Below, in pieces: positions 1-64,000 of a DNA stretch of 64,000 bases (positions are counted from its first letter, which is position 1; the number at the start of each line of letters is the position of its first letter). The notes beneath the pieces were generated by a model. It saw only the letters and a list, made by a program, of their open reading frames with translations, was not told the origin of the DNA and ran no database searches. The position numbers were made by a program, and so were the translations under genes. Source of the stretch: Rhodobiaceae bacterium. Its GTDB lineage: Bacteria > Pseudomonadota > Alphaproteobacteria > Rhizobiales > NORP267. The stretch is taken from the NCBI GenBank assembly GCA_020441905.1, contig JAGRLG010000054.1, positions 62,001 to 126,000 of the forward strand. Reading direction: 5' to 3'.

Positions 1-2
1 TC

Positions 3-137
3 GCGCGCGAGACCGGCATTGCCATTGGCGGCGAGCTTTTCTCCGACACCCTGTCGCAACCGGGCGGTCCGGCGGCGACCTATCTCGACATGATGCGCCA
101 CAATGCGCGCCAGCTGCTGGCCGCCTTCGGCGCCTGA
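3..137 (+). CDS. Metal ABC transporter substrate-binding protein, C-terminal fragment
   Basis: Only the last 44 codons are inside the window, ending at TGA 135-137. The visible residues include the stretch GGELFSDTLSQPGG followed by TYLDMMRHN and a final alanine-rich helix. This is the usual C-terminus of ZnuA/PsaA-type (cluster A-I) periplasmic zinc or manganese binding proteins. The N-terminal metal-ligand histidines are outside the window, so the metal cannot be judged. The gene converges on the ccoS end of the cbb3 locus with a 15-bp gap, and its relation to that locus is unknown. Confidence 0.6.
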   Translation, partial: ARETGIAIGGELFSDTLSQPGGPAATYLDMMRHNARQLLAAFGA

Positions 138-152
138 GCGCCGCACCTTTAC

Positions 153-296
153 CTAGTCGTCATCGTCATTGAGCACGCGATGGGCGGCGCCATCGAGATC
201 TTCGAACTGGCCCGAACGCAGGGCCCACAGGAACGCGGCAAGGCCAAGCCCGCCGAGAACGAGCGCCGCCGGAATGAGAACCAGGAGACTGGTCAT
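153..296 (-). CDS. ccoS: cbb3-type cytochrome oxidase assembly protein CcoS
   Basis: A 47-residue protein with one N-terminal membrane helix (starting MTSLLVLIPAALVLGG) followed by the CcoS hallmark WALRSGQFEDLDG and an acidic tail ending in four aspartates. CcoS is needed for cofactor insertion, including haem, into the CcoN subunit of cbb3 oxidase. The ATG overlaps the TGA of ccoI (ATGA at 293-296), which implies translational coupling, and it closes the ccoGHIS assembly cluster. Length and motif match the family. Confidence 0.93.
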   Translation of the reverse strand: MTSLLVLIPAALVLGGLGLAAFLWALRSGQFEDLDGAAHRVLNDDDD

Positions 297-2596
297 GCCG
301 CCGCCTCCAGCTCTCCCTCGCCGCCCGGCGCAGCCCCTCCGCCATGTGGAACCGCAACCGCCCGCGCCGGCGCCGGGGCGAAATCGCCGCGCAGGCGCAA
401 GCCGTTAAGCGTCACCAGCAAGGACGACGACGACATGGCGATGGCGGCGATGAGGGGCGAAGCCTGGCCGGCCATGGCCAGCGGCACCGCCAGCAGGTTA
501 TAGCCCAGCGCGAGGGCGAAATTGCCGCGCACGATGCCCATGGCGCGGCGCGCCAGCACGATCATGTCGGCGACCGCCGCCAGCCTTTCGCCGAGAAAGA
601 CGAAGCTGGCCTGCGTGCTCGCCACCGCCGCCGCGCTGCCCGGCGACATCGAGACATGCGCCTGCGCCAGGGCCGGCGCGTCATTGATGCCGTCGCCCAC
701 CATCAGCACGCGGCGGCTCGAGGCCCGCAGTTGCTTGAGCCGCGCCACCTTGTCCTGGGGCCGGGCGCCCGAGATCGCACGCTTTATGCCGAGCAGTGAC
801 GCCGCGCTGTCCACCGCGCCGGCGCGATCTCCCGACAATAGCTCGACATCGAGGCCGAGCGCGCCAAGCCGCGCCAGCGTCTCGGCGGCATCCTCGCGCA
901 ACCGGTCCTCAAAAGCGAAGCGAACCGGCAGGCCCTGTTCCCACGACAGCCACATTTCCATCTGCTGGCCGCCGCCATCCTGCGCCCCAGCCGCCTCGCC
1001 GCCGCTCCAGCCGGCCCGGCCGAGCCGCACCATTCCCGAGCGTGTCTTTCCTTCAAGGCCGCTGCCGGCGATCTCGCGCACCGCGCTGACCGGAGCCGGG
1101 GCGATGCCGCGCTCCGCCGCCGCGGCGACGATGGCGCGGGCCAGCGGGTGGCGGCTGTCGCGGGCAAGGCCGGCGGCCAGCGCCAGCGCCTCGGGGTCCG
1201 GCGGCGCGGCGAAGACCGCCTGGGGGCGCCCCAGGGTAAGCGTTCCCGTCTTGTCGAATACAACGGTGTCGATCTGGGCCAGCCGTTCCAGCGCCGTGCC
1301 GTCCTTGACCATGACGCCGCTGCGGAAGGCGACGCCGCTCGCCACCACCTGGACCACCGGCACCGCAAGGGCCAGCGCGCAGGGGCAGGTGATGATCAGC
1401 ACCGCGGTGGCGGCCACCAGCGCCTGATGCCAGTCGCCGCTCGCCCATAGCCAGCCGGCAAAGGTCGCGGCGGCCAGCACATGGACGGCCGGGGCATAGA
1501 TCCGCGTCAGCCGGTCGGCCAATGCGACATGGGCCGACTTGCCCTTCTCCGCCGCCTCCATCAGGCGGATGACCTCGCTCAGGAAAGTGTCTTCGCCCGC
1601 CGCCAGCACCCGCAGCACCAGTGGCCCGGACAGGTTGAGGCAGCCGGCATGGACGGTGGCGCCGGGTTCGGCCGCTTCGGGCACGCTTTCGCCGGTGACC
1701 AGCGAGCGGTCGAGATCGCTCACCCCCTCGATCACCGTGCCGTCGACAGGCACGCGCTCGCCCGCCGCAACCGCAACCAGCGCCCCGGCGCCGACCTGCG
1801 ACAGCGGCACATAGCGCCGCCCGCCATCGGCTTCGACCAGCGTCGCCCCGGCGGCGTTGAGCGCCATCAATTCCCGAACCGCCGAATGCGCCCGCGCCCG
1901 CATCCGCAGATCGAGATAGCGGCCGATGAGGAGAAAAAACAGCAGGCTCACCGAGGCGTCGAAATAGGCATGCGGGCCATGGGTGATGGTCTCGAACAGG
2001 CTCATGCCGGCCGCCATCGCCACCGCCAGCGAAATCGGCACGTCCATATTCAGCCCGCCCGACGCCAGGACGCGGCGCGCCGAGCGGAAAAACGGCCGCC
2101 CGGCATAGGCCACCGCCGGCAGGGCGACCAGGGCCGAAAGCCAGTGAAACAGATCGCGCGTCGCTGCCTCCGCCCCCGACCACACCGACACCGACAGCAG
2201 CATCACATTGGCCGCCGCAAATCCGGCCACCGCCAGGGCGCGCAGCAGTTCGCGCCCTTCTTCCTCATCGCCCCCGCCGCCGGCCGCCGCCGCGTCAAAG
2301 GGCTGAACCCGGTAGCCGAGCCCGGCCACCGCCTCGACCAGCGCGCGCGGATCGACCGCGCCATCCTTCCAGCTGACCGCCACCCGCCGCGTCGACATAT
2401 TGACGCGGGCATGGGTAACGCCGCTGAGCGCATTGAGCGCGCGCTCGATGCGGGAAATGCAACCGGCGCAATGAATCCCCGGCACCAGCAGGTCGAGCTG
2501 GCTGAGGCCGGCCCCGGCCGGGCGAACCCAGCCCGCCGGATCGGGCAGTTGATCCCGGTCCGTTCCGCCCGCCAGCGTTCCCGCGCAGCAGCTCAT
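293..2596 (-). CDS. ccoI: Copper-transporting P1B-type ATPase CcoI/FixI
   Basis: 767 residues. An N-terminal metal-binding domain carries GIHCAGCIS (CxxC), preceded by MSCCAG at the very N-terminus. Then come transmembrane helices, the CPC metal-transport motif (CPCALALAVP), the phosphorylation site DKTGTLT and the hinge GDGINDAPAL. FixI/CcoI exports copper to the periplasmic side for assembly of the CuB centre of cbb3 oxidase. This function is inferred from family and from its place between ccoH and ccoS. Four bases separate it from ccoH, and its stop overlaps ccoS. A general CopA-type copper exporter is the alternative, but the gene order makes CcoI far more likely. Confidence 0.93.
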   Translation of the reverse strand: MSCCAGTLAGGTDRDQLPDPAGWVRPAGAGLSQLDLLVPGIHCAGCISRIERALNALSGVTHARVNMSTRRVAVSWKDGAVDPRALVEAVAGLGYRVQPFDAAAAGGGGDEEEGRELLRALAVAGFAAANVMLLSVSVWSGAEAATRDLFHWLSALVALPAVAYAGRPFFRSARRVLASGGLNMDVPISLAVAMAAGMSLFETITHGPHAYFDASVSLLFFLLIGRYLDLRMRARAHSAVRELMALNAAGATLVEADGGRRYVPLSQVGAGALVAVAAGERVPVDGTVIEGVSDLDRSLVTGESVPEAAEPGATVHAGCLNLSGPLVLRVLAAGEDTFLSEVIRLMEAAEKGKSAHVALADRLTRIYAPAVHVLAAATFAGWLWASGDWHQALVAATAVLIITCPCALALAVPVVQVVASGVAFRSGVMVKDGTALERLAQIDTVVFDKTGTLTLGRPQAVFAAPPDPEALALAAGLARDSRHPLARAIVAAAAERGIAPAPVSAVREIAGSGLEGKTRSGMVRLGRAGWSGGEAAGAQDGGGQQMEMWLSWEQGLPVRFAFEDRLREDAAETLARLGALGLDVELLSGDRAGAVDSAASLLGIKRAISGARPQDKVARLKQLRASSRRVLMVGDGINDAPALAQAHVSMSPGSAAAVASTQASFVFLGERLAAVADMIVLARRAMGIVRGNFALALGYNLLAVPLAMAGQASPLIAAIAMSSSSLLVTLNGLRLRGDFAPAPARAVAVPHGGGAAPGGEGELEAAA

Positions 2597-2599
2597 GGC

Positions 2600-3100
2600 T
2601 CAGCCGCCTCGTGTCACCGTGAAATCGAATATGCGCCGGTAGCGCAGCTGGCCGCCGTCGCGTGCCACCACCTCCGCCCGCCAGGCGCCGGGCGCGATAG
2701 CGCCATCATAGACATAGCGCCCGCCGCCGGCCCCAGTGAGTTCAAGATCGCGGTCCTCGCCCTCATTGGTGCGCCGCCCGATCGAAGCGGTAACGGCGAA
2801 CCCGTCCAACGGCCGCGAGGAGGCATCCTGAAGCACGAATTCCAGCCCGCCAGCCACCAGCGCCAGATTGCTGTGCCAGCCGGTCTGGCGCTGGCGCGCG
2901 GCCGCTTCCAGAACATGGTTGTAGTCCTGGCTGGCGACATAGCCGTTCTTGGCCAGCAGCCCGGTCCAGGTCGAACTGGCAAAATAGGCCAGGACCAGAT
3001 TGACGGCGATGACGATGCCAAAGAAACCCGTCACCAGCATCAGCATGTGGCGTCCGGTGAATTCCCGCGGCTGTTTTCCGCTTGGTGCCATTTGCGTCAT
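2600..3100 (-). CDS. ccoH: FixH/CcoH family cbb3 oxidase assembly protein
   Basis: 166 residues with one N-terminal membrane helix (about residues 19-41, GFFGIVIAVNLVLAYFA) and a periplasmic beta-rich domain, as in FixH. FixH proteins help assemble the cbb3 oxidase and contact the copper-delivery machinery. The start ATG overlaps the stop of ccoG by 4 bp and the gene lies between ccoG and ccoI, the standard ccoGHIS order. Alternative starts exist further inside, but this one keeps the full membrane anchor. Confidence 0.88.
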   Translation of the reverse strand: MTQMAPSGKQPREFTGRHMLMLVTGFFGIVIAVNLVLAYFASSTWTGLLAKNGYVASQDYNHVLEAAARQRQTGWHSNLALVAGGLEFVLQDASSRPLDGFAVTASIGRRTNEGEDRDLELTGAGGGRYVYDGAIAPGAWRAEVVARDGGQLRYRRIFDFTVTRGG

Positions 3101-4587
3101 TTCCGTCCGCCCGCGGCGTGGAACACTGCCTCGCGCGCCGCTGTCTCCTCGCTGGCCCGATCCTTGACGACGAACCTGAAATCGGCCCGTCCGCCCGCCG
3201 CAACGCCGCCCGGCGCGGAGACGAAGACCCGTACCGAGCGCACCTTGTCGGCGTCCACCCGCAAGATGGTGGACCGCGCCGGCGCCTCGTCGCTGCCGGC
3301 GACCGACAGCAAACCGCCTTCCAGCCCATCGAGCGACAGCACGAAGTCGCGCGGCTGCTGGACCATGTTCAAGACCTTGACCGTATAGCCATTGCGCACG
3401 CCGCCATCCGACAGTTGCACGAAAAGCGGATTGCGGTCATGCAGAACATTGATGTCGAGGCGGTCGCGCATCGCCAGCACGGCGAGCATGGCCAGCCCGG
3501 CGATCGCCCACAGCGCAGTGTAGATGATGGTGCGCGGACGCACCACCTCGTGCCAGTTCAGCTTGGCCTGCTTGCCGGCGGCACGCTCCGTATAGTCGGT
3601 CAGGGTTGTGTAGGAGATCAGCCCGCGCGGCCGCCCGAACTTCTCCATCACCGTGTTGCAGGCATCGATGCACAGCGCGCAGGTGATGCATTCCAGCTGC
3701 TGGCCGTCGCGGATATCGATGCCCATCGGGCACACCACGACGCATTGATTGCAGTCGACGCAATCGCCGAAATCGCCCGGCTGGCTCATCTGGTGGCGCG
3801 AGCGCGGCTCGCCGCGCCAGTCATTATAGGTCACCAGCAGCGTGTTCTCGTCGAACATGGCGGCCTGGATGCGCGGCCAGGGGCACATATAGATGCAGAC
3901 CTGCTCGCGCATGAACCCGGCAAAGATATAGGTGGTGGCGGTCAGGATGCCGACGGTGGAATAGGCCACCATCGGCGCCTCGCCTGAAAACAGCGCCCCG
4001 GCCAGCCACGGCGCGTCGGCGAAATAGAAGATCCAGGCGCCGCCGGTGCCCACCGCGATCACCAGCCAGATCAAATGTTTGGCTATCAGCTTGCCGATCT
4101 TCGACAATGTCCACGGCGCGCGCTCGAGACGGATGCGGGCGCTGCGGTCGCCCTCGATGAACCGTTCCACGACAAGAAAGAGATCGACCCAGACCGTTTG
4201 CGGACAGGTATAGCCGCACCACGCCCGGCCCAGGATCGAGGTCACCAGGAATAGGCCTACGCCGGCCATGATGAGCAGCCCGGCGACGTAATAGAATTCC
4301 TGCGGCCAGATCTCGATAAAGAAGAAATAGAAGCGGCGGTGGGCGAGGTCCACCAGCACCGCCTGATCGGGCGCATAGAGGCCGCGGTCCCATCGCACCC
4401 AGGGCAGCAGATAGTAAAGGCCGAGGGTCACCGCCATGACCCACCATTTTACCGTCCGGTAGGTGCCCCTGGCGCGCTTGGGGAAAATCTTGACCCGGCG
4501 GGCATAGAGTTCGCGGGTTTCTTCCCGGTTGACCGCCTCGACCTCGACGCGGTCAACGGTTTCGGGCTTGCCGTCAATGCTGGCCAT
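3097..4587 (-). CDS. ccoG: Membrane polyferredoxin CcoG/FixG
   Basis: 496 residues from ATG 4587, which has an AGGA-type ribosome site (ccaggacatccg before ATG). A start 16 codons upstream is also open but lacks one. The protein has several transmembrane helices with CGYTCPQTVW and CPWPRIQ in the membrane part, then two ferredoxin-type [4Fe-4S] motifs (CVDCNQCVVVCPMG and CITCALCIDAC), then a C-terminal Ig-like FixG domain. CcoG has been described as a cupric reductase that supplies Cu(I) for cbb3 assembly; that is family knowledge. It is the first gene after ccoP (54-bp gap) and overlaps ccoH. Confidence 0.93.
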   Translation of the reverse strand: MASIDGKPETVDRVEVEAVNREETRELYARRVKIFPKRARGTYRTVKWWVMAVTLGLYYLLPWVRWDRGLYAPDQAVLVDLAHRRFYFFFIEIWPQEFYYVAGLLIMAGVGLFLVTSILGRAWCGYTCPQTVWVDLFLVVERFIEGDRSARIRLERAPWTLSKIGKLIAKHLIWLVIAVGTGGAWIFYFADAPWLAGALFSGEAPMVAYSTVGILTATTYIFAGFMREQVCIYMCPWPRIQAAMFDENTLLVTYNDWRGEPRSRHQMSQPGDFGDCVDCNQCVVVCPMGIDIRDGQQLECITCALCIDACNTVMEKFGRPRGLISYTTLTDYTERAAGKQAKLNWHEVVRPRTIIYTALWAIAGLAMLAVLAMRDRLDINVLHDRNPLFVQLSDGGVRNGYTVKVLNMVQQPRDFVLSLDGLEGGLLSVAGSDEAPARSTILRVDADKVRSVRVFVSAPGGVAAGGRADFRFVVKDRASEETAAREAVFHAAGGRK

Positions 4588-4641
4588 CGGATGTCCTGGA
4601 CGATCGGCCTCGCCTGTCCCGGCGAGGCCGTTCATCTTGAT

Positions 4642-5511
4642 TTACTGGCCCCCGCCAAGCGAATGGACATACACCGTTAGCTGCTTGATCACGGTATCGT
4701 CAAGACGTCCGGCCCAGGCCGGCATCACGCCATGCTTCGGGCTCGAAATCTGCGCGCCGATGGCCGCCGCATCCTGACCGTAGAGCCAGATCGCATCGGC
4801 CAGCGACGGGGCGCCGAACTCCTTGTTGCCGGTTCCCTTTTCGCCGTGGCAGGCAGCGCAATTGTCGGCGAAGACTTCCGCGCCGCGCTGTGCCGCCGCG
4901 CTGTCATGGTCCTTGCCCGAGAGCGCGAGGACAAAATTGGTCACATCGGCGATCTGCGCCTTTTCGAGCACTTCGTCGGTGCCGAAGGCCGGCATGATGG
5001 AATCGCGCGTATCGTCGTTGTGAGGGGCGCGAATGCCGTTCTTCAGCGTGGCGTATATTTCGTCCAGCGAGCCGCCCCACAGCCAGTCATCGTCATTGAG
5101 ATTGGGGTAGCCGGCGGCGCCCTGCGCCCCGGCGCCATGGCACGGCGCGCAATTGATGGAAAAGGCCGAGCGTCCGCCAGCGATGGCAAACTGGAGCAGG
5201 TCCTGATCGGCCCGGATTTCGGCCGGCGAGGCGCTGGCGATACGGTCCAGATACTGCGCCTGCGCCGCCTTGGCCTGGGTCAGTTCGGCGGCAAGCTCGG
5301 CCCGGCTCGAATAGCCGAGCAGGCCGCCGGTGGCGCTGTCGATGAGCGGCAGGGCGGGATACAGGATCACATAGCCCAGCGCCCACACAATGGTGGCGTA
5401 GAAGGTCAGGATCCACCAGCGCGGCAGCGGCGTATTGAGTTCCTTGATCCCGTCCCACTCGTGGCCGGTGGTATCGGTGCCGCTAATCTCGTCGCGTTCG
5501 ACGTCGGCCAT
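4642..5511 (-). CDS. ccoP: cbb3 oxidase dihaem subunit III CcoP
   Basis: 289 residues. An N-terminal membrane anchor (LPRWWILTFYATIVWALGY, about residues 30-48) follows the CcoP-type WDGIKELNTPLPRWW stretch. Two class I cytochrome c domains carry CAPCH and CAACH haem sites. CcoP receives electrons from periplasmic donors and passes them to CcoO/CcoN. Its start lies 4 bp after the ccoQ stop, so the subunit genes form one operon. Confidence 0.96.
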   Translation of the reverse strand: MADVERDEISGTDTTGHEWDGIKELNTPLPRWWILTFYATIVWALGYVILYPALPLIDSATGGLLGYSSRAELAAELTQAKAAQAQYLDRIASASPAEIRADQDLLQFAIAGGRSAFSINCAPCHGAGAQGAAGYPNLNDDDWLWGGSLDEIYATLKNGIRAPHNDDTRDSIMPAFGTDEVLEKAQIADVTNFVLALSGKDHDSAAAQRGAEVFADNCAACHGEKGTGNKEFGAPSLADAIWLYGQDAAAIGAQISSPKHGVMPAWAGRLDDTVIKQLTVYVHSLGGGQ

Positions 5512-5514
5512 GGC

Positions 5515-5664
5515 TCAGTCCTCTTTCAACGGGATGCGGGCACTTTCCTCGTAGACCCTTCCGGCGCCCGGGCGGAACACCCAGGCGATGACCGAGAGAA
5601 AGATCGTGACCAGGAAAACCAGGCCCCAGGTATCGGCGAAATGACGAAGCGTTTCGTAGTCCAT
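5515..5664 (-). CDS. ccoQ: cbb3 oxidase small subunit IV CcoQ
   Basis: 49 residues starting MDYETLRHFADTWGL, then one membrane helix (VFLVTIFLSVIAWVFRPG) and a short charged tail. This is the normal build of CcoQ/FixQ, which stabilises the oxidase core and its association with CcoP. It lies between ccoO (7-bp gap) and ccoP (3-bp gap). Confidence 0.93.
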   Translation of the reverse strand: MDYETLRHFADTWGLVFLVTIFLSVIAWVFRPGAGRVYEESARIPLKED

Positions 5665-5671
5665 GACTGCC

Positions 5672-6406
5672 TTACCTCAGGTTCTCGGGCGCGTCGGACT
5701 TGTAGGCGGAAAAATCCACCAGGGTGCCGAGCATTTGCAGGTAGGCGACCAGCGCGTCCATTTCGGTGATCTTCTTGCCGTTGCCGCCGAAGTCGCGCGC
5801 CAGAGTCCTTTCGCCGTAGCGCGCCCTCAGGCCCTCGACGCCATCCTCGTCCGCGCCGGCCTGCGCTTTCAGATCCGCCAGCGCGTTGGCCACCATGTCC
5901 TCGCTATAGGGCACGCCGATCATGGAATTGGCCTTCAGATGAGCGGCGATGTCGTCGGTCCGCAGCTCGGCGCTGGCCATGAAGGAATATCCCGGCATGA
6001 CCGACTCGGGCACCAGGGCGCGCGGGTCCTTCAGATGGCCGACATGCCAGTCGTCCGAATATTTGCCGCCGACCCGGGCAAGATCCGGCCCGGTGCGCTT
6101 GGATCCCCACTGGAAGGGATGGTCATACATGCTTTCCGCCGCGAGCGAGTAATGGCCATAGCGCTCCACCTCGTCGCGGAACGGGCGCACCATCTGGCTG
6201 TGGCAGACATAGCAGCCCTCGCGGATGTAAATATTGCGCCCCGCCAATTCGAGCGGCGTATAGGGCCGCACGCCCTTCACCTTCTCTATGGTGTTCTCGA
6301 TGTAGTAGAGCGGCGCAATCTCGACCAGTCCGCCGATGGTGACGACCAGGAGACTGAGAACCAGCAGCAGGGTCGCGTTTCTTTCAATTTTGTCGTGTTT
6401 GATCAT
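5672..6406 (-). CDS. ccoO: cbb3 oxidase monohaem subunit II CcoO
   Basis: 244 residues. One N-terminal membrane helix ([21 protein letters not shown]) is followed by a periplasmic cytochrome c domain with [11 protein letters not shown], the diagnostic CcoO haem motif, and a further conserved stretch [20 protein letters not shown]. CcoO passes electrons from CcoP to the CcoN haem b. It lies 17 bp downstream of ccoN. Confidence 0.97.
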
Positions 6407-6423
6407 CGCGATTTCCTCCGCCC

Positions 6424-8031
6424 TCAGGTCCGTGCCGCCGCCGGCATCCCGACGGGACGCTCGGAGCGTTCATGGCCGAGAATGGTGCGCCAGACATTGT
6501 AGGCCATGACCAGCGCCCCGGTCAGATAGAGCAGGCCGCCAGCCGCGCGGATGACATAGAAGGGATGCATGCGTTCGACACTTTCCGCGAACGAATAGAC
6601 CAGGAAGCCGAGTTCGCTGTATTCGCGCCACATCAGCCCCTGCATGATGCCCGACACCCACATCGCCGAGGCATAGAAGACGATGCCCAGCGTCGCCAGC
6701 CAGAAATGCCAGTTGACCAGGCGCAGGCTGTACAATTCCTTGCGGCCCCACAATTTCGGCACCAGGAAATAGACCGCGCCGAAGCTGATCATGCCGACCC
6801 AGCCCAGGGCGCCGGAATGGACGTGGCCGATGGTCCAGTCGGTGTAGTGGCTGAGCGAATTGACCGACTTGATCGACATCATCGGCCCCTCGAAGGTCGA
6901 CATGCCGTAAAAGGCGATCGCCAGCACCATCATGCGGATGATCGGGTCGGTGCGCATCTTGTCCCATGCCCCCGACAGCGTCATCAAGCCGTTGATCATG
7001 CCGCCCCAGCTCGGCATCCACAGCATGATCGAGAACACCATGCCCAGCGTCTGCGCCCAGTCGGGCAGCGCCGTGTAGTGCAGATGATGGGGCCCGGCCC
7101 AGATGTAAAGGAAGATCAGGGTCCAGAAATGGACGATGGAAAGGCGGTAGGAATAGACCGGCCGCCCGACCCGCTTCGGCACGAAATAATACATCATGCC
7201 GAGAAAACCGGCGGTGAGGAAAAAGCCCACCGCGTTGTGGCCGTACCACCACTGGGTCAGCGCGTCCTGCACGCCCGACCACAGGATATAGCTCTTGGCG
7301 CCGAACACCGACACCGGCAGCGACAGGTTGTTGACCACATGGAGCATGGCCACGGTGACGATGAAGGACAGATAGAACCAGTTGGCGACGTAGATATGCG
7401 GTTCCTTGCGCTTGTAGAGCGTGCCCAGGAACACCGCCAGATAGGCCACCCAGACCACGGTCAGCCACAGGTCGACATACCACTCGGGCTCGGCATATTC
7501 CTTCGACTGGGTCACCCCCAGCACATAACCGGTCGCCGCCAGAACGATGAACAGCTGATAGCCCCAGAACACGAACCAGGCCGTGTTTCCCAGCGCCAGC
7601 CGGGCACCCGTGGTGCGCTGGACGACATAGAAGCTGGTGGCAATCAGCGCGTTGCCGCCAAAGGCGAAAATGACCGCCGAGGTATGCAGCGGGCGCAGCC
7701 GCCCGAAGGTCGTCCAGGGCAGATCAAGATTGAGCGCCGGATAGGACAGCTGGAGCGCTATGACGACGCCGACGAGAAGGCCGGTGACGCCCCAGAATAC
7801 CGTGGCGATGGTGCCTGCCTTGATGACGCTGTCGAGATATTTGCCCTGCTCCCCGGCCTTGGCCGCCTTGCCCATCGGCATGACCTTGAGCGTTATCGCG
7901 ATGGCGCCCAGGCAGAACAGGAAGGCAATCCAGGCATGGACGGCAAACAGGCTGTCTGTCGCCTTGGCGGCCAGCACGAGCGCGAATAGCGCCGCGATGG
8001 CGAGCGCGATCATCTTTGCTGCCGGAATCAT
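6424..8031 (-). CDS. ccoN: cbb3-type cytochrome oxidase catalytic subunit CcoN
   Basis: 535 residues from ATG 8031, preceded by a GGAGGG ribosome site. An open reading frame extends 49 codons upstream but has no signal and would run through the promoter. It has about 12 membrane helices and haem-copper residues including [12 protein letters not shown] and a HHLHYT pair, ending in [15 protein letters not shown]. CcoN reduces oxygen to water at the haem b3-CuB site with high affinity. It is the first gene of a long minus-strand locus and has an FNR-type box 147 bp upstream of its start. Confidence 0.97.
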
Positions 8032-8376
8032 GTTGTTCCCTCCAGGATTGCTTCCCCGTAGTCCCGGCCCGAGAGCCAAGCCCGTAAACCACGCAATATG
8101 GCCGATGATTCGCCCCGCGAATCCCGGCACACCGCAGCTCGGAAGCTGCAGGTTGCACCAGTGAATACACCCCAACATTGACCCATATCAAGGTTCCCGT
8201 AGCCGGATCATCGTACCAAAATCACCAATACTGAATGCTTGGCGTGTATGGAAAATCCGGTTCATGAAACCACATGAATACATTGGGATTTACATGCGAT
8301 TGGGGAATTGAACTGCAATCGTGCCCCCGTGGCCAAGCCCTTGTCCTGGTCGGGTGCCCCTTGAGCAAACCGAGAG
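8032..8376. promoter_or_regulatory. Intergenic region between ccoN and a hemerythrin gene
   Basis: A 345-bp divergent intergenic region. It contains one FNR-type box (8178-8191) and an A/T-richer segment around 8204-8290. I see no convincing small gene or terminator. The decamer GTACCAAAAT at 8213-8222 recurs upstream of the second hemerythrin gene (30979-30988). Confidence 0.5.
8178..8191. promoter_or_regulatory. FNR/FixK-type box upstream of ccoN
   Basis: TTGACCCATATCAA is TTGAC-N4-ATCAA, one base from the consensus TTGAT-N4-ATCAA. It lies 147 bp before ccoN and 186 bp before the divergent hemerythrin gene. It fits oxygen-limited induction of the cbb3 oxidase. Confidence 0.7.
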
Positions 8377-8967
8377 TTGGCCGTGCCATTACACCAACCA
8401 TTGGACCTGATCGACCGCCAGCGTTCTTCGCAGCAAGCGCTTTGCGACATGCTGGAGCGCATTGCCGATAGTCTGCCCGGGAATGTCGATCGCGCGCTGG
8501 TGAACGAAGTGCTGTTCGTTCTGACCAGGGACCTTCCCCTGCTCCATCGCGACGAGAATGAAGGCCTGATCCCGCTGCTGCAGAACCGCTGCGAACCCGG
8601 CGAACCGCTTTTCACCATGCTGGAGCGCATGATCCGCGAACATGGCGCCGACCAGGGCTTTGCCGATGAGATCATCGAGGCCCTGCAACCGCTCGCGTCC
8701 GGCGGCTCGCCGCAAAATCCGGAAATGCTCGGCTATATGTTGCGCGGCTTTTTCGAAAGCTATCGCCGCCATCTCGGCTGGGAGCGCGATGTCGTCCTGC
8801 CCGAGGCGGCCGAGCGGCTGACCCGGGGCGATCTGCTCGAGCTTGAGAGCAAGATGCGGGTCCACCGCGCCGACCGCGACCTGGCAACCCGCATTCGCGG
8901 CGACGAGCCGAGGGAAACGGAAAAGCAGTCCGATCGGGCCACCGGGCGCCGGTGCGGGATCGACTGA
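8377..8967 (+). CDS. Hemerythrin HHE-domain protein
   Basis: 196 residues, all helical by composition, with histidine/acidic motifs spaced as in HHE cation-binding domains (LPLLHRDENEGLIPLL, REHGADQGFADE, YRRHLGWERDVVLPEA). Such proteins bind a non-haem diiron centre and are linked to O2, NO or iron handling. The start is uncertain: TTG 8377 or GTG 8383 both fit a weak purine-rich site. The last 20 or so residues are charged and look disordered. The gene is divergent from ccoN, so the shared FNR box may also serve it. Confidence 0.75.
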   Translation: MAVPLHQPLDLIDRQRSSQQALCDMLERIADSLPGNVDRALVNEVLFVLTRDLPLLHRDENEGLIPLLQNRCEPGEPLFTMLERMIREHGADQGFADEIIEALQPLASGGSPQNPEMLGYMLRGFFESYRRHLGWERDVVLPEAAERLTRGDLLELESKMRVHRADRDLATRIRGDEPRETEKQSDRATGRRCGID

Positions 8968-9049
8968 TACCCGGCACCCGAAGACTGGCGCAAAAAGGAC
9001 GGGCGGGCGGCCAGACCAGGTCTGTCCGCCGCCTGGTCCGGCAGATCCG

Positions 9050-9427
9050 CTAGTCCGGCAGATCCGTCACCGACACAACGCGGAACGTGCGCAACTCGTC
9101 GTCATGCTCGCGCAATGAAACATATTCGCCGAGGCGGAAAAGGTGATTGTTGAACCGGTAGCCGGTTTCGTCGTCGTCCTCGTCGCCATTGATATCATAG
9201 TGAAAGGCCCAGGCGCCGCCGGGCTTGCGCACCAGGTGGCCGATTTCGTCCGGCTGCTCTCCCCAGAACCGGCGTACCCGGCAGCGTTCGCGGAACTTGC
9301 GCCAAGTCTCCGCGTCGATGCGGTCGTCGCCATCCAGCGGCGCCGACAGCTCATAGCCGTGGTGGCGGCTGCCTTGCGGGAAGTCGTGGTCGCGCGCCAG
9401 TTCGAGACGAATCTTTTTCATTGCCAT
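9050..9427 (-). CDS. Conserved hypothetical acidic protein
   Basis: 125 residues, cytosolic and rich in Asp, Arg and His, with no signal peptide or membrane segment. Recognisable pieces are HHGYELSAPLDGDDRIDAE near the N-terminus and a strongly acidic NGDEDDDETGYRFNNHLF segment. I do not recognise a named fold. It lies 51 bp upstream of the universal stress gene on the same strand order (usp is upstream in transcription), so it may be co-transcribed with usp from the FNR-type box at 10398. An AGGAG site lies about 12 bp before ATG 9427, and a second ATG two codons later is possible. Confidence 0.65.
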   Translation of the reverse strand: MAMKKIRLELARDHDFPQGSRHHGYELSAPLDGDDRIDAETWRKFRERCRVRRFWGEQPDEIGHLVRKPGGAWAFHYDINGDEDDDETGYRFNNHLFRLGEYVSLREHDDELRTFRVVSVTDLPD

Positions 9428-9478
9428 CGCGTCGCAATGCTCCTGATCGGGATCTGTGGTCCGGCCGACAGCCGGGCA

Positions 9479-10324
9479 TCAATGGGACATCAGTACCGGA
9501 ACGGTCATGTGCTTCAGAATATGCCGGGTAGCACCGCCAAAGACATATTCGCGCACCCGCGAATGTCCATAGGCGCCCATCACCATCAAATCGGCGCCCT
9601 GATCGGCGGCGCGCGACAGCAATTCGTCGCCGATGCCGATCTGGCGGGTGACGGTATGGGTGGTTTCGACCTTGACGCCATGGCGCGACAGGGTTGCCGC
9701 CAGCTCGCTGCCCGGTGTTCCGGTCCCCTCGCCGCCATTCTCGCTTTCAGGATTGGCCCACATCAGGCGCACGCTCTTGGCGCGCTTCAGCAACGGCAGG
9801 GCATCGAATACGGCGCGCACCGATTCGCGCCTCCCGTTCCAGCCGGCCAGCACATTCTGGCCGATAACCTTGAACTTGCCGGCATAGGGCAGAATCAGGA
9901 CCGGGCGGCCGCTCTCCATGACCAGGCGCTCCGCCGTTCCGGCATCGCCTTCAAAGCCGCGCTCGGGGTCGACCTGCCCGGTAACGACCAGGTCGGCGCA
10001 CATGGCGTGCTCGACAATGGTGCTGCTGGTGGCCGGCCCGCCCGCTTCCACCCGGCGCCATTCGCTGACCAGGTCGCCGGGCATTTCGCGGTCGAATATG
10101 GCGCGGATCTTTTCCGCCTGGGCATCATAAAATTTCTGCTCGGCCTCGAACACTTCCGTGGCCACCTGGATCGCCGCGGTGGCATAGAAATACTGAACCT
10201 TGGGAACGACATGCAGCCCGATCACGTGGGCGCCGAATTCCTTGGCGATTCTGACGCCGGCGCTGATAATTTCATCAGCGCGATCGGCGTCCTGCAAATT
10301 CAGCAGAACGGTACGATATCCCAT
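9479..10324 (-). CDS. Universal stress protein (UspA family, tandem-domain length)
   Basis: 281 residues from ATG 10324 (GGGGG ribosome site 9 bp upstream). The N-terminus MGYRTVLLNLQ is typical of Usp beta1. The C-terminal ATP-binding loop LMVMGAYGHSRVREYVFGGATRHIL matches G-x2-G-x9-G-[ST]. The length fits two Usp domains, of which the first lacks an obvious nucleotide loop. Usp genes are often induced by low oxygen, and a TTGAC-N4-GTCAA box lies 74 bp upstream. Confidence 0.88.
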   Translation of the reverse strand: MGYRTVLLNLQDADRADEIISAGVRIAKEFGAHVIGLHVVPKVQYFYATAAIQVATEVFEAEQKFYDAQAEKIRAIFDREMPGDLVSEWRRVEAGGPATSSTIVEHAMCADLVVTGQVDPERGFEGDAGTAERLVMESGRPVLILPYAGKFKVIGQNVLAGWNGRRESVRAVFDALPLLKRAKSVRLMWANPESENGGEGTGTPGSELAATLSRHGVKVETTHTVTRQIGIGDELLSRAADQGADLMVMGAYGHSRVREYVFGGATRHILKHMTVPVLMSH

Positions 10325-10397
10325 AATGGTTTCCCCCACTGGTCCGGGCCGGACGTTTGTTGTGTTCTTAGCCTAAAAGCCGGCTCGATGCACCACT

Positions 10398-10411
10398 TTG
10401 ACAATCGTCAA
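10398..10411. promoter_or_regulatory. FNR-type box upstream of the universal stress gene
   Basis: TTGACAATCGTCAA is a perfect palindrome of TTGAC half-sites with a 4-bp spacer. It lies 74 bp before the usp start and just downstream of the fnr stop. Confidence 0.65.
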
Positions 10412-10421
10412 TAGGTGCGCC

Positions 10422-11168
10422 TCAGATCTCGGTGGAGTCGAGCCCGGCGGCGGCGCAGAGGCGGTCCATGCTGGGAACCAGGAAAGAGCGCGAATCGAGC
10501 ACGCGAACCACGCTTTGCACCTTCAGCCGGGTGATCTGGCGGCTGACCGTTTCGATGGTCAGGCCCAGGCAATCGGCGATATCGGCGCGGGTCAGCGGCA
10601 TCATGAAGCGGGCGACATCCTGCGGGTCCTTGCCGCCGCAACCGATAATCGCCGACCTGCGGGCCAGCATGACCATGAAGCTCGCCACTTTTTCTTCCGC
10701 CGTCTTGCGGCCGAGCAGAACCATCCACTCGCGCGCGGCATCCAGCTCGCGCAGCGTGCGCTCGAACAGGCGGTGTTCAAGATCGGGATAGATGACCAGC
10801 AGCTTTTCAAACTCGGCGCGCGGAAAGCAGCACAATTCCACCTCGGTTGCCGCTTCGGCGAAATAGCGGTGGCTGGCCCCGTAGGCGCGTCCCAGGAAAT
10901 CCGGCGCGAATTGCAGTCCGACGATCTGCTGGCGGCCATCGGACAGGGTCTTGGTCAGCTTGATTACGCCGGAAACGATATTGGCGAGAAAATCGGCCGG
11001 CTCCTCGTCGGACAGGATCGTTTCGCCCGGCTTGACGGTCCTGCGGCGGACAATCCGGTTGAGGTGCTCGATTTCATCCGGCTTCAAGGCACCGCATACC
11101 GCCCCGTTTCGCACGGCACAATGCTCGCAGCGCGAGATCAGCCCACCGGCTACATATCGGTCATCCAT
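10422..11168 (-). CDS. fnr: FNR-type oxygen-sensing transcription regulator
   Basis: 248 residues from ATG 11168. The N-terminus carries C14-x2-C17-x7-C25 and a further C113/C114 pair after the cyclic-nucleotide-binding-like domain, which are the four ligands expected for an oxygen-labile [4Fe-4S] FNR cluster. The recognition helix contains ETVSRQITRL, the E-xx-SR signature that reads TTGAT half-sites. It should activate the boxes mapped in this window under low oxygen. It is divergent from hemN and shares a perfect FNR box with it, which suggests autoregulation. Confidence 0.93.
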   Translation of the reverse strand: MDDRYVAGGLISRCEHCAVRNGAVCGALKPDEIEHLNRIVRRRTVKPGETILSDEEPADFLANIVSGVIKLTKTLSDGRQQIVGLQFAPDFLGRAYGASHRYFAEAATEVELCCFPRAEFEKLLVIYPDLEHRLFERTLRELDAAREWMVLLGRKTAEEKVASFMVMLARRSAIIGCGGKDPQDVARFMMPLTRADIADCLGLTIETVSRQITRLKVQSVVRVLDSRSFLVPSMDRLCAAAGLDSTEI

Positions 11169-11284
11169 GAAAACTGGCCTGTTAAACGCAACGCCGAACC
11201 GCACGGACTCTATTCGCGACTTCGACAAAAGAAAAGGTACGAAAGCCGGATCCGGCGCCATCTTCGCGCACTTAGGCCCAACGC

Positions 11285-11298
11285 TTGATACAAATCAA
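11285..11298. promoter_or_regulatory. Perfect FNR box between fnr and hemN
   Basis: TTGATACAAATCAA matches the TTGAT-N4-ATCAA consensus exactly. It ends 35 bp before the hemN start and lies 117 bp before the fnr start. It fits anaerobic activation of hemN and autoregulation of fnr. Confidence 0.82.
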
Positions 11299-11333
11299 GG
11301 AGAGCGGCGCCCGCAAGGCGCCATTGTGCCCAG

Positions 11334-12683
11334 ATGACTCCCGACCTGCTCCAGTTCTATGCGCGCCCGGTGCCGCGCTACACCAGCTATCCGACCGCCC
11401 CGCACTTTTCCGGGGCCATCGGCGCGCGCGAATATGAAGGCTGGCTTGCGGATCTGGCGCCCGGCGCCTCGCTTTCCCTCTATGTGCACGTGCCCTTCTG
11501 CGACACCTTGTGCTGGTTTTGCGGCTGCCACACCAAGATCACCCGCCGCTACGCCCCGGTCGCCGACTATCTCGCCGCCCTGATGCAGGAGATCGCCGCC
11601 GTCGCCGGGCGCGTCGATCCCGGCTGCCGCGTGCGGCATATCCACTGGGGCGGCGGTTCGCCGACCATCCTGGAGGGCGCCGACCTCCTTGCCCTGTCCG
11701 GCGCGCTGCGTAGCGGCTTCACCCTTGCCGGGGACGCCGAATTCGCTGTCGAAATCGATCCGCGCGGCCTCACCGCGAACCAGATCGATTCCCTCGCCGA
11801 GGCCGGGCTGACACGGGCCAGCATCGGTATTCAGGATTTCGATCCGCAGGTGCAAAAGGCGATCAATCGCATTCAGCCCTACGAAGAAACCAGGGATGTC
11901 ATTGCCGGTCTGCGCCAGCGCGGCGTTGCCGCCATCAATGTCGATCTCATGTACGGCCTGCCGAACCAGGACGAGGCGCGCATCGGCGCCACCATCGACC
12001 AGGTTCTCACCCTTTCGCCCAACCGCATCTCGCTGTTCGGCTATGCCCATGTACCATGGATGAAACGGCATCAGGAAATGATTCCCCAGTCCTCCCTGCC
12101 GGACGTGGCGGCGCGCTACGCGCAAGCCGAATTTGCCGCCCGGCGACTGGTCGAGGCCGGTTTTGCAAGGATCGGCCTCGACCATTTTGCCCGCCCGGAG
12201 GACCCCCTGGCCAAGGCGGCCGCCAACGGCACGATGCGCCGCAATTTCCAGGGCTACACCACCGATACCGCCGATGCCCTGCTTGGCTTCGGCGCCTCGG
12301 CGATCGGCCGCCTGCCTCACGGTTTTGTCCAGAACCACGTTCCCATCGCCGATTACCAGCGCGCGGTTTCGGGCGGGGGCCTCTCGGTCGCCAAGGGATA
12401 TGCCTTTCAGGGCGAGGATTTGCGCCGCGCCCATCTCATCGAAAGGCTGATGTGCGACCTCGAATTATCCTGGAGCGCGCTGGAGAAGGAAATCGGCGAT
12501 TGCGCCGGCCTGCGCCGCGACAGCGCCGAGGCCTTGCAGCAATTCGCCCGGGACGGCCTGATCGAACCGGGGCCCGACGGTTTTTCGGTCACCGACCAGG
12601 GCCGCACTTTCGTGCGCAGCATCTGCGCCGCTTTCGACGCCTATCTGCCCAAGAGTGCCGCGCGCCATTCCATGGCCGTCTGA
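11334..12683 (+). CDS. hemN: Oxygen-independent coproporphyrinogen III dehydrogenase HemN
   Basis: 449 residues. The radical SAM motif is seen as VPFCDTLCWFCGCH (C-x3-C-x2-C plus the extra HemN cysteine), after the family N-terminus RPVPRYTSYPTAPHF. HemN converts coproporphyrinogen III to protoporphyrinogen IX without oxygen, using S-adenosylmethionine. It is needed for haem supply to the oxidase and nitrite reductase here. A perfect FNR box lies just upstream. It converges on the DapA-family gene with a 4-bp gap. Confidence 0.96.
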   Translation: MTPDLLQFYARPVPRYTSYPTAPHFSGAIGAREYEGWLADLAPGASLSLYVHVPFCDTLCWFCGCHTKITRRYAPVADYLAALMQEIAAVAGRVDPGCRVRHIHWGGGSPTILEGADLLALSGALRSGFTLAGDAEFAVEIDPRGLTANQIDSLAEAGLTRASIGIQDFDPQVQKAINRIQPYEETRDVIAGLRQRGVAAINVDLMYGLPNQDEARIGATIDQVLTLSPNRISLFGYAHVPWMKRHQEMIPQSSLPDVAARYAQAEFAARRLVEAGFARIGLDHFARPEDPLAKAAANGTMRRNFQGYTTDTADALLGFGASAIGRLPHGFVQNHVPIADYQRAVSGGGLSVAKGYAFQGEDLRRAHLIERLMCDLELSWSALEKEIGDCAGLRRDSAEALQQFARDGLIEPGPDGFSVTDQGRTFVRSICAAFDAYLPKSAARHSMAV

Positions 12684-12687
12684 GGCA

Positions 12688-13614
12688 TCAGCCTGTCGCA
12701 CCACCCATCACTTCAAGTCCGTCAAGCGCCTCGAAAAGCTGCGCCGCCTGATCCCCGGCCAGCGCAACCTGCGGCGGCAGCAGGCGCAGCCAGGCGTCGT
12801 CGCCGCGCGAGCGCGCCACGATCGCCTTCAACGCCGCAATCACCGGGAAGGCGGCAATGGCGCGCCGCGCCCGGGTCGCGCGATCCTGCGCCGCGGCGGC
12901 TTGCACGAAATTGCCCTTTCGCCAGGCCGCCAGCACCGCGCTCGCCAGCGGCGCGGTGACATTTGTCGTCGCCGAAATGCCGCCTGCGCCTCCCGCCTCC
13001 AGGTTTTGAAGCAGCAGTTCCTCCGATCCCGAATAGACATCAAATCCGTCAAGGGCGTCGATGAAGGAGCGGCTATTGGCGAAATCGCCCCCGGAATCCT
13101 TGAGGCCGACAAAAAGGCCGGGAAAGGCGGCGCGCAGGCGCAGCACCAGTTGCAGCGTGACCGGCACCGCGCTCATGAGCGGGAAATGATAGAGATGGAT
13201 GCGCGGATCGTTCTCGCCCAAAGCCTCCGCCAGCCTGGCGAAATAGGCGAACAGCCCCTCTTCTCCCGGTTCCTTGTAATAGAATGGCGGCAGAACCAGC
13301 AGCCCGCCGGCACCGGCCTCGAGCGCCGCGCGCGACAGCCGCACCGTGTCCGCCAGCGCCGGCGTGCCGGTGCCGACGATCATGCGCCCCATATCAAGGC
13401 CGCTATCGGCCAGATCGCCGATGAGCTTCTCGCGCTCGAAAACGCCGAGCGAATTGGCCTCGCCCGTGGTGCCCAGCGGCGCCAGCCCGTCGCAGCCATG
13501 ATCGAAGAGCCAGCGGCAATGCGCCGCCATGCGCCGCGCATCGGGCCGCAGATCGGAGTCCAGCGGCGTCAGCACCGCGGCATATACGCCCTTGGTCGAG
13601 ATCCTCGCCTTCAT
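12688..13614 (-). CDS. Dihydrodipicolinate synthase / N-acetylneuraminate lyase family protein
   Basis: 308 residues from ATG 13614. The (beta/alpha)8 class I aldolase features are visible: GTTGEANSL, the tyrosine of LYHFP and the Schiff-base lysine in GLKDSGGD. The family joins or cleaves pyruvate with aldehydes. The substrate cannot be told from sequence, and neither gene neighbour is a lysine biosynthesis gene. A catabolic aldolase or lyase is therefore more likely than the housekeeping DapA. The start codon has only a weak purine-rich site. Confidence 0.8.
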   Translation of the reverse strand: MKARISTKGVYAAVLTPLDSDLRPDARRMAAHCRWLFDHGCDGLAPLGTTGEANSLGVFEREKLIGDLADSGLDMGRMIVGTGTPALADTVRLSRAALEAGAGGLLVLPPFYYKEPGEEGLFAYFARLAEALGENDPRIHLYHFPLMSAVPVTLQLVLRLRAAFPGLFVGLKDSGGDFANSRSFIDALDGFDVYSGSEELLLQNLEAGGAGGISATTNVTAPLASAVLAAWRKGNFVQAAAAQDRATRARRAIAAFPVIAALKAIVARSRGDDAWLRLLPPQVALAGDQAAQLFEALDGLEVMGGATG

Positions 13615-13729
13615 TTTTTCCCGCCTTCCCGATTTTCCGGCCTGCCCGATACTGGCCCATAGTCCCGCCCCTTCATATGGAATATTATCATCGGTGATGC
13701 GGCGCCTGGGGGGATCAGGGGGAAGGCAA

Positions 13730-14065
13730 ATGGCGCGAACAATTCTGGTTTGCGGCGCGATGCTGCTGGCGACAACGGCGCTGGCACATGCCGAACGTAT
13801 CTGCGACATCGAAAAACGGGTCGCCAAGCTCAATGACGGCGACCCGCTCACCGTGACCGGGCGCATCGCCAAGGCCCACGGCCCCAACGATTTCGAGGTC
13901 TATTCCTACGACATTGCCGACAATTGCGGCGCCATCTATGCCGGCCACGACAAACCCATCCAGTGCCGGGGCGCGGTGACCATCAACGGCAAGTTCGATG
14001 CCGAAGAGTCCATCGGCAAATTCGGCGATATCGCGATCTGGGTAACCAGCTACCGCTGTCAGTAA
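13730..14065 (+). CDS. Small secreted protein of unknown function, copy 1
   Basis: 111 residues with a clear signal peptide (MARTILVCGAMLLATTALAH, likely cleavage after AHA). The mature part starts ERICDIEKRV, has the pattern ITV..GRI.K repeated as LTVTGRIAKAHG, a central GHDKPIQC and ends [12 protein letters not shown], so cysteines flank the domain. I do not recognise a family; the small beta-strand pattern resembles OB-fold periplasmic proteins, which is only an impression. ATG 13730 has a strong GGGGGAAGG site. It is a paralogue of the next gene. Confidence 0.8.
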   Translation: MARTILVCGAMLLATTALAHAERICDIEKRVAKLNDGDPLTVTGRIAKAHGPNDFEVYSYDIADNCGAIYAGHDKPIQCRGAVTINGKFDAEESIGKFGDIAIWVTSYRCQ

Positions 14066-14146
14066 GCTGCCGCCCTTTCGCATTTGCGCCGCCCCGGTCG
14101 CATGCTATTTTCCTGTTTGCGGCATTTATGGTCATTGGGGGGAGAC

Positions 14147-14479
14147 ATGCTGCGATCTCTTTGTATTTGCGGACTATTGCTTCTGGCTGGTGCGCCGCTG
14201 GCCCATGCCGAGCGCAGCTGCGACATCGACAAGCGCCTGGCAACCATCGACGACAACGAAAAGCTCGCCATCACCGGGCGGATCGTGAAGTCCTATGGCC
14301 GCGACAAGAACGGTGACTATTCCTACGATCTGGCCGACAGCTGCGGCCAGGTCTATATCGGCCACGACAAGCCGATCTCCTGCAAGGGCCAGGTTTCCAT
14401 CAAAGGCGAGTTCGACGAGGGGGTCTCGTTCGACATTTTCGACATCGCCATCTGGGTCACGAGCTTCCGCTGCCATTGA
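14147..14479 (+). CDS. Small secreted protein of unknown function, copy 2
   Basis: 110 residues, start ATG 14147 after GGGGGGAGA. The signal peptide [20 protein letters not shown] is followed by [41 protein letters not shown] and [12 protein letters not shown]. It aligns with copy 1 across its whole length, so the two arose by tandem duplication. Function unknown. An ABC transporter operon follows directly, which may be meaningful. Confidence 0.8.
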
Positions 14480-14556
14480 CGAAGGCGGGGCCGCCGGCGC
14501 CCAACGTCACCGCGGGGCTTGCCTTTGGCGCCGCGCCCCGCGATCCTGCCCGCGCC

Positions 14557-15303
14557 ATGTCCGACAGGTCGCCATCCAGACTGCCGCCAAGCCAGGCCGC
14601 CGGGCCTCTCTTTGCCATTCGCGGCCTGACCAAGGTCTATGGCGAGGGCGCCGCCGCCGTGCATGCCCTGCGCGGCGTCGACCTCGAGATCGCCCGCGCC
14701 GAGATGATCGTCCTGCTCGGCCCCTCCGGCTCCGGCAAATCGACCTTCCTCAATATTGTCGGCGGTCTTGACCGTCCCTCGGCGGGCGAGGTGTTCTTTG
14801 CCGGCCGCGAGCTTGGAACAATGAGCGGCGGTGAACTGACCCGCTATCGCCGCGACCATATCGGTTTCGTGTTCCAGTTCTACAATCTCATCCCCAGTTT
14901 GACGGCGCGCGAGAATGTCGAGGTTGTAACCGATATCGCGCAAAGTCCGATGAAGGCCGACGACGCCCTGGCCCTGGTCGGCCTCGGCGACCGGCGCGGC
15001 CATTTCCCCGCCCAGCTTTCCGGCGGCGAGCAGCAGCGCGTCGCCATCGCCCGCGCCATCGCCAAGCGGCCCGAGGTTCTGCTCTGCGACGAGCCGACCG
15101 GCGCCCTCGATTCGAAAACCGGCATAGCAGTGCTGGAGGCGATCGCGAATGTCAGCGCCGAGTTGGCCGCCACCGTCGCTATCATCACCCACAACGCCGC
15201 CATCGGCGCCATGGCCGACCGCATCGTGCGCTTCGCCGATGGGCGCATTGCCGAAATCGAAGCCAACCGCAGCCGCGCCGCGCCGGCGACACTGAGCTGG
15301 TAG
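14557..15303 (+). CDS. ABC transporter ATP-binding protein (MacB/LolD/DevA type)
   Basis: 248 residues from ATG 14557; an in-frame TTG 27 codons upstream (14476) is also possible and would overlap the preceding gene. Walker [10 protein letters not shown], signature [15 protein letters not shown] and Walker [13 protein letters not shown] are all intact. This subgroup powers FtsX-like permeases that export substrates from, or act on, the periplasmic side. It is followed by its permease (4-bp gap) and a HlyD-type adaptor. Confidence 0.9.
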
Positions 15304-15307
15304 CGCC

Positions 15308-17671
15308 ATGACCAGCCTTAACCGCAAGCTGATCCGCGAATTGCGGCGCATCTGGGCCCAGGCGCTGGCCATCGCGCTGGTGATAGCCTGCGGTGTCGCC
15401 GTGGTGGTCATGGCTTACGGCGTCCTGCGCTCGCTGGAGGAAACCCGCACCGCCTATTACGAGCGCTATAGCTTTGGCGATATCTTCGCCAACGTCACCC
15501 GCGCCCCCTCCTCTCTTGCCGCCCGCATCGCCGCCATCCCCGGCGTGCGCCAGGTCGAGGACCGGGTCGTCGGCCGCGCCATTCTCGATCTGCCGGGATT
15601 CAGCTTCCCGATCACCGGCCAGCTGGTTTCGCTGCCCGGCAGCGGCGAAGCGCGCCTCAACCGCACGGTGCTGCGCAAGGGCCGCATGCCCCATCCCGGG
15701 CGCAACGACGAGGTGCTGCTTTCGGAGGCCTTCGCCAATGCCCACAAGCTCAATCCCGGCGCCCGGCTCTCCGCCATCGTCCATGGCCGCCGCCAGGCTT
15801 TTTCCGTCGTCGGCATCGTGCTGTCGCCGGAATATGTCTATGCCATCGACCCCGGATCCATCGTGCCCGACGATCGCCGCTTCGGCGTTTTGTGGCTGCA
15901 CCGCGAGGGGCTAGCCGCCGCCTATAACCTCGACGGCGCGTTCAACGAGATTTCGCTCACCCTGCGCCTTGGCGCCAGCGAGCAGGCGGTGATCGCCGCC
16001 CTTGACCGCGAACTTGCTCCCTTCGGCGGCACCGGAGCCTTTTCGCGCCGCGACCAGGTATCGAACTGGTTCCTTTCCGGCGAACTCGACCAGCTCTCCA
16101 TCATGGTGCGCTTCGTGCCCTCCATCTTCCTCGCCGTCGCCCTGTTCCTGCTCCATACCGCCATGTCGCGACTGATCGATACCGAGCGCCACGAAATCGG
16201 CTTGCTCAAGGCCTTCGGCTATTCCGACGCATCGGTGGCCTGGCATTATGCCAAGCTGGCGCTGGCGATTTCCGCGGTGGGAATTGCTATCGGCTTTGCC
16301 CTTGGCACCTATTTCGGCAATCTGATGACGCTGATGTATGTGCGCTTTTTCCACTTCCCCTTCCTGACCTTCGTCTTCAGCCCGGAAGTCTACGCCGCCG
16401 CGGCCTTCTTCGCCTGCGCCACCGCCCTGGCGGGAGTTTTCCTGCCCGCCCTCGGCGCCGCCCGCCTGCCGCCCGCGGTGGCCATGCTGCCGCCCTCGCC
16501 GCCGCGCTACCGGTCCAGCCTGATCGAACGGCTGGGCCTGTCGGCGGCACTGACCGGAGCCGCCCGCATGGTACTGCGCCACATCCTGCGCTGGCCGCTG
16601 CGCTCCGGCCTCACCGTCGCCAGCATGGCCATGGCCGGGGCGCTCTATATTTCCAGCTCGTTCGCCCTCGATTCGATGGATCTGCTGCTCGATGTCGATT
16701 TCACCCGCGCCCAGCGCCAGGACCTCACCGTGACCTTCAACGAAAAGGCGCCGGCCCGGGTGCTGGCCGAGCTGGCCGCCATTCCCGGCGTTATCCGCGT
16801 CGAGGCCATGCGCCAGGCGGCGGCAAGATTGCGCAACGGCCACCTGTCGCGCCGCGAAGCCATCACCGGCATCGATCCTGGCGACGACCTCGCCCGCCTG
16901 CTCGATTCGCGCCTCAATCCGGTATCGCCGCCCCCCGAAGGTCTGGCCCTGTCGACCGGCCTTGCCAGCCACCTGGCCCTCAAGCCCGGAGACATGGTCC
17001 GGATCGAGTTTCTCGAAGGCCTGCGGCGTGTCATCGATGTGCCGGTGGTGCAGCTGGTGGAGCAATATATCGGCAACGGCGCCTATATGGATGCCGCCAC
17101 CCTCGACCGCCATCTGGGGCAAGGGCCGCGCCTGTCCGGCGCCCGCCTGCTCATCGATGCCGAGGCCGAGGGCGCGATCTTCGCCCGCCTCAAGTCCCTG
17201 CCCCAGATCGCCGGCGTCTCGGCCCGCAAGGCGGCGCGCGAATTGCTGCGCTCCACCATTGCCGAGAACCTGACCATCATGACCCTGTTCAATGTCGGCT
17301 TCGCCGCCCTGATCGCCCTCGGCGTCGTCTACAACGCGGCCCGCATCTCCCTGTCCGAGCGCGGCCGCGAACTGGCCAGCCTGATGGTTCTCGGCTATTC
17401 GCGATTCCAGGCCGCCGCCATCCTGGTCGGCGAGATCGCCATTCTGACCCTCGTTGCGCTGCCGCTGGGCTGCCTTGCCGGCTGGGGTCTTGCCGCTCTC
17501 CTGGCAAGCGCCTATGAAACCGAACTATACCGTTTGCCGCTGGTGATTTCCGGCGCCACCTATGGGGCCGCGGTGCTGGTTGTCTCCATCTCGGCAATCC
17601 TGTCGGCGGCTGTCGTCGCCCGCCGGGTTGCCCGTTTCGACCTGGTGTCCGTCCTGAAAACCCGGGAGTAG
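15308..17671 (+). CDS. FtsX-like ABC transporter permease
   Basis: 787 residues with two repeats of the FtsX/MacB arrangement. A first membrane helix near residues 17-38 is followed by a large periplasmic domain and three helices (around 265-395). A second helix near 435-450 is followed by another periplasmic domain and three C-terminal helices. This is the eight-helix, duplicated permease type. Together with the ATPase and the adaptor it makes a DevBCA-like exporter. The substrate is unknown. Confidence 0.88.
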
Positions 17672-17678
17672 CCGCACC

Positions 17679-18890
17679 ATGAGCACAACCGTCCGCGCCT
17701 GGCTGCCCTGGGGAATAGGGGCCGCCCTGGTTCTCGCCGGTCTGGCGGTCGCCTTCCGCCCCCAGCCGGTGCCGGTCGACACCGCGCCGATTTCCACCGG
17801 GCCTGTCGCGGTCACCGTCTCGGGAACCGGCGAGGCGCGGGTACGCGATGTCTACACCATTTCGGCGCCGGTCGAGGGCCGCCTTGGCCGCATCGAAATC
17901 CATGCCGGGGATACGGTGTTCGCCAATGACACCATTGTCGCCCGGATCTATGAGGCCGACCCGACGCCGCTCGACGCGCGCACCAGGGCGACAAGGCAGG
18001 CCGCCGTCAAAGCCGCCGAGGCGTCCCTCGCCCTGGCCAGGGCCGAAGGCGACCGCGCCGCCATCGAGCTCGAATTCGCCCGCTCGCAGCTTGAGCGCTC
18101 GCGCGAGCTGAGCAGCCGCGGCGCGGTTTCAGCCGCCGCCCTCGACCGCGCCCAAACCGAAATGCAGTCGCGCCAGGCCGCCCACGCCACCGCCATCGCC
18201 ATGGTCCAGGTGCGCCTCGCCGAACTCGACCAGGCCAGGGCGGCGCTGATCCAGCCCGCCGATGACCCGGTGCTTCGCGGCCGCGCCGGCTGCTGCGTCG
18301 AGGTTCGCTCGCCGGTGTCGGGCCAGGTGCTTCGCGTGGTGCAGGAGAGCGAGCGCGTGGTGCAGCCGGGCACGCCGCTGCTCGAGATCGGCGCCCCGGA
18401 CGATCTGGAAATCGTCGTCGATCTGCTATCCACCGACGCGGTGCGCCTGGTGCCCGGAGCCCGTGCCACGATCCGCAACTGGGGCCGCCCCGGGGAGATC
18501 GAGGGCAAGGTGCGCCGCATCGAACCTTATGCCTTTACCAAGGTTTCGGCGCTGGGCGTCGAGGAACAGCGGGTCAATGTGCGTATCGACATCGATGCCG
18601 CCAGCGCGACCGCCGAGGGCCTGGCCCATGGCTACCGCGTCGAGGCCGCGATATCGGTTGCCGAGGTCGAAGGCGCGCTGCGCGTTCCGGTCAGCGCCCT
18701 GTTCCGCAACCAGGGAGCCTGGAGCGTCTTTGCCGTCGAGGACGGCCGGGCCCATATCCGCACCCTAAAAATCGGCCATATGAATGATGAATTCGGCGAG
18801 GTGCTGTCCGGCCTGGCCGCGGGCGCCCGCGTCATCATCTATCCCAGCGACCGCATCGGCGAGGACAGCCTGGTCGCCGATCGCGGCTAG
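17679..18890 (+). CDS. HlyD-family periplasmic adaptor protein
   Basis: 403 residues. An uncleaved or signal-anchor N-terminus (WLPWGIGAALVLAGLAVAF) precedes a biotinyl-lipoyl-like domain, split by an alpha-helical hairpin (about residues 105-190, heptad-like Ala/Glu/Arg-rich), then beta-barrel and membrane-proximal domains. Such adaptors link an inner-membrane ABC permease to an outer-membrane channel. No TolC-like gene is present in the window. It ends overlapping the convergent Rrf2 gene by 4 bp. Confidence 0.88.
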   Translation: MSTTVRAWLPWGIGAALVLAGLAVAFRPQPVPVDTAPISTGPVAVTVSGTGEARVRDVYTISAPVEGRLGRIEIHAGDTVFANDTIVARIYEADPTPLDARTRATRQAAVKAAEASLALARAEGDRAAIELEFARSQLERSRELSSRGAVSAAALDRAQTEMQSRQAAHATAIAMVQVRLAELDQARAALIQPADDPVLRGRAGCCVEVRSPVSGQVLRVVQESERVVQPGTPLLEIGAPDDLEIVVDLLSTDAVRLVPGARATIRNWGRPGEIEGKVRRIEPYAFTKVSALGVEEQRVNVRIDIDAASATAEGLAHGYRVEAAISVAEVEGALRVPVSALFRNQGAWSVFAVEDGRAHIRTLKIGHMNDEFGEVLSGLAAGARVIIYPSDRIGEDSLVADRG

Positions 18891-19345
18891 CCCCGCTTTT
18901 CGCCGGCGCGGCCCCCCGCTTCGCCCGGCGCCCGGTCGAAGCGGCCCTGGTCGATAAGCTTGAGCATCGTCGCCAGCGTCACTGAATTCAGCGTCGCCCG
19001 CGAAATATCGTCGATCTCGTCGAGGATGGCCTGAAGCGCCATGCCGCCCTGGGTTTCGGCCTCGCGCCGGGACGTGCCCTCGGACACTTCCACCGGTTCA
19101 AACAGCGAAATGATGTCGAGCAGGGTCGTGCGCTTGACCGAACCGGTGAACAGATAGCCGCCCCCGGCGCCGCGCACCGATTTGACCAGCCCGGACCGCA
19201 CCAGGGTGTTGAGCACCTTGGCCAGGTGATGGATCGATACCCCGTAGGCCTCGCCGATTCCCGCGGCGGGCAGTTGCCTGGTCGGGTCGCGCGCCAGCTC
19301 GAGCACGGCATAGATCGCGATCCGGCTGGAGGTTTGCAGCTTCAT
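18887..19345 (-). CDS. Rrf2-family transcription regulator without Fe-S cysteines
   Basis: 152 residues from ATG 19345 (AGGCAGGA site). It has the Rrf2 winged helix-turn-helix (IGEAYGVSIHHLAKVLNTLVRSGLVKSVRGAGGGYLF). The region after the wing, where NsrR and IscR carry three cysteines, has none (ISLFEPVEVSEGTSRREAE), so it is not a canonical Fe-S sensor. It lies 31 bp downstream of a GNAT gene in a two-gene operon, divergent from the pad operon. BadM of Rhodopseudomonas palustris, a repressor of anaerobic benzoate genes, is also an Rrf2 protein. A similar role here is an inference. Confidence 0.88.
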   Translation of the reverse strand: MKLQTSSRIAIYAVLELARDPTRQLPAAGIGEAYGVSIHHLAKVLNTLVRSGLVKSVRGAGGGYLFTGSVKRTTLLDIISLFEPVEVSEGTSRREAETQGGMALQAILDEIDDISRATLNSVTLATMLKLIDQGRFDRAPGEAGGRAGEKRG

Positions 19346-19376
19346 TGTCCTGCCTCGCGATTTGGCTTGCCGACCG

Positions 19377-19850
19377 TCATTCCATTTCTTTCTCAAGCTG
19401 GATATAGGGGCCGGCGGTCATGCCTTCGCCGCGGAAGAACGACATCAGCAGGTGATTGTCGCGCGCGATCATGGTGCGCACGATCCGCACCCCGCTGTCC
19501 TTGAAGGCGCGCTGGATCCGCTTCAGCAAGGCTTCGCCGACACGGCCCTCGCGCGCGGCGGGATCCACGCTGATGGCAAAGACCCAGCCGCAGGGTTCGG
19601 AACCGAATTCCCATGCCCGGACCTCGCCGATGACGAAGCCGATCGCCGTGGCGCCGCCGTCCTTCCCGCCCGTCCGCTCGGCCAGGTAGATAAAGCGCTC
19701 GCCCAGGCGCTTTTCGCTCAGATTGGCGAACAGGTCGCGCCAATAGTCCGGCTTGAGCACCCCCGATACCAGCTCGTCGACATGCATGAGCTGGCGCCAG
19801 TCGGCTTCCGCCGCCGCGCGAATGCGATAGCCTGCCGGTTCTTCGGCCAT
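19377..19850 (-). CDS. GNAT-family N-acetyltransferase
   Basis: 157 residues from ATG 19850. The GNAT core is visible: YRIRAAAEADWRQL at the start, the beta4 segment GWVFAISVDPAAREGRVGEALL (acetyl-CoA site R/Q-xx-G-x-G/A in a degenerate form) and the C-terminal NHLLMSFFRGEGM. The substrate is unknown. It is the first gene of a two-gene unit with the Rrf2 regulator. In R. palustris the GNAT enzyme BadL acetylates aminobenzoates to make ligands for BadM, so the pairing invites that comparison. Confidence 0.82.
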   Translation of the reverse strand: MAEEPAGYRIRAAAEADWRQLMHVDELVSGVLKPDYWRDLFANLSEKRLGERFIYLAERTGGKDGGATAIGFVIGEVRAWEFGSEPCGWVFAISVDPAAREGRVGEALLKRIQRAFKDSGVRIVRTMIARDNHLLMSFFRGEGMTAGPYIQLEKEME

Positions 19851-19972
19851 GATTTCTGGTTTTTCCCCGCCTGTGCCGGAACCCGTGCCCATACCCTTTT
19901 CCCGTGGCAAATTCTGTCACCCTCTGGCGGCGCCCGCCGGTGTCCGGCCGCGCATTGCCCGCCGCACCCATT

Positions 19973-19990
19973 GTACCGGTAATCCGGTAC
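19973..19990. promoter_or_regulatory. Inverted repeat GTACCGG-TAAT-CCGGTAC
   Basis: Perfect 7-bp arms around a 4-bp spacer, located 123 bp upstream of the GNAT start and 265 bp upstream of the pad operon start. The size and symmetry fit an operator for a dimeric regulator. There is no T-run, so a terminator is unlikely. Confidence 0.4.
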
Positions 19991-20132
19991 GATTATCCAG
20001 CTTTTGTACCTCCTCCTTTTGGCGCGTACTTTATGTTGCCGCGCGCGCCATACTCTGTTTCGCTGCCCTCAGTCAGGGGACGGTCAGACGCGCCGCAATG
20101 CCGCAATTTGACATCTTGGCAGAAGCCTGAAT

Positions 20133-20156
20133 CGATAATATGATACGAAATTATCG
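20133..20156. promoter_or_regulatory. Inverted repeat CGATAAT-N10-ATTATCG upstream of pad
   Basis: Perfect 7-bp arms (CGATAAT 20133-20139, ATTATCG 20150-20156). It overlaps ATACGAAATTA (20143-20153), an 11-mer that also occurs in the bcr/kor intergenic region. It lies about 100 bp before the first gene and may be a pathway operator. Confidence 0.45.
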
Positions 20157-20185
20157 GTTCTTGTGATAAAAGTGTAATACATAGT

Positions 20186-20222
20186 GTGCCGAACCGGCCG
20201 GTAACCGGCCGTCACGGGGCAC
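20186..20222 (+). promoter_or_regulatory. Stem-loop in the pad leader
   Basis: An outer stem GTGCC/GGCAC encloses a near-perfect hairpin CGGCCGGT-A-ACCGGCCG (20195-20211). It ends 32 bp before the thioesterase ATG. No T-run follows. It could stabilise the leader RNA or be a DNA operator. Confidence 0.35.
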
Positions 20223-20254
20223 CGTACTTGCCGAGAGGAGCTAGAGGTTAGGCG

Positions 20255-20686
20255 ATGAAAGACACGTTAAAGCAGGGCGTTAAGACAACCCGCAGGTTCA
20301 CGGTTGACGAAAATCGCGTCATCACCTTTCTCGCCGGGAGCCAGGGCGGCGGCGACGACGGCCGCGTTTACGGCACGCCCTATGTCATCCGCGACATCGA
20401 GCAGACCTGCCGCGACATGCTGCTGGAGCACCTCGACGAGGGCGAGGATTCCCTTGGCACCCATGTCGATATCGCCCATATGGCGCCGACCCTGCTGGGC
20501 ATGTGGGCCGAGGTGACGGTGGAGATCGCCAAGCTCGACGGCCGCGCCGTCTCCTTCAATGTTTCGGTCGCCGACCCGGTGGATGCCGTCGTCGCCAAGG
20601 GCCGCCACGACCGCTTCATCATCGATGTCGCCAAGGTCAAGGAACGCCTCGCCGCAAAGGCTGCCAAAGCAAAGGCCGCACAATGA
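20255..20686 (+). CDS. Hot-dog thioesterase, FlK (fluoroacetyl-CoA thioesterase) type
   Basis: 143 residues of hot-dog fold type. Residues T41, E49 and H75 and the R120 region lie at nearly the same positions as the catalytic and gating residues I recall for FlK, in the contexts GTPYVIRDIEQ, VDIAHMAPT and GRHDRF. It should hydrolyse an acyl-CoA. Its stop overlaps the padB start (ATGA), so it is coupled to phenylacetyl-CoA oxidation. A natural candidate substrate is phenylglyoxylyl-CoA or an unproductive aryl-CoA. This is inference from context only. Confidence 0.78.
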   Translation: MKDTLKQGVKTTRRFTVDENRVITFLAGSQGGGDDGRVYGTPYVIRDIEQTCRDMLLEHLDEGEDSLGTHVDIAHMAPTLLGMWAEVTVEIAKLDGRAVSFNVSVADPVDAVVAKGRHDRFIIDVAKVKERLAAKAAKAKAAQ

Positions 20687-23442
20687 AATTCGTCTCGCGC
20701 AAGTTCCGCACCCAGGCCGACCGCGTCGACAAGAAGGTCAAGACCTTCTGCTACCAGTGCGTCGCCGGCCCCGATCTTCTGACCGTCAATGTCCGCAACG
20801 GCGTTGCCGTCGGCATCGAGCCCGACCTCTCCGCCGCCAGTGTTCATCCCGGCGGCGGCAAGGTCTGCGTCAAGGCCTTCGGCATCGTGCAGAAGGCCTA
20901 CCATCCCAACCGGGTGCTGACGCCGATGAAGCGCACCAATCCCAACAAGGGACGCCACGAGGATCCGGGATTCGTGCCCATCACCTGGGACGAGGCCATG
21001 GACATCATTGCCGACAAGCTCAACGGCGTGCGCGCCACCGGCCTGCTCGACGAATCCGGCTATCCGCGCGTCGCCTTCTCCTCCGGCGGCGGCGGCACGC
21101 CGCAATCCTATATGGGCTCGCTGCCGGCCTTCCTCGCCGCCTGGGGTCCGGTGGATTTCGGCATCGGCTCCGGCCAGGGCGTCAAGTGCACCCATTCGGA
21201 GCATCTTTACGGCGAATTGTGGCACCGCGCCTTCACCGTGGCCGCCGATACCCCGCTCACCCTCTACAACGTGTCCTTCGGCGCCAATATCGAGGCCAGC
21301 GGCGGCGTTTGCGGCGTCTGGCGCCATGCCAATGCCCGCGACCGCGGCATGAAGCGGGTCCAGATCGAGCCGGCGCTCTCCATCACCGGCGCCTGCTCGG
21401 CCGAATGGGTGCCGATCCGCCCCAAGACCGACCCCGCCTTCATGTATGCGATGATCCATGTCGCGCTTTACGAGCACCCGCGCGAGGCTCTCGACATCCC
21501 CTTCCTCAAGGACCGCACCGGCTCGCCCTATCTGATCGCGCCGGATGGTTTTTTCCTGCGCGACAAGAAAACCAAGAAGCCGCTGCTGTGGGATCTCAAG
21601 ACCAAGAAGGCGGTGCCCTTCGATACCCCCGGCACCGATCCGGCGCTGGAAGGCACATTCAAGGTCTCGGGCCTCGAGGTCGGCGTCGATGGCGCCGCCA
21701 CCGAGCACAAGAACATCGAGTGCCGGCCGGCCTTTTCCCATCTGCTCGACCATGTCGCAAACTGCACCCCGGAATGGGCGGCCAAGATCTGCGACGTTCC
21801 GGTGGATACCATCCGCCGTGTCGCCAACGAATTCGTCGCCAATGCCCATGTCGGCGAAACCATCGAGATCGAGGGCCAGGTCCTGCCCTACCGCCCCATT
21901 GCCGTCACCCTTGGCAAGACGGTCAACAATGGCTGGGGCGGCTATGAATGCTGCTGGGCCAGAACCCTGCTCGCCACCCTGTTCGGTGCGCTGGAGGTGC
22001 CCGGCGGCACCCTTGGCACCACGGTGCGCCTCAACAAGCCGCTCGACGACCGTATGGGCTCCCTCGCCCCGAGTCCGGAAGGCTTCCTCGACTATCCGAT
22101 GAACCCGACCGACAAGGAAAACTGGGTGTCGCGGCCCAATATCCGCAACGCCTATCGCACCCTGGTGCCGCTGTCGGGCAATTCATCCTGGAGCCCGGCG
22201 CTGGGACCGACCCATCTGGCCTGGATGTTCCAGGAGGAGCCGCCCAAGAACCTGCCCAAGCCGACCCAGCCCGACGTCTGGTTCGTCTATCGCACCAATC
22301 CGGCCATTTCGGCCTGGGACGCGCCGGGCGTCGCGCGCAAGATCTCGCGCTTCCCCTTCGTCGTTGCCTTCGCCTTCACCATGGACGAGACGAACCACAT
22401 GGCCGACGTCCTGCTGCCCGATTGCGTCGATATCGAGAGCACCCAGCTGTGGCGCGTCGGCGGCACCAAATATGTCGAGCAGTTCTGGCATTATCATGGC
22501 TTCGCCCTGCGCCAGGCGGCGATCGAAGCCCGCGGCGAATCCCGCGACTTCACCGACATCGCCACCGAGCTTGCCGAGCGCACCGGCCTACGCGACGCCT
22601 ATAACAACCGCATCAATCGCGGCGGCCTCGGCGTCCGCCTCAAGGACAAGGGCGGCAAATACGACTTCTCGCTGGAAGAGAACAAACGGCACAGCAAGGA
22701 AGAAATCTGGGACGCGGTGTGCCGCGCCGCCAGCTCCGAGCTTACCGGCGGCAAGAATTCCGACGGCCTGGACTGGTACAAGGAAAACGGCCTCAAGACC
22801 GAGCCCTTCTCCCAGGTCAATTGGTATCTCTACCCGAAAATGGTCGAGATGGGCCTGCGCTTCGAGATGCCCTATCAGGAGCGCCTGCTGCGCGTCGGCA
22901 AGCAATTGGCCAACCGCCTCCACGAGCATGGCATCGACTGGTGGGAGAAGCAGCTCACCGAGTACCAGGCCCTGCCGGCCTGGAAGGACTTCCCCGGCAT
23001 GTGGGAGGAGGACGCCCGCATTTCCTCCGGCGGTGAGGACTTCCCGTTCTGGCTGCTGACCTCGCGCTCGATGCAATATGCCTGGGGCAACAACGTCGCC
23101 CTGCAGATGATCAAGGAAGTGGCCGACAATGTCGCCGGCCATGGCGGCATCATCATCAATGCCGGGCGCGCCGCCGAGCTCGGCATCGGCGAAGGCGACC
23201 TGATCGAGGTCCGCTCGTCGCTGCGCTCAACCAAGGGCATGGCCATCCTGCGCCAGGGCATCCGCCCCGACACCATTCTCATGATCGGCCAGTTCGACCA
23301 CTGGAAGACGCCTTATGCCAAGAACCTCCACACACCCAGCATGAATACGGTCACCCCGATGTCGATGCGGCTGACCGACGCGACCGGCTCCTCCTCGGAC
23401 CTCGTTCGCGTTCAGGTGCGCCGCATTGGAGAAGCAGCATGA
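20683..23442 (+). CDS. padB: Phenylacetyl-CoA:acceptor oxidoreductase, molybdopterin catalytic subunit
   Basis: 919 residues of the DMSO-reductase family. An N-terminal Fe-S region with C23-x2-C26 and C62 is followed by molybdopterin-binding domains and the C-terminal dinucleotide-binding domain (NAGRAAELGIGEGDLIEV). PadBCD oxidises phenylacetyl-CoA to phenylglyoxylate with a quinone-level acceptor in Thauera and Azoarcus. The call rests on similarity as I recall it and on the padB-padC-padD order, with a four-cluster Fe-S protein and a membrane anchor. The third cysteine of the usual C-x2-C-x3-C set is proline (P30), with D31 next. No Tat signal is seen, so a cytoplasmic location is likely. 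Starts farther upstream in the thioesterase gene are rejected. Confidence 0.8.
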   Translation: MKFVSRKFRTQADRVDKKVKTFCYQCVAGPDLLTVNVRNGVAVGIEPDLSAASVHPGGGKVCVKAFGIVQKAYHPNRVLTPMKRTNPNKGRHEDPGFVPITWDEAMDIIADKLNGVRATGLLDESGYPRVAFSSGGGGTPQSYMGSLPAFLAAWGPVDFGIGSGQGVKCTHSEHLYGELWHRAFTVAADTPLTLYNVSFGANIEASGGVCGVWRHANARDRGMKRVQIEPALSITGACSAEWVPIRPKTDPAFMYAMIHVALYEHPREALDIPFLKDRTGSPYLIAPDGFFLRDKKTKKPLLWDLKTKKAVPFDTPGTDPALEGTFKVSGLEVGVDGAATEHKNIECRPAFSHLLDHVANCTPEWAAKICDVPVDTIRRVANEFVANAHVGETIEIEGQVLPYRPIAVTLGKTVNNGWGGYECCWARTLLATLFGALEVPGGTLGTTVRLNKPLDDRMGSLAPSPEGFLDYPMNPTDKENWVSRPNIRNAYRTLVPLSGNSSWSPALGPTHLAWMFQEEPPKNLPKPTQPDVWFVYRTNPAISAWDAPGVARKISRFPFVVAFAFTMDETNHMADVLLPDCVDIESTQLWRVGGTKYVEQFWHYHGFALRQAAIEARGESRDFTDIATELAERTGLRDAYNNRINRGGLGVRLKDKGGKYDFSLEENKRHSKEEIWDAVCRAASSELTGGKNSDGLDWYKENGLKTEPFSQVNWYLYPKMVEMGLRFEMPYQERLLRVGKQLANRLHEHGIDWWEKQLTEYQALPAWKDFPGMWEEDARISSGGEDFPFWLLTSRSMQYAWGNNVALQMIKEVADNVAGHGGIIINAGRAAELGIGEGDLIEVRSSLRSTKGMAILRQGIRPDTILMIGQFDHWKTPYAKNLHTPSMNTVTPMSMRLTDATGSSSDLVRVQVRRIGEAA

Positions 23443-24080
23443 CGCGTTATGTAATGGTCGCCGACCTTCGGCGCTGTGTCGGTTGCCAGACCTGCACCGC
23501 CGCCTGCCGCCACACCAATGCCACTCCGCCCGGCGTGCAATGGCGCCGCGTCATCGATGTCGAGGTAGGCGAATACCCCGATGTCCAGCGCGCCTTCATG
23601 CCGGTGGGCTGCATGCACTGCGCCGATCCGCCCTGCATGGCGGTGTGCCCCTCGACGGCGACGCGCAAACGCGACGATGGCATCGTCACCATCGATTGGG
23701 ACATCTGCATCGGCTGCGCCTATTGCTCCGTCGCCTGCCCCTACCAGGCACGCTACAAGGTGGACAAGGCCGATTTCGCCTATGGCGCCGACGCCGCCGA
23801 AAACGAGGCCGAGCAATACGATCCGCGCAAGCTTGGCGTTTCGACCAAGTGCAATTTCTGCGCCGATCGAATTGACGAGGGCTGCGCCAAGGGCCTCACC
23901 CCCGGCGTCGACCCGGAAGCCACCCCGGCTTGTGTCAATTCCTGCATCGCCGACGCGCTGCATTTCGGAGATATCGAGGATCCGAAGTCCAACGTCTCGA
24001 AGATGTTGAAAGAGCACAAGAATTTCCGCATGCACGAGGATCTCGGCACAGATCCCGGCTTTTATTATCTGTGGGACTGA
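23439..24080 (+). CDS. padC: Phenylacetyl-CoA:acceptor oxidoreductase, iron-sulfur subunit
   Basis: 213 residues, NrfC/DmsB-like, with four [4Fe-4S] motifs: CVGCQTCTAAC near the N-terminus, CMHCADPPCMAVCP, CIGCAYCSVACP, and a fourth formed by CNFC plus the later cysteines around PACVNSC. It would carry electrons from PadB to the PadD anchor. It overlaps padB by 4 bp and is 2 bp from padD. Confidence 0.87.
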   Translation: MTRYVMVADLRRCVGCQTCTAACRHTNATPPGVQWRRVIDVEVGEYPDVQRAFMPVGCMHCADPPCMAVCPSTATRKRDDGIVTIDWDICIGCAYCSVACPYQARYKVDKADFAYGADAAENEAEQYDPRKLGVSTKCNFCADRIDEGCAKGLTPGVDPEATPACVNSCIADALHFGDIEDPKSNVSKMLKEHKNFRMHEDLGTDPGFYYLWD

Positions 24081-24082
24081 AC

Positions 24083-24964
24083 ATGTTTTCCATCAAACCA
24101 GTGGTTCAGGATTATTGGGACTGGCGCGCCGCCGGCAATTTCCTCTTCGGCGGCACCGGCTCGGGGCTGATGATCGTGCTGGCCTTCGCCGCCCTGCTTG
24201 GCGGCGTTTCCTTCCCGCTGCCGGCGCTCATCGCCCTGGCTTTTGTCGGCGCCGGCCTGTTTCTCGTCTGGCTCGAAATCGGCAAGCCTTGGCGGTTTCT
24301 CAACGTCTTTCGCAATCCCTTCACCTCCTGGATGTCGCGCGAGGCCTATGCCGCCGCCTTTCTCACCCTGGCCGGCCTCGCCGCCGCGTGGACGGGATCG
24401 GCGGCGCTGATCGCCCTGGCGGCGGCGCTGGGCGCAGTCTTCCTGTTCTGCCAGGCGCGCATTTTGCACGCCTCGCGGGGAATTCCCGCCTGGCGCGATT
24501 CCTCGGTGCTGCCGGTCATCTTTGCCACCGGCATTGCCGAGGGTACAGCCTTGGCCGCATTGATTCTTTTGGCCGAGCCGTCGCGTCCGGCCTGGCTCCT
24601 GCCCTTGCTGTTGATCGCCCTTTTTGTCCGGGCGCTGACCTTTTTCCAGTACCGCAAACGCATGAGTGACGGCCGCGCGCCGGTTGCCGTCGTGCGCCGC
24701 CTGGCCCGGATCAGCACCACTGTCTGGACCCTGGCATTTGCCGTCCCGGCGGCCCTGGTCGTCATTGCCATGGCCGTGCCGGCGCTGGCTCCGATTGCCA
24801 CCGCAATTGCCGCGATTTGCGCGGTTTTCGGCGGTTGGCACGTCAAGTTCAATATCGTGCGCAAGCTGGCCCATGTTCAGGGCCTGGCGATCGAGCGCAT
24901 GCCTGTGCGCGGCACCCCCGGCATCGCCACCCCCAGCGCCCACCCGGGCTGGCAGCGCGACTGA
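24083..24964 (+). CDS. padD: Phenylacetyl-CoA:acceptor oxidoreductase, membrane anchor subunit (NrfD/DmsC type)
   Basis: 293 residues from ATG 24083, two bases after the padC stop. About eight membrane helices are seen (for example LMIVLAFAALLGGVSFPL and LIALAFVGAGLFLVWL). The FGGTGSGL and EIGKPWRFLNVFRNPFTSWMSRE segments are typical of NrfD/DmsC anchors. It would pass electrons to the quinone pool. It is the last gene of the [18 protein letters not shown] operon. The phenylglyoxylate oxidoreductase genes (padEFGHI) are not in the window. Confidence 0.84.
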   Translation: MFSIKPVVQDYWDWRAAGNFLFGGTGSGLMIVLAFAALLGGVSFPLPALIALAFVGAGLFLVWLEIGKPWRFLNVFRNPFTSWMSREAYAAAFLTLAGLAAAWTGSAALIALAAALGAVFLFCQARILHASRGIPAWRDSSVLPVIFATGIAEGTALAALILLAEPSRPAWLLPLLLIALFVRALTFFQYRKRMSDGRAPVAVVRRLARISTTVWTLAFAVPAALVVIAMAVPALAPIATAIAAICAVFGGWHVKFNIVRKLAHVQGLAIERMPVRGTPGIATPSAHPGWQRD

Positions 24965-24994
24965 ACAACCCTTCACCGCGCCTGGGCAAATGTC

Positions 24995-25008
24995 CCGCCA
25001 ATTGGCGG
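24995..25008. promoter_or_regulatory. Palindrome CCGCCAATTGGCGG upstream of hcr
   Basis: A perfect 14-bp palindrome in the 198-bp gap between padD and hcrC, 155 bp before the hcrC start. A second perfect palindrome, ACCCATGGGT, lies at 25071-25080. Either could be an operator. No FNR-type box is seen in the gap. Confidence 0.35.
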
Positions 25009-25162
25009 AAGAATCTCGCAATCGGCCGTTTCGCCGCGCGGGATCCTCCGCTATGCTCGGTGGTCATGTTACCCATGGGTGGCAGTAGGCGTTTCCACAC
25101 GCAAGCTAAGGGTAAATCCGGGCCGCGTATCGTCCGGCACGGATGAATTGGGGAAGGCAAAT

Positions 25163-25639
25163 ATGACCCATAAGCGCGTTCTAAGTCTTACTTTGAACGG
25201 TAAGAACCGGCAGGATCTGGTGCCGGACAATATGCTGCTCGTCGAGTATCTCCGCGAAGTGACCGGCAATACCGGCACCAAGCAGGGCTGCGACGGCGGC
25301 GAATGCGGTGCCTGCACCGTCCTGATCGACGGCGAGCCGCACCTGTCCTGCATCACATTGGCAGCGACGGTCGAAGGCCGCAAGATCGAAACCATCGAAT
25401 CCCTGGCCGTAAACGGCCGCATGTCCGCCCTGCAGCGGGCGTTCCACGAGAAACTCGGCACTCAGTGCGGCTATTGCACGCCGGGCATGATCATGGCTTC
25501 CGAAGCGCTGCTGCGCACCGAGAAAAAGCCCTCCAAGGACACCATTCGCACCGCGCTTGGCGGCAATATCTGCCGCTGCACCGGCTATGTGAAGATCATC
25601 GAGGCGGTTGAAACCGCAGCCGAGGAGGTAGCATCATGA
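25163..25639 (+). CDS. hcrC: 4-hydroxybenzoyl-CoA reductase, gamma subunit (2 x [2Fe-2S])
   Basis: 158 residues from ATG 25163 (GGGGAAGG site). It has the xanthine-oxidase-family Fe-S pattern: [13 protein letters not shown] and a later cysteine in LSC for the plant-type cluster, then CGYCTPGM and CRCTGY for the second cluster. It transfers electrons from reduced ferredoxin to the molybdenum subunit. The gene order C-A-B with 4-bp overlaps is that of Thauera hcr. Confidence 0.92.
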
Positions 25640-27972
25640 ATGTCGTAGCTCGCGGTCATGCCGCCGGCACGCGCCAGCCGCTTGTCGATGGCGTCGAGAA
25701 AGTCACCGGTCGCGCCAAATACTCCGCCGACCTTCCCTTCGCCGACGCGTACGCCGGCGCGGTTTACCGCAGCCCCTATGCCCACGCCGAAATTCTCGAG
25801 CTCGACGTCTCCGCGGCGCGCGCACTTGAAGGCGTGATCGCCGTCGTCACCGGCGATGACGTCAATCACACCTACGGCATTCTGCCCATCGCCATGAACG
25901 AATACTGCATGGCCAAGGGCAAGGTTCGCTATCGCGGCGAGCCGGTGGCCGCCGTCGCCGCCGTCGATCTGCGCACCGCCAAGAAAGCGCTGTCGCTGAT
26001 CAAGATGAAGGTGCGCGAGCTGCCCCAGTACCAGACCGCCGAGGCAGCCCAGGCGCCCGACGCGGTGCTGCTGCATGACGACAAGCCCGGCAATATCGAG
26101 CGCGAGGTCAAGCATTCCTTCGGCGATGTCGCCGCCGGATTCGCCGATGCCGACCTGGTCCGCGAAGGCACCTATCATTGCGGCGAGGTCACCCACCTCC
26201 ACATGGAACCGCATGCCTGCCTGGCCGAATTCGACGACGAACGCCAGGAACTGATCCTCAAGACCTGCTCGCAGGTGCCCTATTACGTGCACCTGATGCT
26301 GGAACGCTGCATGGAGATGGACTCGTCCAAGATCCGGGTCATCAAGCCGTTTGTCGGCGGCGGTTTCGGCGCCCGCACCGAAACCTTGAATTTCGAGATC
26401 ATCGCCTGCCTGCTGGCCCGTGCCGCCAAGGGCAAGGTTGCTCTTCACCTCAATCGCGAAGAGACCTTCCTCACCCATCGCGGGCGCCAGGAAACCATCG
26501 TCAACATCAAGATCGGCCTGACCAAGGAAGGCAAGATCACTGCGGTGGACCAGATGGTCAAGCAGCTGGGCGGCGCCTATGCCGGCTATGGCATCGTCAC
26601 CATTCTGTATTCCGGCTCGCTGCTGCACGGGATCTATGACATCCAAGCCTCCAATTATCACGGCCAGCGCATCTATGTGAACCGTCCGCCCTGCGGCGCC
26701 ATGCGCGGCCATGGCGGCGTCAACATGCGTCACGCCTTCGAGTCGCTGCTCGACGAAATGGCCGAGGAACTCGGGCTTGACCCCTTCGCGGTGCGCCGGG
26801 CCAACCTGCTCACCGCGCCGACCCAGACCCTGAACGGGCTGCTCGTGACCAGCTACGGTCTTGATCAGTGCCTCGACCGGGTCGAGGAAGGCAGCAAGTG
26901 GAAAGAGCGCTGGGGCAAGCTGCCCAAGGGCAAGGGCCTCGGCATGGCCTGCTCGCATTATGTGTCGGGCGCCGCCAAGCCGGTGCACTGGACCGGGGAG
27001 CCCCATGCCACCGTCAACGTCAAGATGGACTTCGACGGCGGTGTTACCATCCTCACCGGCGCCGCCGATATCGGCCAGGGTTCCTCGACCGTGGTCGCGC
27101 TGGCCGTCGCCGAAGTCTGCAAGCTCGATCTCGGCCGCATCCGCGTTATCGCCAATGACAGCGCGGTGACGCCGAAGGACAACGGCTCCTATTCCTCGCG
27201 CGTCACCTACATGGTCGGCAACGCCGCCATCGACGCCGGCCGCGCCCTCAACGACGTGCTGGTGGCCGCCGCTGCCGCCAAGCTCGACGCCAAGCCGGAG
27301 GACATCGAGGTCGAGAACGAAACCTACCGCGTCGCCGGCAGCCAGGATCCGGGGCTGACTTTCAAGGAAGTCTGCGCCCAGGCGCTGGTCGACACCGGCT
27401 GCATCACCGTCAAGGGCACCTTCACCGTCCCCACCGAGTTCCAGGGCGGCAAGCATCGCGGCGCCGCGGTCGGCTCGACCATGGGCTTCAGCTACGGCGC
27501 CGTCGTCTGCGAGGTCGATGTCGACGAGGACACCGGGCTGGTCAGTGTCGACAAGGTCTGGGTCGCTCACGACTGCGGTTTCGCCATCAACCCGCTATCG
27601 GTCGAAGGCCAGGTCGAAGGCGCGATCTGGATGGGCATGGGCCAGGCCTTGAGCGAGGTCACCACCTTCAATGCCAAGAACGGCCTGCCGATGCATGCCA
27701 ACCTGCTCGACTACCGGGTCCCGACCATTGTCGAGTCGCCCCCCATCGAGACCTATATCGTCGAGGCCAACGATCCCAACGGCCCCTTCGGCGCCAAGGA
27801 AGCCAGCGAAGGCGCCTTGCCGGCCTTCATGGCAGCCTTCACCGCCGCCATCTACAACGCCACCGGGCTGCGCATAAACACGCTGCCGGTCACCCCAGAC
27901 AAGCTGGTCGAGGCGCTGTCCAAGAAGCAGCACCGCGACAAAGTTGAAGCTGCCAAACGGAGCAATGCATGA
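25636..27972 (+). CDS. hcrA: 4-hydroxybenzoyl-CoA reductase, alpha subunit (molybdenum cofactor)
   Basis: 778 residues of the xanthine oxidase family, with [21 protein letters not shown], the cofactor segment [11 protein letters not shown] and a C-terminal [11 protein letters not shown]. The enzyme removes the phenolic hydroxyl of 4-hydroxybenzoyl-CoA to give benzoyl-CoA, the entry compound for the bcr operon nearby. A related CoA-ester hydroxylase or dehydrogenase of the same family would be the alternative, but the HcrB Fe-S insertion strongly favours HCR. Overlaps hcrC and hcrB by 4 bp each. Confidence 0.9.
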
Positions 27973-28943
27973 CCGAGGTACTTCCCGAGTTCCGCGTGGT
28001 GCGTCCTGCCACCGCGCAGGAGGCCGCCGCGGCACACCGCGACAATGAAGGCGCCCGCTATCTGGCCGGCGGCACGGATCTGATCCCCAATGTCCGCCGC
28101 GGCATTGGCGACCCCGACCTGCTGATCGACCTTGGCGGCATTGCCGATCTGAAGAAAATCGAAGTTGGCGCCAATGGCGCCCGCATCGGCGCCGGCGTGA
28201 CGCTGGCGCATCTGGCGAAAAACGCGCAGATCGCCGCCGCCTATCCGGCCGTCATCACCGCCGCCAAGTCGATCGCCGGCCCCGGCCACCGCGCCGCCGG
28301 CACCGTTGGCGGCAATGTCTGTCTCGACACCCGTTGCGTGTTCTACAACCAGAGCCAGTGGTGGCGGGAATCGAATAATTTCTGCCTCAAATACAAGGGC
28401 GACACCTGCCATGTCGCGCCCAAGAGCACCTATTGCCACGCCGCCTATAGCGGCGATCTGGCGCCAGTGCTGCTGGTCATGGGGGCGCAGGTCGAAGTCA
28501 CCGGGCCGGAAGGCTCGCGGACCATTGCCCTGCCCGACCTCTATGGCGAAGACGGCCAGAACTATCTGGCGCTGAAGCGCGGCGAGTTCGTGACCGCCGT
28601 GCTGCTGCCCAAGGATGTCCTGCCGACGGTCTACGAGAAGATGCGCGTGCGCGGCGCCATCGACTTCCCGCTGGCCGGCGTCGCCGTGGCACTCAGGCGC
28701 GATGGCGACAAGATCGGCGATCTGAAGGTCGCCGTGACCGGCACCAATTCCCGCCCCTTCATTGTCGAGGGTATCGAGGAATTAGTCGGTGGCCCGCTTT
28801 CCGACGAGGTGCTCGACAAGATCGGCGACCTGGTCCAGAAGCAGGTTTCGCCAATGCGGACCACCCTGGTTGCGCCCTTCGGCCGCCGCCGCATCGCCGC
28901 GGCCCTGGCCCGGCGCCAGGCCAGCGCCCTTTTCGCCGGGTAA
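27969..28943 (+). CDS. hcrB: 4-hydroxybenzoyl-CoA reductase, beta subunit (FAD and extra [4Fe-4S])
   Basis: 324 residues. The FAD-binding fold shows [11 protein letters not shown] and [14 protein letters not shown] cysteine-rich insertion holds C123, C139, C147 and C156, with spacings 16, 8 and 9. From memory this matches the four ligands of the additional [4Fe-4S] cluster that distinguishes 4-hydroxybenzoyl-CoA reductase from other xanthine-oxidase-family enzymes. That insertion decides the name of the operon. The stop TAA overlaps the next ATG by one base. Confidence 0.94.
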
Positions 28944-29530
28944 TGGGCCTGAAGGGCCTCAACCCGTTCAAAAGGGGCCGGCCCGCCTGGGTCGGCAAGA
29001 TCAGTGATGACAGCCGGCGGATCGATGTCCGCCGGCTGATTGCGTCCGGCGAGGACCCCCTTGGCGAGGTCGTCGCCCTGGCCGGAAAAATCGCCCTGGG
29101 CGAAACACTGACCATCGACGCGCCTTTCAACCCGGTGCCGCTTCGCCGCGTTCTCGAAGCCCAGGGTTTTGAAAGCCATGGCGAGGAAGTCGCGAGCGCG
29201 CACTGGCGCGTCTGGCTGCGTCGTGTCGCCGCCAGCGGCCACGGCCACGGCCAGGGCGCCGCGCCAGGCGGCAGCGCCGGCAGCGCCGCGCAAATCGTCC
29301 AGGACGAAACCGGCTGGACGGTGGACGGGCGCGGCGTTCCGCCGCCCGGCCCCATGCTGGCGGTCATAGCGCTCATTGAAACGCCCGCAATCGCCGGACC
29401 GGTCTTCGTTCATCTGGACCGCGACCCCGTTCATCTCTATTCCGAATTGACCGAGCGCCACTGGAAGTGGACCCGGCTTGAAAGCGAGCCCGCCGAGGTT
29501 CGCTTGCGCCTCGATAAGGAAAGCACATGA
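28943..29530 (+). CDS. DUF2249-domain protein
   Basis: 195 residues with two degenerate copies of the DUF2249 pattern: IDVRRLIASGEDPLGEVV to RVWLRR, and a second from about residue 120 (GWTVDGRGVPPPGPMLAV to VRLRL), joined by a His/Gly/Ala-rich linker. DUF2249 proteins are common beside denitrification genes, and their role is unclear. It overlaps hcrB by one base and the next membrane-protein gene by 4 bp, so it is probably expressed with hcr. A strong hairpin lies in its codons 23-32. Confidence 0.72.
   Translation: MGLKGLNPFKRGRPAWVGKISDDSRRIDVRRLIASGEDPLGEVVALAGKIALGETLTIDAPFNPVPLRRVLEAQGFESHGEEVASAHWRVWLRRVAASGHGHGQGAAPGGSAGSAAQIVQDETGWTVDGRGVPPPGPMLAVIALIETPAIAGPVFVHLDRDPVHLYSELTERHWKWTRLESEPAEVRLRLDKEST
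29011..29038 (+). other. Perfect 11-bp hairpin inside the DUF2249 coding region
   Basis: CAGCCGGCGGA (29011-29021) and TCCGCCGGCTG (29028-29038) form a perfect stem with a 6-nt loop, about 70 bp after the hcrB stop. No T-run follows. It could limit or stabilise the distal part of the hcr transcript. Confidence 0.45.
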
Positions 29531-30819
29531 GCATCGGCCCGACCTTTCTTGGCGGCGCGCAAAGCCGTCTTCTGCCGCCATCGGTTCCATTCCGGTTTTT
29601 CATCGCCGGAATAGCCTTTCACATCCTGATGTGGGCCTTCCTGTTCTATGCCGCCGATCTGGCGCCCGATTTCGCCGGCGGCCCGGGACCCGCGCTGGCC
29701 GCCCTCCATCTCCTGACCCTTGGCGTTTTCGGCACCGTCGCCATTGGCGCCGCGCTGCAGATGCTGCCCGTCGCCACAAGGCGCCCGATGCCCGCCGCCT
29801 GGCCGCTGCGCCTTGCGTTCTGGCTCTATGTTCCGGGCGTGCTGGTGCTGGTCCACGGCATGGCCAATTACAGCCCGGCATGGATGGCGGCTGGGGGCGT
29901 CCTTGCCGGCGGCGGCCTCTTCGTCCTCGCCTGGCTGCTCGCCGGCAATTTGCGCCAGGCCTCTGACCTGCCTCTGGTCTCGGCCTATGGCTGGCTGGCG
30001 GTCAGCTCGCTGTTCATCCTTGTCCTGCTGGGCCTGGGCCTGGTCTTCGACTTTTCCGCCGCGCTGCTACCGGACCACCGCGCCGTTGCCCTCGCCCATC
30101 TCACCATCGCCGTTTTCGGCTTCATGGGCATGCTGGCCATCGGCTTCAGCCATGTCCTGGTGCCCATGTTCACCCTCGCCGCCGCGCCGACAGGAACCAT
30201 CGGCCGCATCGGGCTGGGCGCCTGGGCCGCGGCCATCCTGATCTGCACCGCCGGCGCCCTCGCCGCCGCGCCATGGCTCTTCGCCCTCGGCCTGTGCCTG
30301 GCCCTTGCCGGCACCGGCATCTATCTGTGGACCATGAACGCCATCTGGACCAAGCGCATGCGCAAGCGCATGGGGTTGTCCTTCCTTCTCGTCCGCATCT
30401 CCTGGGCGGTGCTGCCCCTCGGGCTCGTTCTGGCGCTTGCCGCCACCTTCGATCTCCTTGGGCCGCGTGGTCCGGCCATCGCCGGCTTCGTGCTGCTGTG
30501 GGGATGGCTGCTCACCTTCCTGATGGGCATCCTGCAACGCATCATGCCGTTTCTGGCCTCGATGCATGCCGCCAAGATCAAGGGCAAACCGCCCCTGCTG
30601 TCGGAACTGACCGCCGAGCGCCCGCTTCAGATTCACGCCTATGGACACCTCGCCGCCCTGGTCCTCGCCGTCGCCGGCATTGCATTCGGCATCCCGCTGC
30701 TGATTCAGGCTGGTGCCGCCGCGGGATTTTTTGCCGCCTTGGCCTTCGCGGCATTTGCCCTGGTGCTGGTCCGTAGACTATTCTCGAACAATGAAGTGGC
30801 GGCCTCGAGCAATGCGTGA
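29527..30819 (+). CDS. NnrS-like / haem-copper-oxidase-I-like membrane protein
   Basis: 430 residues and about 12 membrane helices. Conserved histidines sit in helices as LAALHLLTLGVFGTVAIGAALQMLPV, LAHLTIAVFGFMGMLAIGFSH and LLTFLMGILQRIMPF. Such proteins occur next to DUF2249 genes in denitrifiers and resemble NnrS and the catalytic-subunit fold. Their biochemical role is not established. The 4-bp overlap with the DUF2249 gene makes the two a unit at the end of the hcr operon. Confidence 0.7.
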   Translation: MSIGPTFLGGAQSRLLPPSVPFRFFIAGIAFHILMWAFLFYAADLAPDFAGGPGPALAALHLLTLGVFGTVAIGAALQMLPVATRRPMPAAWPLRLAFWLYVPGVLVLVHGMANYSPAWMAAGGVLAGGGLFVLAWLLAGNLRQASDLPLVSAYGWLAVSSLFILVLLGLGLVFDFSAALLPDHRAVALAHLTIAVFGFMGMLAIGFSHVLVPMFTLAAAPTGTIGRIGLGAWAAAILICTAGALAAAPWLFALGLCLALAGTGIYLWTMNAIWTKRMRKRMGLSFLLVRISWAVLPLGLVLALAATFDLLGPRGPAIAGFVLLWGWLLTFLMGILQRIMPFLASMHAAKIKGKPPLLSELTAERPLQIHAYGHLAALVLAVAGIAFGIPLLIQAGAAAGFFAALAFAAFALVLVRRLFSNNEVAASSNA

Positions 30820-30967
30820 CGACCGGACAAGATGCGAGCAAATTGCGGCCGCCTTGTTCCCGCCCCTGGCATGGCGCCGCGCTTCGGCGCATGGCATCCG
30901 CCCATCGGCACCGCCGCGCCGACAGCCCCAAAGCCCATCCCGCGGCAAGCCTTGAGGAATGAATAAA

Positions 30968-30997
30968 TTGGTATTATAGTACCAAAATAATATTATT
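30968..30997. promoter_or_regulatory. A/T-rich palindromes upstream of the hemerythrin-GNAT genes
   Basis: TTGGTA-TTATAG-TACCAA (30968-30985) has perfect 6-bp arms and is followed at once by the perfect palindrome AATAATATTATT (30986-30997). They lie 31-60 bp before the hemerythrin ATG, in very GC-rich surroundings. An operator and core promoter is likely. The rest of the 208-bp gap after the NnrS-like gene shows nothing else. Confidence 0.45.
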
Positions 30998-31027
30998 GGC
31001 CGGCGTCCAGAAGTTGAGGTTTATCCG

Positions 31028-31531
31028 ATGCACCATATGCGTAACATCACCAACACCCTGCACAATGAGCACATGGCGACGATTTCGCTTCTCAACCGGA
31101 TGGAGGAGCAGGTGATGGCGCATCGTCCGGGCAACCCGCCCAATGCCGCCGACGACGAAGTCGCAAAACTGCTGCGCGACATTGCCAGCAACGTCGAATC
31201 CGAGATCAGCGGGCATTTCTCGTTCGAGGAAGAGCATCTTTTCACCCGCCTGGCGGAAATGGGCGACGAGAATATCGGCATCCTGCTCACCGAGGAACAC
31301 CATGTCATGCTCCCTATCGGCCAGCGCCTCGTCGCGTTGTCCAAGGAAGCGCGGCAGAACGGGTTCACGGTCGAGAACTGGGAAGAATTCCGCCGCCTTG
31401 TCGGCGAATTCATCGAGCGAATGATCGCCCACATACAAAAAGAAGAAATGGGTCTGTTACCCGTTCTCGACGACGTCATTGACGATGAGGAAGACGGCCA
31501 ATTGAGTACCGCTTACGCGATGAGCCGCTAG
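31028..31531 (+). CDS. Hemerythrin HHE-domain protein
   Basis: 167 residues, all-alpha, with diiron-type motifs NTLHNEHMATISLL, ISGHFSFEEEHLF, LTEEHHVMLPIGQRL and MIAHIQKEEMGLLPVL. These give the H...HxxxE...H...HxxxxD/E pattern of hemerythrins. Likely roles are binding O2 or NO, or delivering iron. Two acetyltransferase genes follow on the same strand. It lies between hcr and bcr, both oxygen-sensitive systems. Confidence 0.85.
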   Translation: MHHMRNITNTLHNEHMATISLLNRMEEQVMAHRPGNPPNAADDEVAKLLRDIASNVESEISGHFSFEEEHLFTRLAEMGDENIGILLTEEHHVMLPIGQRLVALSKEARQNGFTVENWEEFRRLVGEFIERMIAHIQKEEMGLLPVLDDVIDDEEDGQLSTAYAMSR

Positions 31532-31560
31532 AGGCCATCTACACCAGGGGAGCCAACCAT

Positions 31561-32058
31561 ATGGCAAGCAGTAATACCGCAACTTCGAAGGGCAAGAGGA
31601 CGTCGAACCTCGTATTGCGCCCTCTCCAGGCCGGCGACCTTGACGCCGCAATCGCAATCGACGCCGCCGTGGGGGGCCGGGTCCGTCGCGGCTTCTTCGA
31701 GCGCCGTCTGACCGCCGCGACCAAGGACCCCAAGGGGTTCATCTATGTCGGTGCTGAGGAAGACGGGCAGCTGAAGGGCTTTGCCATGGTTCACGTCCTC
31801 GCCGGCGAATTCGGCGCGCCCGGTGAAATCGCCGTTCTGGACGCCGTCGGCGTCGACCCGGCGGCGCAGGGGCGCGGCATCGGCCGCGCCTTGATGGCAC
31901 GGGTCGACGAGGTGATGCGGGACAAGAAGATCAGCGAAATGCACACCCAGGCCGACTGGACCGATCTCAGCCTGCTCGGCTTTCTGGATGCCGCCGGATT
32001 CGAACTCGCCCCCCGCACCATACTCGCGCGCGATATCGGTAACCCCAACAGCTGGTAG
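31561..32058 (+). CDS. GNAT-family acetyltransferase, first of a tandem pair
   Basis: 165 residues. After a basic, disordered start (TATSKGKRTSN) the GNAT domain shows LRPLQAGDLDAAIAID, VDPAAQGRGIGRALMARVDE (the acetyl-CoA loop Q-x-R-G-x-G) and LGFLDAAGFE. The substrate is unknown. Anaerobic aromatic pathways are known to be controlled by GNAT enzymes in R. palustris (Pat on acyl-CoA ligases, BadL on aminobenzoates), so a regulatory role next to bcr is plausible but unproven. Confidence 0.87.
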   Translation: MASSNTATSKGKRTSNLVLRPLQAGDLDAAIAIDAAVGGRVRRGFFERRLTAATKDPKGFIYVGAEEDGQLKGFAMVHVLAGEFGAPGEIAVLDAVGVDPAAQGRGIGRALMARVDEVMRDKKISEMHTQADWTDLSLLGFLDAAGFELAPRTILARDIGNPNSW

Positions 32059-32085
32059 GATTGCCCGCGAAGGAGATTTCTTGTC

Positions 32086-32622
32086 ATGTCAAATGCCACA
32101 CTGACCATTCCGACCCAACCCGGCGAGGGAGTTGAGATCGATCATTCCGATTCTTCGGGCGATGATTTCGATGCCCTGTCGCGCGATCTGGTGCCCGTGC
32201 GTTCGATGACCGCCGATGATCTTGATGCCATCGTCGCCATTGACCGCCATGTCACCGGCCGCAATCGCCGCCCTTTCTATGAGCGCAAGCTGGCCGAAAG
32301 CCTGGAACAGGCCGGGGTCCGCGTTTCCCTCGTTGCCGAGATCGACGGCATGGCCGCAGGCTATCTGATGGCCCGCGTCGATTACGGTGAGTTCGGCCAG
32401 ACCGAACCGGAAGCGGAAATCGATTCCATCGGCGTCGATCCGGCCTATGCCCACAAGCATGTCGGCACCGCGCTGATGTCGCAGCTCATGGCCAACCTCT
32501 CCGCGCTCCAGGTCGAGCGCGTGCGCACCGAAGTGGTCTGGGATCACTACGCGCTGAACGGGTTCTTGAGCAAATGCGGCTTCAAGCCGGCCCAGCGCCT
32601 GGTTCTGCGCCGCACCATCTAG
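32086..32622 (+). CDS. GNAT-family acetyltransferase, second of a tandem pair
   Basis: 178 residues with a longer acidic N-terminal extension (about 40 residues) before VRSMTADDLDAIVAIDRHVTG. The acetyl-CoA loop is altered: VDPAYAHKHVGTALMSQL has H-K-H-V-G where Q-x-R-G-x-G is normal. The two GNATs share R-R-x-F-[FY]-E-R-[KR]-L after the first strand, so they are paralogues. A strong terminator follows. A loss of normal CoA binding or a changed activity is possible in this copy. Confidence 0.83.
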   Translation: MSNATLTIPTQPGEGVEIDHSDSSGDDFDALSRDLVPVRSMTADDLDAIVAIDRHVTGRNRRPFYERKLAESLEQAGVRVSLVAEIDGMAAGYLMARVDYGEFGQTEPEAEIDSIGVDPAYAHKHVGTALMSQLMANLSALQVERVRTEVVWDHYALNGFLSKCGFKPAQRLVLRRTI

Positions 32623-32651
32623 ACCAGCGCCAAGGACACCGTTCGCTTTGA

Positions 32652-32683
32652 AGGCGCGGGGCCAAGGGCCCCGCGCCTTTTTT
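32652..32683 (+). terminator. Rho-independent terminator after the GNAT pair
   Basis: AGGCGCGGGGCC and GGCCCCGCGCCT form a perfect 12-bp stem with a 3-nt loop, followed by T6. It ends the hemerythrin-GNAT unit. Confidence 0.9.
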
Positions 32684-32719
32684 CCTGTCCCGGCTGCCCG
32701 GACCGGGTGCGGACAAGAC

Positions 32720-32757
32720 AAAAAACCGCCCCGGGGACCGTTTGGTCCTCGGGGCGG
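32720..32757 (-). terminator. Rho-independent terminator of the bcr operon
   Basis: Read on the minus strand, a 14-bp stem (32726-32739 with 32744-32757, one mismatch) with a 4-nt loop is followed by a T-run (AAAAAA at 32720-32725 on the plus strand). It sits 30 bp after the ferredoxin stop and faces the terminator of the GNAT pair. Confidence 0.9.
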
Positions 32758-32786
32758 CTGATACCTTGCCGAAATGGCAGCGGCGA

Positions 32787-33032
32787 TCAGGAATGCAGCT
32801 GGTTGTACTTCTCCATCAGCTGTTCCTTGCTCTCCGGCCAGTCCGGATCCGGCTCGATACACATCGCCGGGCAAACCAGCACGCACTGCGGCTCGTCTTC
32901 CGCGCCGACGCACTCGGTGCACTTAAGCGGTTCGATCTTGTAGATCGGATCGCCGGCGGAAATCGCCTGATTGGGACAAACCGGCTCGCACGCATCACAC
33001 GCCGTGCAAGCATCCGTAATAACCAATGCCAT
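32787..33032 (-). CDS. 2 x [4Fe-4S] ferredoxin, electron donor of benzoyl-CoA reductase
   Basis: 81 residues. Cluster 1 uses C9, C12, C15 and C19. Cluster 2 uses C38, C41, C50 and C54, with a further C58, and the 8-residue loop in the second motif is typical of Allochromatium-type ferredoxins. In Thauera this ferredoxin carries electrons from 2-oxoglutarate:ferredoxin oxidoreductase (korAB here) to BcrCBAD. It is the last gene of the had-oah-dch-bcrCBAD operon, 32 bp after bcrD. Confidence 0.93.
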   Translation of the reverse strand: MALVITDACTACDACEPVCPNQAISAGDPIYKIEPLKCTECVGAEDEPQCVLVCPAMCIEPDPDWPESKEQLMEKYNQLHS

Positions 33033-33064
33033 GTAAAAGGCCCTCCTTTTTGTTCAAGCCTTTA

Positions 33065-33907
33065 TCACGAAGCAGCGGGCAGTGCGTCAAGCTCTTTCAG
33101 GCGCTCATAACGATATGCGCCCCAAAGCGCGGCACCGATCGCGCCGGCCTGGATCGAGTCGTCGTGACGACGCACCGGCATCATCATCTTCTGCGCTTCC
33201 ATGTCCTCGATCAGGGCCGCAACCATGCCCGTATCGTTGGCAAGACCGCCGGTGACCATGACCACGTCGTCGACGCCGACCGACTTCAGCAGACGCGACA
33301 GGCGTCCGGCCATCGAAAGATGGATGCCCTTCAGGATGTTCGAGGCGCTGATTTCGCGCGACACCATGTTGATGACGTCGGTTTCGGCCAGCACGGCGCA
33401 AATGCCCGACACCTTCTCCGGATCATCGGCCTGCTTCGACAGCTCGCCGATTTCATCCTGCGAAATGCCGAGATAGCGGGCGATGTTCTCGAGGAACTGC
33501 CCCGAGCCCGACGCGCACTGGCTGGTCATCTTGTAGGACAGCACCTTGCCACGCTCGTCGATCTTGATGGCGCGCCCGTTGAGGGCGCCGACATCGAGCA
33601 CGGCGCGTGCTTCCGGGTCGAGATAGATGGCGCCGCGGGCATGCGTCGTCATCGTGTAGAAATGGCCGGTGCGGAACGGAATGGTTTCGCCGTCGCCGGT
33701 CGAAGCGACGTAATCGACGTCGTCTTCCTTGAGGCCCGCCTGGTCGAGGCAGTTGTGATAGGCCTCTTTGGCCAGCTCCATCGGGTCGCGCTGCCGGATC
33801 CGGTGCAGATCCTTGCCGAGCCACTTGGTGGTGCCGTCCTTGTTGACTTCGAACAAGGTCGCCTTGACCGCGCCCGAACCGATATCAATACCTGCTGCGA
33901 TTGTCAT
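33065..33907 (-). CDS. bcrD: Benzoyl-CoA reductase subunit D (ATPase/activator subunit)
   Basis: 280 residues of the BadF/BcrA/HgdC ATPase family (ASKHA fold). It starts MTIAAGIDIGSGAVKATLF, with a phosphate-binding loop and MVTGGLANDTGM for adenosine. The cluster-ligand cysteines lie in TSQCASGSGQFLENIA and SGICAVLAETDVIN, bridging a [4Fe-4S] cluster with BcrA. It couples ATP hydrolysis to low-potential electron transfer. Its length is close to the 282 residues I recall for Thauera BcrD. Confidence 0.95.
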   Translation of the reverse strand: MTIAAGIDIGSGAVKATLFEVNKDGTTKWLGKDLHRIRQRDPMELAKEAYHNCLDQAGLKEDDVDYVASTGDGETIPFRTGHFYTMTTHARGAIYLDPEARAVLDVGALNGRAIKIDERGKVLSYKMTSQCASGSGQFLENIARYLGISQDEIGELSKQADDPEKVSGICAVLAETDVINMVSREISASNILKGIHLSMAGRLSRLLKSVGVDDVVMVTGGLANDTGMVAALIEDMEAQKMMMPVRRHDDSIQAGAIGAALWGAYRYERLKELDALPAAS

Positions 33908-33920
33908 CAGCTTCTCTCCT

Positions 33921-35243
33921 TCAGGCGTTGCCAGTCACGGCGCGGTGGGCAAAGGTCGCCCCGCCGAGCGCCCCGGTGTAGATCGAGTCCGGGTTGATGT
34001 TGATCTGAACGTCGCCGTAGTTTTCCTTGACCAGGATGCGCAGTTCCTTGACCGCCGCCTCGTTCTTGGCGACGCCGCCGGTAAAGGTGAACTGGTCACG
34101 AATGCCGCCGGAACGCGACAGGATCGACATGGCGCGCAGGATGATCGAGCGGTGCAGGCCCGCCAGAATGTCCTCGCGTGCCTCGCCCAGCGCCAGACGG
34201 TCGCGCAACTCGGCGCCGGCGAACACCGTGCAGGTCGAGTTGATCTTGGCGACGCGCTTGGCCTTCATGGCCAAGGGCCCAAGCTCATGCAGGCCCATGT
34301 TCATTTCATCGGCGATATAGCCCAGATAGCGCCCGCAGCCAGCCGCGCAGCGATCATTCATCTGGAAGTTCTCGACGATGCCCTTGGGATCGACCTGGAT
34401 GCCCTTGGTATCCTGGCCGCCGATGTCGAGCACGGTGCGGGTGCCCGAATACATCATGTGGGCGCCCAGGCCATGGCACAGGATCTCCGAGCGGATGTGC
34501 TCCTTGGAGAACGGCAGCGTCACGCGGCCATAGCCGGTGCCGACCAGATAGGTTTCTTCCAGTTCGACGTCGAGCGCGTCCTGGACCGCCTTGCGGACCG
34601 TGTTCACGTCGACATTGAGGCCCGGCATGCCCTTCAGCGCGCGATCGAGCGCCCGCAGGAAGCTGGCGGCCATATCCGCGTTCGGCGGACGGTTCTCAAC
34701 CTCGATGATCGACTTGTCATAGACATTGAGCAGCATGTCATAGGCAATGCCGGCTTCCTTGCCGCGGGCCTGCGAATGGGCCATGTACATCGAACCGGCG
34801 ATATCGCGGAAGAAGTCCGACTTGCGCGGCGCATCGGGCTCGTAGAGCTTCGGCGCTTCGGCGGCGACGCCCTTGAACACCGCCTCCAGCACCTCGATGA
34901 TCTGCTTCTCCATGCCGGCGAAACGGTCGCCGGAGACATTGCCGATGCAGGTCGCTTTCAGATCCTCAAGCTGTTCGAGGAACTGCTCGAGCCGGAAGCC
35001 GAGTTCCAGACGGGTCAGGAACTCGTCGAGCTTGCCGCCCAGTTCGGGAACGCGCTGGGTCAGGTTGCGGCGGCACAGCGTAAGGCGCGTCGAGATCTGC
35101 GCTTCAAGCTTGGCCACGTTACATGCCGTGGTGTAGTTCGAGCGCGAGTTGGTGATGCCGCGGCCGAGAACATCCATGTTCTCGTCCATCAGCACCGCCT
35201 TGGTGGTGGTCGACCCGAGGTCGACGCCGATGAAGGTCTTCAT
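33921..35243 (-). CDS. bcrA: Benzoyl-CoA reductase subunit A (ATPase/activator subunit)
   Basis: 440 residues. ASKHA fold starting [20 protein letters not shown], with a long insertion relative to BcrD (about residues 55-215). [10 protein letters not shown], the ligand cysteines in [13 protein letters not shown] and [11 protein letters not shown], and [10 protein letters not shown] are all present. It forms the ATP-binding activator module with BcrD. It overlaps bcrB by 4 bp and is separated from bcrD by 13 bp. Size matches the Thauera-type class I enzyme. Confidence 0.95.
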
Positions 35244-36556
35244 GCCGCAACTCCTTTAGTCTTACCGCTGCGCTTCTGGTCGATCATCTGGAAATAGCTT
35301 TCCAGCCGGTTCTTGATGTTGGCCGGCGAGAAGTAGCGCGGATCGACAAGATCGCTTTCCACGAAACCGCCCGGCTTGCCGGTGCGCTTCTCGATTTCCC
35401 GCAGCATCAGAAGCTGACCGGCGGAGAACGAGTTGCAGCTCTTGATCGAGTTGATGAGCAGACCGTCCGCCTCATACTCGTTCATGTAGTTTTCCAGCAT
35501 GTCGACGCGCTGGGGCAGATTGAGATTGGTGTAAACGCCGAGGCAGTAATCGGCCAGCGACTCCAGCGGGTTCGTGGGATCGTGACGGAACCCGAAGTCG
35601 TAGACGCCGCCCACCTTGGTATAGGAGGAGGCCACGACCACCGCGCCTTCGTCGTAGAACATCTTCCAGAAATCGCGGAAGCTGGTGTAGTTCGGCGGGC
35701 CTTCGACGACGATACGGTACTTTTCCTTGCCCATGTCGCCGTCCGGGGTCACCGGACCGCGGCCGGCCTTGACGCGCGCCTCGACTTCGGCGCGCAGCAG
35801 CTTGTAATACTCGATGGCGTCATCGGTGCCGCGGAAGGCGCCGAAGATCGGCCCGATATAGTAGATGCCGCCGAAATAGGCGTCGATCGGCGACGGCTTG
35901 TTCTTGGCCGACTGCAGAACCCAGACCAGGTCTTCTTCGGCCTTGGCCGATTTCACCAGGTTTTCGCGCAGAAGGTCGATGTCGAACTTGACGCCCGAGA
36001 TCCGCTCCAGCTTCGGAATGACATCGTCCTTCAGCTGCTTGACCATGTAGTCGCGCATGTTCTTGGTGATCTTGCCGTCACCCTCATAAGGCGTGTGCAG
36101 CATGATCGTCTCGCAGTCATACTGCTCGCGCAGCAGCTCGAACCACTTCATGAAGGTGAAGCAGCCGGTATAGGACAGCAGCAGCACATCGGGATCGGGG
36201 AACTTCTTGCCGTTGGGCGCGATATTGCCCTTCTCCATCATGCCGATGTCCGACTTCACATAGGTGCAGACGTCTTCCGAGTGGCCGTGCTTTTCCGCTT
36301 CCAGCACGAAGTTGCCGCTCTTCTTGCGCAAGCCCGACTGAATGGCGTTGACCTCGGGAAGATTGTTGACCAGGCCGAAGCAGCGGATCAGTTCGTTCAG
36401 GTTGCCCGGAACGAAGGTGTTGCAGACCTTCAGGCCGTTTTCATGGGCGGAGGTGATGCGATCGTAATGACCGGCCATCATCTCCTTCTGCTTCCACATC
36501 GAGTCATCCTTGATGACTTCCGGGGAGGCGCCTTTGGGTGTGGTGATCTCGGTCAT
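35240..36556 (-). CDS. bcrB: Benzoyl-CoA reductase subunit B
   Basis: 438 residues from ATG 36556, which overlaps the bcrC stop (ATGA); this gives the length known for Thauera BcrB. It belongs to the HgdB/BcrB/BcrC family that binds [4Fe-4S] clusters and substrate. Conserved cysteines occur in [32 protein letters not shown] and [12 protein letters not shown]. With BcrC it forms the module that reduces benzoyl-CoA to cyclohexa-1,5-diene-1-carboxyl-CoA. Confidence 0.95.
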
Positions 36557-37722
36557 GCTTCGCTCCACAGTTTGATTGAGTCGGCAAAGGTGCCGGCCTG
36601 TTCACGGATCGGCTGCATCTGGCCGGAATTTTCCGCGTATTTGAATGCGATGAAGGGAATATTGGCCTTTTTCAGCGCGCTCTGCAGCATCGGCCGGTCC
36701 AGCAGGGCCGGATCGCAGAAGCTGGGAGAAGCAAAGATAACCCCTTCGGCGCCGCGCTTGGCGACCGCACGGACCAGGTGCTGGCCCTTTTCGGCGAGCG
36801 TCGGCACATATTTGGCCGAAGTCTCTTCCGAATGGTGCAGGAACGCCTGGGACAGGTTGTGCAGCGGATCGCCCTCGAGCGGCACATCCTCGAGCAGCCA
36901 GCGCGACACCAGCAGCAGGTCGTCGTCGACGACATAGCAGCCGGCCAGTTCCAGCGACTTGATGAGGTTGAGCGGCGGCTGTTCGCAGAACAGGCCGGCG
37001 ACGATGACGCGGCAATTGTCGCGCAGCGGCCGGTCGACCTTTTCCGATTCCGTCAGCCACTCCCGGATCATCTTGTTGTGCTCCTCGACGGGAAGCACAT
37101 AGCCGGCACGCACCAGCAGATAGACATCGGCCGCCGGCGCCTTCCAGGGCTGCTTGGACCGGAAGTCGTAGACTTCGCGGACGAGAGCCCGGTTCTCATT
37201 GTAGAGCGCGATGGAATTGCGCAGCTGCTCCTCGGTGATCTTGCGGCCGCCGAGCTCTTCCAGGCCCTCGACCAGCTCGGCCAGTTCCTGGGTGTAGTAA
37301 TTGCCGCCGATGTCATCGATATAATTCTGCGGCACGTCGAAATAGCGGGTGTAGACATTCGGGAACATCAGCTTCCACATGCCCGACAGGTTGCGGATCA
37401 CGTCGCAGATCGACGGGAACAGCATGCCATCGACGAAATCGAGGCGGCCCGAAACCCCAAGCTCGATGGTCGAGCGCGGAATGCGGCAGATATAGCTCTG
37501 GTAATAGGCGTCGCCGTGGATGACTTCCATCTGGTCGCCGCCGCCGGTAATGCCAAGCGGCAGCATGCCAGCGGCATGGATGATCTCGCGTGGCACATAG
37601 ACCGGCATGAAGCCGACCACTTTGCGGCCGGGCTCGGCCGCTTTCCATTCGCGCGCTGCTTTGAAGTGCAGGTCCTCGAAGAGGTCCAGGCACCGCTCAT
37701 TGATCTTTTCAAGTGCGGACAT
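36553..37722 (-). CDS. bcrC: Benzoyl-CoA reductase subunit C
   Basis: 389 residues from ATG 37722, two bases after the dch stop; an ATG six codons upstream is less well placed. HgdB/BcrC family with YICRIPRSTIELG, FPSICDVIRNLSGMW and AGLFCEQPPLNLIKSLE holding conserved cysteines. It pairs with BcrB in the substrate-reducing module. The gene order bcrC-B-A-D followed by ferredoxin is that of Thauera aromatica and Magnetospirillum, not the bzd arrangement of Azoarcus. Confidence 0.95.
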   Translation of the reverse strand: MSALEKINERCLDLFEDLHFKAAREWKAAEPGRKVVGFMPVYVPREIIHAAGMLPLGITGGGDQMEVIHGDAYYQSYICRIPRSTIELGVSGRLDFVDGMLFPSICDVIRNLSGMWKLMFPNVYTRYFDVPQNYIDDIGGNYYTQELAELVEGLEELGGRKITEEQLRNSIALYNENRALVREVYDFRSKQPWKAPAADVYLLVRAGYVLPVEEHNKMIREWLTESEKVDRPLRDNCRVIVAGLFCEQPPLNLIKSLELAGCYVVDDDLLLVSRWLLEDVPLEGDPLHNLSQAFLHHSEETSAKYVPTLAEKGQHLVRAVAKRGAEGVIFASPSFCDPALLDRPMLQSALKKANIPFIAFKYAENSGQMQPIREQAGTFADSIKLWSEA

Positions 37723-37724
37723 GA

Positions 37725-38492
37725 CTAACAATGCTCCCATTTAGCCGGCCGTTTGGCGATGAAGGCGTCCAACCCCTCGACCGCATCGCGGGTCGACATG
37801 AGGCCGTCCAGATAAAGTTTCTCGACCGCCGCGATGCGCTCGGCAACGCGTTCGGCATATCCGATGCGCACGGCGCGCACCGCATAACGCAATGCCGCGC
37901 CCGACGAGGCGGCGACATGAGTGTCGAACCAGGCAAGCGCTGCCGCTTCCGGATCGTCCGACACATTATTGGCAAGACCGCAGGAAACGGCCTCGGCGCC
38001 CGTGATGCTGCGCCCGGAATACAACAGGTCTTCCGCCACCACTCGCGCCATCCGCTCCGGCATCAGGCACGAGGCCGCCGGGGCAAAAACGCCAAGCTTG
38101 ATTTCCGGCTGGCCGAGCTTGGCATCGGCGGAAACGAACATCATGTGTCCGGCCATTGCCACTTCCAGCCCGCCGCCAAGGCACTGGCCCTGCACGGCAA
38201 CCAGGATCGGTATTTCACAGCGGACCATGCGCAGCACCAGTCCGTGCAAACTCTTGAGCATGTCCGCGCAACGCTCGGGCAGATGCTCCTCGACGCTGGC
38301 GCCGAAGGAAAAATGCGATCCTTCGGCATCAAGCAGAACCGCCAGCAGCCCCGGATTTGAGGCATGCTGCGCCAGCGCCGCGTCGAGGGCGCCGATCATT
38401 TCCGCGTCGACAATATTGGCCTTGGGGCGGTTCAGCCTCAGGCGCAACAGCTTGCCCTCGCGGTCGGTCCAGACTTTGAGCACGTCGCTCAT
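37725..38492 (-). CDS. dch: Cyclohexa-1,5-diene-1-carbonyl-CoA hydratase
   Basis: 255 residues from ATG 38492, overlapping the oah stop (ATGA). It is a crotonase-fold protein with the CoA oxyanion segments SFGASVEEHLPE and QGQCLGGGLEVAMAGH. It hydrates the diene produced by benzoyl-CoA reductase to 6-hydroxycyclohex-1-ene-1-carbonyl-CoA. Specific assignment rests on the operon had-oah-dch-bcr as well as fold. Confidence 0.92.
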   Translation of the reverse strand: MSDVLKVWTDREGKLLRLRLNRPKANIVDAEMIGALDAALAQHASNPGLLAVLLDAEGSHFSFGASVEEHLPERCADMLKSLHGLVLRMVRCEIPILVAVQGQCLGGGLEVAMAGHMMFVSADAKLGQPEIKLGVFAPAASCLMPERMARVVAEDLLYSGRSITGAEAVSCGLANNVSDDPEAAALAWFDTHVAASSGAALRYAVRAVRIGYAERVAERIAAVEKLYLDGLMSTRDAVEGLDAFIAKRPAKWEHC

Positions 38493-39634
38493 TCGGCCGC
38501 CGCCTTGCTCGCCGGCATCAGGCTCTCCGTCAGTTCCGGCGTCCACGGCGCGCCCTTGGCCAGCGCCTGGCGCAGGCCGACAAAGTCGATCTCGCGGCCC
38601 GATTCACGGGTGCCTTCGTTGAAAGCGCGGAAGCCGGCGCGAGCCTCGGTCATCATATTGAGGGCGAGCCAGGCGCGGGAGTCTTCCTTGTTGCGGTTCC
38701 AGGCCTCGAGCTTGGGCTTGCGCAGTTCTTCCAGCGACTTGGTGATGCAGTCGGGGAAGGTGGTGAGGAACTTGGTGCACAGCTCCTCGACCCTCTGGTC
38801 GAGCAGCGACAAATCGATGGTCCCCGATTTGAGGACTTCCTTGCCCTTGGCCAGTTCCTCGCCGGTCTTGGCCTTGCCATAGCAGACCCGGCCCCAGTCA
38901 TCGAACATCTTGTCGGTGATGACGGTGGGATTGGGAATGAACTTGCCATCCACCTTCAGCGCCGGAACCACATCCATGATGATGCCGAGCTGATAGGCCT
39001 GATGGGCGGTGAAGGGCTCGCACAAAAGACCGGAAACCATGGCCTGCTCGCAGCCGATCATCAGGGGCAGGAAGTCGGTTGCGCCGCCGATGGCCGCCGA
39101 GCCGTGCTTGGGACCGGCCTGGCCGAACTTGGCCAGATCCTGGGCCACGGAGAAGTCGGCCGCCATGCCGATTTCCTGGCCGCCGCCGATACGCATGCCG
39201 TTAACGCGGCAGATCACCGGCTTGTCGCACGCCAGGATCGACGACACCATGTCGTTGAACAGGCGCATATACTGCCGGTACTCCTGGCCGTTGCCGGCGT
39301 AATATTCGGCATATTCCTTGGTGTTGCCGCCGGTGCAAAAAGCCTGGTCGCCAGCGCCGGTGAACACCACCGCGACGACGTCGCGGGCCACCGAGGCATC
39401 GCGGAAGGCGTGGATCACGCCCTTCACCATGTCGGTGGTGTAGGAATTGTACTGCTTGGGATTGTCAAGAATGATCCAGGCATTGTAGAGGCCGTCGACG
39501 ACATTGCCGTTGACGTCCTTGGCCGGGCGCTTCTCATAGACCACCCCGGGCCAGTTCTCGCCGCCACCGAGACGATGATCGACCAGCTTGGCCGGCGCCG
39601 TGTTGTTCACGATTTTCGCGGTATCCCCATTCAT
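38489..39634 (-). CDS. oah: 6-oxocyclohex-1-ene-1-carbonyl-CoA hydrolase (ring opening)
   Basis: 381 residues, a long crotonase-family protein. The N-terminus has LVDHRLGGGENWPGVVYEK, and the oxyanion-hole region has TGGNTKEYAEYY and VNGMRIGGGQEIGMAADFS. Oah adds water twice and opens the ring to 3-hydroxypimelyl-CoA. The length is well above simple enoyl-CoA hydratases and fits Oah/BzdY. It follows had by 24 bp. Confidence 0.95.
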   Translation of the reverse strand: MNGDTAKIVNNTAPAKLVDHRLGGGENWPGVVYEKRPAKDVNGNVVDGLYNAWIILDNPKQYNSYTTDMVKGVIHAFRDASVARDVVAVVFTGAGDQAFCTGGNTKEYAEYYAGNGQEYRQYMRLFNDMVSSILACDKPVICRVNGMRIGGGQEIGMAADFSVAQDLAKFGQAGPKHGSAAIGGATDFLPLMIGCEQAMVSGLLCEPFTAHQAYQLGIIMDVVPALKVDGKFIPNPTVITDKMFDDWGRVCYGKAKTGEELAKGKEVLKSGTIDLSLLDQRVEELCTKFLTTFPDCITKSLEELRKPKLEAWNRNKEDSRAWLALNMMTEARAGFRAFNEGTRESGREIDFVGLRQALAKGAPWTPELTESLMPASKAAAE

Positions 39635-39658
39635 TTCAGCGAAACTCCTCCAAGAAAC

Positions 39659-40729
39659 CTATTTGCCCGGAACCAGAACGACGCGGCGCTTGACCTGCCC
39701 CGCATGAACGTCGTGGAAAACCTGGTTGATGTCGTCCAGCGAGCGTTTTTCGACGAAGGGCGCGACCTGGATCTTGCCATCCAGGACAAGATCGAGAGCG
39801 CCGGGATAATTCTCCGGCACGCAGCCCCAATTGCCCAGCAGCCGGGCGTGAAACGCCATCAGGTTGGAAAGCCGGACCTCAACCTTGTCCATGGTGAAGC
39901 CGACCACCGCCATGGTGGCGCCGCGATTAAGCAGACCGTAAGCGGTGGTCTGGCCAACGGCGGTTCCCGAGCACTCGAAAATATACCATTCGGTCTGGCG
40001 CAGGCCGTTTTCCTTGGCGAAGGCGCGAATGGCGTCGCGCAGACCCTTGCCATCGTGATTGCGCGCATTCAGCGTCAGCGCCGCACCGTGCTTGGCGATA
40101 TTGGCCAGCTTGTCGTCGTCGACATCGATCGCCACCACCTTGGCGCCGAATGCCGCCGCGATCTGCGCCGTGTATCCGCCTACCCCGCCAATGCCGATAA
40201 CCACCGCCAGCGAGCCGGGCTCGATGCCGGCCTGGAGCACCGCCTGATAGGGCGTGGTCACCGCGTCGGCGACAATCGAAACTTGGGCCAGTTCCAGCCC
40301 GGCCTTGGCGAGGCGCGCTTCGTCAACCTCGCACAGGCCCTGCTGGGGCACGACAATATGGCTGGCAAAGCCGCCCTGGATGTCGTTACCCGGCATCTTC
40401 TGGTTGGGGCAGATCGTGCCCTTGCCGCGCACGCAGGCGTCGCAGGTTCCGCAGGGGATGACGGCGCAAACGATGACCGTCTTGCCCCTCCAGGCCTCTG
40501 CCCCGGCGCCGGTTTCCACCACGCGCCCCGATATTTCATGGCCCAAAGCCAAAGGAAAGGGCTGGTTGGTACGCACGCCATCGTAATAATAGCCAAGATC
40601 GGTGTGGCAGACGCCGCAACCGGCAACCTCGACGACAACCTCGCCCGCGCCGGGCTCGGCGCTGAACTCGGTACGCACCATGGGTTCCTTGACCCCGGTC
40701 ATATCCCATCTGTAAGCGGAAACAGCCAT
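39659..40729 (-). CDS. had: 6-hydroxycyclohex-1-ene-1-carbonyl-CoA dehydrogenase
   Basis: 356 residues of the zinc-type medium-chain dehydrogenase family. [17 protein letters not shown] carries the catalytic zinc cysteine and [12 protein letters not shown] follows. A structural zinc site is seen in [17 protein letters not shown], and the NAD Rossmann motif is [15 protein letters not shown]. It oxidises the hydroxy product of Dch to the 6-oxo compound. It is the first gene of the operon, and a weak FNR-type box lies 35 bp upstream. Confidence 0.94.
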
Positions 40730-40763
40730 GATCCGATTAATCCCCTTCCTCAGCCAGGCATAC

Positions 40764-40777
40764 CTTGATCTGGCTCA
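40764..40777. promoter_or_regulatory. Candidate FNR-type box upstream of had
   Basis: TTGATCTGGCTCAA is one base from TTGAT-N4-ATCAA and lies 35 bp before the had start. AcpR, an FNR-type activator, controls the bzd benzoate operon in Azoarcus sp. CIB, so such control would be natural here. Confidence 0.45.
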
Positions 40778-40894
40778 AAGACCTTGCCGCGCTCACCCGC
40801 TTCGATGGCCCCAAGGTCTTGTTGCCGAAACACATCGGAGCGGGAGCAGGTGCGACGCCAAGCGCCTTGACAGCCAGAAACTCACTCAATATCG

Positions 40895-40925
40895 TAAAAT
40901 CGTACTGGAATACGAAATTAAGTCA
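40895..40925. promoter_or_regulatory. Inverted repeat and shared 11-mer between the bcr and kor operons
   Basis: TCGTA-CTGGAA-TACGA (40900-40915) is an inverted repeat. It overlaps ATACGAAATTA (40910-40920), which recurs in the pad promoter at 20143-20153. It lies 62 bp before the korA GTG and about 180 bp before had, within an A/T-rich patch. Confidence 0.45.
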
Positions 40926-40981
40926 ACCCGTATCTCTGGCATCTTTTCCCGGTACGCTGAAACAAAGGGGACATTGGCGCC

Positions 40982-42712
40982 GTGACAAACCAGCGCAAAG
41001 TACAATCAAGCCTCTCCGTCGCCGTCACAGGCAGCGGCGGTGCAGGCGTCATGACCGCAGGCGGATTCCTGCTCGAGGCTGCGGCACGCAGCGGCTGGTT
41101 CGGGTTGATGACCCGATCCGTCGGGCCACAGATCCGCGGCGGCGAGGCAGCGGCTCTGCTGCGTTTTTCCAACCGCCGGGTCGATGTCCCGGCCGAGTCC
41201 TACAACATTCTGTTCGTTGTCGACTGGCTCAATTTCGATCGCTTCTCGGCCGAAATCCACCTGACTCCCGATACCATGGTCATTGCCGACCCCGATTCGG
41301 GCGAGGTGCCGGAAGTGGTCGTCAAGTCGGGCGCGCGCATGTTCGACATGCCGGTCAAGCAGGTGCTTGGCGCCATCGAGGGCGGCCGCCCCAACATGCT
41401 GGCGACCGGCGTCGTCGGCGGCATCATCGGCCTGCCGATCGACACCATTTACGAACTCATCCAGGACAATCTCGGCTCCAAGGGCGAAAAAGCGGTCAAT
41501 TCGAGCAAGGCCACCGTCGAAGCCGGCTACCGCTTCGCCGAAACCCTGACCGACGCCCCCGCGCTGGCGGAACCGAAAAAATCGGACAAGAGGCGCTGGA
41601 TCATCACCGGCAACGAGGCCGCCGGCCTTGGCGCCGTGCGCGGCGGCGTACGCTTTGCCGCCGCGTATCCGATCACGCCCGGCACCGAGATTCTGGAATG
41701 GCTGGCGCCCAACCTGCGCAAGCTTGGCGGCGCCCTGGTGCAGGCCGAGGACGAACTGGCCTCGATCAACATGGTCATTGGCGGCTCCTATGGCGGCGTT
41801 CCCGCGATCACCGCCACCTCCGGCCCCGGCCTGGCGCTGATGACCGAGTCCATCGGCCTGGCGGTTGCCGCCGAAGTGCCCTGCGTCATTGTCGACGTCA
41901 TGCGCGGCGGCCCCTCCACCGGCATTCCGACCAAGTCCGAACAGTCGGATCTCAACATTGCCGTCTATGGGCTGCATGGCGACGCACCCCATATCGTCAC
42001 CGCCCCCAATTCAGTCTCCGATTGCCTGTTCACCACCCAGTGGTCGGTGTACCTCGCCGAGGCGATGCAGACCCCGGCAATCGTGCTGTCCGACCAGTTC
42101 ATCGGCCAGGCCAAGATCGTCATCGATCCGCCTGCGGACATAGCCTTTGTCGGCAAGCGCCTGCTCGCCCAGAACATCGAGGGCGAATACCGGCGCTATG
42201 CTGTCACTGAATCGGGCGTGTCCCCGATGGCGGTTCCCGGCGTTGCCGGCGGCCAGCACACCGCTGACGGCCTCGAGCACAATCCGCGCGGCACGCCGTC
42301 AACCCGCGCCGAAGACCACATGACGCAGATGAACAAGCGCCTGCGCAAGATCACAGGCTTTGATTACGGCTCGCACTGGGCCGAAATCGACGGCGAGGGC
42401 GAACTGGCGGTCCTGACCTGGGGATCGTGCACCGCCGCCGCCCTCGAGGCGGTGGAAGCGGCCCGCGAGGCCGGCATCGCGGTCAAGCTCATTTCGCTGC
42501 GCCTGATTTCGCCCTGCCTGCCCGACGCCATGGCCAAGGCCCTGGAAGGGGTCAAGAAGGTCCTGGTTGTCGAACAGACCCATTCGGGCCAGTTCGCCAA
42601 TTACCTCAGGGCCCAGTACGAACTTCCCTCCGAGGTTCGCAGCTATCACATTCCCGGCCCCCTCACCATTCGCCCCTCAGAAATTCTGAGCCAAATTCAG
42701 GACTGGAGCTAA
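40982..42712 (+). CDS. korA: 2-oxoglutarate:ferredoxin oxidoreductase, fused gamma-alpha subunit
   Basis: 576 residues from a GTG start. The N-terminal gamma domain (about 1-190, with GSGGAGVMTAGGFLLEAA and SVGPQIRGGEAAALLR) is fused to an alpha domain with AYPITPGTEILEWL and TSGPGLALMTE, followed by a C-terminal domain ending near residue 576. KorAB decarboxylates 2-oxoglutarate and reduces the ferredoxin that feeds benzoyl-CoA reductase. The two-subunit form is as in Thauera. Other 2-oxoacids, including phenylglyoxylate, cannot be excluded from sequence. Confidence 0.92.
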   Translation: MTNQRKVQSSLSVAVTGSGGAGVMTAGGFLLEAAARSGWFGLMTRSVGPQIRGGEAAALLRFSNRRVDVPAESYNILFVVDWLNFDRFSAEIHLTPDTMVIADPDSGEVPEVVVKSGARMFDMPVKQVLGAIEGGRPNMLATGVVGGIIGLPIDTIYELIQDNLGSKGEKAVNSSKATVEAGYRFAETLTDAPALAEPKKSDKRRWIITGNEAAGLGAVRGGVRFAAAYPITPGTEILEWLAPNLRKLGGALVQAEDELASINMVIGGSYGGVPAITATSGPGLALMTESIGLAVAAEVPCVIVDVMRGGPSTGIPTKSEQSDLNIAVYGLHGDAPHIVTAPNSVSDCLFTTQWSVYLAEAMQTPAIVLSDQFIGQAKIVIDPPADIAFVGKRLLAQNIEGEYRRYAVTESGVSPMAVPGVAGGQHTADGLEHNPRGTPSTRAEDHMTQMNKRLRKITGFDYGSHWAEIDGEGELAVLTWGSCTAAALEAVEAAREAGIAVKLISLRLISPCLPDAMAKALEGVKKVLVVEQTHSGQFANYLRAQYELPSEVRSYHIPGPLTIRPSEILSQIQDWS

Positions 42713-42716
42713 TCCC

Positions 42717-43550
42717 GTGACCGCGCACACTGCACCCGCCTTCAAGGCCAGTGACTACAAGTCGGACATCAAGCCGGTCTGGTGCCCGGGCTGCGGCGAC
42801 TATCATGTTCTGCTGTCAGTGACCCGGGCCCTGGCGGAACTCGGCCGCAGGCCGGAAGACGTCGCCTGCATTTCCGGCATCGGCTGTTCGTCGCGTATCC
42901 CTGCCTATGTCAATTGCTACGGCTTCCACGGCGTTCATGGCCGTTCCCTGCCGATCGGCACCGGACTCAAGGTGGCCCGCCCGGATCTCACCGTTCTCGT
43001 CGCCGGCGGCGATGGCGACGGCTTCTCGATCGGCGGCAATCACTTCCAGCACGCCTGCCGGCGCAATATCGACATCACCTATATCGTCATGGACAATCGC
43101 GTCTATGGCATGACCAAGGGTCAGCCCTCGCCGACCACGGAGCCGGACTGGGACAGCGCGCTGTCGCCGGGCGGCACCGGCCTGTCGCCGTTCCATCCCC
43201 TGGTGATCGCGCTGGCATCGGGCGCCAATTTCGTCGCCCGCACCTTCTCCGGCGACCCCAACCGCACCACCGAGGTGCTGGTCGAGGCGATCAAGCATCC
43301 CGGCTTCTCCTTCGTCCAGATCCTCAGCCCCTGCGTCACCTTCCGCCCCGACGAACGCGGCTGGAAGGATGTCGTGCATACCGCCGCGGTCGAGGAAACC
43401 GACGATCCGGCCCGCGCCGCGCGGCGTATCATGACCGATGACGGTTTCAACATCGGCATTCTCTATCGGGGCAACCGCGCGCCCTACAAGCTGACTGGCC
43501 GCGAGGCCACCAGCGACACTGACCAACTCGGGGAGATGTTCGCGATATGA
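42717..43550 (+). CDS. korB: 2-oxoglutarate:ferredoxin oxidoreductase, beta subunit
   Basis: 277 residues from a GTG start, 4 bp after korA. WCPGCGDYHVL and CISGIGCSSRIPAY carry the cysteines of a [4Fe-4S] cluster, as does a cysteine near residue 200 (ILSPCVTF). The thiamine diphosphate motif is GDGDGFSIGGNHFQHACRRN. It overlaps the next gene by 4 bp. Confidence 0.94.
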   Translation: MTAHTAPAFKASDYKSDIKPVWCPGCGDYHVLLSVTRALAELGRRPEDVACISGIGCSSRIPAYVNCYGFHGVHGRSLPIGTGLKVARPDLTVLVAGGDGDGFSIGGNHFQHACRRNIDITYIVMDNRVYGMTKGQPSPTTEPDWDSALSPGGTGLSPFHPLVIALASGANFVARTFSGDPNRTTEVLVEAIKHPGFSFVQILSPCVTFRPDERGWKDVVHTAAVEETDDPARAARRIMTDDGFNIGILYRGNRAPYKLTGREATSDTDQLGEMFAI

Positions 43551-44101
43551 GCGAGGACAAAGCAACGGCGAAAACGTCCCAGCCGGGGCCGGAAGCCATC
43601 GAATCCGTCGAGGAACTGCTGGCCCACGCCTATGTCATCGAGGTCGACGCGGTGGAACGCTACAATCTGCTCGCCGACCAGATGGAGGTTCACAACAACA
43701 GCGAACTGGCGGCTCTGTTCCGCAAGCTGGCCGGCCATGAGGAGCATCACGCCAAGGAGATCCTCGAACGCGCCGGCGACAAGGCGCTGCCGAAATTGAA
43801 ATCGTCCGACTACAAATGGGGCGAATTCGAAGCCCCGGAGGCCGCAGAGCTCGACCGCGCCCATTATCTGATGACACCGTGGCATGCTCTGCAAATGGCG
43901 CTGCGCGCCGAGAAGCGGGCCTTCGCCTTCTTCGACCAGCTGGTCAAGACGGCCAAGGACGACGAGATGAAGAAGTGGTCCGAGGAATTCCGCGAGGAAG
44001 AGGCCGAACATGTGCGCCTGGTCGAGGAATTGCTGACCCGCTACCCGGAGCCGGCCGAGGATTGGGCCGAGGATCCCGACCCGCCGGTCTATCTGGAATA
44101 G
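43547..44101 (+). CDS. Rubrerythrin-like diiron protein without rubredoxin domain
   Basis: 184 residues with a four-helix ferritin-like bundle. Diiron ligands are visible as EVDAVERYNLL, HEEHHAKEI, RAEKRAFAFF and EEEAEHVRLVEEL. There is no CxxC rubredoxin domain. Such proteins remove peroxide or sense oxygen. The start overlaps the korB stop (ATGA), so it is made together with the oxygen-sensitive oxidoreductase, and protection is a sensible inference. Confidence 0.87.
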   Translation: MSEDKATAKTSQPGPEAIESVEELLAHAYVIEVDAVERYNLLADQMEVHNNSELAALFRKLAGHEEHHAKEILERAGDKALPKLKSSDYKWGEFEAPEAAELDRAHYLMTPWHALQMALRAEKRAFAFFDQLVKTAKDDEMKKWSEEFREEEAEHVRLVEELLTRYPEPAEDWAEDPDPPVYLE

Positions 44102-44161
44102 CACGCCGGCCGACGACGAGACGCGCCGGGCGACAACAAGAAATGGAATAAGGGGGAAACA

Positions 44162-44557
44162 ATGAAGGTTCTTTGTCCGGAAGGATGGGCCAAGCCGATC
44201 GGCTATGCCAATGGCATCGCCGCTCCGGCCGGTCAGATCGTGTTTATCGCCGGTCAGGTTGGATGGAGCGCGCAGCAGGTCTTCGAGAGTGAAGACCTGG
44301 TGCCGCAATTCGAACAGGCGCTGAAAAACGTGCTGGCGGTTCTGGCCGAGGCCGGCGGCAAGCCGGAACACATCTGCCGCATCACCGCGTTTTGCTGCGA
44401 CAAGCCGGAATATCTGCGCGTGCGCGGCGAATTGGGCAAGATCTGGCGCAGCCTCATGGGCAAGCACTTTCCGGCCATGAGCATGATTTTCGTCTCCGAC
44501 CTGCTCGACCACCCCGGCAAGATTGAACTTGAGGCAACCGCGGTGGTGCCGGGCTGA
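44162..44557 (+). CDS. RidA-family protein lacking the active-site arginine
   Basis: 131 residues of the RidA/YjgF fold: IVFIAGQVGW, PQFEQALKNVLAVLAEAGG and FPAMSMIFVSDL, ending KIELEATAVV. In RidA imine deaminases the position after FPA is arginine (FPARS-type); here it is methionine. It is therefore probably not a canonical 2-iminobutanoate deaminase. It lies 60 bp after the rubrerythrin-like gene and may belong to the kor operon. Its substrate is unknown. Confidence 0.83.
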   Translation: MKVLCPEGWAKPIGYANGIAAPAGQIVFIAGQVGWSAQQVFESEDLVPQFEQALKNVLAVLAEAGGKPEHICRITAFCCDKPEYLRVRGELGKIWRSLMGKHFPAMSMIFVSDLLDHPGKIELEATAVVPG

Positions 44558-44702
44558 AAACGGCCCTCCGGTTGCCCGGCCCGCTGGCAGCACCGGTCTT
44601 GCACCTGGACCTATGGCGCGCGCGACTTTGCTTGCGCCGCACGCCCTCTTGGGCCATGAAGGCCGCTAGACCTTGCAGGTACAGACCGAAGCTGGTTGCC
44701 AA

Positions 44703-45422
44703 ATGCCCGGAGCCTTGAACGAAACCGATCTGGCCATTGTTCGCCATACAGCTATCTTCGGCGAGCTGAGCCCCAGCTCGCTCGGCGAACTGCTCGCCGA
44801 GGCCACCGTGCACACGCTCGGGCGCGGCGAGATTCTCTTTCTCCAGGGCGATCCGGCTGCCGCCTTCTTCGTCGTTCTTGAAGGCTGGCTCAAGATCTAC
44901 CGCCTCACCACCGCCGGCGACGAGGCCGTCGTCGGCGTCTTCACCGCGGGGCAGAATTTCGCCGAAGCGGCGGCACTGTCCGGCGGGATCTATCCGGCGA
45001 GTTGCGAGGCGGTGACCGATTGCCGGGTCGTTCAGTTGCCGGCCGAGAATCTGACCGAAAAAATCCGCAGATCGCCGGATATCGCCTTGTCCATGCTGGC
45101 CTCGACATCGAAACAGTTGCACCGCCTGGTGCAGGAAATCGAACAGCTGAAGGCACATACAGGCGCCCAGCGGGTGGCCGAGTTCCTTGCCTCGCTCTGC
45201 CCGGTCGAGGAGGGCGCCTGCACCATCGGCCTGCCTTACGACAAGGCGCTGATCGCCGGGAGGCTGGGCATGAAGCCGGAAAGCCTGTCGCGCGCTTTTG
45301 CCCGCCTGCGCCCGCTCGGCGTGCGCATCGACCACAATACGGCGGCGATTTCCGACGTTGCCCGCTTGCGCAACTATGCCGATGACGACCGGCGCCAGTC
45401 CGAGGCGGCGAAGAAACAATGA
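44703..45422 (+). CDS. Crp/FNR-family regulator, DNR/NNR-like
   Basis: 239 residues from ATG 44703; a TTG ten codons upstream is less likely. It has a cyclic-nucleotide-like sensor domain without an N-terminal cysteine cluster, then a dimerisation helix and a winged helix whose recognition helix reads KPESLSRAFARL. That keeps the E-xx-SR contacts for TTGAT half-sites. Regulators of this kind (DNR, NNR) respond to nitric oxide and activate nir and nor genes. This function is inferred from domain build and from NnrU, NnrS and nir neighbours. Confidence 0.85.
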   Translation: MPGALNETDLAIVRHTAIFGELSPSSLGELLAEATVHTLGRGEILFLQGDPAAAFFVVLEGWLKIYRLTTAGDEAVVGVFTAGQNFAEAAALSGGIYPASCEAVTDCRVVQLPAENLTEKIRRSPDIALSMLASTSKQLHRLVQEIEQLKAHTGAQRVAEFLASLCPVEEGACTIGLPYDKALIAGRLGMKPESLSRAFARLRPLGVRIDHNTAAISDVARLRNYADDDRRQSEAAKKQ

Positions 45423-46012
45423 CCGCGACCCGGTTTGCGGCTGTACTGGCCGCCATCGACAGCGCCAATTCAGCCGATCCGCGCCGCACCGCTGCCGGCG
45501 AGGCCGTGGAACTGGTTTATGGCCGCCGCATGGCGCAAACGCTTGGCCAACTGGCCCCCGACGCTTCCGAACTGCTGCGCATTGCCGTGCGCGGCCAGCA
45601 TATCGAGCGCTGGACCAGCCCGCGCGACAGCTATCCGCAGGGCCGGGTCGGCTATCTCAAATGGCGCGCAGAGCTGAAGGATTTCCACGCCCGCCGGGTC
45701 GGCGAGATCATGGCCGCGGCCGGCTATGACAGCGGCGATATCGCCCGTGTCGCGGCCCTGATCCGCAAGGAAAAACTGAAATATGACGCCGAGGCGCAAA
45801 CCCTTGAGGATGTCGCCTGCATCGTCTTTCTGGAAAATTATTTCGCTGAATTCTCAAAGTCCTATGACGACATCAAGGTGATCGGCATCCTGCGCAAGAC
45901 CTGGGCCAAGATGTCCCCCGCCGGCCATGCCGCCGCCCTCGCCCTCGACATGCCGCCGCGCGCCGCAAAGCTCGTCGAAGCGGCGCTCGCCGGGGCGCCG
46001 GACCAGCACTGA
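45419..46012 (+). CDS. DUF4202 family protein
   Basis: 197 residues, helical, cytoplasmic, with conserved charged and histidine-containing segments RGQHIERWTSPRDSYPQGRVGYLKWR, KDFHARR and RLIRKEKL-like ALIRKEKLKYDAEAQ, then DVACIVFLENYF. The helices and the HIERW/DVAC pattern recall HD-type hydrolase-like folds; this is an impression only. It is coupled to the DNR-like gene by a 4-bp overlap and followed by nnrU, so a link with the nitrogen-oxide response is likely. Function unknown. Confidence 0.72.
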   Translation: MTATRFAAVLAAIDSANSADPRRTAAGEAVELVYGRRMAQTLGQLAPDASELLRIAVRGQHIERWTSPRDSYPQGRVGYLKWRAELKDFHARRVGEIMAAAGYDSGDIARVAALIRKEKLKYDAEAQTLEDVACIVFLENYFAEFSKSYDDIKVIGILRKTWAKMSPAGHAAALALDMPPRAAKLVEAALAGAPDQH

Positions 46013-46042
46013 CCCGCCGCAAGAACCGACCGGAAGCTCCCC

Positions 46043-46723
46043 ATGGAAGGATGGATCGCCTATATGTCGGCAGGGTTGGCCCTGGTGGCGAGCCATGTCG
46101 TCCTGTCGGCGCCTCAAATGCGCGAGACGTTGCGCCGCAAGCTCGGTCCGGCCGGGTTCATCGCCCTGCATTCCACCGTGTCAACCGCGGCGCTGGCAGC
46201 CTTCGTCGTTACGTTCCTTGCCGCCGAAACCGGGCCGCAATTGTTCGTGTCCTCCCTCGCCATGCGCTGGCTCGCGCTTGTTCTCATGCCGCTGGCGGTT
46301 TTCGGAGCCCTGTGCCGCCTCTCCACGCGGGCGCGGCGCGGCGACACCCTGCTGGCGCCGTCCGGCATCTACCGCATTGCAAGGACGCCGGGCAGCCTTG
46401 CGATTCTGCTGTGGACAGCGCTCCACATGGCCAATACCGGCGATGCCCGCCGCCTTGCCGCTTTCGCGATCATGGCCCTGATCGCGCTTTGGGCCATCGT
46501 CAAGAATGAAATCGTGCTGGCGCGCTCCGCCGACGACGCCGCCGGCGCCTGGCGGCGTGAAACCTCGCTTGTTCCCGGACTCGCCCTGGTGCGGTACGGC
46601 GCCTCCGGCCTGGGCCGCGAGATCGGCTGGCTTCGGCCGGCCGCAGCCCTCGCCGCCTTTGTCGCCCTGGTGGCCTTCCACCCCTTGGTGATTGGTCCCA
46701 ATCCGCTCCAGGGCCTGTTCTGA
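46043..46723 (+). CDS. nnrU: NnrU family membrane protein
   Basis: 226 residues with about six membrane helices. The conserved NnrU features are the N-terminal helix ending in SHVVLSAPQMRETLRRKLG, GFIALHSTVSTAAL, and YRIARTPGSLAILLWTALHMANTGD. NnrU is linked to denitrification gene expression and is related to NnuR and isoprenylcysteine-methyltransferase-like membrane proteins. Biochemistry is unclear. It is the third gene of the DNR-DUF4202-NnrU set. Confidence 0.82.
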   Translation: MEGWIAYMSAGLALVASHVVLSAPQMRETLRRKLGPAGFIALHSTVSTAALAAFVVTFLAAETGPQLFVSSLAMRWLALVLMPLAVFGALCRLSTRARRGDTLLAPSGIYRIARTPGSLAILLWTALHMANTGDARRLAAFAIMALIALWAIVKNEIVLARSADDAAGAWRRETSLVPGLALVRYGASGLGREIGWLRPAAALAAFVALVAFHPLVIGPNPLQGLF

Positions 46724-46793
46724 AGACGTCACCGCCCTTACCGGCGCAAGGCGCCGCCCCCGCAAGGGCGGCCGGATAGCGGCGCAAACGCAA

Positions 46794-46831
46794 CAAAAAG
46801 GGGCGCGTCCGGCATCGCCGGCCACGCCCCC
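46794..46831 (-). terminator. Rho-independent terminator after the cytochrome c gene
   Basis: On the minus strand a GC-rich hairpin (GGGGGCG...GGCCGG with CCGG...CGCCCC, inner mismatches) is followed by T5. It lies 50 bp after the cytochrome stop, in the convergent gap with nnrU. Confidence 0.75.
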
Positions 46832-46881
46832 AATTCATGCGGCAATTGCGAAAAATCGCAAAAGCTGCAAATCCGCCAGAC

Positions 46882-47262
46882 CTACTTGGTGGCTTCCGCC
46901 AGATAGGCCAGCAGATCTTCCATCTGGTCTTCCTTCTTGATGCCGGCAAAGGACATCTTGTTGCCCGGCACGGCTGCCTTCGGGTCTGCAAGATAGGTTT
47001 TCAGGGTTTCGGCATTCCATTCCAGGCCCGAATTGATCATGGCGTCGGAATATTTGAAGCCTTCGACAGTGCCCGCCTTGCGGCCGAACAAGCCCTTCAG
47101 GCTCGGGCCAACCTTGTTCTTGGCCTCGTCGGCGACGTGGCAGGCCTTGCACTTGTTAAAGATCTTCTCGCCCTTGGCAGCATCGCCATCGGCCAGGGCC
47201 GGCCCGGCAACCGCCGCGGCCGCGGTGAGCAGCACCGCGGCAAAAAGGGATGTACGCTTCAT
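46882..47262 (-). CDS. Class I cytochrome c (cytochrome c2/c550 type)
   Basis: 126 residues from ATG 47262, preceded by AAGGAG. A signal peptide (MKRTSLFAAVLLTAAAAVAG, cleavage after ALA) is followed by CKACH, KVGPSLKGLFGRKAGT and the distal methionine in PGNKMSFAG. It is a soluble periplasmic carrier and a likely donor to NirS or to CcoP. An FNR-type box lies about 325 bp upstream, with a structured repeat region in between. Confidence 0.93.
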   Translation of the reverse strand: MKRTSLFAAVLLTAAAAVAGPALADGDAAKGEKIFNKCKACHVADEAKNKVGPSLKGLFGRKAGTVEGFKYSDAMINSGLEWNAETLKTYLADPKAAVPGNKMSFAGIKKEDQMEDLLAYLAEATK

Positions 47263-47605
47263 TCCAATCTCCTTCATATGTTCATGAGAACCGCCGCCCC
47301 CGAGCGGTCAGTCTCACCCGATCCTTTCCACATTGGCGCCATGGCATCCGGCCAGATGCGGATATCTACGTGCCCGGAACTCCTTTGATATCCCTTTCAG
47401 GATATGCGGCGACTGGGCACACCCCGGAACTCCTTTGCCCGGGAATGCGCCGGACCAAACCGAAGTCAGACCCCCCTGATCTTCGGCGGTGGCCATATAA
47501 CTAGACATTGTGATGCCAAGGTCAAGTTACAGCTTCAGGCCCGCCCTCAGGCTGGCGCGAAGCTAGCGCAACACCCGGCAGCTTCCTTGACAAAAATCAA
47601 TCGTC
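47263..47605. promoter_or_regulatory. Structured intergenic region upstream of the cytochrome c gene
   Basis: 343 bp. A 15-bp direct repeat, CCCGGAACTCCTTTG, occurs at 47373-47387 and 47423-47437. The segment 47371-47420 folds with GTGCCC/GGGCAC closing a stem around an inner ATATCC/GGATAT hairpin. A second hairpin CCCGG/CCGGG encloses the second repeat. An FNR-type box lies at 47587-47600. It could be a long 5' leader of the cytochrome gene or a small RNA on either strand. Confidence 0.5.
47587..47600. promoter_or_regulatory. FNR-type box between hemA and the cytochrome c gene
   Basis: TTGACAAAAATCAA is TTGAC-N4-ATCAA. It lies just after the hemA stop and 325 bp before the cytochrome start on the minus strand, so a promoter here would give a long leader. 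Confidence 0.65.
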
Positions 47606-48820
47606 TCAGGCGACGTTGCGTAATGGCAGATCGACCTTTGCCCAGCTTGCCAGCAGGGCCTCGACGAGATTGCCCATCAGGATATCGTCATGGAAGGGCG
47701 AGGGCGTCAGCCGCAACCGCTCGGTGCCCTTGGGCACGGTCGGATAATTGATCGGCTGGACATAGATGCCATGGGTCACCATGAGATCGTCTGTGATCGC
47801 CTTGGCCCGCACCGGGCAACCCACCAGCACCGGCACGATATGGGTTTCGCTCGGCATGACCGGCAATCCGGCGGCCGTCAGGCGCTTCTTCAGCGTTGCC
47901 GCGCGCTCCTGGTGGCGCTGGCGCAATTCGTCATGAACCTTGAGATATTCGACACTGGCCAGGGCCGCGCCGGCAACCGCGGGCGGCAGCGAGGTGGTGA
48001 AGATGAAGCCCGCGGCGTGGCTGCGCACGGCATCGACCAGCGCCGACGACCCGGTGATATATCCGCCCATGCAGCCAAAGGCCTTGGCCAGCGTGCCCTC
48101 GATGATGGTCACCCGGCCGGCGACCCCGTCGCGCTCCGAGATACCGCCGCCACGCTTGCCGTATAGGCCGACGGCATGAACTTCGTCGAGATAGGTCATG
48201 GCGCCGTACCGTTCCGCGAGGTCGCAGATGCCGGCGATGGGCGCCACGTCGCCATCCATCGAATAAACCGATTCAAAGGCCACCATCTTCGGCCGCCCGG
48301 GCTCGGCCGCGGCCAGCAGCTCCTCAAGATGGGCAAGGTCGTTATGGCGCCAGATGCGCCGCTCGCAACCAGCCTGGCGGATGCCGTCGATCATCGAGGC
48401 ATGGTTGAGGGCGTCGGAAAAGATGATGCAGCCCGGCAGCAGCTTGGCCACGGTGGACAGCGTCGCCGAATTCGAGACATAGCCCGAGGTAAAGAGCAGC
48501 GCCGCTTCCTTGCCGTGGAGATCGGCCAGCGACTTTTCCAAAAGCACGTGGAGGTGGTGGGTGCCCGAAATATTGCGCGTACCGCCCGAACCGGCGCCCA
48601 TCTTGCGCGCCGCCTGGCAGGCCGCCTCGATCACTTCCGGGTTCTGTCCCTGGCCGAGATAGTCGTTCGAGCACCAGCCGACGATACGGTCCGGACCGGG
48701 GCCGTGATTGCGTGCATAGGGGAACTCGCCGGCGATCCGTTCAAGATCGGCAAAGACGCGGTAGCGGCCTTCGTCGCGAACCTGTTCCACCGCTGTTTTG
48801 AAAATCTTCTCGTAATTCAT
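47606..48820 (-). CDS. hemA: 5-aminolevulinate synthase
   Basis: 404 residues from ATG 48820 (GAGG site 9 bp upstream); the frame is open 29 codons further but those cover the FNR box. PLP-dependent alpha-oxoamine synthase with [40 protein letters not shown] and the lysine in [17 protein letters not shown]. It condenses glycine and succinyl-CoA, the first step of haem synthesis in alphaproteobacteria. The box upstream suggests higher haem synthesis under low oxygen. Confidence 0.97.
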
Positions 48821-48893
48821 CGGCTCGATCCTCAGACTACGCGAGCGCCGTGCAAAGCGGGACCCAAGATCCCTGACGCCAATTCCCGCTGCA

Positions 48894-48907
48894 TTGACCA
48901 ATATCAA
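48894..48907. promoter_or_regulatory. FNR-type box upstream of hemA
   Basis: TTGACCAATATCAA is TTGAC-N4-ATCAA, 74 bp before the hemA start and just after the nnrS stop. Its position fits a class II activator site if transcription starts about 35-40 bp downstream. Confidence 0.75.
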
Positions 48908-48912
48908 ACGCC

Positions 48913-50112
48913 CTAATCGGCAGTTTTAGACGGCCCGGTCAGGATTGGCCAGTAGACCACCACGAATATGGCAAATCCCGCAACCCAGAACGCGCCCGCG
49001 CCAAGCACAATTTCCAGATAATATCCCGGCAGGACAACCGGGCCAAATGTTCTCGCCACGGCCGCCAGCGCCACCAGCACATAGGACCAGGTGATGGCGC
49101 GCGCGGTGACCAGCGGCCGGCCGCTATGGCCCAGCGCGGCGCGCGTCATCACCGCCAGGGTCATGCCGCCGACGGCGCCGATGCCGATGGCATGCATCGC
49201 CAGCGCCTCGCCCAGCGCCCCGGTCAGCAGCGCCGCCGCCAGCAGGCCGTAGCCGATCACCAGCCACAAATAGGCGAGATGCAGGCTCCACAGGATCGGC
49301 GACCCCAAAGTGGCCTGGAAGCGCCAAAAGGAAAGCCGCACCAGATGGGCCGCCGCCGCCAGGGCGGCGACCGCGCCGGCCAGCTGCGCCGGCGCGCCGA
49401 AGACATAGCCGAGTACCGTCAGCGTCCCTGCGCCTAGGGCAATGGCGTCGACGGCCGGGAACGAACGCGGCAACAGGGTTTGGCCCTCGCGCACCAGCAC
49501 ATTGCGCGTGAAGGCCGGAACGATGCGCCCGCCGATGATCGAAACCATCAGTGCCAGAGTGAGAATGGCGCAATAGAGGCCCCACAGGGCGCTGTCGCCG
49601 GTTATGCCGTTCCACTCCAGGTGAACCGCCAGATTGGACACGAACAGCAACGCCAGGAAAACCAGGAAGACCAGATTGCGCGGCGCCGGCTTGAGCAACA
49701 GCCCGCGGGTGACGAAATAGGCGAACAGGGGCAGGAAGGCGAGATCCACCGCCGCCACCACGGCGCCGGGCAGCAGCGCCGACAGCCAGATCACGACGCG
49801 CCCGGCGAGCCACACCAGGCCGAGAACCGCCAGCGGCGTTCCGGTCACCGGCCGCGCGCCCGTCCAGCTCGGGATCGCGGTCAGCATGAAGCCGGCCACC
49901 GCCGCTATCGCATAGCCGAAGATCATTTCATGGCCGTGCCAAAGATGCGGCGCGCCGGAAAAGCTGGGGCCGGTCACCACCGCTCCGGCCAGATGCAGGC
50001 CGAGCCAGGTCAGCCACGCCGCCAGCACAGCCACCGCATAGACCCCGGCGGCAAGAAAAAACACCCTGAAACCATAGGTCAGGATTGGCAGGCCCAATTC
50101 ATCGTTACGCAC
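48913..50112 (-). CDS. nnrS: NnrS family haem-copper membrane protein
   Basis: 399 residues from GTG 50112, with AGGAG 8 bp upstream; a frame 13 codons longer is less likely. About 12 membrane helices with the NnrS signature [30 protein letters not shown] near the N-terminus and [29 protein letters not shown] later. NnrS proteins protect cells from nitric oxide, and copper/haem binding has been reported for one homologue. It precedes hemA in transcription and follows nirI. Confidence 0.92.
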
Positions 50113-50259
50113 TTTCAAACACTCCTGTCTGGCTGAATGCCGTATCGGCAATCAGCCCGTGCCTCGCGGATTAACGGCCGCGCCCGCCCCTTGCCGCGCT
50201 CTCGCGCCCCGCTCGATTTCAAAATGCGCCGGCCGGAACTTGCAGGTCCCGCCCGGCCG

Positions 50260-52371
50260 TCACGCCCCGGCCGAGTCGGCCTCGCGCCTGGCCGCGACCT
50301 CCTCGCGGCGCTGGCGCCGTTTTGCCCGCTCGATCAGCGGCGGGCAAGTCCGCTCGTCGTAATAGAGCATCTGGCAGTTTAGGCAATTGATGCATTCATT
50401 GGGATTGATGCTGCCATTGGGATGGATGGCCTGCACCGTGCAACGGCGCGCGCACACTCCGCACTCGGTGCCGCATTGCTTGCGCCGCTTCAGCCAGTCG
50501 AACATGCGCAGCCGCGCCGGAATGGCCAGCGCCGCCCCGAGCGGGCACAGATAGCGGCAATAGAAGCGCTCGATCACCAGTCCCAGCACCAATATGCCGA
50601 GCGCAAACAGGACGAAGGGCCACTGGCGCATGAATTTCAGGGTTATGACGGTCTTGAACGGCTCGATTTCAGCCCCCGTAAAGGCCGCCGTCACCGAATT
50701 CAGCGATACCGCGAACAGGCCGAGGAAGAGAATATACTTGATCGGCCACAACCGCTCATGCAGGGCGAAATTGACGTTGATCTGTTTCAGTCCCGCCTTG
50801 CGCGCCAGTTCGTTCAGCAGTTCCTGCAAGGCGCCGAAGGGGCACAGCCAGCCGCAGAACACGCCCCGGCCCCAGAACAGCAGGGCGACGCCGACAAAGC
50901 TCCAGAGGATGAAGACGAAGGGATCGAGCAGGAACAGCTCCCAGGAAAATCCGGTCAGCAGCGCCTGCACGAAGGAGATGACGTGCACCACCGACAATTG
51001 CGCGCCCAGCCACCAGCCGATCAGGAACAAGGTGGCGGCAAGATAGGAGAGGCGCACAATTCGATAGAGGCGGAAGCGTTCCGACAGCGAATCCTGGAAC
51101 ACCAGGATCGCCGACAGCACCGCCAGCATGACCGTGATGACGATGATTCCCGGCACCCGCGACTGCCAGTTTTCCAGCCAGTACAGCGAAGCGGCCGGCG
51201 CCGGCGCCTCGGCGGATCCGCTGACGTAGCGCGGCGGCAGGCGGAACGGCAGGGCAAATTCGGCCACCGCCACCGCTCCGCCGGCAAGGTCGCGCGTTGC
51301 AATGAGATTGATCTGCCACGGCTCGGCGGGCTTGAAGCCGCTATTGCCGGGAATGACGAACTGGCCGATCTCGCGCAAGGCCGGCGCGCCGGCGATTCCC
51401 AATTGCCGCACATTGCGGTAATTGGCCGCTCCGAGCCGGATGGTCTGCGTGCCCTGGATCAGCTCGATGCGATCGAAGGTGCCGCTCTTGCGATAGCTCG
51501 TGCCCTTGAAGGAATAAAGGCCATTGCCCGCCACCAGAATGGCGTGATCATCCGGCCCCAGACCCGCAGCCAGCTCCGAATAGGCAATCGGCCCTAGGAG
51601 ATTCTGGCCGATGCGCGGCGGCGTCAAAAGCGTGGCGAAAAGCTCGACAAAGGTTCCGCCATCGTCGGACTGGGCCTCGACACCCAGCGCCTGATTGGCT
51701 TCGCCGACGGTGATATGCCGGCGCGCGATCGCGCCCTCCTCGATCAGATCGTCCCAGGACGCTTTGCTGAATGTCGCCGGCGCCAGGGATTGCGTGGCCG
51801 TGCCTGCGATGATGCCCCGCGAGCTGGCGATGGCCCTGGCGGTGCGCAGGATAGCGCCGCGCATCACCGCGCTGGAAACCGTGGCGCCACTGAAGGACTG
51901 GGGAATTCCCGAAACCTGTGCGCCGTCCGCTCCCTTCAGCGGCGCCTTCAGATCGAGGCCGGAAAATGCCGAGACGAACCCGGCAAGGTCTTCATGGGAG
52001 ATGCCGAGGATGAGCACCGGCTCGCTCTGGGCCACCATATGCGCGCCGCGCAACACGCCCTTGCCATCGACCGCGACCAGAATGTCGATCGGCTTGCCGG
52101 AATAGCCGACCGAGCGCGCGATCGTCCAGGTCGAGGCCAGATATCCGATCAGGTGGCCGTTGCGAAAGACGCCCTGCGCCGGCGGCTCGCCTTTGACCGG
52201 ACCCACCGTAATCTGGAGCGGCGGCGAGTCGAACAGGCGCGCGGCCAGCGGGCGAAGCTCGCTGGGCGATAATTCGGCCGCCCCGCCAGCATTCAAGAAA
52301 ATGGCTGAAAACAGGGAAAAAATGAGCAGCCGAACAGCGCCCCGGAAGATGGTTGCGACAACAGACCGCAT
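50260..52371 (-). CDS. nirI: NosR/NirI family membrane flavo-iron-sulfur regulator
   Basis: 703 residues from ATG 52371. An N-terminal signal or anchor and periplasmic FMN-binding domain (with SGATVSSAVMRGAI, the threonine flavinylation-type SGATxS) precede six membrane helices and two CxxxCP motifs (CGWLCPFGALQEL and CRYLCPLGAALAI). A C-terminal cysteine-rich ferredoxin-like region follows (CGTECGVCARRC, CINCLNC). NirI in Paracoccus is required for nirS expression and is divergent from nirS, exactly as here. NosR is the alternative, but no nos genes are present. Confidence 0.88.
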   Translation of the reverse strand: MRSVVATIFRGAVRLLIFSLFSAIFLNAGGAAELSPSELRPLAARLFDSPPLQITVGPVKGEPPAQGVFRNGHLIGYLASTWTIARSVGYSGKPIDILVAVDGKGVLRGAHMVAQSEPVLILGISHEDLAGFVSAFSGLDLKAPLKGADGAQVSGIPQSFSGATVSSAVMRGAILRTARAIASSRGIIAGTATQSLAPATFSKASWDDLIEEGAIARRHITVGEANQALGVEAQSDDGGTFVELFATLLTPPRIGQNLLGPIAYSELAAGLGPDDHAILVAGNGLYSFKGTSYRKSGTFDRIELIQGTQTIRLGAANYRNVRQLGIAGAPALREIGQFVIPGNSGFKPAEPWQINLIATRDLAGGAVAVAEFALPFRLPPRYVSGSAEAPAPAASLYWLENWQSRVPGIIVITVMLAVLSAILVFQDSLSERFRLYRIVRLSYLAATLFLIGWWLGAQLSVVHVISFVQALLTGFSWELFLLDPFVFILWSFVGVALLFWGRGVFCGWLCPFGALQELLNELARKAGLKQINVNFALHERLWPIKYILFLGLFAVSLNSVTAAFTGAEIEPFKTVITLKFMRQWPFVLFALGILVLGLVIERFYCRYLCPLGAALAIPARLRMFDWLKRRKQCGTECGVCARRCTVQAIHPNGSINPNECINCLNCQMLYYDERTCPPLIERAKRRQRREEVAARREADSAGA

Positions 52372-52407
52372 GACAGGATCTCTATAATGGATCAAACACA
52401 GACCGGT

Positions 52408-52421
52408 TTGATCATAGTCAA
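52408..52421. promoter_or_regulatory. FNR/NNR box between nirI and nirS
   Basis: TTGATCATAGTCAA is TTGAT-N4-GTCAA. It lies 37 bp before nirI and 64 bp before nirS, so it can serve both divergent genes. Confidence 0.82.
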
Positions 52422-52484
52422 ACAGCGCGGCGTCATAACTGGACATCTAGCCGCAACCGTAACTGGTAGATCTGGAGGGATTAA

Positions 52485-54254
<1,770 letters not shown>

Positions 54255-54280
54255 CCACGGCGGCTTGTGCTGCACATGGA

Positions 54281-54312
54281 AGGCGCGGGGGCTGGCTCCC
54301 GCGCCTTTTTTG
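54281..54312 (+). terminator. Rho-independent terminator after nirS
   Basis: AGGCGCGGG (54281-54289) pairs with CCCGCGCCT (54298-54306), and T-rich sequence follows. It isolates nirS from the second copy. Confidence 0.9.
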
Positions 54313-54535
54313 TTTTCTCCAGCGGCATGTTGCCACGCTTGGCCCCACAGCCCCGGCCCCGATCAATTCGGCATTGGAGCCGGGGCGGCGGCACTTGCCG
54401 GCCCGCAAGCGGCCACAATGATCTAGGACATTGTAATTACTGGTATTTTATAAACTATCCCGGCAAATAGCGGGATTCCAGGCCCAAGATCGGAACCCTC
54501 CTTCGGCCCGAAACATCACCTGTTCCTAATATATA

Positions 54536-54549
54536 TTGATTGAGATCAT
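54536..54549. promoter_or_regulatory. FNR-type box upstream of the second nirS
   Basis: TTGATTGAGATCAT differs by one base from TTGAT-N4-ATCAA. It lies 65 bp before the ATG, nearly the same distance as in the first nirS. Confidence 0.68.
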
Positions 54550-54613
54550 ATCGGCGGGCGCAAAACCGCATAGCCTGCGCGGATCAACAACCTGCTAATC
54601 AGGGGAACAGGTC

Positions 54614-56230
54614 ATGACGAAATTAGCGCTAACTGGCGCAGTGCTTGGCTTGGCACTTGGGTCTGCCTTGGTGGCCGGCGCCGTGTCGACAGCAAGCGCG
54701 CAAGAGCCGAAATTGTCCGAAGAGGCATTTGAGCACTCGAAAACACTTTATTTCCAGCGCTGTGCTGGTTGCCATGGCGCCCTTCGCAAGGGTGCGACCG
54801 GCAAGAATCTTGAGCCGAAAAATACCCGCAAGCTGGGCCAGGAGCGTCTTGAGAAGATCATCACGCTCGGCACCGAAGGCGGCATGAACAACTTCGACGA
54901 TTTCTTCACCAAGGAAGAAATCCGCGATATGGCCACCTACATCATGATGGATCCGCCGCAGGCTCCGGAAATGAGCCTGGCGCAGATGAAAGAGCGCTGG
55001 AAGGTCCACATCAAGCCGGAAGACTATCCCACCAAGCCGATGCATGGCCGCAACTGGGAAAACTTCTTCGTCGTCATTCTGCGCGACGTCGGCAAGATGG
55101 CGATCATCGACGGCGACAAGAAGGAAGTCGTCGCCAAGGTTGACACCGGCTATGCCGTGCACGTCACCAAGGAATCGTCCGACGGCCGTTTCTGGTATAC
55201 CCAGGGCCGCGATGGCCGCATGACCAAGATCGACCTGTGGATGGATCCGCCCCAGGTGGTCGCCGAAACCCAGATCGCGGCTGATGCCCGCGACGTCGCG
55301 GTTTCGCATTTCGGCGAATGGAAGGACAAATACGTCATCGGTGGCGGCTATTGGCCCCCCCATTTCGTGATCCTCGACGCCGTCACCATGGAACCGCTGA
55401 AGGTGGTTTCGACCCGCGGCGTCGACGTTGACGGCAATTTTGTCAACGAAGCCCGTGTCGCGGCGATCTACAACACGCCCAAGGCGCCGACCTGGATCGT
55501 CGCCGTGAAGGAACTGGGCCAGCTTTGGCAGGTCGATTATTCCGACCTCGACAATCTGCGCATCGAGCAGATCAACAGCCATAAGTTCCTGCATGACGGC
55601 TTCTACGACCCGACCCAGCGCTACTTCCAGATCGCGGCCAACGCCTCGAACCGGATAGAGATCATGGACTCGGTCGACCGCAAGTTCGTCGCTTCGATCG
55701 AAACCGGCAAGAAGCCGCACCCGGGTCCCGGCGCCAATTGGCAGGATCCCGAATGCGGCGCGGTTGCCGGCACCGTCCATCTTGGCGAAGGCAAGGTCAC
55801 GGTCTGGGGCAACGATCCCGAAAAGGCCGCCGACAAGGCGTGGAAGATCTGCTACTCGCTTGAAACCGATGGTCCCGGCCTGTTCATCAGGACGCATCCG
55901 AACTCGCCTTATGTCTTTGCCGATCAGACGCTGCATCCGGAAGCGGATGTCAACCAGTCGATCCAGGTCATCGACAAGAAGACCCGCAAGATCGTCAAGA
56001 CGATCCGCGTCACCGAAGAGCCCAAGGCGGTTGCCGTTCATTCCGAATTCAACAATGACGGCAGCGAAGTCTGGGTCTCGGTCTGGGTCCGCGGCGAGAA
56101 GAAGAACTGGTCGAAGGGTGAGATCGTCGTTTACGACACCAAGACCCTGCAGGAGAAGGCCCGCATCAAGGGGCTGGAGACTCCGACCGGCAAGTTCAAC
56201 GTCTATAATCGCGTGCACCACACCACTTAA
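54614..56230 (+). CDS. Second, divergent cytochrome cd1 (NirS-like)
   Basis: 538 residues: signal peptide (cleavage after ASA, residue 29), cytochrome c with CAGCH at 50-54, and a d1-type propeller. H183 (GYAVHVTKESSDGRF), H327 (KFLHDGF) and H389 (TVHLGEG) align with the d1 ligand and both active-site histidines. It is shorter than the first copy by the N-terminal arm. Many propeller motifs differ: [11 protein letters not shown] becomes DGPGLFIRTHP, and extra cysteines C381 and C413 appear. It is too complete to be NirF and has haem c, like NirN, but NirN normally differs more from NirS. Most likely a second nitrite reductase or a d1-dependent relative. Confidence 0.87.
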   Translation: MTKLALTGAVLGLALGSALVAGAVSTASAQEPKLSEEAFEHSKTLYFQRCAGCHGALRKGATGKNLEPKNTRKLGQERLEKIITLGTEGGMNNFDDFFTKEEIRDMATYIMMDPPQAPEMSLAQMKERWKVHIKPEDYPTKPMHGRNWENFFVVILRDVGKMAIIDGDKKEVVAKVDTGYAVHVTKESSDGRFWYTQGRDGRMTKIDLWMDPPQVVAETQIAADARDVAVSHFGEWKDKYVIGGGYWPPHFVILDAVTMEPLKVVSTRGVDVDGNFVNEARVAAIYNTPKAPTWIVAVKELGQLWQVDYSDLDNLRIEQINSHKFLHDGFYDPTQRYFQIAANASNRIEIMDSVDRKFVASIETGKKPHPGPGANWQDPECGAVAGTVHLGEGKVTVWGNDPEKAADKAWKICYSLETDGPGLFIRTHPNSPYVFADQTLHPEADVNQSIQVIDKKTRKIVKTIRVTEEPKAVAVHSEFNNDGSEVWVSVWVRGEKKNWSKGEIVVYDTKTLQEKARIKGLETPTGKFNVYNRVHHTT

Positions 56231-56244
56231 GTGGGCCACAAATC

Positions 56245-56277
56245 GAGCGGAGGGGCCAACCCCCTCCGCTCTTTTTT
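56245..56277 (+). terminator. Rho-independent terminator after the second nirS
   Basis: GAGCGGAGGGG (56245-56255) pairs with CCCCTCCGCTC (56261-56271), loop of 5, followed by T6. The second nirS therefore forms its own transcription unit. Confidence 0.92.
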
Positions 56278-56372
56278 ATATGGACGCGGCCCCAACAGGT
56301 TCGCGTTCAAATTTTTTCGTACCCTATTCCTGGCCAGCATGGCCAACCAGTATGGCTTGACGGAGACTTGAG

Positions 56373-58193
56373 ATGAGCGACACCAACGACGCCGGCAAAC
56401 AGGACATGGCGGCCGCGCCGCGCGGTATCAAACGCTGGCTGACCTATTCATTGTTCGGAATTCCGCTCATCGGAGCCGCCGGTTTTTTTGTCTTCGGCAT
56501 CATCTTCTGGGGCGGCTTCAACACCGCCATGGAGGCGACCAACACGCTGAATTTCTGCATCACCTGCCACGAGATGGAAAACAACGTCTACCAGGAATAC
56601 AAGAAGACCATTCACTATCAGAACCGCACCGGCGTTCGCGCCGCCTGCTCGGACTGCCATGTTCCCGATCCCTGGGTTCATAAATTCATCCGCAAGATCC
56701 AGGCATCGCGCGAGATTTTCTACAAGATCACCGGCTCCATCAACACCAAGGAAAAATTCGAGGAGCGGCGTCTGCATCTGGCGCGCCGCGTCTGGGCGAC
56801 CATGAAGCGCACGGATTCGCGCGAGTGCCGCAACTGCCACAATTTCAATGCGATGAACCCGGAATTCCAGCGCCCGCGCGCGCGCAAGCAACACCTCAAT
56901 GCTTTCGAGAACGGCCAGACCTGTATCGATTGCCACAAGGGCATCGCGCACAACAATGTCCGCGACAAGCTGCCCGAGGAGGAACTGGAGGCACTGGAAA
57001 AGCCGGTCGTTGCTTTCGCCCGCCAGGTGCCGGAGGATTTCATCACCCATCTCAATGCCGTCGAGGCGCGTGAAAAGGCGGCCGAGGAAGCCAGGCAGGC
57101 CGAGGCCGCCGCCGCCGAAGCCAATGTCAAGACGCGCATCGAGCAGGCCGTGGCAAAGGCCCTGGCCGGCGGCGCTGCTGCTGCCCAACCTGCTGGCGGC
57201 GCTGCCGCGGCACCGGCCGCCGCATCCGGCCCCGGCGCCGATATCGACTGGGCGTCGCGCGAGGCCAAGACCGTAACCCTGTTCTATCCCGGCCAGGCCT
57301 CCTTCGAGTGGATCCAGACCGGCAAGGACCATGGCGGCGCCCGGGCCGTGACCAAGGCCGGCGACCGCTGCTCGACCTGTCACGCCAAGGAAGTGAAGGA
57401 CATGGGCAAGAAGATCGTGTCCGGCGAGAAGATCGAGCCGACGCCGATCCCCGGCAAGCGGCCCTTCATCGAAATGCAGGTCAAGACCGCCCATGACGAC
57501 AAGAACCTCTATATGCAGCTGAGCTGGACCGATGACGGCCATCACCCGGTTCCCTTTGTCGACGGCGGCAAGATGGACCCGGAGAACCAGGTCAAGCTGG
57601 CGGTCATGTTTGCCGGCCAGGGCATCGAATATGCCGAGCAGGCCGGCTGCTGGGTCACCTGCCACAACGACTCGCGCTACATGCCCGACGAGCCCAAGCC
57701 CGACGCCCTGGCTGGCGCCGATGGAATCAAGGATATCGTCGGACTGAGCGCCGGCATCACCAAGTATCTCGCCGAATCGCGGACCGAGATGGAGATTGCC
57801 GGACGGCGCGGCGCGGCGCGCGGCGGCTGGAACAAGCCCAAGACCAAGGACGAGCTGGAGGCCCTGGCCAAGGCCGGCACCTTTATGGATGTGATCCGCT
57901 TCACATCTTCCGGCAAGTCGGAAAACGGCGACATTCTCGCCCACCGCGACATGGCCTCCGGCGCCGCGATCACGGCCCAGGGCGGCTTGGACGGCACCAC
58001 CTGGACCGTCGTCCTGAGCCGGCCGCTGACCTCGGACAAGCCGGGCGATGTCAATATCGAGGCCGGCAAGATCTACACCGTCGGCTTCGCCATTCACGAC
58101 GACTACACCGTGGCCCGGTTCCACCATGTGTCGCTGGAGTATAAACTCGGCCTCGACACTGCCGACGCCGATATCAATGTTGTGAAGAAATAG
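56373..58193 (+). CDS. NapC/NirT-type multihaem cytochrome fused to a C-terminal haem domain
   Basis: 606 residues. A cytoplasmic N-terminus, one membrane helix (about 25-47) and a NapC/NirT tetrahaem domain with CITCH 62-66, CSDCH 92-96, CRNCH 152-156 and CIDCH 184-188. An Ala/Glu-rich coiled-coil-like and low-complexity linker (about 230-290) leads to a C-terminal domain with CSTCH 333-337 and CWVTCH 426-431, a C-x3-CH site. The second part resembles the beta-sandwich haem domain of ethylbenzene-dehydrogenase gamma subunits. Such quinol dehydrogenases feed electrons to periplasmic reductases, here presumably NirS. Its promoter lies in the 95 bp after the preceding terminator. Confidence 0.85.
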   Translation: MSDTNDAGKQDMAAAPRGIKRWLTYSLFGIPLIGAAGFFVFGIIFWGGFNTAMEATNTLNFCITCHEMENNVYQEYKKTIHYQNRTGVRAACSDCHVPDPWVHKFIRKIQASREIFYKITGSINTKEKFEERRLHLARRVWATMKRTDSRECRNCHNFNAMNPEFQRPRARKQHLNAFENGQTCIDCHKGIAHNNVRDKLPEEELEALEKPVVAFARQVPEDFITHLNAVEAREKAAEEARQAEAAAAEANVKTRIEQAVAKALAGGAAAAQPAGGAAAAPAAASGPGADIDWASREAKTVTLFYPGQASFEWIQTGKDHGGARAVTKAGDRCSTCHAKEVKDMGKKIVSGEKIEPTPIPGKRPFIEMQVKTAHDDKNLYMQLSWTDDGHHPVPFVDGGKMDPENQVKLAVMFAGQGIEYAEQAGCWVTCHNDSRYMPDEPKPDALAGADGIKDIVGLSAGITKYLAESRTEMEIAGRRGAARGGWNKPKTKDELEALAKAGTFMDVIRFTSSGKSENGDILAHRDMASGAAITAQGGLDGTTWTVVLSRPLTSDKPGDVNIEAGKIYTVGFAIHDDYTVARFHHVSLEYKLGLDTADADINVVKK

Positions 58194-58199
58194 GGCCCT

Positions 58200-58216
58200 G
58201 GCGGGCACCGCCCGCC
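58200..58216 (+). other. Short hairpin between the multihaem cytochrome and cupredoxin genes
   Basis: GGCGGGC-ACC-GCCCGCC is a perfect 7-bp stem 6 bp after the cytochrome stop. There is no T-run, so it may stabilise the upstream mRNA rather than terminate transcription. The cupredoxin gene follows 24 bp later. Confidence 0.5.
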
Positions 58217-58240
58217 GGCTCTCCCCTAAGGAGACAGGCC

Positions 58241-58675
58241 ATGCGCAAATTGACGCCAGGGATCGCCTTCGCCGGCGCCCTGGCGCTCGCCTTTCTGCTC
58301 ACGCCCGCCCTGGCCCAAAAGGACAGCGAAGCGGAACGTGAGAAGATCTGCGCCGAAGCGGGCGAGCGCTACAAGGAACTGTTCGGCAAGGAGGCTTCCG
58401 GGGAAGCCATGCCGATCGTCATGATGTACCGCTATCATTTCTGCCCCGGCGGACTGACAGTCAAACCGGGCGTCACCGTGCGCTGGGTCAATGTCGACAA
58501 GCGCACCAGCCATTCGGTTTGGTTCCGCGCCGACGGCAAGGAAGAGTCGGTCCGCCTGTTTCCCGAGGAGCATGTCGAGATGGCCATCGACCTTGCGCCG
58601 GGCGAGCATGAATATCTCTGCGGTCCGCACTGGGAAAAGGAAGGCATGCGCGGCCGTCTCGAGGTCCAGCCCTAG
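58241..58675 (+). CDS. Cupredoxin-domain (plastocyanin-like) periplasmic protein
   Basis: 144 residues. The signal peptide ends at LTPALA (about residue 25). The mature protein has a charged helix, then a cupredoxin fold with the first copper histidine in RTSHSVWF and the C-terminal loop YLCGPHWEKEGMRG. The loop is C-x2-H-x5-M, slightly longer than in plastocyanin (C-x2-H-x4-M). It is probably a type 1 copper electron carrier that could donate to a NirS. The upstream stretch FCPGGLTVKPGVTVRWVN is typical. It follows the multihaem cytochrome by 47 bp. Confidence 0.82.
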   Translation: MRKLTPGIAFAGALALAFLLTPALAQKDSEAEREKICAEAGERYKELFGKEASGEAMPIVMMYRYHFCPGGLTVKPGVTVRWVNVDKRTSHSVWFRADGKEESVRLFPEEHVEMAIDLAPGEHEYLCGPHWEKEGMRGRLEVQP

Positions 58676-58728
58676 GCGGCCGGATCCGCCGCATGCCTGC
58701 CCCTTCCTCCCGCCAAGCCCGGCTAGGC

Positions 58729-58764
58729 GATGCGGGCGGAGCGGGCGATGCGGGCGATGCGGAG
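58729..58764 (+). repeat. Four-copy 9-bp tandem repeat
   Basis: GATGCGGGC, GGAGCGGGC, GATGCGGGC and GATGCGGAG follow each other directly between the cupredoxin and nirE genes. It is an imperfect minisatellite with no visible function. Confidence 0.6.
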
Positions 58765-58828
58765 GGGGGCGGGGCGCGCGGCACCGGCACGCGGTGCGAC
58801 GTTCGCGCATCTTGCCCGATTTGCATTG

Positions 58829-58842
58829 TTGATAGAAATCAA
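58829..58842. promoter_or_regulatory. Perfect FNR/NNR box upstream of nirE
   Basis: TTGATAGAAATCAA matches TTGAT-N4-ATCAA exactly and lies 36 bp before the nirE ATG. It should control the whole haem d1 biosynthesis operon. With so short a distance the leader is very short, or the start is at ATG 58908. Confidence 0.83.
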
Positions 58843-58877
58843 GGCAGGCACACCGAGGCGCGGGAATAGTCAATAGA

Positions 58878-59690
58878 ATGCCCCAGGGAAACTCTGCACG
58901 TGATGTCATGCCCGCTGTCGGCAAGGTAGTTCTGGTCGGCGCCGGTCCAGGCGATCCCGATTTGCTGACGGTCAAGGCCGCCAAGGCGATCGAGGCCGCC
59001 GATGTCATCGTCTATGACCGTCTGGTGTCACCGCAGATCCTCGATCTGGCGCCGCGCGGCGCGGCGCTGATTTCGGTCGGCAAGGCGCCGCGCAATCATT
59101 CCATGCCGCAAAGCGAGATCAACGCCCTCCTGGTGCGCCTGGCTCTTGGCGGACGCCATGTGATCCGCCTCAAGGGTGGGGATCCCTTCATTTTCGGCCG
59201 CGGCGGCGAGGAAGCCCTCGAGCTGGCAAAGCACAAGATTCCCTTCGAGGTCATTCCCGGCGTCACCTCGGCGCAGGGCTGCGCCGCCGCCGCCGGCGTA
59301 CCGCTGACCCATCGCGGTCTGGCCACCAGCGTGCGCTACATCACCGGCCATTGCCGCGAGGACATGGATCTCGATTACGACTGGAAAGGCCTTGCCGACC
59401 CCGATACCACGCTAGCGGTCTATATGGGGCGCGCCACCGCACCGCTGATTTGCGAAAGGCTGGCCGAACACGGCCTGGCCGGCGATACACCGGTTCTGAT
59501 TGTCGCCAGGGGCACGACAAAGGACGAATGGCGCTGCCTGACCAGGCTCGATGCGCTGGAGAGCAAGGTTGCGGAACTGGAGTTTGACGGGCCGGTCCTG
59601 TTTGTCATCGGCAAGGTTGCGGGCCTTGCCCGTGAACTCGGAGGCATGGATGCGCATCAAGGCGAAAAATCGCCGGCGCTCACCGCGTAA
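58878..59690 (+). CDS. nirE: Uroporphyrinogen III C-methyltransferase (haem d1 synthesis)
   Basis: 270 residues; ATG 58908 is an alternative start. SUMT family: VVLVGAGPGDPDLLTVKAAKAI, YDRLVS, RLKGGDPFIFGRGGEE, and GVPLTHRG. It methylates uroporphyrinogen III twice to precorrin-2, the first committed step to haem d1. CobA or the siroheme methyltransferase would have the same fold; position at the head of nirCFDLGHJ makes NirE the right name. The next gene starts inside its 3' end. Confidence 0.93.
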   Translation: MPQGNSARDVMPAVGKVVLVGAGPGDPDLLTVKAAKAIEAADVIVYDRLVSPQILDLAPRGAALISVGKAPRNHSMPQSEINALLVRLALGGRHVIRLKGGDPFIFGRGGEEALELAKHKIPFEVIPGVTSAQGCAAAAGVPLTHRGLATSVRYITGHCREDMDLDYDWKGLADPDTTLAVYMGRATAPLICERLAEHGLAGDTPVLIVARGTTKDEWRCLTRLDALESKVAELEFDGPVLFVIGKVAGLARELGGMDAHQGEKSPALTA

Positions 59691-60030
59691 GCCAGGAAAC
59701 ATCTGGTCTGTGTTGGCGTTGGGATTCGTTGCAGCAGGCGGCGCGCCTTCTCTGCCGGCCCTCGCCGAGGGCGCGGTCGACGCCGCCCGCGGCAAGCAAT
59801 TGTCCTATCTGGTCCGTCAGGACTGCGGGTCGTGCCATGGCATGACGCTGAAAGGCGGGCTTGGCCGGCCGCTGCTGCCGGAGACCCTGGCCGGCGCCGA
59901 CGCCCGGACACTGGCCGCGATCATTCTCGACGGTATTCCGGGCACGCCGATGCCACCCTGGCGCGGCCAGATCGACGAGACCGAAGCGATGTGGATTGCG
60001 CGGGCCTTGAAAGAGGGAACCATCGAATGA
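59650..60030 (+). CDS. nirC: Periplasmic cytochrome c NirC
   Basis: 126 residues from ATG 59650, inside the last 41 bp of nirE, with GAGG 5 bp upstream. A basic N-terminus (MRIKAKNRRRSPRK) and a hydrophobic signal segment to PALAEG are followed by a single c-type haem site CGSCH and a distal methionine in GTPMPPW. NirC can donate electrons to NirS and has been linked to d1 maturation. Overlaps the nirF start by 4 bp. Confidence 0.88.
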   Translation: MRIKAKNRRRSPRKPGNIWSVLALGFVAAGGAPSLPALAEGAVDAARGKQLSYLVRQDCGSCHGMTLKGGLGRPLLPETLAGADARTLAAIILDGIPGTPMPPWRGQIDETEAMWIARALKEGTIE

Positions 60031-61211
60031 ATGCCATCAGGACCATGGTCCTAAGCCTCGTTGTCCTGTTCACCAATCTTGCCGGCGCCGCGGCGGGCGA
60101 GCCCCGCGGCACCGGTGATCTGGGCATTGTCATCGAGCGCGCCAGCGGGTCGCTGGCCATCGTCGAATGGAGCGGGCGCCGCGTCCTCGGCCGCGTCGAG
60201 GGCCTCGGCGACCTCTCCCACGCCTCGGCGGTGTTTTCCCGCGACCAGCGCTATGCCTATGTCTTCGGCCGCGATGGCGGCCTGACCAAGGTCGACCTTC
60301 TGGAGATGAAAATCGCCAAGCGGGTGGTCCAGGGCGGAAATTCGATCGGCGGCGCCATTTCCGACGACGGCACCTTGATCGCCGTTTCCAATTACGAGCC
60401 TGGCGGCGTCAAGGTCTTCGATGCCGTCACGCTCGATCTGGTGGCCGACATCCCGGCGGCCTATGGGCCCAAGGGCGCCCTGTCCAAGACCGTCGGTCTG
60501 GTCGATGCGCCGGGGCGCAGGTTTGTCTTCTCGCTTTATGATGCCGGCGAGATCTGGATCGCCGATTTCTCGCAGGGGCCGAATCCGCAGCTGACACGCT
60601 TTGCCGGGATCGGCAGCCAGCCCTATGACGGCCTGATCACCGGGGACGGCCGGCACTATATCGCCGGGCTGTTCGGCGAAGACGGCCTGTCCCATCTCGA
60701 CCTGTGGGCCGGCAAGCCCGAGCCCCGCCGCATCCTGGAAGGCTATGGCCGCGGCGAAGAAAAGCTCCCCGTTTACAAGATGCCGCATCTGGAGGGCTGG
60801 GCCCTGGCAGGGGGGCGCTTCATCCTGCCCGAGGTCGGCCACCACGAGCTGATCGCGATGGATGCGGCGACCTTCGCCGAGGCCGGCCGCGTCGCCGTCC
60901 ATGGTCAGCCGGTCTTTGCCGTTGCCCGCCCCGACGGGCGCCAGGTCTGGGTCAATTTCGCCCATCCCCTCAACGATACCGTCCAGGTTGTCGACGTTCC
61001 CAGCCTGAAGATCATCCATGAGTTCAAGCCCGGGCCGGCGGTCCTGCACATGGAATTCACGCCGCGCGGCGACGAGGTCTGGATCTCGGTGCGCGACGCC
61101 GACAAGGTCGAGATTTACGATACCCGCACTTTTGCCAAGCGCGGCGAACTGAAAATTGCCAAACCCAGCGGGATATTTTTTACCGCCCGCGCCACCAGGA
61201 TCGGACTATGA
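60027..61211 (+). CDS. nirF: Haem d1 biosynthesis protein NirF
   Basis: 394 residues from ATG 60027, overlapping the nirC stop (ATGA). A signal sequence (to AAAGEP) is followed by a d1-binding-type propeller without any CxxCH: SVFSRDQRYAYVFGRDGGLTKVDL-like, GPKGALSKTVG and MPHLEGWALAGGRF. NirF acts late in haem d1 synthesis in the periplasm. It is homologous to the d1 domain of NirS but lacks the cytochrome c part. Confidence 0.94.
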   Translation: MNAIRTMVLSLVVLFTNLAGAAAGEPRGTGDLGIVIERASGSLAIVEWSGRRVLGRVEGLGDLSHASAVFSRDQRYAYVFGRDGGLTKVDLLEMKIAKRVVQGGNSIGGAISDDGTLIAVSNYEPGGVKVFDAVTLDLVADIPAAYGPKGALSKTVGLVDAPGRRFVFSLYDAGEIWIADFSQGPNPQLTRFAGIGSQPYDGLITGDGRHYIAGLFGEDGLSHLDLWAGKPEPRRILEGYGRGEEKLPVYKMPHLEGWALAGGRFILPEVGHHELIAMDAATFAEAGRVAVHGQPVFAVARPDGRQVWVNFAHPLNDTVQVVDVPSLKIIHEFKPGPAVLHMEFTPRGDEVWISVRDADKVEIYDTRTFAKRGELKIAKPSGIFFTARATRIGL

Positions 61212-62224
61212 GCATTGCCATTCTCCATGCCGACCCCCGGATCGGCCTGCTCGACAATTGGCAGAGGGATTTTCCCCTGTGCCAACGGCCCTATGCCAAT
61301 CTCGGCCGCAGCTTCGACCTCTCCGAGGCCGAAGTCATTTCGGTGCTGAGCGAATGTCAGGAGGACGGCCGGCTGAGCCGGGTCGGCGCCGTGATCAAGC
61401 CGAACTCGGTCGGCGCCAGCACCCTCGCCGCCATGGCCGTGCCCGAGGAGCGGATGGAGGAAGTCGCCGACCTGGTCAATGCCGAGCCCGGCGTCAATCA
61501 CAATTACGAGCGCGAACACGACCTCAATCTGTGGTTCGTCGTCACCGCGCCCGATGCCGCGGCGCTTGCCGCGACGCTGGAGCGGATTGCCCGCACCACC
61601 GGTTTCAAGGTCGTCGATCTGCCGCTGGAATGCGCCTATCACATCGATCTCGGCTTCCCTCTCGACGGCCGCGGCAATGCGCGCCGCGGCGCCGGCAGCG
61701 CGCCGCACCGGGCCGAACCCGATGAAGACGACCGCCGTCTCCTTGCCGAAATCGAGGACGGACTGCCGCTGGCGCCTCGCCCCTATGCCGAAATCGCCCT
61801 GCGTCTGGGCTGGAAGGAGGAGGAAGTCCTCTCCCGCCTCGCCGCCCTCCATGAAGCCGGCATCATTTCCCGTTTCGGCTGCATTGTCCGCCATCGCAGC
61901 CTCGGATTCACCGCCAATGCCATGGTCGCCTGGAACGTTCCCGACCACCGGGTCGACACCGCCGGCGCCCTGGTTGCCTGCCACAACATCGTTTCGTTGT
62001 GCTACCGCCGCACCCGCCGTCCGCCGGTATGGGGCCACAACCTGTTTGCCATGATCCACGGCCGCGAACGCGGCGAAGTGAAGGCCGCGATCGAAAGCGT
62101 CACCCTTGCCAGCGGCCTTGCAGAGGTCGATCGCGATATCCTGTTCTCGCGCCGCTGCTTCAAACAGCGCGGCGCCCGCTATTCCAACGGGCGCGGGGCC
62201 GGCGGCCACAGGGGTGCCGCTTGA
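61208..62224 (+). CDS. nirDL: Siroheme decarboxylase, fused NirD-NirL
   Basis: 338 residues made of two Lrp/AsnC-like halves. The first (about 1-160) holds NDLCQ-like FPLCQRPYANLGRSFDLSE and NHNYEREHDLNLWFVVTAP. The second (from about 175) holds LPLAPRPYAEIALRLGW and CYRRTRRPPVWGHNLFAMIHG. With NirG and NirH it decarboxylates siroheme to didecarboxysiroheme. The fusion of D and L is also known from Paracoccus-type loci. It overlaps nirF by 4 bp and nirG by one base. Confidence 0.93.
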   Translation: MSIAILHADPRIGLLDNWQRDFPLCQRPYANLGRSFDLSEAEVISVLSECQEDGRLSRVGAVIKPNSVGASTLAAMAVPEERMEEVADLVNAEPGVNHNYEREHDLNLWFVVTAPDAAALAATLERIARTTGFKVVDLPLECAYHIDLGFPLDGRGNARRGAGSAPHRAEPDEDDRRLLAEIEDGLPLAPRPYAEIALRLGWKEEEVLSRLAALHEAGIISRFGCIVRHRSLGFTANAMVAWNVPDHRVDTAGALVACHNIVSLCYRRTRRPPVWGHNLFAMIHGRERGEVKAAIESVTLASGLAEVDRDILFSRRCFKQRGARYSNGRGAGGHRGAA

Positions 62225-62679
62225 TGGGGCGAATCCTCGACGATACCGACCGCGCCATCGTCAATGGCCTCCAGGGCGGCTTTCCGCTCACCGAGACGCC
62301 CTTTGCCGACGCCGCGGCGAAATTCGGCATTGGCGAGGATGAACTGATCGCCCGGATATCGGGCCTTGCCGACGACAAGCTGCTCAGCCGCTTCGGGCCG
62401 ATGTACAATGCCGAGCGCCTCGGCGGCGCGCTTTCGCTTTGCGCCATGCAGGTGCCCGAAGCGCGCTTCGAGGAAGTCGCCGCCCGGGTCAATGCCCATG
62501 ACGAGGTGGCGCACAATTATGCCCGCGCCCATGCGCTCAATATGTGGTTTGTCGTCGCCACCGAGCAGCCCGAGCAGAAGGACGCCGTGCTGGACGAAAT
62601 CCGGCATGAAACCGGCATCGAGGTCTATGATTTTCCAAAGATCGAGGAATTCTTCATCGGCCTGAAGGTGGAAGTGTGA
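62224..62679 (+). CDS. nirG: Siroheme decarboxylase subunit NirG
   Basis: 151 residues from ATG 62224, whose A is the last base of the nirDL TGA. It has the Lrp-like HTH part (DRAIVNGLQGGFPLTETPF) and the conserved NYARAHALNMWFVVA. It is one of the four siroheme decarboxylase paralogues. A frame continuing upstream through nirDL is a shadow. Confidence 0.92.
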   Translation: MGRILDDTDRAIVNGLQGGFPLTETPFADAAAKFGIGEDELIARISGLADDKLLSRFGPMYNAERLGGALSLCAMQVPEARFEEVAARVNAHDEVAHNYARAHALNMWFVVATEQPEQKDAVLDEIRHETGIEVYDFPKIEEFFIGLKVEV

Positions 62680-63185
62680 ATCAGTCCGTGCCCGCGCCCC
62701 GCTTTTCCGCCCCCGATGCCATCGACCGCCGCATCATCGCCGCGACGCAAACCGGCCTGCCGCTGGTGGCACGGCCCTATGACGCCATAGGCGAGGAAAT
62801 CGGGATCGGCGGCGCGGAGGTCATCGCGCGGCTGAAAAAGATGCTTGAATGCGGCATCATCCGGCGCATCGGCGTGGTGCCGAACCACTATGCCCTCGGC
62901 CTCACCGCCAACGGAATGTCGGTTTGGGATGTCGAGGACGAGCACATCGCAAAGCTGGGACGGCGCGTCGGGGCGCTGGATTTCGTTTCCCATTGCTACC
63001 AGCGCCCGCGCCATCTGCCCTTGTGGCCCTACAACCTCTTTGCCATGGTGCACGGCACCAGCCAGGCCGAGGTCGATGACAAGGTTGCGGCCATCGCGAA
63101 ATTGCTCGCTGGCGCGGTTCGCGGCCATGACGTCCTGGTCTCGACCCGGATCTTGAAGAAAACCGGCCTGCGTATCGCGGCCTGA
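62676..63185 (+). CDS. nirH: Siroheme decarboxylase subunit NirH
   Basis: 169 residues from a GTG start overlapping the nirG stop by 4 bp. It shows the family pattern DRRIIAATQTGLPLVARPYD and CYQRPRHLPLWPYNLFAMVHG, closest to the second half of NirDL. It works with NirDL and NirG in haem d1 synthesis. Confidence 0.92.
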   Translation: MNQSVPAPRFSAPDAIDRRIIAATQTGLPLVARPYDAIGEEIGIGGAEVIARLKKMLECGIIRRIGVVPNHYALGLTANGMSVWDVEDEHIAKLGRRVGALDFVSHCYQRPRHLPLWPYNLFAMVHGTSQAEVDDKVAAIAKLLAGAVRGHDVLVSTRILKKTGLRIAA

Positions 63186-63196
63186 GGAGAGTTCCC

Positions 63197-64000
63197 ATGT
63201 TCCGCCTGAGCCAGTTCATGGAAGAGGTCGCCAACCCCAGCCCGCTGGGACCGCGGCGGTCCCCGCCCGGCCCGGTGGTGATCTGGAATCTGATCCGCCG
63301 CTGCAACCTGATGTGCAAGCATTGCTACTCGATTTCCGGCGATGTCGATTTTCCCGGCGAGTTGTCGACCGCCCAGGTTTTCGAGGTCATGGACGACCTC
63401 AAATCCTTCCGCGTGCCGGTGCTCATTCTCTCTGGCGGCGAGCCGTTGCTCAGGCCGGATATTTTCGAGATTTCCCGCCGCGCCAAGGACGAGGGTTTCT
63501 ATGTCGGCCTGTCTTCCAACGGCACCTTGATGGGCAGGGACAATATCGGGGACATCGCCGCCATCGGCTATGACTATGTCGGCGTCAGCCTCGACGGCAT
63601 CGAAAAGACCCATGACGAATTCCGCCGCATGGAGGGCGGATTCAAGGCAGCGCTAAACGGATTGCGCCTGTGCCGCGACCGCGGGCTGAAGGTGGGCATG
63701 CGCTTCACCATGACCATGGACAATGCCCACGAACTGCCCGAACTGCTCGATCTCGCCGAGCGCGAGAGTATCGACAAGTTCTATTTCTCCCACCTCGTCT
63801 ATGCCGGACGCGGCAACAAGAATCGCGGCGATGACGCCAGGCGCGAGATCACGCAAGGCGCCATGGACACGCTGTTCGACCGCGCCTGGGCGGCGGCGCA
63901 AAAGGGCGAGAAGAAGGAATTCGTCACCGGCAACAACGACGCCGACGGCGTCTACTTCCTGTTCTGGGTGCGCAAGAACTTCCCCCACCTGGAGGACCAT
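63197..64000 (+). CDS. nirJ: Haem d1 biosynthesis radical SAM protein NirJ, N-terminal part
   Basis: 268 codons are visible from ATG 63197 (GAGGAGA site), and the gene runs out of the window. The radical SAM site is C-x3-C-x2-C in RRCNLMCKHCYS, with SGGEPLLRPD following. NirJ exchanges two propionate groups for oxo groups on the way to haem d1. The SPASM-like C-terminal cysteines would be outside the window. It is 11 bp after nirH. Confidence 0.94.
   Translation, partial: MFRLSQFMEEVANPSPLGPRRSPPGPVVIWNLIRRCNLMCKHCYSISGDVDFPGELSTAQVFEVMDDLKSFRVPVLILSGGEPLLRPDIFEISRRAKDEGFYVGLSSNGTLMGRDNIGDIAAIGYDYVGVSLDGIEKTHDEFRRMEGGFKAALNGLRLCRDRGLKVGMRFTMTMDNAHELPELLDLAERESIDKFYFSHLVYAGRGNKNRGDDARREITQGAMDTLFDRAWAAAQKGEKKEFVTGNNDADGVYFLFWVRKNFPHLEDH

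Follow-up and report, generated by a model that had tools for sequence, protein, structure and literature searches.

Denitrifiers channel phenylalanine, tyrosine, and related aromatics to benzoyl-CoA by oxidizing phenylacetate and 4-hydroxyphenylacetate anaerobically. The Pad pathway of Thauera aromatica, Azoarcus evansii, and Aromatoleum aromaticum EbN1 has a padBCD layout, which is common to the locus analyzed here. Passages of two papers state hydrolysis of phenylglyoxylyl-CoA, or a thioesterase, for this pathway (PMC9765128, PMC13416013), and our full-text literature search found no gene tied to CoA-ester cleavage in phenylacetyl-CoA oxidation. This cleavage step becomes testable once a candidate gene is available that is conserved and keeps a fixed partner in the genome. 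Here, we analyzed such a candidate in a 64,000-nucleotide stretch of a Rhodobiaceae bacterium contig (JAGRLG010000054.1; hereafter, the window), and compared it with the Pad pathway and with FlK, the fluoroacetyl-CoA thioesterase of Streptomyces cattleya.

The thioesterase, padBCD, and adjoining genes

All genes at the locus lay on the forward strand in the order thioesterase, padB, padC, padD, and hcrCAB. The thioesterase (20255..20686, 143 aa) and padB (20683..23442, 919 aa) together fill positions 20255-23442 exactly. The thioesterase reading frame has the C-terminal end ...CACAATGA, and the padB ATG begins at 20683, so that four bases, ATGA (20683..20686), are shared, as the original prediction of a 4-bp overlap between an FlK-type thioesterase and padB had it. 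Overlaps of this kind are by themselves common in bacteria, and an ATGA overlap was present in 17 of 69 FlK/padB pairs, with start codons chosen by a scoring script; the recurrence of the pair, presented below, is the stronger evidence.

Profile matches identified PadB as a molybdopterin catalytic subunit (PF00384, PF01568), padC (23439..24080) as encoding a 4Fe-4S ferredoxin-type subunit (Fer4 family matches), and padD (24083..24964) as encoding an NrfD/DmsC-type membrane subunit (PF03916, E 1.9e-6; PF04976). The window PadB shares 65% identity with PadB of Thauera aminoaromatica S2 (locus L088), in which the products of the genes 3′ of padB scored above the respective NCBIfam cut-offs as PadE, F, G, H, and I. 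In the profile search, no NCBIfam model scored above its cut-off with the window padB product, and no protein of the window genome exceeded the cut-off for PadG. Downstream of padD were hcrA (25636..27972; TIGR03194, 1189.7 bits, cut-off 994.55) and hcrB (27969..28943; TIGR03195, 461 bits, cut-off 404.55), preceded by the [2Fe-2S] subunit gene of 4-hydroxybenzoyl-CoA reductase (25163..25639; PF01799, PF00111), named hcrC for its position beside hcrA and hcrB. These adjoining genes suggest a 4-hydroxy substrate, instead of or beside phenylacetyl-CoA.

Family, fold, and residues of the thioesterase

The 143-aa protein matched the Pfam family FlK (PF22636; E 3.2e-26, 91.9 bits, cut-off 27) and the solved fluoroacetyl-CoA thioesterase 3p3f (E 1.4e-14). 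Its AlphaFold model (pLDDT 95.2, pTM 0.87) has a hot-dog fold, and the best matches to it in the PDB were FlK (Z 18.0, 131 residues, rmsd 3.1) followed by Thermus TTHA0967 (Z 17.5). Besides fold and family, the window protein shares with S. cattleya FlK (3p3f, 3kv7), at 28% identity, the Thr/Glu/His triad and the Gly69 and Arg120 positions: window Thr41, Glu49, His75, Gly68, and Arg120 align with FlK Thr42, Glu50, His76, Gly69, and Arg120, the first three of which we take to be the catalytic residues of FlK. Among 71 sequences encoded adjacent to padB, Thr and Glu were each kept in 70, with one gap each, and His in all 71. The PadB-linked thioesterases also carry signature residues of their own. 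Unlike S. cattleya FlK, nearly all PadB-linked sequences lack the segment with Phe33 and Phe36, presumably the hydrophobic lid of FlK: both positions were gapped in the window protein and in 93 of 95 sequences of its branch (the 95 including three second copies of the same gene). The label "FlK-type" therefore holds for family and fold and fails for the lid phenylalanines that mark the fluoroacetyl-CoA-specific enzyme.

TTHA0967 (2cwz), Thermotoga TM0581 (2q78), and Taci_0573 (3qoo) were alike in fold (Z 17.1 to 17.5) and 18-24% identical to the window protein, but their entries are named only as hypothetical or thioesterase-like. Two hot-dog enzymes solved with aromatic acyl-CoA analogues, the 4-hydroxybenzoyl-CoA thioesterase of Arthrobacter sp. 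SU and YdiI of E. coli, gave Z of about 13.3 to 13.9, but belong to other families and were 8-10% identical.

Recurrence of the pair and the proposed step

Among the best 80 of 520 confirmed PadB relatives, the thioesterase was located directly upstream of padB on the same strand in 57 loci and 5.7 kb upstream in one, while it was absent from the examined flank in 19, and three ran off the contig. Because the best 80 were taken, the 57/80 describes close relatives of the window PadB, not all PadBs; two of the loci (L082 and L095) came from one genome, and two others (L028 and L077) represent a single locus. The gene-calling script was unreliable in its choice of start codons and, in GC-rich contigs, in some of its calls; L195, L203, L205, and L206 were reread frame by frame. 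In the class sample (289 genomes), an FlK protein was present in all 14 genomes with PadB, adjacent in 12, versus 24 of the 275 without PadB (Fisher p 4e-14). In the phylum sample (398 genomes), the PadB-type thioesterase (>190 bits; next best 105) and PadB occurred in exactly the same three genomes. FlK distances also tracked PadB distances (68 pairs, Mantel r 0.65, none of 2000 permutations as high), to which shared genome ancestry contributes. The link between the thioesterase and padB is not chance, and the coupling put forward in the original prediction is supported by this conservation; the outcome that the prediction named as refuting it, a lack of conservation beside padB in other genomes, did not occur. 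Plasmid searches returned no second case of the FlK/padB pair.

In the 109-row tree, built from a quick search and few columns, a single branch (SH-aLRT 100) held all 71 padB-adjacent sequences and four from pad clusters, and both S. cattleya FlK, which has another gene neighborhood, and the other FlK of the window genome fell outside it. An enlarged reconstruction (FastTree, 129 rows) recovered the same branch with a support of only 0.56. From the class sample, 44 of 45 FlK matches were placed, the other (G064:C18, L165) being below threshold. The tie between this branch and PadB is not absolute: eight of the branch sequences came from other PadB genomes, where they lie in thiolase/acyl-CoA dehydrogenase clusters, and six of its 20 members in the class sample came from genomes without a PadB match. 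The PadB-linked thioesterase could serve as a marker gene for PadB-type pathways.

Genes flanking the FlK/padB pair varied: within the examined flanks of the 57 loci (best 80 of 520), padEFGHI was present at 9, iorAB at 8, hcrCAB at 8, and korAB at 15. That FlK stays with padB whatever stands downstream points to the PadB step. In Azoarcus taiwanensis, where padH, padI, padJ, an ADP-forming synthetase, and FlK follow one another on one contig, the thioesterase closes the classical pad cluster, and the arrangement in T. aminoaromatica S2, split over two contigs, is consistent with that order; in these relatives it comes after padJ and the synthetase, whereas in the window it precedes padB. Our reading of the studied betaproteobacterial pad cluster as devoid of a thioesterase was wrong, the gene being located after padJ, where contigs break.

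We propose, at a probability of roughly 0.6, that the 143-aa protein serves the PadBCD pathway as a dedicated thioesterase for aryl-glyoxylyl-CoA, freeing aryl-glyoxylate; its gene would then probably be the one missing for the release of the oxidized product from coenzyme A. The gene pair, the family, the fold of the model, the catalytic residues, and the co-occurrence are observed, whereas we infer that the two genes are co-transcribed, which substrate is used, in which direction the reaction runs, and whether the thioesterase and PadB are physically coupled. The thioesterase would very probably be on the same message as padB. PadBCD would oxidize phenylacetyl-CoA and probably, because the hcr genes adjoin, 4-hydroxyphenylacetyl-CoA to a 2-oxo-acyl-CoA. 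Hydrolysis of this ester at the Thr/Glu/His site would yield aryl-glyoxylate and CoA, an activity (phenylglyoxylyl-CoA hydrolase) that we take to be EC 3.1.2.25. A 2-oxoacid oxidoreductase (PadEFGHI, or IorAB- or KorAB-like enzymes in other clusters) would then form aroyl-CoA. Counting against this proposal are the 19 loci without a nearby FlK, the PadB genomes with no FlK, the branch members away from padB, the low support of the enlarged tree, and the second PadB of the window genome, which has no FlK beside it.

The original prediction had left a choice between finishing the PadBCD reaction and clearing dead-end esters, and the gene context favors the former. In the latter case, PadBCD itself would release phenylglyoxylate, and the thioesterase would keep a small CoA pool from being trapped, by hydrolyzing arylacetyl- and aryl-CoA products of the ligase and PadBCD that are dead ends or were misactivated. 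The purified Thauera enzyme reportedly already hydrolyzed phenylglyoxylyl-CoA (abstract of Rhee and Fuchs 1999), and PadBCD could therefore need no partner. The same gene pair would be expected, and both the lack of any FlK in 5 of 23 PadB genomes checked and the branch members in other CoA-ester clusters are consistent with salvage. However, for salvage one would expect the gene to accompany that of the ligase, not padB irrespective of the downstream genes, and the PadB-linked type occurred only with PadB in the phylum sample; we consider this role rather unlikely.

Loci without the thioesterase and further alternatives

An ADP-forming acyl-CoA synthetase (PF13607/PF13380) is present in some clusters in place of or beside FlK, and its role as a release route is more speculative. 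With two routes, FlK would hydrolyze the ester in most clusters, while in some the synthetase would free phenylglyoxylate and make ATP. The synthetase was in the pad cluster of L049, L100, and L107, from genomes without FlK, and in 9 of 23 genomes in which adjacent FlK was absent or not assessable, compared with 2 of 23 selected genomes that have adjacent FlK. However, synthetase and FlK coexist in the genomes of L061, L088, L097, L110, and L121, two of the five FlK-free genomes have no synthetase, the contrast within the examined flanks was 3/20 versus 1/57 (p 0.05; best 80 of 520), and the synthetase could simply be an arylacetate ligase. We regard this arrangement as unlikely. Similarly improbable is a joint reading in which the FlK-like branch would supply the unassigned CoA-releasing step of anaerobic arylacetate oxidation and be a constant partner of PadB, binding it with hand-over of the 2-oxo-acyl-CoA and recognizing the 2-oxo group via the branch-specific Arg37, Asp47, and Arg53; where lost, the synthetase would perform the step and keep the thioester energy as ATP.

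It is very unlikely that the thioesterase acts as a brake on phenylacetyl-CoA or 4-hydroxyphenylacetyl-CoA, undoing the ligase reaction when quinone is reduced and PadBCD stalls. Although the gene adjoins others that handle this type of ester and the lid is shortened, this would be a futile, ATP-consuming cycle beside an enzyme that needs the same substrate, and the sequence offers no evidence for it. Chance neighbors or general operon filler, which a 4-bp overlap alone would allow, are refuted by the FlK/PadB co-occurrence, adjacency counts, branch, and distance correlation.

Among the five FlK-free genomes, the contig of L064 starts at padB, and the genome of L073 is small (2.7 Mb). L100 has no FlK while its near-twin L101 does, and in L100 the beginning of the gene and its final bases are still present, flanking a short repeat; this absence may be a real deletion or a collapse in metagenome assembly. 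An apparent FlK-PadB fusion (a 1281-aa open frame) was dropped because FlK there is a separate called gene. We also rejected, as a replacement thioesterase, a recurrent 240-253-aa gene before padB at six loci (L026, L027, L053, L056, L065, L085, and L086, with L027 and L065 being one locus), which by sequence, read by eye, is a Crp/Fnr-type regulator. When the FlK-lacking loci were searched for a non-homologous thioesterase in the place of FlK before padB, a single case came up. This was in the window genome itself, which has a second PadB (L023), 62% identical and without FlK beside it, whose gene is preceded by an alpha/beta hydrolase.

The pad genes of the window

The FlK-type thioesterase ORF (20255-20686) and padB (20683-23442) lie on the same strand and share an ATGA, which bears out the 4-bp overlap claimed in the original prediction. 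They are followed on that strand by padC (23439-24080), padD (24083-24964), and hcrC-hcrA-hcrB (25163-28943). Farther along, at 33.9-39.6 kb, are genes for benzoyl-CoA reductase, dienoyl-CoA hydratase, and 6-oxocyclohexene-carbonyl-CoA hydratase; 40982-43550 encodes a 2-oxoacid:acceptor oxidoreductase pair. The region is an anaerobic aromatic-degradation cluster. The position of the hcr genes after padBCD suggests 4-hydroxyphenylacetyl-CoA as a substrate of this PadBCD. A promoter-like TTGGCA-17-TATGAT (consensus match only) precedes the thioesterase at 20116-20144.

The window padB product did not exceed the cut-off of any NCBIfam model. However, it is 65% identical to PadB of Thauera aminoaromatica S2 (locus L088), and behind that padB lie two subunit genes and then genes exceeding the NCBIfam cut-offs for PadE, PadF, PadG, PadH, PadI, and phenylacetate-CoA ligase; the padB assignment is therefore sound. 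An N-terminal cluster motif, C-x2-C-[AV][AS]GP[DE], was present in 91 of 96 PadB rows (window padB residues 23-62). The next invariant Cys is residue 62, and the third Cys that is usual in this enzyme class is absent.

The window genome encodes a second PadB, 62% identical to the first, in another cluster (L023, G000:C13, 8146-19383) comprising an alpha/beta hydrolase, padB, padC, padD, a phenylacetate-CoA ligase, and a regulator. Behind these are genes for IorA-like and POR/DUF6537 proteins, which may replace PadEFGHI. No PadG scored above the cut-off in this genome, listed as 94% complete (best 285.7 bits versus 700). Nine of 80 pad loci (the best 80 of 520 PadB relatives) contain members of this IorAB-like pair.

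Several neighboring genes recur in other pad loci. Divergent from the thioesterase, on the minus strand at 18890-19850, are a small Rrf2-like-looking regulator and a GNAT-type acetyltransferase (both named by eye), both of which are also found upstream of padB elsewhere (clusters c4/c6), the regulator in 17 of the 57 FlK-adjacent loci among the best 80 of 520. After hcrB, the 28943-32058 region encodes a DUF2249 protein, a 430-aa protein with no Pfam match, and hemerythrin-like and second GNAT-type proteins (both by eye), a set likewise seen in other pad clusters. Judged by length and clustering, padC and padD are apparently fused in many clusters (padB is followed by a gene of 520-590 aa in L031 and L103, for example), and a gene of ~980-1000 aa in L058 and L067 is an apparent padC-padD-ligase fusion.

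Association of the thioesterase with PadB

The best 80 of 520 PadB relatives from a scan of named genomes were examined, with adjacency defined as an FlK-type gene directly upstream of padB, on the same strand, and within 600 bases. FlK was adjacent in 57 of these 80 loci and 5.7 kb upstream in one (L048); it was not found in the examined flank in 19, and in three the contigs end too early to judge. Records with the adjacent pair are titled as alpha-, beta-, and gammaproteobacteria, plus two Chloroflexi bins (L069, L093). Among 289 evenly sampled genomes of the class, PadB was present in 14 and FlK in 38. All 14 PadB genomes also carry FlK, side by side with padB in 12, versus 24 of the 275 genomes without PadB (Fisher's test, 4e-14, a guide only because related genomes are not independent).

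The reverse search used a profile of 43 thioesterases (41 padB-adjacent, the window's own, and that of L048) against 398 genomes of the phylum, some of which, including the window's own, are shared with the class sample. Three genomes scored above 190 bits, the next best being 105, and PadB was confined to the same three. The pair is in tandem in one of the sampled genomes (G522), and adjacent but divergent in another (G482). Both the predicted coupling of thioesterase and padB and its conservation in other genomes are thus supported.

The thioesterase protein and its relatives

The predicted structure of the window thioesterase, a confident model (pLDDT 95.2), was closest to FlK (Z 18.0), then TTHA0967 (Z 17.5). 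In the alignment, FlK residues Thr42, Glu50, His76, Gly69, and Arg120 are conserved, whereas the segment around Phe33-Phe36, which forms the lid of FlK, falls in a gap in 93 of the 95 rows (three genes counted twice) from the PadB-linked branch, to which the window protein belongs. Six residues, in window numbering Phe25, Arg37, Tyr39, Pro42, Asp47, and Phe121, hardly vary within the branch and are rarer outside it. Arg53, invariant in the 43-row alignment, is retained in 82 of the 95 branch rows.

The PadB-linked branch held 88 of 109 tree rows (SH-aLRT 100): all 71 padB-adjacent sequences, four in pad clusters, and 13 others. The last were L048, 5.7 kb from padB; L203, on a contig with a padJ-like gene; three from genomes where PadB was not found; and eight (L152, L153, L197-L202) from a conserved non-pad cluster in other PadB genomes. 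Of 44 placed FlK matches from the class sample, 20 fell inside the branch (12 beside padB, two elsewhere in PadB genomes, and six in genomes without PadB), while none of the 24 outside it had a padB neighbor.

The cluster around L152, L153, and L197-L202 encodes thiolase, acyl-CoA dehydrogenase, CoA-transferase-like proteins, and a luciferase-like monooxygenase. The other FlK-type gene of the window genome (L042, G000:C41, ~8.1-8.5 kb) is outside the branch, in an apparent respiratory complex I (nuo) row (by eye, from protein starts).

Predicted role and alternatives

The 2-oxoacid oxidoreductases (PadEFGHI and relatives) act on the free 2-oxo acid and make the CoA ester anew. PadBCD would yield a 2-oxo-acyl-CoA, so some enzyme must cut this ester, and the thioesterase is predicted to do so, releasing the free acid. 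Modules in the examined flanks of the 57 adjacent loci (best 80 of 520) varied, namely padEFGHI in 9, iorAB in 8, hcrCAB in 8, korAB in 15, and none of these in 25. Because the thioesterase is constant beside padB while its surroundings change, ester hydrolysis after PadBCD fits best, and on-path hydrolysis of the PadBCD product is its likely role.

Alternatively, PadBCD itself may hydrolyze phenylglyoxylyl-CoA, as the purified enzyme of Rhee and Fuchs reportedly did, with the thioesterase as an aid or salvage enzyme, although a small partner protein could have co-traveled during purification. An auxiliary role would also fit the PadB genomes in which FlK was not found anywhere, five (L049, L064, L073, L100, L107) of the 23 without adjacent or assessable FlK; the thioesterase is thus not indispensable everywhere, unless another enzyme takes over. 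FlK was located elsewhere in the other 18.

According to the paper on strain EbN1, phenylglyoxylyl-CoA is formed and then hydrolyzed (PMC9765128). The pathway enzymes given in a 2026 paper are phenylacetyl-CoA dehydrogenase, a thioesterase, and phenylglyoxylate dehydrogenase (PMC13416013). The D. multivorans genome paper assigns the steps to PadJ, PadBCD, and PadEFGHI and names no thioesterase of its own for the route (PMC5109826), and another paper places an acyl-CoA thioesterase near aerobic box genes, not pad (PMC6449761). Our search, which covered mainly papers outside subscription, found none tying this thioesterase gene to phenylglyoxylyl-CoA cleavage, making this gene a candidate for a step with no gene assigned in the literature found.

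An ADP-forming acyl-CoA synthetase was present in nine of the 23 PadB genomes without adjacent or assessable FlK (best 80 of 520 loci) and in two of 23 comparison genomes hand-picked from the 57 adjacent loci; in FlK-free L049, L100, and L107 it is inside the pad cluster. It could release phenylglyoxylate with ATP gain, or could instead be an arylacetate ligase. In Azoarcus taiwanensis, one contig carries the end of padH, padI, padJ, the synthetase, and FlK. We infer the same padJ-synthetase-FlK order across a contig break in Thauera aminoaromatica, where the synthetase and FlK end one contig and padJ and the synthetase start end another (synthetase identity 52.5% over 80 residues). In three further genomes (L212-L214), FlK adjoins an additional PadB gene. 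In L100 (~9934-9986), only the first ten or so codons of FlK are left after what looks like a deletion between short repeats, either a real loss or an assembly collapse; in its near-twin, L101, FlK is whole.

Follow-up and report, generated by a model that had tools for sequence, protein, structure and literature searches.

A second nirS in a Rhodobiaceae bacterium belongs to a separate NirS clade that keeps company with a multihaem cytochrome and a cupredoxin

Among the key enzymes of denitrification is cytochrome cd1, whose biochemistry is known mostly from a few canonical proteins. Those enzymes also reduce oxygen and hydroxylamine, and proteins of the NapC/NirT type are able to serve other reductases. 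A genome may hold more than one nirS: multiple copies occur in 16% of assemblies, mostly from different clades (PMC10999283). In Stutzerimonas, NirT is required for nitrite reduction, and a fused NirTB has been reported from Halomonas (PMC13086519). Strains studied from the Halomonas desiderata group reduce nitrate and nitrite, forming N2O and N2, and only three members of the group are named as also carrying the other nirS (PMC8014003).

The window considered here, a stretch of 64,000 nucleotides from a Rhodobiaceae bacterium, carries two nirS genes in tandem. A first-pass annotation described the second (nirS2) as a divergent cytochrome cd1 next to nirS (nirS1). It overlooked a near-constant pair of genes that lies downstream of nirS2, not of nirS1, and is followed by the haem d1 genes. 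The locus is laid out as follows:

50260–52446 (−): nirI/nosR-like flavoprotein gene, divergent from nirS1 (domain search, synteny)
52485–54254 (+): nirS1, a canonical Paracoccus-type NirS with N-terminal arm (domains, tree)
54614–56230 (+): nirS2, encoding the divergent-clade cytochrome cd1 nitrite reductase of 538 aa (ORF list, domain search, alignment, tree)
56373–58193 (+): tetrahaem NapC/NirT domain joined to an EB_dh domain that adds two haem c motifs, a putative quinol-oxidising electron donor (domains, motifs, synteny)
58241–58675 (+): plastocyanin-like cupredoxin, copper ligands H91, C127, H130 and M136 (domain search, alignment, synteny)
58878–59690 (+): nirE, for uroporphyrinogen-III methyltransferase, first gene of the haem d1 set (position and homologue annotation)
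59551–61211 (+): nirC and nirF, as two overlapping longest ORFs, 59551–60030 and 59832–61211, their starts provisional (ORFs, domains)
61208–63185 (+): nirDL, nirG and nirH, with nirJ and nirN next, running past the window end (ORFs, homology)

That nirS2 encodes a cytochrome cd1 is plain: its product matches Cytochrom_D1 with 394 bits behind an N-terminal cytochrome c domain (CBB3/Cytochrom_C). Against proteins of solved structure it scores 481 bits with NirS of P. aeruginosa and 472 with that of P. pantotrophus, 203 with NirN and 58 with NirF. It is also divergent, being only 43% identical to its neighbour NirS1 by pairwise alignment. The altered propeller loops that had been remarked upon are real as differences but modest in extent, amounting to 22 gap positions in 518 columns between the two proteins and about 40 substitutions or indels fixed in the clade to which nirS2 belongs.

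When proteins of that clade are aligned with 47 canonical NirS and 14 NirN, the catalytic residues are all found. The haem c site (C50-x-x-C53-H54), the haem c methionine ligand (Met91), the d1 proximal histidine (His183) and both active-site histidines (His327 and His369) are invariant in 39 of 39 clade proteins, so the first reading of the haem c site and these histidines extends to the clade as a whole. The N-terminal arm is indeed lacking: the first alignment, of 35 clade proteins, has gaps in every one of them where P. pantotrophus has His17 and Tyr25. Its loss is no argument against activity, since the NirS of P. stutzeri has no arm either and the arm is thought to be dispensable (PMC7278500).

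The pocket that holds haem d1 is another matter. P. aeruginosa uses three arginines to hold the d1 carboxylates, Arg156, Arg198 and Arg372 (for the last, PMC7278500). The first two are kept in the clade, as Arg157 and Arg199, and the third is replaced by proline in 38 of 39 proteins, so d1 binding in nirS2 must differ. The full set of three is not known to be essential for activity. (A search under the name P. pantotrophus Arg391 found no literature; the same residue appears as P. aeruginosa Arg372 in PMC7278500.) Arg185 has become lysine in every clade protein, and a glycine after the FLHDG motif has become phenylalanine. The two extra cysteines noticed earlier, C381 and C413, are the sole cysteines of nirS2 outside the haem site; they are present in 39 of 39 clade members and in none of the 47 canonical NirS. 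With a pocket short of one anchoring arginine and a fixed cysteine pair, it is plausible that the kinetics of nirS2 differ from those of canonical NirS.

Could the changes at Arg372, Arg185 and the FLHDG glycine mean that nirS2 acts mainly on something else, perhaps hydroxylamine or oxygen, both of which canonical cd1 enzymes are known to reduce, or that it detoxifies NO, leaving nitrite to nirS1? The invariance of both active-site histidines speaks against this, and so does the distribution of the clade, to which I return below.

A cytochrome cd1 fold is not confined to NirS, and nirS2 shares Lys186, Phe330, Arg426 and His476 with NirN, residues missing from canonical NirS. One might then suppose that nirS2 serves, as NirN does, in haem d1 assembly and is no terminal reductase. 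But NirN has Asp or Glu at the position of His327, and the genome has a nirN of its own behind nirJ. The phylogeny also speaks to the point. In a quick maximum-likelihood tree of 93 rows, the clade of nirS2 (35 rows, support 83) and all other NirS (52 rows, support 99, among them P. aeruginosa, P. pantotrophus and nirS1) fall on opposite sides of one branch, and NirN is set apart by a very long branch, with nirS2 on the NirS side. Two long rows (L035 and L168) join each other and their placement is unsure, but neither bears on the clade. Identity to the nirS2 protein is 64–82% within the clade, 42–47% for canonical NirS and 30–34% for NirN. A role like that of NirN is thus scarcely credible.

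Thus nirS2 lies inside neither typical NirS nor NirN, the two placements that would have told against the first description, and is a member of a NirS clade that stands well apart and is found in alpha- and gammaproteobacteria. Other identities were considered and set aside. A recent duplication of nirS1 does not fit 43% identity and separate clades, and NirN does not fit the position in the tree or the retained first active-site histidine. NirF is a d1 propeller with no cytochrome c domain, and nirS2 has one. The source genome has one nirN and one nirF of its own, so nirS2 is neither of them. Nor is it a pseudogene, the reading frame being intact, the key residues all present and the protein conserved across many genomes.

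The clade was found in about 37 genomes, in a sample collected by similarity to the nirS2 protein, so that its more distant relatives are under-sampled. Among its members are Magnetovibrio blakemorei, Pseudothioclava arenosa and metagenome-assembled genomes labelled Thiohalomonas denitrificans and Ca. Thiodiazotropha; in Ruegeria and Aliiroseovarius it lies on plasmids, where the complete cluster stands alone. Seventeen of the genomes also carry a canonical NirS. In 15 the clade protein is the sole NirS with all candidates scored, and in 5 further genomes it is alone among the three candidates scored in each. Among cultured strains, Pseudothioclava arenosa seems to have no other NirS, and the same may hold for Ruegeria sp. 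THAF33. Many of these genomes are drafts, although G048 and G746 are single contigs. No NirK scored above the curated cut-off in the 17 genomes tested, the source genome included. Far from being an isolated extra copy, nirS2 thus belongs to a clade that is widespread and often has no other NirS beside it. With no NirK above the cut-off where tested, many organisms have no other candidate for the reduction of nitrite to NO.

Clade nirS genes usually sit beside the genes for haem d1 assembly, and in several genomes they come first in the haem d1 operon. In the gammaproteobacterial member G535, nirS adjoins nosR and nosZ and is preceded by an ORF that resembles Crp/Fnr regulators (read by eye). 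Given a clade that keeps every catalytic residue, has no second NirS in at least 15 genomes and in several heads the haem d1 operon, the suggestion of another substrate, raised at the outset by the first-pass annotation, finds no support, and I consider it most improbable. The identity of the nirS2 enzyme as a NirS is well supported.

What, then, of the two genes that follow it? The first encodes a protein of 606 aa in which a Cytochrom_NNT domain (240 bits) with four CxxCH motifs is joined to an EB_dh domain (124 bits) with two haem c motifs. As expected of NirT, the NapC/NirT half bears a membrane anchor (read by eye). The second gene encodes the cupredoxin, whose copper ligands are conserved among homologues. 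Among loci with enough sequence, the NapC–EB_dh cytochrome adjoins clade nirS in 30 of 32 and the cupredoxin in 31 of 32. Two clade loci have only the cupredoxin beside nirS, so the cytochrome is not indispensable. Canonical nirS loci lack the pair unless it is supplied by a tandem clade copy or an arm-less intermediate gene. Three canonical loci do have a downstream cytochrome, and each has such a neighbour: a tandem clade copy in the window and in L013, an adjoining arm-less intermediate gene in L129. A divergent nirI stands beside 15 of 32 canonical loci and none of 32 clade loci. The contrast can be seen among close kin: in Ruegeria pomeroyi, a canonical relative, nirS is followed directly by nirE, while Ruegeria sp. 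B32 has clade nirS, cytochrome, cupredoxin and nirE in that order.

The association holds genome-wide. Among 385 alphaproteobacterial genomes, the full-length fusion is found in exactly 8, the same 8 in which the clade or the related arm-less lineage is present (Fisher p about 1e-16, counting genomes as independent despite their shared ancestry). The sole exception to the co-occurrence is the genome G076, which has adjacent NapC-like and EB_dh-like pieces (C42:5959–7549) but gave no NirS match. The donor slot itself varies, some lineages filling it with an unfused NapC and separate dihaem cytochromes. A separate NapC gene followed by one or two dihaem cytochromes (PSCyt1, Cytochrom_C) in place of EB_dh is seen at L009:8058–9391, L017:9805–12191 and L019:9701–12031. 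Larger cytochromes, with one NapC and two EB_dh domains and eight haem c motifs in total, are found at L015:9735–12458 and L025:5806–8595. A search of the literature found none that names the NapC–EB_dh/cupredoxin pair with NirS.

I propose that nirS2 is a genuine NO-forming nitrite reductase with a dedicated electron route from quinol to NirS, which I take to be the probable reading of the sequences. The NapC/NirT half of the cytochrome would oxidise membrane quinol, and its two extra haems would relay electrons outward. Either the cupredoxin or the EB_dh domain would then deliver them to the haem c of nirS2, through which they would reach haem d1, where nitrite bound between His327 and His369 would be reduced to NO. 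Such a route would bypass the bc1 complex, leaving nirS1 on the ordinary route through bc1 and cytochrome c. The single nirECFDLGHJN set downstream of nirS2, by which the genome has genes for haem d1 biosynthesis, would provide haem d1 for both enzymes.

The pair may of course do something less specific. If it is a general periplasmic distributor of electrons, or a partner that activates the enzyme, then nirS2 would still be a nitrite reductase, the same c-type cytochromes would feed both NirS1 and NirS2, and the copies would differ mainly in regulation. Catalytic activation of cytochrome cd1 has been put forward as a role of NirT (PMC13086519), the two nirS copies of Dechloromonas differ in expression (PMC6593283), and the two clade loci with no NapC–EB_dh beside nirS are at ease with this idea. 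Yet the fused cytochrome tracks the clade or the arm-less lineage and not canonical NirS alone, more specific behaviour than a general distributor would call for, and I think this alternative rather unlikely. A bolder form of the dedicated route can be offered tentatively: the clade may be a distinct type of enzyme, wired to quinol independently of bc1 by the hexahaem NapC–EB_dh protein and the cupredoxin and marked by its changed d1 pocket (Arg372 to Pro) and the C381–C413 pair, so that organisms with both copies would run nitrite reductases of different energy yield and kinetics.

Both nirS genes have sequences that look like control elements of their own:

52408–52421 (strand unassigned): FNR/DNR-type box between nirI and nirS1 (motif scan)
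54278–54309 (+): terminator-like hairpin after nirS1, long stem (hairpin scan)
54536–54549 (+): FNR/DNR-type box TTGATtgagATCAT, one mismatch, 64 bp before the nirS2 start codon (motif scan)
56245–56271 (+): terminator-like hairpin after nirS2, 11-bp stem and T-run (hairpin scan)
58829–58842 (+): exact FNR/DNR-type box TTGATagaaATCAA before nirE (motif scan)

The box and the terminator that had been credited to nirS2 are thus both there. Chance is an unlikely source of the box, for boxes recur upstream of its homologues: with at most one mismatch they precede 13 of 37 clade genes (2 of the 37 entries being nirS2 itself, seen in two overlapping loci), and shuffles give 0.4. None of 56 cytochrome genes has such a box before it. 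The signal is weak for boxes with two mismatches, 23 in the window where 12.9 are expected. Terminator-like sites in the region show no excess over shuffles, so the case for the nirS2 terminator is its long stem and its placement. FNR-type boxes before each nirS and long-stem hairpins after both suggest that each gene may have its own transcript, the cytochrome and cupredoxin being reached by read-through. Regulators of the FNR/DNR type would switch on each nirS at low oxygen.

Similar boxes are found elsewhere in the window. At 10422–12683, an exact FNR-type box (11285–11298) separates two divergent genes, one for a regulator of the Crp/Fnr family and one for a HemN-like radical SAM protein, near genes for a cbb3 oxidase and a FixG-like protein. 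At 46882–48907, genes for a small cytochrome c and for a protein like 5-aminolevulinate synthase have FNR-type boxes at 47587 and 48894 and apparently belong to the same regulon. Between these, at 25636–42712, lie genes for a molybdoenzyme of the xanthine-dehydrogenase type, a member of the 2-hydroxyglutaryl-CoA dehydratase D-component family and a pyruvate/2-oxoacid ferredoxin oxidoreductase, which may serve anaerobic aromatic degradation.

How much of this is new? Two nirS in a genome and NirT partners are already known, so the novelty is moderate, but I found no description in the literature of the cupredoxin partnership or the fixed changes in the pocket. These features of the clade deserve biochemistry. 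A widespread and often sole NirS, with a changed d1 pocket and a cytochrome and copper protein tied to it, suggests that nitrite respiration has a second wiring plan, one that could affect energy yield and the accumulation of nitrite or N2O in marine and saline settings. Because the source genome has the two plans next to each other, it offers a single genetic background in which to compare them.

Set beside the systems already described, nirS2 resembles in build the canonical NirS of P. aeruginosa and P. pantotrophus (46–47% identity), sharing with them the order of domains, the haem c site, the methionine ligand, the proximal and active-site histidines and the Tyr and Trp of the pocket. Unlike them it has no N-terminal arm, has Pro for Arg372 and Lys for Arg185, and has C381 and C413. 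It is followed by the NapC–EB_dh cytochrome and cupredoxin, where canonical nirS is followed by nirE, and no divergent nirI adjoins it. NirN is likewise a cytochrome c joined to a d1 propeller and has a few residues in common with nirS2, but it is only 30–34% identical, lacks the first active-site histidine and occupies a separate long branch.

Two published groups may correspond to the clade. The NirS1-type of the Halomonas desiderata group ("clade I", PMC8014003) is 36–46% identical to other Halomonas NirS and has members in alpha- and gammaproteobacteria, and the layout reported for the group (dnr, nirS1, nosRZ) is that of G535. From this synteny, and not from the sequences themselves, I infer that the two are the same. 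NirS clade 1k, called marine proteobacterial (PMC10999283, Pold et al. 2024), resembles the nirS2 clade in having marine and sulphur-oxidising proteobacterial hosts; equating the two is guesswork based on hosts and habitat. A parallel to the gene order is nirSTB of Stutzerimonas (PMC13086519), in which, as here, nirS is directly followed by a tetrahaem cytochrome of the NapC/NirT type together with a dihaem unit (NirB). But the NirS of Stutzerimonas belongs to another clade (1b), and the nirS2 locus has EB_dh as its dihaem unit and then a gene for a cupredoxin.
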